32,466 nucleotides of DNA from Eubacterium sp. Lineage in GTDB: Bacteria; Bacillota; Clostridia; Lachnospirales; Lachnospiraceae. This document shows, in pieces, positions 1 to 32,466 of the stretch. The notes under the pieces are model-generated. The model saw only the letters and a list, made by a program, of their open reading frames with translations. It was not told the DNA's origin and made no database searches. The DNA is taken from positions 1-32,466 of the forward strand of contig JAAVZE010000009.1 of assembly GCA_022791495.1 (NCBI GenBank). Direction: 5' to 3'. A program made the translations under genes and the position numbers. How positions within the stretch are numbered: position 1 is the stretch's first letter; every line of letters begins with the position of its first letter.

Positions 1-126
1 AAAATGCTGTATCTGGCAACCATGGATATCACGAAAAAATGGACGGGACACCGCCAGGACTGGGGACAGATTCATTCCCAGCTGGAGATTTATTTTGAAG
101 AACGTCTGGAAGGCAGAAACCTGTAA
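1..126 (+). CDS. IS256-family (mutator-type) transposase, C-terminal fragment
   Basis: This is the last 41 codons of an open frame that enters from outside the window and ends in TAA. The tail contains DITKKWTGHRQDWGQIHSQL, which matches the conserved C-terminus of IS256-family DDE transposases (the KWTGRRQDWGQIHSQL block). The catalytic part lies upstream and cannot be judged. The family identity is further supported by a terminal-repeat-like sequence of IS256 type about 130 bases downstream. Whether the element is intact is unknown because its left side is outside the window. Confidence 0.85.
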   Translation, partial: KMLYLATMDITKKWTGHRQDWGQIHSQLEIYFEERLEGRNL

Positions 127-185
127 GTCAATCCTGTAGCCACAGGTTGCCTTGACATACAGAAAAATCCTTGTATAATACAGGC

Positions 186-218
186 ATGGGCAGAACCCTG
201 CATGTCGGCTCTGCCCAT
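186..218 (+). terminator. Hairpin downstream of the IS256-type transposase
   Basis: ATGGGCAGA and TCTGCCCAT form a 9-bp stem, with a possible inner CC/GG extension and a GC-rich loop, about 60 bases after the transposase stop. No long T tract follows directly (TTTGCAACT). It could terminate transposase transcription or simply be subterminal IS structure. Confidence 0.4.
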
Positions 219-252
219 TTGCAACTATTAACGAATCTTATATCGGTTTTTT

Positions 253-281
253 GAGTTTACACAAAACTTGAAACGGTCTCC
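253..281. repeat. Putative right terminal inverted repeat of the IS256-type element
   Basis: GAGTTTACACAAAACTTG followed by AAACGGTCTCC resembles the right ends of IS256-family elements, which carry TTTACACAA followed by a short spacer and an ACGG-like block. The left end is outside the window, so neither the inverted repeat nor the 8-9 bp target duplication can be confirmed. The presumed end lies about a dozen bases from the stop codon of the neighbouring radical SAM gene. Confidence 0.5.
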
Positions 282-292
282 GTATCCACTTT

Positions 293-1171
293 TTATAAGT
301 AATCGAGAAGATTTAACTGCACATACTTGCTTTTCTCTTCAAAGCTGTATAGGTACTCAAATATCTTATAATTGTCATGAAGGATTCCGTTATCCTCACA
401 TAGTTGATGAAATATTTTCATCAACATATCATTCCTGGGGCTGCTTATCTGATACTGCATGCCATAAGTCTGAATATACCTTTCTTTCAAATGTGGAAAC
501 AGTCGGTCTAACTGGCTGTAAAAATACTCTCTGTTTCCCTCGCGGAGTGTCATCCCCATACCAAAGCAGATAATGCCATAAACCTTCGCTTCAATGCAAT
601 ATTTCAAGATCCCTCTGATATTTTCTTCCGTATCATTAATGAAGGGAAGAACAGGGCTAAGCCAGACAACCGTCGGAATACCTGCGTCACGCAGTTTCTT
701 TAAAACTGCCACCCGTTCTTTGGTTGTACTTACATTCGGCTCGATTTTTTTACATAAACCTTCGTCAAAAGTAGTTAATGTCATCTGCACGACACATTTG
801 GTTTTAGCATGGATGGATTTTAGCAGGTCTAAGTCCCGTAGCACCCGGTCAGATTTCGTTATCAAAGTAAACCCGAAACCGTATTGATCTGCCAGGGATA
901 ATGCTTTTCTGACATTTCCGATCTCCTTTTCCAGAGGGATATAGGGATCTGTCATGGAACCTGTACCCAGCATACATTTTGAGCGCTTTCGTTTCAGGGT
1001 ATTTTCTAATAACTCAATGGCATTTGCCTTAACTTCGATATCCTCAAAAGCATGATCCATATGGTAGCACTTACTCCTTGAGTCACAGTATATACACCCA
1101 TGGGAGCAGCCACGGTATAAATTCATTCCATTTTTAGCTGATAATATACTTTTCGCATTAACAAAGTGCAT
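293..1171 (-). CDS. Radical SAM protein of the SPL (spore photoproduct lyase-like) family
   Basis: The 292-residue product carries the radical SAM cluster motif CxxxCxxC at C22-C26-C29 inside YRGCSHGCIYCDSRS, a signature of the SPL/Rv2578c-like group. Downstream are the family blocks GTGSMTDPYIPLE and TLITKSDRVLRDLDLL. The three cysteines would bind a 4Fe-4S cluster that cleaves S-adenosylmethionine; the substrate of these stand-alone proteins is unknown. An in-frame stop lies 6 nt before the chosen ATG, so translation cannot start further upstream. However, the only good Shine-Dalgarno, GGAGG, is about 22 nt away and would serve a different frame (ATGGAGGAAAGG), so a small frameshift at the 5' end is possible. 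The 3' end is next to the IS256-type terminus. Confidence 0.85.
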   Translation of the reverse strand: MHFVNAKSILSAKNGMNLYRGCSHGCIYCDSRSKCYHMDHAFEDIEVKANAIELLENTLKRKRSKCMLGTGSMTDPYIPLEKEIGNVRKALSLADQYGFGFTLITKSDRVLRDLDLLKSIHAKTKCVVQMTLTTFDEGLCKKIEPNVSTTKERVAVLKKLRDAGIPTVVWLSPVLPFINDTEENIRGILKYCIEAKVYGIICFGMGMTLREGNREYFYSQLDRLFPHLKERYIQTYGMQYQISSPRNDMLMKIFHQLCEDNGILHDNYKIFEYLYSFEEKSKYVQLNLLDYL

Positions 1172-1213
1172 GGCTTAAGTTTTTCAAACCTTTCCTCCAT
1201 AGTTATTTATAGA

Positions 1214-2398
1214 TCATCCCGCATACCGTTTTGAATTAGTAAATTTGAAACTGGACATCTTTTTGAAAATGTTTCCTTCATAATCATTCGCATAATACTT
1301 GCCCTTATGTTTTGCAATTGCATAAACATCATAATCATCTACGTTGTGTTTAAATGTATAAGATCTTTTTTTAGTCAAATATGATTTCTCAATATAATCT
1401 GTGAGCACTTGCCAAAATATGTTATATCCCACTTCTGTATGCCATGATTCAACAACCATATATCCTACTGCACCTTTGGATTTATTCCATCGTAATGTAT
1501 TGCCAGAGCGCTTTACTTTCACTTTTTCTGGCGCTGTCCAAAAAGATTCACTGGAAGATTTCTCACTCCAGAGTTTATCATCCCAGTCAAGAGTTTCAAT
1601 CTTATACCAATATTGTTTATTTGGTTTAAGCCCCTTGTCATAAAATGTTTCATAAGACAATTCCTCACCATTATACATTTGTTTAACAAACTTGTATTTT
1701 CCCTTCCTAGAACTTTTTCTATATAACCTTACTTTCTTTTGATCCTTGACGTCTATTTCTATTTCACATTTCCTGGAATAAGCGTAAGTCTGTTTCAGGA
1801 TTTTTCCGCGCACCTTGGATCTTTCCTCCTTTTCATCCTGTAAGGATTTCTTCTGATCAAACCGCACTTCTTCTTGTTGGCCTTGCTTATTTTCCGTTTT
1901 TGCCACCCAGCTTTCAGTTGGCTGGATTTCTATATCAAAAGATGCATTTTTTATTCTGACATCGTAGTCAGTATGATTATCTATATAAATATAAAATCTT
2001 TCTTTATGTTCCTGAACTAATTCCAGATCAAAACTCACGGATGCCTGGCCTGGTTCAACCGAAAAAGTTTGCACAGAATCATTTAAATATATATTAACAA
2101 AAGAAATATCTAATCTATTATAATTTGGATCGTTACTAAAGGGATAACCTACATACTGATAATTTTCAAATTTATAAAATGTTCCGCTTGATAAAACATT
2201 TGAAATATTTACCCTAACTTTTCCATTGCCATCCGGTAAATTAAAAAATATAACATCATCATTTGTGATCGATACATGGGACTTCTGCCCCATTAGCAAA
2301 TCCAGCTCTTTGTTTTCGGCCCATGATCTGTCACCACAAATTATAATCCCAATCAAAAACAAGATTAAAGCAACTAAAAAATAATTTTTTCTTTTCAT
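1214..2398 (-). CDS. Secreted protein with fibronectin type III-like C-terminal region
   Basis: The start is the ATG with GAGGAG 7 nt upstream; a TTG five codons earlier is less likely. The 394-residue protein begins MKRKNYFLVALILFLIGIII, a signal peptide that probably ends near residues 25-28 (GDRSWAE). Residues of about 30-150 look like an all-beta module with aromatic and Asn/Asp-rich strands. A charged linker (about 155-190) follows. Two Fn3-like modules come last; the clues are KPNKQYWYKIETLDWDDKLW and TLRWNKSKGAVGYMVVE, the tryptophan and tyrosine pattern of Fn3 strands. No sortase or lipobox signal is seen. It is likely exported or loosely cell-surface attached; the ligand is unknown. 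It is 42 nt upstream of the radical SAM gene on the same strand, with no evident shared function. Confidence 0.75.
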   Translation of the reverse strand: MKRKNYFLVALILFLIGIIICGDRSWAENKELDLLMGQKSHVSITNDDVIFFNLPDGNGKVRVNISNVLSSGTFYKFENYQYVGYPFSNDPNYNRLDISFVNIYLNDSVQTFSVEPGQASVSFDLELVQEHKERFYIYIDNHTDYDVRIKNASFDIEIQPTESWVAKTENKQGQQEEVRFDQKKSLQDEKEERSKVRGKILKQTYAYSRKCEIEIDVKDQKKVRLYRKSSRKGKYKFVKQMYNGEELSYETFYDKGLKPNKQYWYKIETLDWDDKLWSEKSSSESFWTAPEKVKVKRSGNTLRWNKSKGAVGYMVVESWHTEVGYNIFWQVLTDYIEKSYLTKKRSYTFKHNVDDYDVYAIAKHKGKYYANDYEGNIFKKMSSFKFTNSKRYAG

Positions 2399-2596
2399 AC
2401 CACCACTCCTCAATATATCTTTTGTTGATCCTTCATCTTCTCTCTGATTATACCATCTTCCTCCCTTATTATCTACAAAGTTTTCAAAAATTCTGGGACT
2501 TCAAAATAATATTATTGAAAACAGCGTATAAAAGAACATAAATGGGGAATCGTATTGAGACCATAAAAATTTGAATATAAAAAATAAAAAAATAAA

Positions 2597-2625
2597 TGTT
2601 ATTTTTCGATACAATATGCTAAACT
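2597..2625 (+). promoter_or_regulatory. Weak candidate promoter for the gal leader and operon
   Basis: TGTTAT and TAAACT are separated by 17 bases in a very A+T-rich stretch, which would place the transcript start about 35 bases before the leader peptide. Neither hexamer is strong, and an alternative -10 (TATGCT) overlaps. The remainder of the gap between the preceding divergent gene and the leader (about 2399-2596) shows only A+T-rich sequence and no other recognisable element. Confidence 0.25.
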
Positions 2626-2670
2626 CTGAATTAGATACATTTGAGGTTCAAAAAGCTGAATGGAGAAAGA

Positions 2671-2724
2671 GTGAAAAATAAATTGTTTCACAACACAAAC
2701 TATGTTTGTGTGGCAAGTTTGTGA
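2671..2724 (+). CDS. Putative 17-residue leader peptide upstream of galK
   Basis: A short frame GTG...TGA encodes MKNKLFHNTNYVCVASL. It has a good Shine-Dalgarno (GGAG, 5 nt before the GTG) and ends about 80 nt before galK. Its second half overlaps inverted repeats that can pair in alternative ways, so ribosome position on this frame would decide which stem forms. That arrangement is typical of leader-peptide attenuation. The peptide is not rich in one amino acid, and I do not recognise it with certainty. It may be a real leader peptide or a chance frame. Confidence 0.5.
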   Translation: MKNKLFHNTNYVCVASL

Positions 2725-2787
2725 CTGCGCGCTGCTAGCACAAACATTAGAAGAACTTTAGTTCTTTTCATGCGCAAAAAGCAGCGC
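2693..2787 (+). promoter_or_regulatory. Structured 5' leader of galKET with alternative stems
   Basis: Four 7-mers alternate as CACAAAC (2694), GTTTGTG (2704), GTTTGTG (2717) and CACAAAC (2739). They allow stems 1:2 (8 bp, ACACAAAC/GTTTGTGT, three-base loop), 3:4 or 2:4. Next is AAGAAC-TTTA-GTTCTT (2751-2766). GCGCTGCT (2729-2736) is perfectly complementary to AGCAGCGC (2780-2787), which abuts the galK ribosome binding site. The long-range stem conflicts with 3:4 because one arm lies in its loop. The design suggests control of galK translation or transcription through the leader peptide. There is no clear T tract, so translational control is more likely than termination. Confidence 0.55.
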
Positions 2788-2803
2788 AGGAATGAGGTAA
2801 ATC

Positions 2804-4087
2804 ATGAATCGTGATGAGGTGACAAAGGAACTTATACTGGGGCGCTTTGATGACGCCCTTATCACACTATACGGGGACGATGAGAAAACACTGGCTGCAC
2901 AGAGGAAACGATATATCAGGGCAATCAAGAGTTTTGAGACAATTTACCCGGAAAGCGAAGATATTTCCATCTTCTCTGCTCCAGGAAGAACCGAAATATG
3001 TGGAAATCATACGGATCATCAGCATGGCTGCGTACTGGCAGCTGCCATTGACCTGGATGCCATCGCCATCGTATCCTTTCATAATGATCATGTGATCCGT
3101 CTCCAGTCGGTGGGATATGAACAGGAATTTATAGAACTGGACCATCTGGGTATACAGCCGGAAGAAAAAGGGACTTCCATGGCGCTGGTCCGGGGGATGG
3201 TTTCCCAGTTTCACGAGATGGGGATAGAGGTGGGTGGTTTTAACACATTTATCACTTCGGACGTCCTGTCCGGCAGCGGCCTATCTTCCTCTGCCGCCTT
3301 TGAGGTGCTGATCGGAAATATCATTGACCGGCATTATAACAACGGCAGGGCTGGGGCAGTAAAAATTGCCAAAATGGGGCAGTTCGCAGAAAATAAATAT
3401 TTTGGAAAAGAGAGCGGACTCATGGATCAGATGGTGTCTTCTGTCGGGGGATTTGTATTTATTGATTTTGAGGATACCACCGATCCTAAAATCGAAAAAC
3501 ACGAGTGTGACTTCGATCGGGGCGGACTAAAGCTGATCATCACAGACACCAAGGGCAGCCATGCTGATCTGACAGATGACTATGTATCAGTCCCATCGGA
3601 AATGAAACTGATCGCCGCACAGTTTGGAAAAACTGTTCTGCGGGAAGTAGAAGAAGAACAGTTTTACCATTCACTGCCTCATCTGCGGACCGTCTGCTCC
3701 GACCGCGCGATCCTAAGGGCAGCACATTTCTACGCGGACAATGCAAGGGTAGAAAAAGAAGTGGAGGCGCTGGAGAAAAAGGACTTTGAGACATTTCTGA
3801 ATCTGGTTCGGGAATCTGGAAGATCCTCTGCTGAATTACTACAGAATCTGTATTCCACAAAAAAACCAGTGGAACAGGGAATCCCACTGGCTTTGATGGT
3901 GAGCAGAAGGCTTTTGGGAGATGACGGTGCATTCCGTGTGCACGGCGGCGGGTTTGCCGGAACGATACAGGCCTTCGTCCCGGTAGATAAAATCGAGGAA
4001 TACAGGACAACCATGGAGGCATTGTTTGGGGAAGACTGCTGCTATATATTAAACATCCGCTCTGAGGGTGGATATCAGGTTATTTGA
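2804..4087 (+). CDS. galK: Galactokinase
   Basis: It phosphorylates alpha-D-galactose with ATP to galactose-1-phosphate, the first step of the Leloir pathway, in the cytoplasm. All three GHMP-kinase blocks are present. The galactokinase signature GRTEICGNHTDHQHG is near residues 65-79. The ATP-binding loop LSGSGLSSSAAFE is near 155-167. The C-terminal motif is VHGGGFAGTIQAF. At 427 residues it is longer than the roughly 390 of many bacterial enzymes, mainly at the N-terminus. The start has TGAGG 6 nt upstream. It is the first gene of galK-galE-galT with short intergenic gaps and sits behind the structured leader. The upstream region gives no clear GalR-type operator. Confidence 0.96.
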   Translation: MNRDEVTKELILGRFDDALITLYGDDEKTLAAQRKRYIRAIKSFETIYPESEDISIFSAPGRTEICGNHTDHQHGCVLAAAIDLDAIAIVSFHNDHVIRLQSVGYEQEFIELDHLGIQPEEKGTSMALVRGMVSQFHEMGIEVGGFNTFITSDVLSGSGLSSSAAFEVLIGNIIDRHYNNGRAGAVKIAKMGQFAENKYFGKESGLMDQMVSSVGGFVFIDFEDTTDPKIEKHECDFDRGGLKLIITDTKGSHADLTDDYVSVPSEMKLIAAQFGKTVLREVEEEQFYHSLPHLRTVCSDRAILRAAHFYADNARVEKEVEALEKKDFETFLNLVRESGRSSAELLQNLYSTKKPVEQGIPLALMVSRRLLGDDGAFRVHGGGFAGTIQAFVPVDKIEEYRTTMEALFGEDCCYILNIRSEGGYQVI

Positions 4088-4123
4088 CCATACTATCTTA
4101 TAACAAAACAGGAGGAATTTATC

Positions 4124-5113
4124 ATGAGTCGTATTTTAGTGTTAGGAGGGGCTGGTTACATTGGTTCCCATACCGTTTATGAGTTGATCGATGCCGGAGA
4201 AAAGGTTGTTGTAGTGGACAATCTCCTGACCGGATTTAAGGAGGCTGTCCATCCAGAGGCAGTATTTTATGAAGGGGATATTCGTGACCGTTCCTTTATG
4301 GATTCGATATTTGAAAAAGAGGATATCGACGGCGTCATTCATTTTGCCGCCTGTTCCCAGGTCGGCGAGAGCATGAAAGATCCCCTTAAATATTACAATA
4401 ACAATCTGTGTGGTACAGAAGTTCTTTTGGAAAGCATGGTAGCCCATGGAATCGACAAGATCGTATTTTCTTCCACGGCGGCTACCTATGGAGAGCCGGA
4501 GAGTATCCCCATTCTGGAATCTGACCGGACGCTTCCCACCAACTGTTATGGCGAGACCAAGCTTTCTATGGAAAAGATGTTCAAATGGACTTCGCTGGCA
4601 CACGACCTAAGATACGTGTCCCTGCGCTATTTCAATGCCTGCGGCGCCCATCCAAATGGAAAGATAGGAGAAGCCCATGATCCAGAGACCCATCTCATTC
4701 CCCTGATCCTGCAGGTGCCCAATAATCAGAGGGACTATATTTCCATATTTGGAAATGACTATGACACAAAGGACGGAACCTGCATCCGGGACTATATTCA
4801 TGTGAATGATCTGGCACAGGCCCATATCCTCGCCATGAAATACCTGTGTAATGGTGGGGAGAGCAATATTTTCAATCTGGGAAATGGCGTGGGCTTTACC
4901 GTGAAGGAAGTGGTGGAGACCGCACGAAACGTTACCGGCCACCCCATCCCTGCAAAAGAAGAAGCGCGTCGGGCGGGAGATCCTTCCACTCTGATCGCCT
5001 CCAGCGACCAGGCAAAGAAAATACTTGGATGGGATCCCAAATATGCCGACCTGGACACGATCATCGACACGGCATGGCAGTGGCACCGGACACACCCTCA
5101 TGGCTATCTGTGA
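4124..5113 (+). CDS. galE: UDP-glucose 4-epimerase
   Basis: This extended short-chain dehydrogenase interconverts UDP-galactose and UDP-glucose using tightly bound NAD+. The 329-residue protein has the N-terminal Rossmann loop GGAGYIGSH (residues 8-16) and the catalytic Tyr-x-x-x-Lys at Y142 and K146 (NCYGETK). The upstream Ser/Thr block SSTAATYG is at 116-123, and the substrate-side motif LRYFNACGAHP follows. The length is normal for the family. GGAGG lies 8 nt before the ATG. It follows galK by 36 nt and completes the Leloir cycle with galT, which overlaps none of it and starts 35 nt downstream. Confidence 0.97.
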   Translation: MSRILVLGGAGYIGSHTVYELIDAGEKVVVVDNLLTGFKEAVHPEAVFYEGDIRDRSFMDSIFEKEDIDGVIHFAACSQVGESMKDPLKYYNNNLCGTEVLLESMVAHGIDKIVFSSTAATYGEPESIPILESDRTLPTNCYGETKLSMEKMFKWTSLAHDLRYVSLRYFNACGAHPNGKIGEAHDPETHLIPLILQVPNNQRDYISIFGNDYDTKDGTCIRDYIHVNDLAQAHILAMKYLCNGGESNIFNLGNGVGFTVKEVVETARNVTGHPIPAKEEARRAGDPSTLIASSDQAKKILGWDPKYADLDTIIDTAWQWHRTHPHGYL

Positions 5114-5148
5114 AATCAAACATATTCACAAAAAATGGAGGACCCGAT

Positions 5149-6636
5149 ATGATCAATAAGTTAATAACTGAACTGGTATCCTATGGCATCACTTCAGGAT
5201 TAGTTGAAGCAGAGGATCAGGTATATGTCACAAACCAGCTGCTGGAACTCTTCGATGTGATCGACTACGAACCAGTTGAACTTTCCGAAAAACGTGAGCT
5301 GGCGGAAATACTGGAGGATCTTTTGGACTATGCCTGGGCACAGGGAATCCTAAAAGAGAATACTGTAACCATGAGGGATCTCTTTGACACGAAGATCATG
5401 GGTAAACTTACCCCTGCGCCCTCTGTGGTCCGCAGACAGTTTGCTGATCTTTACCGCGTTGATCCTAAGCTGGCGACGGATTTTTATTATAAATTCAGCC
5501 AGGCAACCAACTATATCCGCAAAGACCGTATCGCAAAAGACGAAAAATGGGTGACTGAGACAGAATATGGCCGCATCGACATTACCATCAATCTTTCCAA
5601 GCCGGAAAAAGATCCCAGAGAGATCGCAAAGGCTGGACAGGCGAAAAAATCCGGCTATCCCAGCTGCCTGCTCTGTGTGGAAAATGAGGGGTACGCCGGC
5701 CATTATTCCCATCCTGCCAGGCAGAACCACCGTCTCATTCCCATCCTGCTGGACGAAGAAGAATATTTCCTGCAGTATTCCCCTTATGTGTATTACAATG
5801 AACACTGTATCATACTTAACAGGGATCATATCCCCATGAAGATCAACCGCAGTACCTTCCAAAAGATCCTGGAGTTTGTCAGGTTGTTTCCACACTATAC
5901 CGCAGGTTCCAATGCGGACCTGCCTATCGTGGGCGGCTCGATCCTGAGTCATGACCACTTCCAGGGAGGCGGCTATACCTTTGCCATGGCGAGAGCTCCC
6001 TATGACAAAACCTTTTCCCTCAAAGGATATGAAGATCTCACAGCAGGTATCATAAAATGGCCCATGTCTGTGATCCGTCTCCAGGGAACAGAGATTGAGC
6101 GCCTGGCAGATGCGGCAGAACATATTCTGACATGCTGGCGGTCATACTCCGACGAGGCGGCTTTTATCTTTCATGAGACTGACGGGATCCCTCATAACAC
6201 CATTACCCCCATCGCCCGCATGCACGATGAGCTGTTTGAGCTGGATCTGGTGCTCCGCAATAATATCACCACCGACGAGAGCCCCTGGGGCGTCTATCAC
6301 CCCTCGGCGGATCTCCATCATATCAAAAAAGAAAATATTGGGCTTATTGAGGTGATGGGACTGGCAGTGCTGCCGGCAAGATTGAAAAAAGAGATGGAAC
6401 TGTTAGAAGATGCCATTTTGAACAGAAGAGATCTCCGCGCCGATGAGCAGATCTGCAAACACGCTGACTGGGTTGATGGATGGATCGGAGACCACGAACT
6501 GAATCGGGATAATATTCACGGAATCATTCAGGATGAGATCAGTAGAGTCTTCGTCAAAGTACTGGAGTGTTCCGGTGTATATAAACGGAATGAAGATGGC
6601 ATGAACGCATTTTCCCGTTTTATTTCTTCACTTTAG
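5149..6636 (+). CDS. galT: UDP-glucose--hexose-1-phosphate uridylyltransferase, long Firmicute type
   Basis: It transfers UMP from UDP-glucose to galactose-1-phosphate, giving UDP-galactose and glucose-1-phosphate. The start is the ATG with GGAGG 7 nt upstream; the reading frame extends further up but only as overlap with galE. The 495-residue length and the sequence ILSHDHFQGG identify the second GalT class of Firmicutes rather than the short HPHxQ class. The His-Asp-His-x-x-Gln (H268, H270, Q272) corresponds to the nucleophile region. The stop lies 17 nt inside the convergent gene on the other strand, so the two transcripts are antisense at their 3' ends and no terminator fits between them. 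Confidence 0.95.
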   Translation: MINKLITELVSYGITSGLVEAEDQVYVTNQLLELFDVIDYEPVELSEKRELAEILEDLLDYAWAQGILKENTVTMRDLFDTKIMGKLTPAPSVVRRQFADLYRVDPKLATDFYYKFSQATNYIRKDRIAKDEKWVTETEYGRIDITINLSKPEKDPREIAKAGQAKKSGYPSCLLCVENEGYAGHYSHPARQNHRLIPILLDEEEYFLQYSPYVYYNEHCIILNRDHIPMKINRSTFQKILEFVRLFPHYTAGSNADLPIVGGSILSHDHFQGGGYTFAMARAPYDKTFSLKGYEDLTAGIIKWPMSVIRLQGTEIERLADAAEHILTCWRSYSDEAAFIFHETDGIPHNTITPIARMHDELFELDLVLRNNITTDESPWGVYHPSADLHHIKKENIGLIEVMGLAVLPARLKKEMELLEDAILNRRDLRADEQICKHADWVDGWIGDHELNRDNIHGIIQDEISRVFVKVLECSGVYKRNEDGMNAFSRFISSL

Positions 6637-7627
6637 TATAGGGGAGGAAGATATACTTTTCATTTTCAAAAGGGATATCTTCCAACCCCTTTCCTGTGAC
6701 AACGGCTTTCGCCAGTTTTGCCATAGCCGCTGCCTGTCCTTCCTTATCATGGTATACGGTGCCGGACAGTTTTCCTTCCCGCACTGCTTCCAGGCCCACA
6801 TCCGTTCCATCTATACCAAAAAATACAGGAAGTGCATTCTCCGTATAATTTAGCTTCTGATAAGCGTCCCAGGCGCCAAGGGCCATATCGTCATTATTTG
6901 CCAAAACTAACTCGATATTGCCCTGGTGCTGGCTGAGCAGCTGCATTGTGCGGTTTTGAGCCTGGGCGCGGTTCCAGTTGGCGATTCCGCTGCCCAGCTT
7001 CTCAAGCTCGATGCCGTGTTTTTTTAAGGTGTTCACGGCATTCTCTGTCCGGATGATAGTATCCTGATGAGAGGGTTCTCCCTCCAGCGCCACATATTGG
7101 ATTTTCCCATCATTATTTCGGTCTATCCTTCGATTGTTCTGAATCGCCTCTGCTGCCAGTTCTCCCTGCAGCACACCGGATTGTTCTGAATCAGCGCCCA
7201 CATAATAAAGTCCGTCCCACCGAAGCATATCCTCTTTTACCGGTTCTCTGTTAAAGAAAATAATAGGCGTATTATTTTTTCTAGCCAATTCTATGATGTC
7301 TGACGGATCCGTCCGGTCCACCAGATTCACACAAAGCACATGGCACCCTCCGTTGATCATCTCCTCCACCAGGTCATCCTGTATCTGCTGCGAGCCAGAT
7401 GCCCCCCGGACTGTCATCGTTATATCCAGATCTTTTCCCCCCAGGTCTTCCATCTTCTCACGGATACAGGCGATAAGCTCATTCATAAAGGTGTCACTCT
7501 GATCGTAATATGTCAACCCCACATGCAGTTTCTCCCTTGTCCTCGGGTTATTTTTTTCACAGGCGCCAAGAAACAGCAGGCTCATGCAAAAAATGATCCC
7601 TGCTGCCAGAATTTTTTTCCTTTTCAA
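6620..7627 (-). CDS. Galactose/glucose-binding lipoprotein (MglB-like, normal domain order)
   Basis: The 335-residue protein starts at a TTG preceded by GGGGGG at 6 nt. The signal peptide ends in LFLGAC (lipid-modified C23), so it is tethered outside the membrane. Compared from memory with E. coli MglB, all sugar contacts are present: D45 and F47 (SDTF), N126 (FFNREP), H187/D189/R193 (SHQDTIIR), W218, N244 or N245 (ANND) and D273. The calcium loop DRNNDGKIQ is also retained. It therefore should bind galactose or glucose. It is the last gene of the operon, 11 nt after a membrane-anchored binding protein and close to the kinase. That position suggests a role in sensing or as a second transport receptor; the sequence cannot decide. 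Confidence 0.88.
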   Translation of the reverse strand: MKRKKILAAGIIFCMSLLFLGACEKNNPRTREKLHVGLTYYDQSDTFMNELIACIREKMEDLGGKDLDITMTVRGASGSQQIQDDLVEEMINGGCHVLCVNLVDRTDPSDIIELARKNNTPIIFFNREPVKEDMLRWDGLYYVGADSEQSGVLQGELAAEAIQNNRRIDRNNDGKIQYVALEGEPSHQDTIIRTENAVNTLKKHGIELEKLGSGIANWNRAQAQNRTMQLLSQHQGNIELVLANNDDMALGAWDAYQKLNYTENALPVFFGIDGTDVGLEAVREGKLSGTVYHDKEGQAAAMAKLAKAVVTGKGLEDIPFENEKYIFLPYTKVKK

Positions 7628-7638
7628 GTTAATCCCCC

Positions 7639-8616
7639 CTATTGGCTCATTGTTAGAATTATCTCCTGATTTTTCTTGGTAAACAGCTCTTTTCTGCGGA
7701 GCACGGTAAAAGACAGGATCTTTCCTTTCATATTGTGTGAGTATAGACCCAGGTTCTTTGCTGACTCCGTCAGACTCTGGTATCCCCTGTCAAATTCGTC
7801 AGGCACCAGTAGACACTTTACCATACCTGTATCCAGATAATAAACTGCTTCTGTGGAATTTCCGATTCCATAGACCAGTGCCCCATGAAGTTCCTTTGCC
7901 ATCACACATTCTCCCGCCTTCGTCAGACTGACATCGTCCAATGCGATCACCAGATCTGTTTTCGACTGGTTTTCCAGTAAATTATGATTGGTCTCCTCAC
8001 AGGACACACAGACGTTCCAGCTGATCCGGGCTCCCTTGCCATTTAATACATCCTCAAAGCCCTTTTTCCGTCTGACGGCCTCCACGGAGTCTTCATTCTG
8101 TACTATGATTCCCAGCACCTTTCCTTTTACATTTCCGTTAAAATCCCGTAGAACTTCCTCCGCCAGTGCCTTTCCCATATGATAATCATCCGGGCATGTA
8201 ACCGGAATCTGGGATTTTTCCCCATCCTCTGATGCAGGATCGCCCACAAGCATAATAGGAATTTTTTTTGAGGCCTCTTTTAATTTTCTCACGGCGTCTT
8301 CCCCCGGAACCGGCTGAAGAATCACCGCATCCACCCCATTGTCAGCCTCGTTTCTGATCATATTGATTTCTTCTTCCAAGGTCAAAATATCTCCTGTGCT
8401 GACGACAAATACCTCCACACCCTGATCTTCTGCCGCCATTTTCAGACCATACCGGAAGGCAGACCAGCGGCTGGCATCCGGATCCGGAATGATCACGGAA
8501 ATCCTGGGGCGGTCTTTTCCGCTCTGTTCCCTGACCATAATAAACGCCAGCACAATGATCATAGAAGCCAGCGCAAATTCAATAATAATAAATAATCCTT
8601 TGCTGTTCAACATCAT
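7639..8616 (-). CDS. Membrane-anchored periplasmic-binding-like protein, probable sugar sensor partner of the kinase
   Basis: The N-terminus carries one hydrophobic helix (about residues 8-26) without a lipobox cysteine, followed by a Peripla_BP_4-type sugar-binding fold. The evidence for the fold is RPRISVIIPDPDASRW at the first strand, VDAVILQPV, and the hinge-type blocks VIALDDVSLTKAGE and VYGIGNSTEAVYYLDTG. Normal strand order is kept. The galactose contacts of MglB are not conserved, so the ligand may differ or the protein may act through protein contacts. Its ATG overlaps the stop of the histidine kinase (TAATG), indicating translational coupling. Comparable binding protein plus YesM-type kinase pairs act as extracytoplasmic sugar sensors in Firmicutes. 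Confidence 0.8.
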   Translation of the reverse strand: MMLNSKGLFIIIEFALASMIIVLAFIMVREQSGKDRPRISVIIPDPDASRWSAFRYGLKMAAEDQGVEVFVVSTGDILTLEEEINMIRNEADNGVDAVILQPVPGEDAVRKLKEASKKIPIMLVGDPASEDGEKSQIPVTCPDDYHMGKALAEEVLRDFNGNVKGKVLGIIVQNEDSVEAVRRKKGFEDVLNGKGARISWNVCVSCEETNHNLLENQSKTDLVIALDDVSLTKAGECVMAKELHGALVYGIGNSTEAVYYLDTGMVKCLLVPDEFDRGYQSLTESAKNLGLYSHNMKGKILSFTVLRRKELFTKKNQEIILTMSQ

Positions 8617-10475
8617 TATTTGTCCTGTTTTTCCCTGTTATTGATCGCATCTGCACCAAACATATGCCCCTTTTCAAGGATCCGACGATTTTCATCGGTA
8701 TAGGGTACTGCCGGTATGCAGATGGAAACCGTCGTTCCCTCGTCTGGCTCACTTTCTACCACCAGTCCGTATTCTTTTCCAAAGAGCATCTGAATCCGGT
8801 TGTTGACATTGATAAGTCCCACACCAGAACCATGTTTATGAATCCGGTCACTATCTGTCAATACCAGTTCAGCCTCTTCCTCTGACATGCCCAACCCATT
8901 ATCCGCTACGGAGAGAATGATCCTCTCCCCTTGTTTCTGTGCCTCCACCCGGATCTCCCCGGAATCATCCATACTGCTCACACCATAACTGATGGCATTT
9001 TCCAATAGTGGCTGCAGCACCAGCTTTACACTGCAGTAGGTATAAACAGCCGGATCCACATCAAAGATGACAGTAAACGCATTTTTATATCGGATCTTCT
9101 GGATATTCATATAACTTTTGGCATGCTGCAGTTCATCCTGAACACGGATTACAGTCTGGCCTCTGGAAAGACTGATGCGAAAAAGCTTTGCCAGTTCCGA
9201 GATCATAAAGACCGCATCATCATTTCGCTCCCCCTCGACCATCCACGTGATGGAATCCAGCGCATTATAAAGAAAATGAGGATTAATCTGGCTCTGCAGT
9301 GCATCCAGCTCACTCTTCCTTCTCTCATTCTGCTCCTTCACGATTTCCTGCATCAGCTTGTCAATCTGCTCATAAGAACGCTGGATCGAATGGCCAAGAT
9401 GCCGGATCTCCTGAGAACCTCCGATATAGATCTCCGGTTTTTCTCCCGCCTCGTATTCCCTTACGGAGTCGTTCAACTTTAAAATCGGACTGGAAATCTT
9501 CACGGAAACCACGCGATTGATCACAGCCAGCATCATCGCCATCAAAAGAATGATCATAATAATAAAATACCGGATATCAAACATTCCCTGTGTAAATGTA
9601 GACTCCGGAATCACACCCACCAACTTCCACCCTGTATAACTCACTGTTTTAATGATCAGCTTCCGGTGCTCTCCCCCGAATTTTTCCCCATAAACACCAT
9701 CCTTATAAGCGGCTGCAGCTATATTATTTTCATGAAAGCTCCCATTGCTGATCTGCATCTGCTTTTTATGGTAGATAATCTCTCCATTGCTGTCACACAA
9801 ATAATAATACTGACCAGTATCCGAAGTGTTGGAGTTGATGCGCCGCAGCATTCGGGAAACACCTGAAAAATCCATGTCCACCAGAAGCACCCCGGACATA
9901 GGAGTTCCCCGGTCTGTGAAATCCACCACACGGCTCAAAGAGATCACCCAGTAATAACGTCTGGTAGCATCATCAAATAAATTCTGAATGTGGGGAGTAG
10001 AAAAATGCGTATTTTCTATGGCCTCCATCGCCTTTTCAAACCAGGACTGATGAATCACATCTGGATCTTCCTTCTGGGAAGCCACCGGTTCCGCTGCCAT
10101 CAGGCTTCCATAATCATTATATATTGCGATGCTGCGCAGATGGCTCCGATTTGCCTCATATATGATATTCATCCCCTGCTGTATCTTATTATCCTGAGAG
10201 GAAAGATCATTTTCCTTGATCACATTATAATAGACCGTATCAGAGATCTGCCGCATGGCAATCAGATATTCCTCCAGTCTCTCCCTGGTCTGTTCCATCA
10301 GTGTCTCCGTATCCTGAATCATCTCCCGCTGGGACAGGGCAGAGAATTTCATGTACATTACAACGCCCAGAACCAGCATAATAGAAACCGATATAAGAGA
10401 AAAAGCCAGCATAACCGTAGACTGCATTCCCTTTGGTTTTAATCTCCCCATATATTCCCACAACTTAATCTTCAC
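8616..10475 (-). CDS. YesM/LytS-type sensor histidine kinase
   Basis: The 619-residue membrane kinase has a first transmembrane helix at about 20-44 and an extracytoplasmic sensor of roughly 250 residues (Cache-like). A second helix lies at about 302-322, followed by a HAMP segment and a coiled coil. The His_kinase block QINPHFLYN has the phospho-acceptor H400. The ATPase lobe has DNGLGM and GSGVGLINVNNR as nucleotide-binding G boxes. The start used is GTG with GGAG 10 nt upstream; ATG at codon 9 is possible. It overlaps the regulator gene by 11 nt, so the two are translated together. It presumably responds to sugar through the binding proteins encoded just downstream and phosphorylates the AraC-type regulator. 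Confidence 0.9.
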   Translation of the reverse strand: MKIKLWEYMGRLKPKGMQSTVMLAFSLISVSIMLVLGVVMYMKFSALSQREMIQDTETLMEQTRERLEEYLIAMRQISDTVYYNVIKENDLSSQDNKIQQGMNIIYEANRSHLRSIAIYNDYGSLMAAEPVASQKEDPDVIHQSWFEKAMEAIENTHFSTPHIQNLFDDATRRYYWVISLSRVVDFTDRGTPMSGVLLVDMDFSGVSRMLRRINSNTSDTGQYYYLCDSNGEIIYHKKQMQISNGSFHENNIAAAAYKDGVYGEKFGGEHRKLIIKTVSYTGWKLVGVIPESTFTQGMFDIRYFIIMIILLMAMMLAVINRVVSVKISSPILKLNDSVREYEAGEKPEIYIGGSQEIRHLGHSIQRSYEQIDKLMQEIVKEQNERRKSELDALQSQINPHFLYNALDSITWMVEGERNDDAVFMISELAKLFRISLSRGQTVIRVQDELQHAKSYMNIQKIRYKNAFTVIFDVDPAVYTYCSVKLVLQPLLENAISYGVSSMDDSGEIRVEAQKQGERIILSVADNGLGMSEEEAELVLTDSDRIHKHGSGVGLINVNNRIQMLFGKEYGLVVESEPDEGTTVSICIPAVPYTDENRRILEKGHMFGADAINNREKQDK

Positions 10476-12075
10476 CCTCTATATGCTCCCTTCTGTATTT
10501 TGAAGGAGACACGCCAAACTTTCGCTTAAATACATAACTAAAATAATTCGGGTCCGTGTACCCGACATTTTTTGCAATAATATAGCTTTTCTCATTTGTC
10601 TCAATCAACTGCTGTGACGCCCGTTCCATGCGATAGTCCGTCAGATACCGGATAAAGGAGCTCCCCGTCTCTTTTTTGAAAACACTGGAAAAATAAGAAT
10701 TCGACACACCTAGTACTTCACAGACACGGTCCAGGGAAAGATCTTCATCCCCATAGTTATGATGGACATACTCCTCTGCTCTTGTCACAAAGGATCTGGT
10801 AGACTTGTTTCGTGCAAAAATCAGCTTTTCGCGAAAGGAAAGGCTGCAGTCTATCAGCCATTTCCTAAACTCAGCCGGCTCCAGGTCAAATATGCTGCTG
10901 TACAATTTTCGGATATCCTGGGAAAAATCTTCCGCCGAAATATCATTATTCAACGCAAAACGATACAATGTGCTAACCAGTTCCATCATATCCACATGGT
11001 GCTGCTGCAGGGATTTGTTGGGAAAGGAAGTGTGCTGTAGATACTGGTCTGCAGCCTGAACCACTTCTTTTTCAGATCCCAGCCGAATCATTTTAAAAAG
11101 ATTAGATACCTCCGCGTCATTCGCCGGACCGGGCTGGATGATCTCACCAGGAACCACTTCCTGCACATTGATGGCCCTGGCAGCACCATAGATCACCCGG
11201 TATGACACAGCCTCCCTTGCACCGATATAAGATGATGAAAGCGCTAAAATCGAATCACAGACCGAACCTATGCCAACAGTAACTACCGCCCCTATAATAC
11301 TTTTGGCGTACTTACAGAACCGGTCACACTCGTCTGTCAGCTCTGATACTTCATTTTCCGTCCCAAGCTGTGAGATCATAATTGTGTTTCCAAGATAAGA
11401 AAAACATTTGGCCCGCCATTTTTCTGCCAGCCGTTCTTTTGCCTGCCTGTGTACCGAGGTAGCCAGCAGAAGAGGATTCATATTCGCAGGCACCTGGTTA
11501 GAAGACGTATGGATCACAAGGCAGCAGAAAAATGGTCCGGGAAAAGAGAGCTGGTAATCGGTGAGATAACCAGAGATCTCTTCCTCCAGAATGCTGCCTT
11601 CGATAAGAGACGTATAGAAGTTTGCCTGCAGAAGAGGAAGTGAATCCATATAATACTTCTGAAGGATTTCTACATTTCGTTTTTCACTGATCTCATGATC
11701 CAGTTTTATCTTCAGCCGCGTAAACACATTGGTCAATTCTACTGAATTCACGGGTTTTAGAATATATTCCTCCGCCTCCAGGCGCACCGCACCTTTGGCA
11801 TATTCAAATTCATCGAATCCGGTAAAAAACAGGATTTTCGTGGCAGGATATTCTGCCTTGATGCGGCGGGACATTTCCATTCCGTCCATAAAGGGCATTC
11901 GGATATCTGTCATCACCACATCCGGCTGAAATTCCTCAACCATCTCAAGGGCCTTTGCCCCGTTATTGGCATGTCCTGCCACAGAAAAACCCAGTCCTTC
12001 CCAATTGATCTTACGCATTATGACCTGGATCACTTCTTCTTCATCATCCACCAGAAGTACTGAATATTTATCCAT
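10465..12075 (-). CDS. YesN-type response regulator with AraC DNA-binding domain
   Basis: The start is the ATG with GGAGG 4 nt upstream, giving MDKYSVLLVDDEEE; an ATG four codons earlier lacks a good site. The receiver domain (about 1-120) has acidic pocket D10/D11, phospho-acceptor D57 (MTDIRMP), T85 and K107 (ILKPV). A long middle region (about 130-420) is as in YesN proteins. The last roughly 110 residues form two AraC helix-turn-helix motifs (LSLDRVCEVLGVSNSYFSSV and the second helix pair around YTDPNYFSYVFKRKFG). It should control transcription of the sugar uptake genes once phosphorylated. The gene lies 58 nt after mglC and overlaps the kinase. Confidence 0.92.
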   Translation of the reverse strand: MDKYSVLLVDDEEEVIQVIMRKINWEGLGFSVAGHANNGAKALEMVEEFQPDVVMTDIRMPFMDGMEMSRRIKAEYPATKILFFTGFDEFEYAKGAVRLEAEEYILKPVNSVELTNVFTRLKIKLDHEISEKRNVEILQKYYMDSLPLLQANFYTSLIEGSILEEEISGYLTDYQLSFPGPFFCCLVIHTSSNQVPANMNPLLLATSVHRQAKERLAEKWRAKCFSYLGNTIMISQLGTENEVSELTDECDRFCKYAKSIIGAVVTVGIGSVCDSILALSSSYIGAREAVSYRVIYGAARAINVQEVVPGEIIQPGPANDAEVSNLFKMIRLGSEKEVVQAADQYLQHTSFPNKSLQQHHVDMMELVSTLYRFALNNDISAEDFSQDIRKLYSSIFDLEPAEFRKWLIDCSLSFREKLIFARNKSTRSFVTRAEEYVHHNYGDEDLSLDRVCEVLGVSNSYFSSVFKKETGSSFIRYLTDYRMERASQQLIETNEKSYIIAKNVGYTDPNYFSYVFKRKFGVSPSKYRREHIEGED

Positions 12076-12133
12076 AAAGCCTCCCATGCAGTATTTATCT
12101 CACGGCGCCAATTTGAGCCCATTTCTTAACCAG

Positions 12134-13660
12134 CTATTTCTTCTGTACATATTTCAAACAATCCAGTGTAACCGCCACAAGGATAATGATGCCAGAGAAT
12201 ACAAACTGCAGATTCGTATCAATTCCCAGAATCGTCAGAGAATAGGTCAGCGCAGTGAAAATAATTACACCGACTACGACACCGGAGATTTTACCAATAC
12301 CACCGGTAAAGGATACACCTCCCACCACGCAGGCCGCGATGGCGTCCATCTCCCAGCCCTGGCCATAGGCTGCAGAACCGGAGCCTACCATTCTCGCACA
12401 TTCCAGCCAGGAACCAAAACCATACAGAATACCTGCCATAATAAAGGCGCCGACGGTCACTTTGAATACGGAAATACCGGAAACAGAAGCTGCTTCTGGG
12501 TTTCCACCCACAGCATACAGATTTTTACCAAAGGTTGTCTTATTCCAGATAAACCACACAATCACGACTGCTGCCGCCGCCCAGAGAATGATCGTTGGAA
12601 AACCATTTACCTTCGGGATGATCATGTTTGGAATCACAGGTTCGATGGCTCCAAATGAAACACCCTTCGTGGCATAGGTGACAAGTCCAAAGATCACCAG
12701 CATATTTGCCATCGTGGAAATAAAAGGATGCATCTTGAACTTTGCCGTAAAGAAACCTGCGATGGCGGTAAAGACCGTGCACAAAAGGATACAGACAACC
12801 AGCGCAAAGACCACCCTCAAAGCGATAGGCATCTGTGTAAAATCAAAAACATGTCCAAATACAGAACCGGTATTGATCCCCTGATGCATAATGATCGTCG
12901 CTGCGGTCATTCCCATTCCCACCATACGGCCAATGGAAAGGTCGGTACCGGTAAGAAGGATCAATCCTGCCACACCCAGGGCGAGAAACATTCTTGGGGA
13001 AGCCTGCTGCAAAATATTCAGAACATTGTTGTAGGTCAGCAGCGGTGCATTTTTTACCATCGGTGTGATAATACACAGCATAATGAAGATCAGGGCGATG
13101 GCAATATACAATCCATTCTGCAGTAGGAAGGTTCTGCGGTTAAAGGTATATTTATAATTTTCCCATTTCTGCGCTATGGATTCCCCTATGGTAAATTTGG
13201 ACATACGAAGAAGGTCGATCAGATGAAATTTGTATGTGTACGCCGCATGTCTCCGGTCTTTGATCTGCTGAAGATCTTTGTCTCTCTTCATCTTTGCATC
13301 AAACAGACGGTTTTTATAAACATATTTTTCATCCTTGATCTCCTGGTGGTCCGTAAGCTTCTGCATGATCTGTTCATGCTCCCGCTTCAGTTCAGCAATC
13401 TTACTGTCGTAATTGCTCTTAACCTCTGCCTTTTCCAGCTCGCAGCCTGCCTTTACTTTCTGGTAATATTCTGAATCGAAATGCTTGCTCAGATAGCCTT
13501 CCGCATCCTGAACCAGCCTTGAAATCTCTCCTTTATTGGGAGAATCCTCTGCCCTGAGACCGTCAATCTTTTCCTGGATCCTGCCAACGTAATCTTCGAT
13601 CGGCTTCCTCAGCTGCATTTCCTCTTCTGCTGTAAGAATCTTACTTTTTTCATTTGTCAT
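12134..13660 (-). CDS. mglC: Galactose/methyl galactoside ABC transporter permease with long N-terminal coiled-coil extension
   Basis: The C-terminal part, from about residue 180, matches the MglC/RbsC permease family. It includes LGVAGLILLTGTDLSIGRMVG, the cytoplasmic loop WNKTTFGKNLYAVGGNPEAA and DAIAACVVGGVSFTGGIG, with eight or more membrane helices. The E. coli protein is about 336 residues; this one is 508. The extra N-terminus of about 175 residues is highly charged, with long runs of Glu, Lys and Gln (for example ELKREHEQIMQKLTDHQE). It looks like cytoplasmic coiled coil, with no signal peptide. It would dimerise and pair with MglA. It starts 18 nt after mglA with GGGAG spaced well, consistent with one operon. 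Confidence 0.93.
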   Translation of the reverse strand: MTNEKSKILTAEEEMQLRKPIEDYVGRIQEKIDGLRAEDSPNKGEISRLVQDAEGYLSKHFDSEYYQKVKAGCELEKAEVKSNYDSKIAELKREHEQIMQKLTDHQEIKDEKYVYKNRLFDAKMKRDKDLQQIKDRRHAAYTYKFHLIDLLRMSKFTIGESIAQKWENYKYTFNRRTFLLQNGLYIAIALIFIMLCIITPMVKNAPLLTYNNVLNILQQASPRMFLALGVAGLILLTGTDLSIGRMVGMGMTAATIIMHQGINTGSVFGHVFDFTQMPIALRVVFALVVCILLCTVFTAIAGFFTAKFKMHPFISTMANMLVIFGLVTYATKGVSFGAIEPVIPNMIIPKVNGFPTIILWAAAAVVIVWFIWNKTTFGKNLYAVGGNPEAASVSGISVFKVTVGAFIMAGILYGFGSWLECARMVGSGSAAYGQGWEMDAIAACVVGGVSFTGGIGKISGVVVGVIIFTALTYSLTILGIDTNLQFVFSGIIILVAVTLDCLKYVQKK

Positions 13661-13678
13661 ATCTATTCATCTCCCTTT

Positions 13679-15187
13679 TTATAGGTATTTTGCACTGAGT
13701 TTTAAAAGTTCTTCCTGATCTGTCTCATTGGTATTGACGATACCAGAAAGACGTCCGTTTGACATGACGCCAATACGGTTTGTGATCCCAAGGATCTCCG
13801 GCATCTCAGAAGAAACGACGATAATGGTCTTTCCCTGTTTTGCCATATTGATAATCAGTTCGTAAATCTCATATTTCGCTCCCACATCAATTCCCCTGGT
13901 GGGTTCATCCATCATAAATACCTCTGGACTTCGTTCCAGCCATTTTCCCATGATTACCTTCTGCTGGTTCCCTCCCGACAGACTGGAAATCATATCCTCC
14001 GGTCCCATGCACTTCGTATGCATGATGTCAATCTGCCTTGTGGTTGCCCTGTTCATCTTCGGATTAGAAAGCGCCACCCCGGAGCGGTACTGTTTCAGAT
14101 TGGCAATGGTGGTGTTGAAGATCAGATCACCTTTTAGAAAGAGACCATTCGCTTTCCGCTCCTCTGTGATCATGGCAAAGCCGTGATCCATGGCATCTTT
14201 CGCACTGCTGAAATTCATAAGGCGATCCTTAAAGTAAACACGCCCTGCCGCCCTGGTACGGACACCAAAGATCGTCTCCAGAAGCTCTGTCCGCCCGGCG
14301 CCCACCAGTCCATACAGCCCAAATATCTCTCCTTCCCTCACGTCAAAAGAAATATCCTGCAGATTAGGCTCAAACTTCGTGGACAGATGCTGCACCGAAA
14401 GAACAACCTCTCCTGGCGCATTGTCAACCTGTGGAAAACGGTTTTCAAGAGAACGTCCCACCATCGCTGCGATCAGCTCATTCATATCCGTATCTTTGCT
14501 GTTCTTTGTCATAACAAGATTTCCATCCCGAAGAACAGATATCTCATCACATATTTCAAAAATCTCGTCCATTTTATGTGAAATGTAGACAAGAGAAATC
14601 CCCTGTTTTTTTAACATCCGCATCATCTCAAAGAGCTTATCCACTTCCTGAACAGTAAGAGAAGAAGTAGGTTCGTCCAGAACAATGACCCTGGAATGAT
14701 AGGAGATGGCTTTGGCGATCTCACACATCTGCCTCTGGGATACGGACATATTCCGCATAGGCTGGGTGAGATCAACGGTCATCCCCAGTTTCCTGAAAAG
14801 TTCAGAAGCCTCTCTTTTCATTTTCCCCTCGTCCACTACCCCCATGGAATTCCTGGGATACCGCCCCAGAAATAGATTATCAATCACATTTCTTTCCAGA
14901 CATTGGTTCAGTTCCTGATGCACCATTGCGATGCCATTTTCAAGAGCATCCTTCGGTCCAGAAAAATTTACTTCTTTTCCTTCCAGAAAGATCTTGCCCT
15001 CATCCTTTTGATATGTGCCAAAGAGACACTTCATCATCGTTGATTTGCCAGCGCCGTTTTCTCCCATCAGTCCCATGACTGTGCCCGGCTTCACGTCCAG
15101 ATTAATACGGTCCAGGACTCTGTTCCGGCCAAAGGACTTGCTCATACCCCGTATCGACAGGATAATATCATTTTTTTTATCTGCCAT
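13679..15187 (-). CDS. mglA: Galactose/methyl galactoside ABC transporter ATP-binding protein
   Basis: The 502-residue protein has two fused ABC domains, as in MglA, RbsA and XylG. Domain one has Walker A GENGAGKST (42-50), signature SVSQRQM and Walker B VIVLDEPTSSL. Domain two has the degenerate Walker A GLVGAGRTELL typical of the family, signature LSGGNQQKV and Walker B VFMMDEPTRGID. It powers uptake through the MglC permease. The start chosen is ATG at MADKKNDIILS, which matches the family N-terminus. The frame is open 17 codons further upstream, but that extension has no homologous look. The ribosome binding site is weak (AAGG, 13 nt away). Confidence 0.94.
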   Translation of the reverse strand: MADKKNDIILSIRGMSKSFGRNRVLDRINLDVKPGTVMGLMGENGAGKSTMMKCLFGTYQKDEGKIFLEGKEVNFSGPKDALENGIAMVHQELNQCLERNVIDNLFLGRYPRNSMGVVDEGKMKREASELFRKLGMTVDLTQPMRNMSVSQRQMCEIAKAISYHSRVIVLDEPTSSLTVQEVDKLFEMMRMLKKQGISLVYISHKMDEIFEICDEISVLRDGNLVMTKNSKDTDMNELIAAMVGRSLENRFPQVDNAPGEVVLSVQHLSTKFEPNLQDISFDVREGEIFGLYGLVGAGRTELLETIFGVRTRAAGRVYFKDRLMNFSSAKDAMDHGFAMITEERKANGLFLKGDLIFNTTIANLKQYRSGVALSNPKMNRATTRQIDIMHTKCMGPEDMISSLSGGNQQKVIMGKWLERSPEVFMMDEPTRGIDVGAKYEIYELIINMAKQGKTIIVVSSEMPEILGITNRIGVMSNGRLSGIVNTNETDQEELLKLSAKYL

Positions 15188-15246
15188 AATTATAACCGTG
15201 CCTTTCCGTGACCTGCAAACCTTAGACCGCAGGCACAAATTTGCCT

Positions 15247-15266
15247 GTGAAAAATCAAATTTTCAC
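15247..15266 (-). repeat. Small intercistronic hairpin before mglA
   Basis: GTGAAAA and TTTTCAC form a 7-bp stem with a six-base loop, in the untranslated gap between the binding-protein gene and mglA. It is A+T-rich and could be part of a differential-expression structure together with the stronger hairpin nearer the upstream stop codon. Confidence 0.35.
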
Positions 15267-15315
15267 AAAATTCACCCCTGTAACTGTATGCGACCTGTCT
15301 CCATGACAGCACAAT

Positions 15316-15335
15316 GGGGAGAATCTCTTCTCCCC
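15316..15335 (-). terminator. Intercistronic hairpin after the binding-protein gene, candidate attenuator or RNA stabiliser
   Basis: GGGGAGAA and TTCTCCCC form a perfect 8-bp stem with a 4-base loop, 15 nt after the stop of the binding-protein gene and about 130 nt before mglA. It has no T tract on the transcribed strand. In mgl and other binding-protein operons, such structures commonly allow much more binding protein than ATPase to be made by protecting the upstream message. That role is inferred here. Confidence 0.45.
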
Positions 15336-15349
15336 AGGCGGTCGACGGA

Positions 15350-16642
15350 TCACTGATTCAATAACGCGGTATAAGAAGCTGCGTTATCCGTCTTAACCAT
15401 ATTGATGGCAAAGGCATCGTACTGACCCGGATTTCCAAGACGGTTTGTAATGTTTGACTCGGTCTGGCCGTCACCGCCAATATAATCAACCTCAAGATTG
15501 AGCAGATCGTCATATTTCTGAAGAAGCGGCTGATAGGTCGAACTCAGGAAGTTATCGGAAGAATTGTAAATATTCAGCCAGACTTTCTTCACTGCACTCT
15601 TACCTTTATCAAGCTGTTTGGATACTGGCTCATAAACCTTGGTTGAGTCTGTGAAATCCTGATAATTCTCACCTGTCACTGCCACATTCAGCGCATAATA
15701 GGAACGCTCGTCCTCTTTGTAGGTGTATACCTCTTTTGTCAACACATTGCCTGCTTCATCTGCCGTACCGATTCCTGTATCTATATCTACCCCATCCAGT
15801 GCATTGCGGAGAACGCGAAGTGTCAGATATGCCTGCACATCTGCATGCTGGCTGATGGTTCCGCCATATCCTTCTGCGATCGCCGCAACTGCGTCATTAT
15901 TCGCATCATATCCAAAGGTTGGAACTTTATTATCCTTAGACCATGCATTGAACATGGACATACCCATTCCATCGTTATTGGAAACTACTACATCGATCTC
16001 TTTCCCAAAAGAAGAGGACCAGGTTCCAATAGCGTTTCCGGCTGTAGCGGCATCCCATGTTGCACCAGCGGAGTTCTTCATCTCCTGGGAAGCAAGTTCG
16101 CGGACTACATATTTCTTTCCTCCGATCTCCAGTGAACCATCTTTCACAGCAGAAGCCTTTCCGTCTACATTGGTGCCCACCGGCTCGCTATTGATATCGC
16201 CGTCTTTGTCTACCCCTGTACCAAGCGCTTTACGAACACCTCTCGTACGTGCAATGGAATCATTGTGTCCGATATCCCCGATAGCGAGTACATAACCGAT
16301 TACCCCGTCGCCATTGCGGTCAATCTTATCGATATTTTTCTCGATATAGTCCTTTACCATCGTTCCCTGGAGTTCGGCGCCCTGATTGGCATCGAAGCCC
16401 ACATAATAGGTATCCTTATTAAATGACATGGCTGTCTTGTCCAGTTCTCCGGTGGAACTGTTGGATGGCTGGCGGTTATACCATACTAACGGTTTATCTT
16501 TGTTGGCTACCGTTGATGTGCTGCCTCCATCTGCTGTCGTGCCTGAACCACCTGATGTGCTGTCACCGCCATTTGATCCACAGGCTGTGAGTGAAAGCCC
16601 AAGTACCATTGCCATTGTTAAACAAAGTATTTTTTTCTTCAT
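15350..16642 (-). CDS. Circularly permuted galactose/glucose-binding lipoprotein (MglB homologue)
   Basis: The start is ATG with GGGAG in GGAAGGGAGAAAGAA; a frame 33 codons longer has no site. The signal peptide ends at LTAC (lipid-modified C21), followed by a Gly/Ser/Thr linker to residue 46. The mature domain does not begin like MglB. It opens at KPLVWYNRQP (51-), which aligns with the MglB block PVVFFNKEP around mature residue 91. It then runs through the calcium loop DRNGDGVIG and H126/D128/R132, W196, N222 or N223 and D246. The missing MglB N-terminus appears at the C-terminus: VWLNIYNSSDNFLS (354-367, contacts D363 and F365) through AINMVKTDNAASYTALLN (412-429). All known sugar contacts are therefore retained in permuted order. 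It is probably the receptor of MglAC. Confidence 0.9.
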   Translation of the reverse strand: MKKKILCLTMAMVLGLSLTACGSNGGDSTSGGSGTTADGGSTSTVANKDKPLVWYNRQPSNSSTGELDKTAMSFNKDTYYVGFDANQGAELQGTMVKDYIEKNIDKIDRNGDGVIGYVLAIGDIGHNDSIARTRGVRKALGTGVDKDGDINSEPVGTNVDGKASAVKDGSLEIGGKKYVVRELASQEMKNSAGATWDAATAGNAIGTWSSSFGKEIDVVVSNNDGMGMSMFNAWSKDNKVPTFGYDANNDAVAAIAEGYGGTISQHADVQAYLTLRVLRNALDGVDIDTGIGTADEAGNVLTKEVYTYKEDERSYYALNVAVTGENYQDFTDSTKVYEPVSKQLDKGKSAVKKVWLNIYNSSDNFLSSTYQPLLQKYDDLLNLEVDYIGGDGQTESNITNRLGNPGQYDAFAINMVKTDNAASYTALLNQ

Positions 16643-16692
16643 TTCTTTCTCCCTTCCGGCACACTGTGCGCGTGTCTTTTGTTGATAATGAC

Positions 16693-16698
16693 AGTATA
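16693..16698 (-). promoter_or_regulatory. Candidate -10 box for the mgl-type operon
   Basis: TATACT on the minus strand lies about 50 nt before the binding-protein ATG, in the 95-nt gap after the macrodomain gene. No convincing -35 is seen 17 bases upstream (T-rich sequence only), as expected if an activator such as the YesN-type regulator is required. A short GCACA-C-TGTGC palindrome lies between this box and the ribosome binding site. The element is weakly supported. Confidence 0.3.
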
Positions 16699-16737
16699 TC
16701 CAATAAGGTAAAAAGAAAACATAGAATTTTTTTTGTT

Positions 16738-17565
16738 TCACATTAAAAATTTTTCGTAAATGCTACGGTCGCTGTCCTGAAAAACATTAAAAATAATTCG
16801 TTCTATAGGATCACTATGTTTTTCCAGAAAAGCAGTTACCGTTTCCCAGGCAATTTCCGCCGCCTTATTCTTTGGAAAACGAAATTCTCCTGTGGAAATA
16901 CAGCAAAATGCGACAGATTTGATATTATGTTCCAGACAGCATTTCAAAACATTTTCATAGCAGTTCCGCAAATCCTGACACAGCCTTTCATTCAGTCTGC
17001 CATTTACAATTGGTCCCACTGTATGGATCACATATTTACTGGGAAGATTATAGCCTGAAGTCAATGTAGCTGTGCCGGTTGGTTCTGCATATTTTCGCCC
17101 ATATTTTAACCGCCTGCGGTTCATGATATGGTTACATTCTTCACGAAGCTGCAGCCCTGCCGCACTGTGGATAGCATTATCAATACATCTGTGACAAGGT
17201 ACAAAACAACCCAGAAGCTGTGAATTGGCAGCATTCACAATGGCGCCAGCCTCCAGTCTTGTAATATCCCCCTGCCAGAGCGATATTTTTTCGGCGCAGA
17301 ATGATTTACAATTATAAACTTCTTTTATGGTTGGGATATCCTCTATCTTTACGATTCCTTTTGCCTTTAATTCTTCCTGCAGATAACTGTCCTGTGATTC
17401 CACTAAGCCATCAGGAAGATCTCCCGGCATACGGATATTCATAAGGGAACGAATTGCATTTTTTGCCTCATCTAATCTGTAGCTGCTGCTTTCAAGTTCT
17501 TTATATTCCGCCGAATCTGCTTTTAATCTCTCCAGAAAAATATCTGTTTTTTCCCTTCCGTTCAT
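16738..17565 (-). CDS. Zinc-containing macrodomain protein-ADP-ribose hydrolase (SirTM-linked)
   Basis: The 275-residue protein has an N-terminal helical part and a macrodomain from about residue 90: WQGDITRLEAGAIVNAANS, then HTVGP and the STGEFRFPKN loop. The macrodomain is interrupted by GCFVPCHRCIDNAIH (C120, H125, C127), the zinc-binding signature of the zinc macrodomain class that reverses SirTM-type ADP-ribosylation in staphylococci and streptococci. The start chosen lies 1 nt after the sirtuin stop (TGAAATG). An alternative ATG 13 codons earlier would overlap the sirtuin. It is the last gene of a three-gene unit (SnoaL-like, sirtuin, macrodomain). It should remove ADP-ribose that the sirtuin places on a target protein. 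Confidence 0.9.
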   Translation of the reverse strand: MNGREKTDIFLERLKADSAEYKELESSSYRLDEAKNAIRSLMNIRMPGDLPDGLVESQDSYLQEELKAKGIVKIEDIPTIKEVYNCKSFCAEKISLWQGDITRLEAGAIVNAANSQLLGCFVPCHRCIDNAIHSAAGLQLREECNHIMNRRRLKYGRKYAEPTGTATLTSGYNLPSKYVIHTVGPIVNGRLNERLCQDLRNCYENVLKCCLEHNIKSVAFCCISTGEFRFPKNKAAEIAWETVTAFLEKHSDPIERIIFNVFQDSDRSIYEKFLM

Positions 17566-17566
17566 T

Positions 17567-18439
17567 TCAACTATCAGTCCTTCCCCACAATCTGTTCCGA
17601 TCATGTAAATCAGGTATTACCTGTGCCATATCACCACCGATCCCCATCATCCTGCTCCCGAGATTTTCTGGAACAGCCGCCTCATTCATATTCAGCCGGA
17701 TCAAGGATAGATTTTTGTTTTCCCACACCATTTTTTCAAAGGGAAAGCGGATGATCGTGGGGGTGTTAAACCCAACACCAAGCTCTAACAGTACGCCTTT
17801 CTTATTTTCTAATTTTTTTAAAAAATCCTTATACTTTCCGGCAGCCTTATACCAGTTTTCATCTTCTACAAAATACTGGTCGGAGCGAAGGTTCATTGTC
17901 ATATTTCCACCGCAGACCGGGCATTTCGGCACCATATAAGACGGCACCAGGCAGCCGCGTCTTGCCTGGTGCATCTCATAAAACAAATCTTCTGCGTCAT
18001 AAATCTTTGGATGGCATCCCTTCTCACACTGGATATTACCATAATCCCCCTGGGTAGCAAAAATGCGATCCGTCTCAAATCCGGCCTTTTGAAACTGGTG
18101 GTCAACATTTGTTGTCAAAACAAAATAGTCTTTTTCTTTCACCATTTCATAAAGCTGGTTGTATAACGGCATGGCAGGCGGGAGAAAACGGTTGATCATG
18201 CTGTGCATTGACCAATAACCCCATTTTGCCTCCTGCGTGGGAAATGGATAAAAACCAGCGGTATACATATCCGTCATATACCTGGAACCATATTTTTCTA
18301 TGAACTCACTGAAATTACTGGTAAACCGTTCTCCACTGTACACAAGCCCGGCGGCAGCGGAAGCTCCCGCTCCCGCACCAAGCAGTACCACCTCAGCTTC
18401 CTTTAACAATAAAGATGCCTGAATGATCTGATTCTCCAT
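17567..18439 (-). CDS. Class M sirtuin (SirTM), probable protein ADP-ribosyltransferase
   Basis: The start is ATG with GAGG 6 nt upstream (MENQIIQ), giving 290 residues; an ATG 14 codons earlier has a poorer site. The NAD-binding loop LLGAGAGASAAAGL is near residues 19-32, and the TTNVDHQF block gives N111 and D113. Where ordinary sirtuins have the catalytic His-Gly, this protein has Q130-G131 (ATQGDYGN), as known for SirTM enzymes, which ADP-ribosylate rather than deacetylate. Four cysteines (C138, C142, C173, C176) would hold the structural zinc. It sits directly upstream of the zinc macrodomain gene, the classic pair. No lipoate-carrier or lipoate-ligase gene is present in the window, so the acceptor protein is unknown. 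Confidence 0.92.
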   Translation of the reverse strand: MENQIIQASLLLKEAEVVLLGAGAGASAAAGLVYSGERFTSNFSEFIEKYGSRYMTDMYTAGFYPFPTQEAKWGYWSMHSMINRFLPPAMPLYNQLYEMVKEKDYFVLTTNVDHQFQKAGFETDRIFATQGDYGNIQCEKGCHPKIYDAEDLFYEMHQARRGCLVPSYMVPKCPVCGGNMTMNLRSDQYFVEDENWYKAAGKYKDFLKKLENKKGVLLELGVGFNTPTIIRFPFEKMVWENKNLSLIRLNMNEAAVPENLGSRMMGIGGDMAQVIPDLHDRNRLWGRTDS

Positions 18440-18485
18440 ATGAATCCTCAACCTCTTTTCTAAATTACTGCATTCTTTCATGCAA

Positions 18486-19259
18486 TCAGAATTTTCCGTT
18501 TACATTCTTCCAGCTTTCTTTGTCTGCAATCGTCTCCATCACATCCCAATGTTCGGCAATCTTTCCGTTCTCCACTCTCCATAAGTCATAGTAACTGGTA
18601 GGCACTCCGCCAAAGGTTCCCTCACTGACAGCCAGTACATAATTTCCCTGTGCCAGCACCTGGTGAACCCTGGTGTAGATCATCTGGATGTTCTGCTCTG
18701 CCAGGGCAGAAAGGGCAGCGCCTAAGCCGGAGAGGCCATCTGCAATTCCCGTATTGTGCTGGATATAAGTATCTCCGTCAAAATAGTCTGGCGTCTTTTC
18801 AGAATGGTTCCCCTGCATTACATCATACAGAAAATCCTTGATGAGCTGGCGGTTTTTTTCCGTTTTTTCTATGTCCTTAACCGGCGCAACATTGTCAATC
18901 TGTGTCCGGCCGGAGGGACTTGGCTCTGCCTTAGCCGCAAGATTATCCCAATGTTCAGCAATCTTTCCCTCACTGTCAAAACGGAAAATATCAAAAGCTA
19001 CCTGTTCACCTGCCCCGGCGAAATTGTAAACCGTCTGTAAAAACACCTTATCTCCGTCCTCATAAGCACGAATATTATTTACCTTTGTCTTAACCTCAGC
19101 AGAAGCAAGATACTGGACGCTTCCAACAAATGCATCACGCCCTGTACCGTATGCGAGGTTGTGCTGGATATATCCCTCCGCCAGAAGAGAAGCTGCTTTC
19201 TCTGCATCCCCTGTAGCGAATGTGTTGATGAGTTCCTTTGCCTTTTCAATCTGTGTCAT
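18486..19259 (-). CDS. Tandem SnoaL-like (NTF2 fold) protein
   Basis: The 257-residue protein consists of two consecutive SnoaL-type domains. The first is about residues 1-115, ending FRFDSEGKIAEHWDNLAAK. The second is about 130-257, ending DLWRVENGKIAEHWDVMETI. Each has the family features YIQHN near the pocket entrance and the closing GKIAEHWD strand. SnoaL-like proteins are small cone-shaped folds that act as cyclases, isomerases or binding proteins; the substrate here cannot be predicted. GGAGGG lies 8 nt before the ATG. It is the first gene of the operon with the sirtuin and macrodomain genes. Its promoter carries two copies of an operator also found at the rrf2-type gene. Confidence 0.85.
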   Translation of the reverse strand: MTQIEKAKELINTFATGDAEKAASLLAEGYIQHNLAYGTGRDAFVGSVQYLASAEVKTKVNNIRAYEDGDKVFLQTVYNFAGAGEQVAFDIFRFDSEGKIAEHWDNLAAKAEPSPSGRTQIDNVAPVKDIEKTEKNRQLIKDFLYDVMQGNHSEKTPDYFDGDTYIQHNTGIADGLSGLGAALSALAEQNIQMIYTRVHQVLAQGNYVLAVSEGTFGGVPTSYYDLWRVENGKIAEHWDVMETIADKESWKNVNGKF

Positions 19260-19291
19260 AATAGTACCCTCCTTGTTATTAATTTGTTTAG

Positions 19292-19311
19292 TTGTAATCT
19301 TCTTTGTTACA
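19292..19311. promoter_or_regulatory. Operator copy 1 in the SnoaL/SirTM promoter region
   Basis: TTGTAAT-N7-GTTACA is an imperfect palindrome. It lies just downstream of the predicted transcript start of the SnoaL-sirtuin-macrodomain operon, a typical roadblock position for a repressor. The same pattern and spacing recurs at the -35 of this promoter and at the promoter of the Rrf2-family gene. Confidence 0.6.
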
Positions 19312-19323
19312 TCTTGTAATCAC

Positions 19324-19352
19324 ACTATAGTATTACTTTGTTGTAATGTCAA
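19324..19352 (-). promoter_or_regulatory. Strong sigma-A promoter of the SnoaL-SirTM-macrodomain operon
   Basis: On the minus strand TTGACA and TATAGT are separated by exactly 17 bases. The transcript start would be about 60 nt before the SnoaL-like ATG. The -35 box lies inside a TTGTAAT-N7-GTTACA operator, so a bound repressor would block RNA polymerase. Confidence 0.8.
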
Positions 19353-19360
19353 TGGTTACA
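19341..19360. promoter_or_regulatory. Operator copy 2, overlapping the -35 of the SnoaL/SirTM promoter
   Basis: TTGTAATGTCAATGGTTACA contains the TTGTAAT-N7-RTTACA palindrome, and its centre overlaps TTGACA on the minus strand. The first 14 bases are identical to the operator at the promoter of the Rrf2-family gene, where the -35 overlap is in the same register. This is the main evidence that one regulator acts on both promoters. Confidence 0.7.
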
Positions 19361-19423
19361 TCTAAAAAACTTAAAAAATTTAAGGGGTTGTCGGTTAATA
19401 CCAATTTTTAAAGCGCCTACACT

Positions 19424-19495
19424 AAACCAAGCATATCCACCAGAACTTCATGCTTTTCAGCATGAGAACTTTTGGTGGATATGCTTGGTTTTTCT
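19424..19495 (+). terminator. Long IS-terminal hairpin
   Basis: AAACCAAGCATATCCACCA (19424-19442) pairs perfectly over 19 bases with 19473-19491. An inner TCATGCT/AGCATGA stem and a T-rich tail follow on the plus strand. It lies between the transposase remnant and the IS end and would stop transcription entering or leaving the element. A related, slightly diverged hairpin lies in the right copy (arms 23532-23545 and 23584-23597). Confidence 0.7.
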
Positions 19496-19561
19496 TTACA
19501 ACCTATTTTGGGGCGCAAAATCCCCCTTTTCCATGTTTGAGGATCCGATCCGCTCTGGAAG

Positions 19562-19747
19562 CTAAGCTGTCTTTTGATCCGATTTTCCTGTAAATTTCTC
19601 GATTTCATGGTGAAGGAATCGATGGTATTTATTTATATTCCGACCGATCGCATACAGCATGAATTTTTTATACACTTTTTCTGAACTACGGTAATTAAAC
19701 CGCCGGAAGTTTTCGTTTTCCTTGATGTTACCAAAGTGTCCTTCCAT
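19562..19747 (-). pseudogene. IS1182-type transposase, C-terminal remnant (left copy)
   Basis: The remnant reads MEGHFGNIKENENFRRFNYR and continues through LYAIGRNINKYHRFL to a stop. This is the conserved C-terminal block EG-FG-IKE of IS1182-type DDE transposases. Everything upstream of the EGHFG block is replaced by unrelated sequence, so no catalytic domain remains. The right copy differs at only a few residues. Confidence 0.8.
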
Positions 19748-19815
19748 TATAACATGAAACGGAGGAAAGATGGTTGTCGTTAGCCATCTTTTTCTCTTTT
19801 TCTGGAAAATGTTAA

Positions 19816-19851
19816 GAGGAGGGTGTGACCAAAATCGGTCGCACCCTCCTC
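19816..19851. terminator. Strong G+C-rich hairpin near the right end of the left IS copy
   Basis: A 15-base arm GAGGAGGGTGTGACC pairs with GGTCGCACCCTCCTC, with one G-U step and a six-base loop. It stands 63 nt past the xylanase stop codon and may serve as the xylanase terminator (weak TTAACATTTT tail on the minus strand) or as IS subterminal structure. Confidence 0.5.
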
Positions 19852-19913
19852 TGTTATAGGCTATCCATTTCCCGACAGCCCCCTTTTTCTTATATTTGTT
19901 TACAGTCTAAAAC

Positions 19914-22211
19914 TTACTTTGAAGTTGCCTCAAAGTTAAACAGCTGCCATGCACCACCGTTGTATGTCCACTGATTTACGTTTGCACCGTTATCCTTGGA
20001 ACATCCGTAAATATCAACAGCCTTTGTTTCGCCACTGTTCTTTGTAAGAAGCGCAAATGCACCGTTTGCTCCTTTTACAACCTTGAACTGCTGTGCCTCA
20101 CAACCGTTGTATTGCCAGAGCTGAATATTTGCACCATCCTTGTTTTCGCCGGACTGGACGTCAAGCATTCTTCCGCCGCCTAAACCGCTCTGAATTGTAA
20201 TAACATTATTGCCAAGATTTTTGACATACCACTTCTGATTTGCACCGCCGTTGCCCTGATACTGAATAACATTTGCACCGTCGGAATCCTTTTTTCCGCT
20301 TACATCAAGATACTTCTGACTGTTTACATTCTTTATAAAGTACCAGCCATCCGGAATGCTGTAATTTGAAGTGTTTGATGAAGAAGTACCTGCCGTACCG
20401 ATTTTCATCTCATCCATGTAGAAATTATTTGTACCACTTGCAGTTTCGATAAACAGCACAAGATTTGAAGCACCACTCGGAATGGTATAATTTGCATTAG
20501 CAAGCTTAGAGTAGCTTCCCTTTGTCACCTTTGTTGATGCAACCAAAGAATATCTTGTATTGCCGCTTGCATCTTTGTACTGGAGCGTCATATTGTACTG
20601 CTGAGTAGCATCACCGTCAACATATGTTACATATGTTTCAAAGCTGTATGATTTACCCGGTACAAATGTTGCCGTGTCCAGTGTATGCTCGGTACCGTTC
20701 CATGCACCTGTTCTGTTCTGAACAAGAAGAGCGTTTGTTCCCTGATAAGGAATTCTTCCGCTCAGGGCTACTGTCGCACTGCCGCGACCTTTCCAGTCAT
20801 CCGTGTCGTTTTCAAATGTACTGTGACCGATCGTAGTTCCGGAAGATACTGAACCACCTGATGATGAACCACCTGATGATGAACTGCCTGATCCGGGAAG
20901 GTCAACAACAAATGTTGAAACGCTCTGTGCAGGAAGCTGCGCAAAGAAGCTGTTACCTGTAAAAGCAAGACCTGCTGTCTTTGCAATATTCTCATTTGCA
21001 GAGGTTCTGTAACGGTCAATTTTTGAAATTCCACCATTTACCGTAAAGTTCTGAGTATAGCCTGTATTTCCCTTGTTTACCGCAACGATAGTCACCTTAT
21101 TATCCTTTTTATATGCGGAAACATAAACATTATCTGCAGGCTGCTCTGTAGCAGCAATTCTAACCGCACCAGGCCGAACAAACTTGGAATACTGTGCCAT
21201 ACAGTAGCCACGCTTTGAAATACGGCCGTCCTCTGTCATAAGACCGTAGTTTCTGCGAATATACCACCATGTGTATGCACTCATGTTACCTACGACAAGA
21301 GCATTATGAATATTTTCTGACACCTGTATAGCTTCAGGCCAACGGTTTGCGGAATTTGCATCACTGTTAGGAACATAAACCTCGGTCATCCAGATCTGTT
21401 TTCCACTGTTTTCAAGTGCAGGGAAATCCATCCAGTCTCTCGGGGTACCATACATATGAGTACCAAAAACGTCGCAGTTTTCCATAGCTTTTCTGTTGTT
21501 CAGGATCTTTGTATAAAACTTCTTACCGCCGTCGCGAACCCATGAAGCATTTTCGGGCGCGTACTGGAAAGATTCAGGGGACATAACCTTTGTACTTGTG
21601 ATTTTGTCACCGTAATTTGCAAGGAAATCGGTGGTTTCATCTGTAGACCAGTATGTCCATTCCTCGGCAAAGTCAGGCTCATTCTGAACAGATATTGAAT
21701 AAAGGTTAACGCCGTTATTTTTCATATATGTACCGAAATTGTTGAGATGTGCTGCATATGCACCGTAATTTGATCTCGGCAGATGAAGTTTGCCATTGCT
21801 TCCTCCGGATTCTGCGAGATATGCAGGGGGTTCCCAAGGTGTTGCAAAAACCGTTGCACCACTATTGGAAGCGTACTTTGCAGTAGGAACGGCAAGATTC
21901 CACTGGTTACTGTTTGGGTTTACGAAAATACGAAGAAGCGACAAGCCCATTTCACCGTCACCGTTTCCAAAGGCTGTCTTTCTCTGTGCGTCGGTCAAAT
22001 CCTTACCCGTCCATTCTGGGTGGTTCATTCCACCAAAGCCCACAATGCTCTGATACGATTTTGATGTATCAATTACGCAAGTGGAAGCAGCAGAAACCTC
22101 AGCCGGCATATTTCCCGGCATAATATGTAATGTACCACATACAAGTGTTGTCACTGCTGTAACCGCAGCGATTGCAGATTTTACAAATCTGCTTTTAAAT
22201 AAATTCATCAT
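19914..22211 (-). CDS. Secreted modular GH30 glucuronoxylanase with CBM22-like and ricin-type CBM13 domains
   Basis: The start is ATG (MMNLF) with GGAG 5 nt upstream; a GTG two codons earlier overlaps the binding site. The signal peptide ends near residue 41 (AEVSA). Residues of about 45-430 form a GH30 barrel with its side beta-domain. The acid/base is E178 (SVQNEPD) and the nucleophile E277 (WMTEVY). The loop WWYIRRNYG (315-323) is the arginine loop that recognises glucuronic acid in subfamily 8, so it should cut glucuronoxylan beside methyl-glucuronosyl branches. A Gly/Ser linker (about 445-460) precedes a CBM22-like module (NRTGAWNGTEH). A ricin-type beta-trefoil follows (LDVSGKKDSDGANV and related repeats). 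No dockerin or anchor is seen. It is flanked by IS remnants and probably acquired by transfer. Confidence 0.9.
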   Translation of the reverse strand: MMNLFKSRFVKSAIAAVTAVTTLVCGTLHIMPGNMPAEVSAASTCVIDTSKSYQSIVGFGGMNHPEWTGKDLTDAQRKTAFGNGDGEMGLSLLRIFVNPNSNQWNLAVPTAKYASNSGATVFATPWEPPAYLAESGGSNGKLHLPRSNYGAYAAHLNNFGTYMKNNGVNLYSISVQNEPDFAEEWTYWSTDETTDFLANYGDKITSTKVMSPESFQYAPENASWVRDGGKKFYTKILNNRKAMENCDVFGTHMYGTPRDWMDFPALENSGKQIWMTEVYVPNSDANSANRWPEAIQVSENIHNALVVGNMSAYTWWYIRRNYGLMTEDGRISKRGYCMAQYSKFVRPGAVRIAATEQPADNVYVSAYKKDNKVTIVAVNKGNTGYTQNFTVNGGISKIDRYRTSANENIAKTAGLAFTGNSFFAQLPAQSVSTFVVDLPGSGSSSSGGSSSGGSVSSGTTIGHSTFENDTDDWKGRGSATVALSGRIPYQGTNALLVQNRTGAWNGTEHTLDTATFVPGKSYSFETYVTYVDGDATQQYNMTLQYKDASGNTRYSLVASTKVTKGSYSKLANANYTIPSGASNLVLFIETASGTNNFYMDEMKIGTAGTSSSNTSNYSIPDGWYFIKNVNSQKYLDVSGKKDSDGANVIQYQGNGGANQKWYVKNLGNNVITIQSGLGGGRMLDVQSGENKDGANIQLWQYNGCEAQQFKVVKGANGAFALLTKNSGETKAVDIYGCSKDNGANVNQWTYNGGAWQLFNFEATSK

Positions 22212-22268
22212 TTTCACTCCTTTTTTTATTTTTTAATCCTTTCACAATTTGAATTTTTAATCAAATTG

Positions 22269-22311
22269 CCTTTACATTGTACTATACTTCCCTCCTTTAC
22301 ATTGTATTATA
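22269..22311 (-). promoter_or_regulatory. Tandem repeats with -10-like boxes upstream of the xylanase gene
   Basis: CCTTTACATTGTACTATA and CCTTTACATTGTATTATA are 18-base direct repeats with one mismatch, offset by 25 bases. On the minus strand each begins with a -10-like hexamer (TATAGT, TATAAT). A TTGAGT lies 15 bases upstream of the TATAAT copy (22327-22332). They may be two tandem promoters or a repeated binding site for a regulator. The rest of this 249-base gap shows only A+T-rich sequence. Confidence 0.45.
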
Positions 22312-22460
22312 ATAGCCATGAGAAAAACTCAATAAAGTAAGTATTTATGCGTTTTTACCCTCTGGCTTTATTTTTGTTATCACTCCAAATTTATAATAAC
22401 AGCCAGTCTGAAATGGTATAATTAAGTCACCGCAGTAAACAACGCCATAAAGGAGACTGA

Positions 22461-22985
22461 TTGCTATCTACCGCCAAGAATTCATCCAAGACACCCGTCT
22501 TTCCACATCATGCCATGCTCTCTGACCTTATGAAGTCCCAGATTATTTCCCTTGCTGAAAAAGGCATCATTAACACATCCTTTATCGGACTTGATTCCAC
22601 TCCTGTTTCTGCCAATTTTTCAAACTGACACCCACTGCTGAAGCAACTGATTCCTCTGTTGCCCTAAATATCCTCTCTGATACCCATATCTTCCTCCCCA
22701 TAACGGAATGTACCTTCCTTGCGGATAAGGGTTATGATGTGAAAAACATTTACAACCGGGTCAAAGAGCTTTATAGATGAAGCTGTCCCTGCCGGCACAA
22801 AAACTTCTATAATGGTAGAAAACTATACCAAATATATCACACTTCCAGATAACCTGCGGCTTTCCATTGACAGGAACAACAGATATTTCAAAAGCAGTTA
22901 TTCCCTCCGCACGGAATGTGAACATTACAATTCCCGTTTCAAAAACACAGGACAGGAACGAATAGCCCATCTTACCGTAAACTAA
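22461..22985 (+). pseudogene. Degraded DDE transposase (IS4/IS5-like) with internal deletions and frame changes
   Basis: Consecutive fragments can be read. The first frame gives FPHHAMLSDLMKSQ and FIGLDSTPVSANFSN, holding the first catalytic Asp block, and then stops. A second piece in another frame gives PTAEATDSSVALNILSDT and TECTFLADKGYDVKNIYN. A third gives TKYITLPDNLRLSIDRNN and YSLRTECEHYNSRFKNTGQE, then a stop. The order matches a full transposase of the GLDSTPVSAN type, but the central part and the conserved C-terminus are missing. It is clearly non-functional and belongs to the IS graveyard around the xylanase gene. Confidence 0.8.
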
Positions 22986-23186
22986 AAACTGTCAAAAGGA
23001 CTGCCTAAGTATCCACAACTGAATAATTACTATTTTTCGTGAGTTTTGGACTTACGTTAGTTTTGAACATAGAAGAGGCAACTGCCAAACTCTGCTCCTG
23101 AATCAATGTGTTTTGCTCATCTCTATTGTATTATAATTCTGTTAAAAGTACAACCTATAATTCGTAAATTACGTCAAAATTTTCAC

Positions 23187-23272
23187 CTATGATGGCTTTT
23201 TGCTGTTGTAACCAACCTGCAGATAATGTGGCAGAAATCATAAAAATCAATAAACGGCGTTGGGAAACCGAA
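23187..23272 (+). pseudogene. Short fragment of an IS1634/IS4-type transposase
   Basis: The frame reads PADNVAEIIKINKRRWETE before a stop. It resembles the block EIIKINRRRWEIEE of IS1634-like IS4-family transposases. It joins directly to the IS1182-type remnant that follows. Only about 25 codons can be recognised. The 200 bases upstream (22986-23186) hold nothing I can identify. Confidence 0.5.
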
Positions 23273-23463
23273 GTATAATGGAAGGACACTTCGGTGACAT
23301 CAAGGAAAACGAAAACTTCCGGCGGTTTAATTACCGTAGTTCAGAAAAAGTGTATAAAGAATTCATGCTGTATGCGATCGGTCGGAATATAAATAAATAC
23401 CATCGATTCCTTTACCATGAAATCGAGAAATTTACAGGAAAATCGGATCAAAAGACAGCTTAG
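23260..23463 (+). pseudogene. IS1182-type transposase, C-terminal remnant (right copy)
   Basis: The remnant contains GNRSIMEGHFGDIKENENFR and continues through MLYAIGRNINKYHRFLYHEI to a stop, nearly identical to the left copy but in opposite orientation. It lacks the catalytic domain. The junction with the IS1634-type fragment lies at its start, so the homology with the left copy begins only at the ATAATGGAAGG region. Confidence 0.75.
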
Positions 23464-23637
23464 CTTCCAGAGAGGATCCTCAAACATGGAAAAGGGGGAT
23501 TTTGCGCCCGAAAATAGGTTGTCTAAAGAAAAAACAAGCATATCCATCAGAAGTTCCCATGCTGAAAAGCATGAAGTTCTGTGGGATATGCTTGTTTAGT
23601 GTAGGCGCTTTAAAAATTGGTATTAACCGACAGCCCC
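23272..23637 (+). mobile_element. IS1182-type remnant, right copy (inverted relative to the left copy)
   Basis: The segment is a roughly 90 percent identical (by eye) inverted copy of 19384-19752. It includes the transposase C-terminus, the terminal hairpin and the end sequence CCGACAGCCCC. Its outer end lies 17 bases from the stop codon of the Rrf2-family gene. The two copies bound a 4.25-kb interval containing the xylanase gene and decayed transposases, in the manner of a composite element. The flanks (TTAA at the left, TTGA at the right) are not an obvious target duplication. Confidence 0.7.
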
Positions 23638-23654
23638 TTGATCTTTCCGCAATT

Positions 23655-24098
23655 TTAATTCATTTCCTGACTCAGATATTTTTCCGTATCACGTTTTACA
23701 TCTGCCAGCGTGATCGCAGCAAGTTCCTTCTCCAAAGCATTCTGTACCTGAAGCAGTTTGTCGTCTAAGATGTGATGAATGTTTCTCCCCACAGGACAGC
23801 TGGTGCTTGGATTTTCATGAAAATGAAATAGTTCCCCCTCTTGAACACATTCCACTGCATTGTATATGTCTAAAAAAGTTATTTCCTCAAATGGCCTCAC
23901 AACAGTAGTCCCTCCTGTTCCCCGTGCCACCTCAATCAACCCTGCTCCTTTTAACTGGCCTAAGATCTTCCGGATAATAACAGGATTCACATTGGTACTT
24001 CCTGCTAGAAAATCACTGGTTATTTTATACTCACTTCCAAAGGTATCTATACAGGCAAAGATGTGAATTGCCAGTGTAAACCGACTAGAGATCTGCAT
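23655..24098 (-). CDS. Rrf2-family transcriptional regulator (YwnA-like)
   Basis: The 147-residue protein has the N-terminal winged helix of the Rrf2 family: MQISSRFTLAIHIFACID, then KITSDFLAGSTNVNPVIIRK as recognition region and LIEVARGTGGTTVVRPFEEI as wing. The C-terminal half has C104-P-V-G in STSCPVGRN instead of the three-cysteine Fe-S cluster of IscR, as in YwnA- and YwgB-like members. It may respond to thiol-reactive stress or another small ligand. The promoter carries a TTGTAAT-N7-ATTACAA operator over its -35, suggesting autorepression. The same site occurs twice at the SnoaL-SirTM-macrodomain promoter. Without the IS insert it would lie directly upstream of that operon on the same strand. 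Confidence 0.88.
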   Translation of the reverse strand: MQISSRFTLAIHIFACIDTFGSEYKITSDFLAGSTNVNPVIIRKILGQLKGAGLIEVARGTGGTTVVRPFEEITFLDIYNAVECVQEGELFHFHENPSTSCPVGRNIHHILDDKLLQVQNALEKELAAITLADVKRDTEKYLSQEMN

Positions 24099-24122
24099 AT
24101 CTATCTACCACCTTTCCGTTCT

Positions 24123-24151
24123 ATTTTACCCCACACCCGTTGTAATGTCAA
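24123..24151 (-). promoter_or_regulatory. Promoter of the Rrf2-family gene
   Basis: On the minus strand TTGACA and TAAAAT are separated by 17 bases, close upstream of the ribosome binding site AAAGGTGG. The -35 and its surroundings (TTGACATTACAA) are identical to those of the SnoaL/SirTM promoter, including the overlap with the operator. Confidence 0.75.
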
Positions 24152-24160
24152 TAATTACAA
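24140..24160. promoter_or_regulatory. Operator of the Rrf2-family gene
   Basis: TTGTAAT-N7-ATTACAA is a perfect palindrome of 7-base arms around GTCAATA. It covers the -35 hexamer. It matches the two sites at the SnoaL/SirTM promoter in arm sequence and spacing, as expected for an autoregulated dimeric repressor. Confidence 0.7.
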
Positions 24161-24190
24161 TATTTATGTATTTATTGTGCCATCATTATG

Positions 24191-24199
24191 TGTTATAAT
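24191..24199 (+). promoter_or_regulatory. Extended -10 promoter for the DUF1266-DUF4240 genes
   Basis: TGTTATAAT is an extended -10 element (TG-N-TATAAT) located 60 nt before the DUF1266 ATG. It runs divergently from the Rrf2-family gene. The -35 region (TTTATT) is weak, as allowed for extended -10 promoters. Confidence 0.55.
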
Positions 24200-24259
24200 T
24201 TGTATGTAGATCCACAATTGAATTTTATTGATAACTTGAATTAAAAGGGGGAAATAGTA

Positions 24260-24817
24260 ATGGGACTTTTTAACAGAACAAAGGAAGAACCTGAAGCAAC
24301 TTTACCGGTTAATGATGCGGAGCGCTGGATCGCCGGAACCTATGCCATATGGTCAGAGTACTGCGGCGGCAGTTATAAATACCTTGGCGGTTATGAGAAA
24401 ACGAAGTCTAATGCCAAGATGATCAGCCGGGTACTGCGTGGAGACTGGATGGTAAAAGACCATGACAGCGGTGTGGAGATGATAGAATATCTGCTAAAGA
24501 ATGCCGGTTCCAAAGATGGAGCAGAAGACACTTCTGTGGATACAACGGCATTTGATTATGCCTGTGCCTGCAATATGTGTGGCAGAATGTTTATATCGGG
24601 ATATTTTACCAGAGAAGAATCCATCCGCTATGCGACGGAAGCTGCCAGGAAAATTCAGTTGAAGTACCGTTCCTGGGAGGAATATTTTAAGTCTTACATT
24701 ATCGGTGCAGCAGGCGGTTCTAATATTAAGGAAATTGCTCCTTTTGAAACAGCCTATAAGCAATTCCGGGAGAATCCGGACAGCCCGCTTCATTTGGCGT
24801 GGGATACGAGATTATAA
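24260..24817 (+). CDS. DUF1266-family protein
   Basis: The 185-residue cytoplasmic protein has no signal peptide. The family hallmark is the block FDYACACNMCGRMFISGYFT, then EESIRYATEAARKIQLKYRS and SWEEYFKSYIIGA: an aromatic/Asp helix, an Arg or Cys-rich turn, and the SWEE(F/Y) motif of DUF1266 (YbeR/YbeU-like) proteins. The function of the family is unknown. GGGGG lies 7 nt before the ATG. The following DUF4240 gene starts 17 nt downstream, so the two form an operon. Whether the pair is an orphan immunity or a housekeeping set cannot be judged from sequence. Confidence 0.75.
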   Translation: MGLFNRTKEEPEATLPVNDAERWIAGTYAIWSEYCGGSYKYLGGYEKTKSNAKMISRVLRGDWMVKDHDSGVEMIEYLLKNAGSKDGAEDTSVDTTAFDYACACNMCGRMFISGYFTREESIRYATEAARKIQLKYRSWEEYFKSYIIGAAGGSNIKEIAPFETAYKQFRENPDSPLHLAWDTRL

Positions 24818-24834
24818 GAACAGGAGGTTTGCGG

Positions 24835-25311
24835 ATGCGTATAGACCCCAAAAACGAACGATACGATTTTTTCTGGAAGACCATGGAACGGTGCGACTGG
24901 GCTTTTGAGGGTGAGGATGACAAGGTGCTGACTCCGGTGATTACATATCTGGCAGAACAGGGGGATGAAGCAATTTTCCGATTTGATGATTTGATGTCGG
25001 AGTTGCTGTATCACCTGGACACGAAAGTACTGGCGGAACAATATAAAAATGTATCTGGCTTTACAAGCGGCGATGGCTTTTTGTACTCCAGATGCGTAGC
25101 GTTGATAAACGGTCCGGGGTATTATGAAAAAGCGGAAAAAGGAAAACAGAAAAATATGTGGGACCTGGAATTTGAATCGCTTTTGTATGTGCCACAAAAA
25201 GCATGGGTGTTAAAATACGGGGAGACCGGGGAAGAATATCCACATATCCCCCCGCTTTCTTTTGAAACAGGAAGCAATGAAGTGGGATGGAACGCTCAGT
25301 GCTCACGCTGA
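24835..25311 (+). CDS. DUF4240-family protein
   Basis: The start is the ATG preceded by AGGAGG at 7 nt, giving MRIDPKNERYDFFWKTMERC; a frame 12 codons longer overlaps the preceding gene's end without a site. The 158-residue product fits DUF4240: an N-terminal FWKxME segment, then VLTPVITYLAEQGDEAIFRF and DDLMSELLYHLDTKVLAEQY helices, and a C-terminal tail. DUF4240 proteins are small, cytosolic and of unknown role, often in accessory regions. It shares an operon with the DUF1266 gene. Confidence 0.7.
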   Translation: MRIDPKNERYDFFWKTMERCDWAFEGEDDKVLTPVITYLAEQGDEAIFRFDDLMSELLYHLDTKVLAEQYKNVSGFTSGDGFLYSRCVALINGPGYYEKAEKGKQKNMWDLEFESLLYVPQKAWVLKYGETGEEYPHIPPLSFETGSNEVGWNAQCSR

Positions 25312-25314
25312 AAC

Positions 25315-25458
25315 GGATACTCCGGGGCTGTGCTGGTATAAATAAAACAAGGGCTGGAACCCCGGCAGGGAGATTTCAGCCCAAAATTATCCTAGAAGAT
25401 TAGTATTTACACGAGACTTTTCTTCACACACTCCTCGGATACTCCGGGGATGTGCTGG
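25315..25458. repeat. 22-base direct repeat pair flanking the end of the DUF4240 gene and the FliG-like gene
   Basis: Two 22-base copies, at 25315-25336 and 25437-25458, begin GGATACTCCGGGG and end TGTGCTGG and differ at one base. One lies just after the DUF4240 stop; the other is inside the 3' end of the FliG-like gene. The spacer carries a GGGCTG/CAGCCC inverted repeat (25351-25382) that could terminate the DUF genes. The repeat may record slippage or a small duplication. Confidence 0.5.
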
Positions 25459-26235
25459 GGACTCTCTCCAGCACAGTGATATCTCCGTCTTCCTGCAATC
25501 TACTGATAACAAATCCTACTTTTTTAATGCTTTCTAATACTTCTTTTTCACTGGTCAGTGTGCCGCACAATATCTCTTCCATTATCGCAGCAACACGCCT
25601 TTTGCTCAGATGATCCAGTATCTTCCACCTTGTCTCTTCCTTAAATGCATAAGCACAGGCAGCCAGAATCCGATCATCCACGTCACGCAACAGCCGCTGT
25701 ATGGATCTTTCTGGAAGTAAGCAGATCTGTTTTTCCAAAGAAAATATATTTTCCAAAACATCTTTATCCTGAAATGATGGAGAACCAGCGGCAAATTTTT
25801 CTTCGATTTCCTTCCTGCTCATTATTGCAAATTGTCTCTTTGTTCTATTTTGTGATTTATATTCTTTCCGCTCTTCTGATGGCAGCAGGCTTAGGAGAAT
25901 CTCCTCAAGCGTCCTGTTATTCTCTCCAGCCTGTATTCCAAGCAAGCCTCTGAGATACATATAATCCATCATGGCATGCACACCTTCCGGCGCATTTATC
26001 CAGTATTCATTTGTCGCAATTTCAACAACAAGCGCGGGCTCTGTACCATCAACTATCAGCTTTACAAGAAGCTTCAAAAACTCCGAAGAAACATTTTCAA
26101 CAGACCCTTCTTTTGCGCGACACTGGAAAGATCCATGATAGATGATACCACGTCTGCCAGCTGGCTTTGATCCATCTTTTCACCCTTCAATTTTGAAATT
26201 GCTTCAAGTCGTACATTATCTAAGATATTTCTCAT
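25424..26235 (-). pseudogene. FliG C-terminal-domain-like protein, frameshifted
   Basis: An ATG with GGGAGG 8 nt upstream opens a frame (MRNILDNVRLEAISKLKGEK...) that runs about 55 codons and then stops. The main frame, reading SVENVSSEFLKLLVKLIVDG and onward, is one base out of phase. They join by a -1 shift near the A/G-rich AAAAGAAGGG around 26115-26121. Together they encode about 270 residues. The last roughly 100 match the FliG C-terminal domain: PERSIQRLLRDVDDRILA, then AAIMEEI and IKKVGFVISRLQEDGDITV. No other flagellar genes are near, so this is an orphan FliG-like protein. The shift may be an inactivating indel, a sequencing error or, less likely, programmed. Confidence 0.6.
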
Positions 26236-26316
26236 TTGTTTTACCTCCCAATAATTCTTCTAAATATAACTACCTTATTTTGGCTAAAATAAACATAGCA
26301 GTTTCTTTTAAGTATG

Positions 26317-26964
26317 TCAACAGGTCCAGCCAGAAATGGTCTCTCCTGATCTGGCAGGCTCCCCGGCTTCGATTCTGTCCTCAACGATCTGCCTGATATC
26401 TGCACACCATCTGTCCGTATTGGAGATATCCGTACACAGTTCCTCAAGAATTTTATCTCCTTCAAGCAACGCTGCGTCGTATTGTTCCTTTGAGATCTCC
26501 CCCTCTTTAAATGCTGCATCCAATTCATCCCTGTCATCAATTTTTATATCCCCCTCCGGAGTAAAGATCACATCCAGATATTTATCTATGTATACCGCAA
26601 CTCCATCCTGGTCATATTCTATTCCATCCGTTATATCTACATAAAATACAGAAGGTTGATATTTGGGGTTCATAGGAACCGGATAATGGATTCGTTCCGC
26701 ATCGTGTGTGCCATCAGGAAAATATTTTATCGTGATAACTCTATTTGTATTATCAGGTATCAGTTCCAGCCAGGTCATTCCGGTACCGGTCACTTGTATT
26801 CTTCCTGCTTTTGGTGTCGCCCAATAATTTGTTTCGCCATCTGTTAATCTGATCAGACAAGCCAGTCCGTGAAATAGTTCTTCATCGATTCTCATCTGAT
26901 AATATGGATAATATTGAAATCCCCAGCCATCTCTATTCATTCTTTTATGTTTCATTTTCGGCAT
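26317..26964 (-). CDS. DUF402-family protein
   Basis: The start is ATG with GGAGG 8 nt upstream (MPKMKHKRMNRDGWGF), giving 215 residues; an ATG 10 codons earlier is less likely. The C-terminal half has the DUF402 hallmark FYVDITDGIEYDQDGVAVYI, then DKYLDVIFTPEGDIKIDDRD with the conserved acidic residues, and a helix of DELDAAFKEGEISKEQY type. DUF402 proteins include FomD-like metal-dependent nucleotide phosphatases, which use such Asp residues. The N-terminal part is a beta barrel of the family. The enzymatic target is unknown. It stands 73 nt after the preceding hypothetical gene on the same strand. Confidence 0.75.
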   Translation of the reverse strand: MPKMKHKRMNRDGWGFQYYPYYQMRIDEELFHGLACLIRLTDGETNYWATPKAGRIQVTGTGMTWLELIPDNTNRVITIKYFPDGTHDAERIHYPVPMNPKYQPSVFYVDITDGIEYDQDGVAVYIDKYLDVIFTPEGDIKIDDRDELDAAFKEGEISKEQYDAALLEGDKILEELCTDISNTDRWCADIRQIVEDRIEAGEPARSGETISGWTC

Positions 26965-27037
26965 TCTGCATACCTCCTCTATCCCATTTCCCATGAAAAA
27001 TTTTATTTATGTAATTGTTACAATCCACCCAATTACA

Positions 27038-27736
27038 TCATTTCTGATAGTAAAATGCTGGAATCCCTTTATACTCGATCCCTTCCATTTTGCACCGCTC
27101 GTAAAAACTTCCCATCCTGCCTTTCGCCTGCCACTCAAAATAAAGATGATACAATTTCACATAATACTCAAAGGAAGCCACAAGTCCCGGATCTACTCTT
27201 TTCTCGGAAAGGATCTGATTTGCCGTACACACAGTGTGATGAAATTCCTCCTGCGTGATGATACAGCCTTCCGGAAAATGGTGCTGTCCCCACCACAAAA
27301 AATCAACCTGCTGCCCAAAATAAAGATCCACCGTCTGCTGGTCGCATTCCTTATGCGCATACGCACGTTCTAATATGTAATATGGATTATGCTCGCGTTT
27401 GGGATCATGGGGATTATATCTCTCTCCAAAAATCTGGAACGTCCACCGCATCTGTGGCATTTTATCCTTCTCGCACTCACGATTCAGATAATCATTTAAC
27501 AATTCTGTCATTTGAAATGGTAAGTGGCGTCGGGGCAGATGATCCCCAGGAAATTTCAATTTGTCAATATATTCTCTGCAAAATTGAAATAAGATCACAT
27601 CGGCATCTGAAATAGAAACATGTTCTTTAAAGTGTCTGGTAAACGCAAACAGAAACTTGTTCGCCTGCTTTTTCAGTCCCTTTTCCCGCAAATCCCAATA
27701 TTTCTGTATCTCTGTGATAAACTGCTCGTAACTCAT
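27038..27736 (-). CDS. Hypothetical protein, all-alpha, operon partner of the methyltransferase
   Basis: The start is ATG with GAGGAG 7 nt upstream (MSYEQFITEIQKYWDLREKG), 11 nt after the methyltransferase stop; the reading frame extends upstream over that stop without a site. The 232-residue product is rich in charged and aromatic residues and has no signal peptide or membrane segment. Visible blocks are HFKEHVSISDADVILFQFCR, PRRHLPFQMTELLNDYL and GERYNPHDPKREHNPYYILE. I do not recognise the family. The tight spacing suggests co-translation with the methyltransferase. Confidence 0.7.
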   Translation of the reverse strand: MSYEQFITEIQKYWDLREKGLKKQANKFLFAFTRHFKEHVSISDADVILFQFCREYIDKLKFPGDHLPRRHLPFQMTELLNDYLNRECEKDKMPQMRWTFQIFGERYNPHDPKREHNPYYILERAYAHKECDQQTVDLYFGQQVDFLWWGQHHFPEGCIITQEEFHHTVCTANQILSEKRVDPGLVASFEYYVKLYHLYFEWQAKGRMGSFYERCKMEGIEYKGIPAFYYQK

Positions 27737-27747
27737 TCTGATGCTCC

Positions 27748-28500
27748 TCATTTTTGATACAAATGCAAAACATAGGTATCACGAAAACTTATATTGTTTC
27801 CATGATTTAAAATTGCAGTATGGATGCCATTAAAAAAAGGATCTCGGTATTCTTCTTTTATCGTTATATGGTCCGAATGTGTTTTGATATATTCAATGTA
27901 TTCATCTGCTGTATAGTTTCTTATTCCATAAAAATCCTTTTTCCCCAAATAATGAAAACCATATTTTTCACCTGCCTCATAGCTAAATTTCTGTTTGTAC
28001 GGCATCTCTGATACAAAATAGGTATCATATATATGTTGTATGTCTTCATACAGGGCAGGGTTATCTGATTTATAGTCACCACGCATAAAAAACATCGCCA
28101 GGTATCCATTATCTTTCAAAATAGAATAACACTTCTTATATGCTGTTTCTTCATTAATCCACTGAATCGCTGCAGCAGAATACACCAGATCAAACTGCTC
28201 TGATTCAAAGGGATAGATTTCAAAGTCTGCATTTATAACTTGAAAATTTTCAAACTTATCGTATTTCTTCTTTAATAAATCCGCCAAATGCACACCTAAT
28301 TCGATGGCACAATAATCACAGCCGGTTTCCAGGGCGAAATCTGTTGCCTGACCTGTACCCGGTCCTATTTCCAGACACTTCTTTTTACTATTAAGACTGC
28401 ATGCCTTTACAATATAATCATATAGCTCCTGAGAATATTTCACTCTCCATTTATCAAACAATTCTGGAATTGTATCAAATATAAGACGTTGATCAAACAT
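27748..28500 (-). CDS. Class I SAM-dependent methyltransferase
   Basis: The 250-residue cytosolic protein has the Rossmann methyltransferase motif I LEIGPGTGQATD (about residues 43-54) and motif II around YCAIELG. FEIYPFESEQFDLVYSAAAI forms motifs III/IV, typical of Methyltransf_11/25 proteins. YSILKDNGYLAMFFM is the post-motif strand. The methyl acceptor is not predictable. GGAGGG lies 6 nt before the ATG. It is the first gene of a unit with the hypothetical protein downstream and is transcribed divergently from the MFS gene. Confidence 0.85.
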   Translation of the reverse strand: MFDQRLIFDTIPELFDKWRVKYSQELYDYIVKACSLNSKKKCLEIGPGTGQATDFALETGCDYCAIELGVHLADLLKKKYDKFENFQVINADFEIYPFESEQFDLVYSAAAIQWINEETAYKKCYSILKDNGYLAMFFMRGDYKSDNPALYEDIQHIYDTYFVSEMPYKQKFSYEAGEKYGFHYLGKKDFYGIRNYTADEYIEYIKTHSDHITIKEEYRDPFFNGIHTAILNHGNNISFRDTYVLHLYQK

Positions 28501-28629
28501 TTTTTCCCTCCATATAAATAATTTTAATTTTACTCCTCTGTGATATTCAGGTTAGCTCGACGGCGCCAAGTCTGCATACCGTAATATCCAATACGGTTTG
28601 TCCCCTTTAAAGTAAAATTTACTATTTTG

Positions 28630-28638
28630 ATTATATCA
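28630..28638 (-). promoter_or_regulatory. Extended -10 promoter of the methyltransferase gene
   Basis: TGATATAAT on the minus strand is a perfect extended -10 (TG-N-TATAAT). It lies about 130 nt before the ATG, leaving a leader that contains a small CCGTA/TACGG hairpin. No strong -35 is seen. Confidence 0.55.
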
Positions 28639-28698
28639 CTTCCATTCCCAATTTACCACAAAATAATTGGGCTTAGCAAGGGCAGTCATAAAAACTAA

Positions 28699-28727
28699 TT
28701 GCCCTTATGCACTTAATGATTTATAAT
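28699..28727 (+). promoter_or_regulatory. Promoter of the MFS leader and efflux gene
   Basis: TTGCCC and TATAAT are separated by 17 bases, a good sigma-A promoter. The expected transcript start is about 28 nt before the leader peptide ATG. It is divergent from the methyltransferase promoter. Confidence 0.75.
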
Positions 28728-28761
28728 GTAATAAAAATGTAATAAAGAGAAAGGAAACAAA

Positions 28762-28800
28762 ATGATACTTTGTATTGCAGCAGCTCCATGCATAGTCTGA
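28762..28800 (+). CDS. 12-residue leader peptide upstream of the MFS gene
   Basis: ATG to TGA encodes MILCIAAAPCIV. AAGGA lies 6 nt before the ATG, and the stop overlaps the start of the attenuator stem. A short hydrophobic peptide with its own ribosome binding site, followed by competing hairpins and a resistance-type gene, is the layout of drug-inducible leader peptides (ermC-, msrD- and lmrB-type). Which drug would stall the ribosome cannot be read from the sequence. Confidence 0.65.
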   Translation: MILCIAAAPCIV

Positions 28801-28843
28801 GGAGACTGCATGGAGGAACAGCTTATGCTGATATCCTCAGACT
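28784..28843 (+). promoter_or_regulatory. Ribosome-mediated attenuator of the MFS gene
   Basis: Stem A is CTCCATGCA with TGCATGGAG (28784-28792 and 28807-28815), extended inside by GTCT/AGAC. Stem B is AGTCTGAGGA with TCCTCAGACT (28794-28803 and 28834-28843), a perfect 10-bp match enclosing the small CAGC-TTAT-GCTG hairpin. A and B share bases and cannot coexist. B is followed by TTTGCTTCTGGTTTT, a modest U-rich tail. A ribosome that finishes the peptide and leaves would let B form. A ribosome stalled in the first codons would favour A and permit transcription of the efflux gene. Which is the terminator form is inferred. Confidence 0.6.
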
Positions 28844-28886
28844 TTGCTTCTGGTTTTAAAATAAATAAAACAAAAGGAGCAAAGAA

Positions 28887-30179
28887 ATGAATTTTACAAA
28901 AAAGAATGGATTTTTTGAGTTGAGAGATTTTTTCATACTTTGGAGCACCCAGAGTATATCTCAGCTCGGCAGCAGTATTACAGGATTCGCATTGACATTA
29001 TGGCTGTACGAAAAGACAGGTTCATCCTTGGGTACAGCAGCACTTACTATATGTTCTTATGCGCCATATGTATTAATGAGCATATTTGCCGGAGCTTTGA
29101 CAGACCGCTTTGACAAAATGAGAACCATGCTTTGTTGTGATGTATTTGCAGCAATGTGTACGATTATTGTATTTGTATTATTTCGTACAAATAATCTGAT
29201 GGTATGGCATTTATATGTTTTGAATGCCGTCTCCGGATTAATGAATACAGTTCAACAGCCTGCTTCCGAGGTAGCCATGACGCTGATCATGCCAGAAAAG
29301 TATTACCAGAAGACAAGTGGACTTCGTTCTTTATCAAGAAGTATGATCTCTATATTGAATCCTTTGATCGCTACATCACTATACTCATTCGCAGGGCTTA
29401 ATGGCGTAATAGCAGTTGATTTTGGGAGCTTTATCGTTGCATTCGTGGCTTTACTATTTTTCATCAAAATCCCAGAAAACAAAAGTGATAAGAGAGATAG
29501 CGTGTTTGTTCTTGTCAAAGAGGGACTTACATTTTTGAGGGAGACTCCGCTTATCCTGGCACTGATCTCATTTATGTGCGGTGTTAATCTGGTGGCCTCA
29601 GCCTTTGACGCTGCTTTGCCTGGTTATGTGCTTCCTAATCCGAAAGGTGGCGCATCTGTTCTGGGAATTGTTACCTCCTGTTCTGGTGTTGCTATGATCA
29701 TTGGCAGCGTAATTGTTTCAGCCCTGCCAAAACCGAAAGACAGGGTAAAAGTCATTTATCTGACAATGCTGTTTTCATTAGGCACTGAAAATTTCTTGTT
29801 AGCATTTTCCAGAGAGCCGGTTTTATGGTGCATTGGGCAGATTATTGGATGGATTCTTGTACCGGTTATGAGTGCAAATTTGGATGTAATTCTTAGGTCT
29901 ACTATTCCTGTGGAACTACAGGGGCGTGTATATGCATGTCGTAATACGTTTCAATTTTTTAGCATTCCTATAGGATTGTTTTTAGGTGGTTTTATGGTAG
30001 ATCATGTATGCGAACCATTTATGAGAATATACGGTGATTTATCAATTCTAAAAACACTCTTCGGCACAGGTAAAGGTTCTGGTGCTGCACTTATGATGTT
30101 GTTACTTGGAGTAAGCGGAAGCTTAATCTGTATCATCACAGGCAGTAAATTGAAAAAGTATCAATATATCGAAAAGTAA
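28887..30179 (+). CDS. MFS efflux protein (Mef-like MFS_3 family)
   Basis: The 430-residue integral membrane protein has about 12 hydrophobic helices. The N-terminus FFILWSTQSISQLGSSITGF and the loop between helices 2 and 3, GALTDRFDKMRTM, are the MFS signature (G-x-x-x-D-R-x-x-R-like) of the MFS_3 group, which includes macrolide efflux Mef proteins. A proline- and lysine-rich central loop (near KIPENKSDKRD) separates the halves. AGGAG lies 7-8 nt before the ATG. It is preceded by a leader-peptide attenuator, supporting a role in exporting a ribosome-targeting antibiotic. The substrate itself is not proven by sequence. Confidence 0.85.
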   Translation: MNFTKKNGFFELRDFFILWSTQSISQLGSSITGFALTLWLYEKTGSSLGTAALTICSYAPYVLMSIFAGALTDRFDKMRTMLCCDVFAAMCTIIVFVLFRTNNLMVWHLYVLNAVSGLMNTVQQPASEVAMTLIMPEKYYQKTSGLRSLSRSMISILNPLIATSLYSFAGLNGVIAVDFGSFIVAFVALLFFIKIPENKSDKRDSVFVLVKEGLTFLRETPLILALISFMCGVNLVASAFDAALPGYVLPNPKGGASVLGIVTSCSGVAMIIGSVIVSALPKPKDRVKVIYLTMLFSLGTENFLLAFSREPVLWCIGQIIGWILVPVMSANLDVILRSTIPVELQGRVYACRNTFQFFSIPIGLFLGGFMVDHVCEPFMRIYGDLSILKTLFGTGKGSGAALMMLLLGVSGSLICIITGSKLKKYQYIEK

Positions 30180-30184
30180 CTTAT

Positions 30185-30213
30185 TTACCAGGGGTGATGA
30201 TCACCCCTGGTAA
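30185..30213 (+). terminator. Perfect 13-bp hairpin after the MFS gene
   Basis: TTACCAGGGGTGA and TCACCCCTGGTAA pair perfectly around TGA, six bases after the MFS stop codon. No T run follows, so it may be a weak terminator or a 3'-end stabiliser rather than a strong intrinsic terminator. Confidence 0.6.
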
Positions 30214-30285
30214 TAACAGAGGCTGGGTTTTCTAGTGGAGGACTCCTTCACATCGAGAAAATATTTTTCTTCCAGACATAGATAT

Positions 30286-30329
30286 AACCCCTTTCATTAG
30301 ATTTTCGTTTTTGTCTAATAAAAGGGGTT
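30286..30329. terminator. Large inverted repeat between the MFS gene and the repeat-protein gene
   Basis: AACCCCTTT-C-ATTAGA pairs with TCTAAT-A-AAAGGGGTT, 15 bp with one internal mismatch, around a T-rich loop. It lies about 40 bases past the stop of the minus-strand surface protein and may act as a bidirectional transcription stop, though there is no clear T tract after either arm. Confidence 0.45.
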
Positions 30330-30367
30330 CACTTCAGACTCTACTTATATCCAACTTCAGAGAGTTG

Positions 30368-31990
30368 TTATTTCATTTTTATTTTATTTTTCTTACTCCA
30401 CTTTGCATATCTTTTAGAACCATCTGTGTTGATATTATAGGCCCTAACTTGAAAATAGTATTTTTTATTTGATTTTAATTTTTTAAGTTTGATACTAGTC
30501 GTTTTAGAAATAAGCTTTTTCGCACCTTTCATAGTAGGCTTTTTAGAATATCTAATTTGATATCCCTTGGCATTTTTAACTTTCTTCCATTTGATCTTAA
30601 CCGTTTTATTACGAACTTTTTCCGAAATAATTTGGGTTCTAGATAATTTTTTGCTTGAAATATTCTCTAACACTTTAGGAATATTTTCGGTCTTTGTTTT
30701 ACCACAACTAATGCACTTATATGTTTTTATTCCTGTTGAAGAAGTTGTGGCAGCCACCACAACTTCTCCCTTATCCCAAGTATGTGTTCCCTTCGTTAAA
30801 AGTGCGGTCTCAGCAAGTGTTGTTTCTTCTGCTGCTTTTTCATCATTAAAATATTTGTCACAAGCATCACAATACCAATAACACTTATTGCCAGCCTCCA
30901 GGCATGTTTCCGCTTTAGCATCTGTTTTCACCAAATTATGTCCTTTTGCCGGAAGTGTTACATCTGCAAGTGTTGTTTCTTCTGTTGCTCTTTCATCATT
31001 AAAATATTTGTGACAAGCATCACAATACCAATAGCACTTATTACCAGCCTCCAGGCATGTTTCCGCTTTAGCATCTGTTTTCACCAAATTATGTCCTTTT
31101 GCTGAAAGTGTTACATCTGCAAGTGTTGTCTCTTCTGTTGCTTTTTCATCATTAAAGTATTTGTCACAAGCATCACAATACCAATAACACTTATTGCCAG
31201 CCTCCAGACATGTTTCCTCTTCAGCATCCGTTTTCACCAAATTATGTCCTTTTGCTGGAAGTGTTACATCTGCAAGTGTTGTTTCTTCTATTGCTCTTTC
31301 ATCTTTAAAATATTTGTGACAAACATCACAATACCAATAGCACTTATTGCCAGCCTCCAGGCATGTTTCCTCTTCAGCATCTATTTTCATCAAATTATGT
31401 CCTTTTGCTGGAATTATTATACTCGAATCCTCTTTTTGTTCCCCACATACTTGACAATGAATTGATTTATTTCCACTTTCTGTACAGTTTGCCTCTTCAT
31501 CCTCTGAATATTCAGTCTCCCAAACATGATCAACCGTAGTAGCAATTATCTCTTTCTTTATTTTATCACATAAAGAGCAGGTATATGTTTTTATTCCATC
31601 TTGAGAACATGTTGGCTCTATTGTAACAACTCCTTCGTCCCAAGTATGTTCCGTTACATTCACTAGAATTTTTTGAGAGGATTGTGATATAGATAATATC
31701 GCAGTACCTGGCGATTTACTTGTTATACTTACTACCGCATAATACCAAGTAACATTCAGAACTGGATCGTTAAATTGCTGAGTACCTGTTATTGAAGCTG
31801 TTGCAACATTAGAATTACTTGAAGATATAGTACGTCCGTATGGTGATGATTGATTTATAGAAATATTAAACGTCCATCCTGCACAATACGTTCTTTCATA
31901 AGTTATTGCTGCTTCAACACATTTCCCCTGCATTCCAAAACTCATCATTGTTACTACAAGCACCAGAAAGCAACTAAAAATTTTTCTCAT
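30368..31990 (-). CDS. Secreted surface-type protein with four Cys-rich tandem repeats and a C-terminal Fn3-like domain
   Basis: The 540-residue product begins with a signal peptide (MRKIFSCFLVLVVTMMSFGM, likely cut near residue 27). Next is a Big-like beta module (about 30-115) with YAVVSITSKSPGTAILSI. Two shorter cysteine pairs follow (YTCSLCD and HCQVCGE). The main feature is four copies of a 51-residue unit with CLEAGNKCYWYCDACDKYF, where CxxxC-like and CxxC cysteines resemble a zinc-ribbon-type knuckle. The end holds HTWDKGEVV with CISCGK and an Fn3-type domain (VKIKWKKVKNAKGYQIRYSK). GGAGGG lies 8 nt before the ATG. No LPxTG or anchor is visible. It is probably an exported surface or extracellular protein; the binding partner is unknown. 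Confidence 0.8.
   Translation of the reverse strand: MRKIFSCFLVLVVTMMSFGMQGKCVEAAITYERTYCAGWTFNISINQSSPYGRTISSSNSNVATASITGTQQFNDPVLNVTWYYAVVSITSKSPGTAILSISQSSQKILVNVTEHTWDEGVVTIEPTCSQDGIKTYTCSLCDKIKKEIIATTVDHVWETEYSEDEEANCTESGNKSIHCQVCGEQKEDSSIIIPAKGHNLMKIDAEEETCLEAGNKCYWYCDVCHKYFKDERAIEETTLADVTLPAKGHNLVKTDAEEETCLEAGNKCYWYCDACDKYFNDEKATEETTLADVTLSAKGHNLVKTDAKAETCLEAGNKCYWYCDACHKYFNDERATEETTLADVTLPAKGHNLVKTDAKAETCLEAGNKCYWYCDACDKYFNDEKAAEETTLAETALLTKGTHTWDKGEVVVAATTSSTGIKTYKCISCGKTKTENIPKVLENISSKKLSRTQIISEKVRNKTVKIKWKKVKNAKGYQIRYSKKPTMKGAKKLISKTTSIKLKKLKSNKKYYFQVRAYNINTDGSKRYAKWSKKNKIKMK
30797..31408 (-). repeat. Four in-frame 153-bp tandem repeats within the surface protein gene
   Basis: The units start with the codons for AKGHNL at 31408, 31255, 31102 and 30949 and are 153 bp apart. 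The DNA is nearly identical between units 2 and 3; units 1 and 4 are more diverged, with several substitutions. The array can change copy number by recombination while staying in frame. Confidence 0.85.
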
Positions 31991-32466
31991 AACAAAGTCC
32001 CTCCATTACTTTTTTGTTAGTTATATAATTAGATAAACACTCCCCACCATTTTGATTATAAAGTCTTGATAACGCATTCTGACACCAATTAAACAATACT
32101 AAAAAGGCTCTATCAAAATCATAACTAGTATGGTCTTGTAATGATATGCTCAATTCCAAAACAATTTTATCCTCGTCCTGTATGCACTCAAGTAATTCCC
32201 GTTTTGTTGGAATAAAATCACCACTATTTAGATAATGCAAATGTTGTATAATGAAAAATACTGATTTACAAGTTATCGGCAACTTTATAACATTATACTC
32301 CCTGTCGGCGTGAATATAGCGGTGGCAAATTTCGTGATATAGATTATTCAAACTTAATTTTACATAGTTTCTTTCATCTTCAATGGTATATGCAGGAACA
32401 AGTTTTTTTAGTTCTCCGTAATAGTCTTTAGTCGTATTCAATAAATGGCATATTTCTAACGGATTC
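31974..32466 (-). CDS. Unidentified protein, 3' part (N-terminus beyond the window)
   Basis: The open frame runs off the right edge of the window; upstream codons NPLEICHLLNTTKDYYGELK are open to the end. About 163 residues are visible, soluble and charged. Visible blocks are NLYHEICHRYIHADREYNVI, VFFIIQHLHYLNSGDFIPTK and DFDRAFLVLFNWCQNALSRL, which read as alpha helices. The arrangement resembles the helical C-terminal half of some nucleotidyltransferase-type proteins, but I cannot assign the family. Its 3' end overlaps the start of the surface protein gene by 17 nt, so the two are translated as one unit. Confidence 0.5.
   Translation of the reverse strand, partial: NPLEICHLLNTTKDYYGELKKLVPAYTIEDERNYVKLSLNNLYHEICHRYIHADREYNVIKLPITCKSVFFIIQHLHYLNSGDFIPTKRELLECIQDEDKIVLELSISLQDHTSYDFDRAFLVLFNWCQNALSRLYNQNGGECLSNYITNKKVMEGLCYEKNF

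Follow-up and report, generated by a model that had tools for sequence, protein, structure and literature searches.

A circularly permuted MglB-type lipoprotein and its canonical-order neighbour in an mgl gene cluster of Eubacterium sp.

Why should a gut commensal keep, within one gene cluster, two MglB-type binding proteins, one of which has its sequence blocks in swapped order? The question is raised by a window of 32,466 nucleotides (the whole stretch of DNA analysed here; Eubacterium sp., assembly GCA_022791495.1, contig JAAVZE010000009.1, positions 1 to 32,466), in which a preliminary description had singled out a lipoprotein gene as a natural circular permutation of a galactose-binding protein. 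The reading that best explains the locus as a whole, to which we give a probability of about 0.88, is that this gene encodes a permuted MglB of an already published subclass, which would act as the receptor of an importer, and that the canonical-order copy would serve in sensing. The permutation itself has been described before, and it is the pairing of the two genes, together with an extension of the permease MglC, that deserves follow-up. With both proteins in one cluster, the purpose of the permutation becomes testable by swapping them, and the locus also bears on a possible origin of the moved block in another gene, a question that was raised and left open in 2016 (PMC4990184).

The permuted gene and its class

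The gene, mglB-cp, lies on the reverse strand (15350..16642) and encodes 430 amino acids plus a stop codon; all of its parts are given on that strand. As had been proposed, a lipobox and a linker precede the new N-terminus: the signal peptide and lipobox (LTAC with Cys21, found by eye and by regular expression) occupy residues 1-21 (16580..16642), a low-complexity Gly/Ser/Thr/Asp linker recognised by eye follows at residues 22-49 (16496..16579), and the mature domain begins at K50. The N-terminal module (residues 50-297; 15752..16495) corresponds by HMM match to MglB from about residue 85 on, and it retains the predicted calcium-binding loop DRNGDGVIG (residues 108-116; 16295..16321), the role of which is assigned from its homologues TpMglB-2 and E. 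coli MglB (PMC4990184). A connector (residues 298-351; 15590..15751), which in alignment with the structure described in PMC4990184 takes the place of the fourth hinge of TpMglB-2 and the extended stretch next to it, leads to the relocated C-terminal module (residues 352-430; 15353..15589), equivalent by Pfam and HMM to the MglB N-terminus. The Pfam matches are Peripla_BP_4 at residues 75-284 (profile positions 93-256 of 258) and Peripla_BP_7 at residues 352-421, which is the moved block, while the canonical MglB model NF011924 (NCBIfam) matches in two stretches with 90.6 bits, below its cut-off of 420.

Relative to canonical MglB, the order of the two blocks is swapped. Specifically, a canonical profile built from 63 sequences (mostly canonical MglBs linked to the permuted gene in the retrieved loci, with a few RbsB-like proteins) aligns its positions 90-298 with residues 45-297 (116.6 bits) and its positions 6-84 with residues 346-422 (11.6 bits, i-Evalue 0.012). 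This C-terminal match recurs in all 112 permuted sequences searched with the profile, the T. pallidum sequence standing outside that search. The C-modules lie in register with the N-terminus of the profile in 110 of 111 cases, with a median of 13.7 bits, whereas shuffling leaves 1 of 2220 modules in register and reversal none of 111; two of the 113 permuted sequences, in which no module start was recognised, were left out of these controls, and loci L010 and L144 are outside the permuted set. The 111 modules are mostly close kin with identical copies and thus non-independent (the 113 full sequences comprise 100 distinct ones), while a profile-profile comparison, which is not inflated by copies, scores the real C-module at 32.9 versus 11.0 for its reversal and a mean of 12.7 for 100 column shuffles (SD 2.4, maximum 23.1). 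Single-sequence HMM matches of the module are weak (i-Evalues 0.0018-6.3); taken by itself, the T. pallidum module reaches 5.1 bits, under the best shuffle (8.4). Given related copies, weak E-values and the low T. pallidum score, what carries the claim is the consistency of the register together with the profile-profile score, and the best register of the last 80 residues does fall on the MglB N-terminus.

The structure prediction proposed as a check gave a mixed answer. The AlphaFold model is of low confidence (mean pLDDT 61.7, pTM 0.57); its best structural matches are TpMglB-2 structures, colinear over 36-367 (TM 0.33-0.38, rmsd 8-11 over 232-236 residues), and its predicted C-terminal elements run E304-H316-E335-H348-E362-H371; a normal strand order is not seen. 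The model is too weak to carry the argument for permutation, which therefore rests on a solved relative and on the sequence register.

That relative is TpMglB-2. Residues 47-428 of mglB-cp are colinear with chain residues 19-385 of 387 (E 2.2e-87, 45% identity; PDB 5JX2, 6BGC and 6BGD), and E. coli-type MglB chains match in pieces only. The 2016 report of the TpMglB-2 (Tp0684) crystal structure described the permutation, with strand order 5-4-6-1-2-3 and a fourth hinge, proposed the designation ‘Type Ic/Cluster Bc’ with TpMglB-2 as founding member, and already recognised a ‘Gram Positive/Gut’ clade of permuted members (PMC4990184). What it used as its search criterion, colinear coverage above 90% with an N-terminus matching that of TpMglB-2 (PMC4990184), is found in mglB-cp, and the relocation of MglB N-lobe strands 1-3 to the C-terminus is found as well from the register, its controls and Peripla_BP_7. 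Thus mglB-cp is a member of this published subclass. The first proposal, that an MglB-type protein has been circularly permuted in nature, agrees with both the swapped register and the permuted topology of the colinear solved relative, but its presentation as a discovery does not hold, since the colinear match and the 2016 paper, which covers Gram-positive members, rule out its novelty (PMC4990184).

The two proteins agree in block order and permutation point, both have the connector and the calcium loop, and they share nine of ten pocket residues, among them a Gln at the position of E. coli N256; they differ in that the equivalent of D14 is Asn311 in TpMglB-2 and Asp363 in mglB-cp, and mglB-cp is about 14 residues longer around 143-166. 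With E. coli MglB it has in common nine of ten sugar contacts, the calcium loop and the two-lobed family, whereas the E. coli protein has the normal block order and no connector (PMC4990184).

Every sugar contact of MglB had been said to survive in the new order. The named residues are indeed present at their positions (N56, H126, D128, R132, W196, N222/N223, D246, D363 and F365), and nine of the ten contacts in Table 2 of PMC4990184 are as in E. coli MglB, but N256 is replaced by Gln265. All ten positions hold the residue of either TpMglB-2 or E. coli MglB. Each of the 100 distinct permuted sequences, that of T. pallidum among them, has Gln at the position of Gln265, and in this set the only departures at contact positions are D128 to Ile (L143) and D363 to Asn (T. 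pallidum), the Asp14-equivalent being Asp in 99 of 100 and Asn in TpMglB-2. Asp14 of E. coli MglB touches O4 of the sugar, the position at which galactose and glucose differ. Sugar binding would probably be kept, as had been expected, by analogy with the colinear TpMglB-2, a glucose binder, for which an affinity about 30-fold higher for glucose than for galactose is reported, along with near-equal values of 150 and 250 nM from an earlier study cited there (PMC4990184). For mglB-cp itself, galactose is the likely physiological ligand, as judged from the genes beside it: galE and galT score above curated cut-offs, and a galK-like gene, below them, is named by resemblance. The reported glucose preference of TpMglB-2 and the exchange at N256 count against the overall reading.

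A possible division of labour in the gene cluster

The gene heads an mglB-mglA-mglC run on the reverse strand, with the importer ATPase gene mglA (13679..15238; the open reading frame starts at TTG, the ATG of MADKKND being the likelier start) and the permease gene mglC (12134..13660). On the same strand follow a response regulator with receiver and AraC-type HTH domains (10465..12087), a sensor histidine kinase with dCache_1, His_kinase and HATPase_c domains (8616..10475), a second binding protein, PBP2, with Peripla_BP_4 and an N-terminal hydrophobic anchor seen by eye (7639..8616), and a canonical-order MglB lipoprotein of 335 amino acids (6620..7627). The canonical gene is thus 7.7 kb downstream of mglB-cp, past the two-component system and the anchored binding protein; an internal TAA suspected in its match was rejected as the ordinary stop codon. 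On the forward strand lie galT (5149..6636; start MINKL assumed, reading frame listed from 5029), galE (4124..5113) and the galK-like galactokinase gene (2804..4087; five NCBIfam galactokinase models match, all under their cut-offs). These gal genes and the sensory module with canonical MglB adjoin mglB-cp; the comparison with TpMglB-2 is at the level of the protein.

From its position and homology, mglB-cp is very probably a permuted transport binding protein, its importer-receptor role being inferred on the same grounds. It would be anchored by lipid at Cys21, close on galactose (probably also glucose) between its lobes and pass the sugar to MglA/MglC, after which imported galactose would be metabolised by GalK, GalT and GalE. 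PBP2 and canonical MglB may form, with the histidine kinase and regulator, a sensory arm inducing the operon, much as CuaD does for CuaABC. This suggestion follows from the layout and from a precedent in Ruminiclostridium cellulolyticum, where CuaDSR has a dedicated sensing binding protein beside the two-component system of the CuaABC importer, and alongside which XylFII-LytS is cited (PMC10384115). The likeness is one of layout only, namely that the importer has its own binding protein and is controlled by a two-component system next to which a second one is encoded, and a binding-protein gene does lie beside the kinase and regulator genes in the window; the Cua system differs in sensing cellobiose, and the available text of PMC10384115 does not mention a permuted receptor.

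A split in which permuted MglB feeds the importer and canonical MglB the sensor kinase is, in our judgement, slightly favoured. Alternatively, canonical MglB could also feed MglA/MglC, both proteins being transport receptors with no division of labour, which we consider rather improbable in view of the gene order in related loci. Of at least 525 relatives, the best 80 match the permuted query nearly end to end; among these 80 loci the order mglBcp-mglA-mglC-RR-HK-PBP2-canonical mglB is found in 44, so that the canonical gene stands past the sensory genes and does not adjoin mglA/mglC; in five more the kinase, PBP2 and canonical mglB lie upstream, and canonical mglB still adjoins PBP2. Locus L088 has the kinase and canonical mglB upstream of the permuted gene. 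A further 15 of the 80 have mglBcp-A-C alone and another 15 are partial or mixed, some loci in all layout classes ending at contig or locus ends; likewise, 30 of the 80 show no same-strand canonical mglB in the stretch retrieved, many of them ending at contig or locus ends. Seven loci (L039, L061, L069, L082, L095, L096 and L111) extend more than 5 kb past mglC with the sensory genes absent. These absences count against the favoured reading; some loci with long flanks that have mglBcp-A-C and no canonical mglB also speak against shared transport.

The full order followed by galT recurs in L197 and L198, from the genus of the window. Genes for galactose metabolism also adjoin canonical mglBAC in L179 (galT and galK) and in L180 and L181 (all three), and permuted mgl genes in L199. 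In L195 (1771-11125) the seven-gene order has a canonical MglB in the place of the transport receptor and its MglC lacks the extension, which offers a natural comparison. In a literature search on the operon layout, Peripla_BP_7 and the MglC extension, none of the matches listed was evidently relevant; the layout may nonetheless have been published.

Origin and distribution of the moved block

The data support a genuine permutation of an ancestral MglB-like protein, both pieces apparently being MglB-derived. A chimera is envisaged in PMC4990184 as the alternative, in which a different gene supplied the C-terminal block, whose likeness in shape to the MglB N-lobe would then be convergent. The weak conservation of the moved block (TpMglB-2 and E. 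coli MglB are 13% identical there; PMC4990184), the weak i-Evalues and the low T. pallidum score given above would be in keeping with such a capture, as would the RbsB-like profile (nine proteins), which aligns the C-module in the same register with 20.6, a score inside the shuffle range (maximum 23.1). Against it stand the register, shuffle and reversal controls, the retention of the Asp14 and Phe16 equivalents, and the ranking of profiles, sampled from Bacillota-type genomes plus one T. pallidum sequence. Specifically, the C-module scores 29.3-32.9 against five MglB profiles (31.8 for 24 MglB-type proteins, 30.7 and 29.3 for subsets of 7 and 17) and 11.8-17.9 against eight other clusters, three of which are single sequences, and the rest of mglB-cp shows the same order of preference (261.2 for the 24 MglB-type proteins, 99.8 for RbsB-like ones and 14.7-70.4 for the others). 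A block that lies in MglB register and scores above other sugar-binding profiles speaks against capture from another gene, and we regard a chimera as very unlikely. Slightly less credible still is an origin by local tandem duplication of the adjoining canonical mglB: the two genes do share one gene run and a grouping of permuted with linked canonical sequences is not rejected by an AU test (p 0.0845; 12 long, odd or duplicate rows of the first tree were left out of the second tree and this test), but the two groups are apart in both free trees, and the permuted sequences, with T. pallidum among them, fall into a single clade whose stem is long (2.3 changes per column).

This clade was recovered with 15 chosen permuted sequences, among them that of T. 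pallidum (SH-aLRT 100; quick trees without bootstrap). Peripla_BP_7 occurs in 32 of 299 genomes of the window's family, 4 of 391 of its class and 2 of 398 of its phylum (the window's genome is included in all three, and the draws overlap), as well as in 2 of 61 genomes of another family and in none of 14 control genomes. By a contig search, at least 525 of at least 594 candidate stretches encode a relative, a count of relatedness and not a test of permutation; none of the best 80 loci is titled as a spirochaete, and 36 pattern matches in viral contigs yielded no relative. Loci L143 and L192 (7642-8913) carry a divergent permuted MglB in which Ile replaces the D154-equivalent, with no mglA or mglC recognised in 16 kb; it is possibly an orphan receptor.

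The MglC extension, tethering and other observations

In the MglC of the window, about 185 additional N-terminal residues precede BPD_transp_2 (residues 213-496), and this extension has no Pfam match at E 0.001. Extensions of 185-235 residues ahead of the membrane core are found in 71 of the 73 MglCs of the best 80 loci, and the two without (L051 and L088) look interrupted. Of 13 canonical-MglB regions (L179-L191), 12 have an MglC, in each of which this region, measured from the preceding stop codon, is no longer than 55 residues. Should the permuted clade have arisen once, the association of permutation with extension amounts to a single event.

It is conceivable, as a speculative idea, that permutation and extension together act as insulation, so that two receptors for the same sugar could be co-expressed without cross-docking; permuted MglB would then dock only the importer and canonical MglB only the sensor kinase. 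T. pallidum, which has the permuted MglB-2 and a predicted canonical-fold MglB-1, may fit in outline, with MglB-1 outside the transporter operon and its glucose binding doubted (PMC4990184).

The authors of the 2016 study raised a tether idea for the permuted topology, for which, in the text available, they found no obvious advantage (PMC4990184). The tether had been predicted to move to a different lobe position in mglB-cp; both termini of TpMglB-2 lie in the N lobe (PMC4990184), so that the tether would shift within that lobe. For comparison, linker length in canonical MglB was measured in 13 linked sequences, the others being off pattern. Among 99 distinct permuted precursors, motif calls point to six in which the signal peptide is AxA-like and the lipobox cysteine is missing, and this apparent loss in some members argues against membrane tethering as the reason for keeping the topology. 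The six (L006, L013, L017, L082, L087 and L091) are apparently secreted without a lipid anchor; a seventh precursor, L023, failed the lipobox filter yet shows LAGC.

Elsewhere in the window, a repeat protein (30368-31990) contains several near-identical Cys/His-rich repeats, recognised on visual inspection, and has a fibronectin III domain at its C-terminus, its zinc-finger matches probably being spurious. A glycoside hydrolase (19914-22217) combines a GH30-type beta-sandwich with CBM_4_9 and ricin-type lectin domains. Upstream of mglB-cp, at 16738-18481, lie overlapping macro-domain and Sir2-like genes (the SIR2 match is under its cut-off), a pair that resembles known sirtuin-macrodomain pairs.
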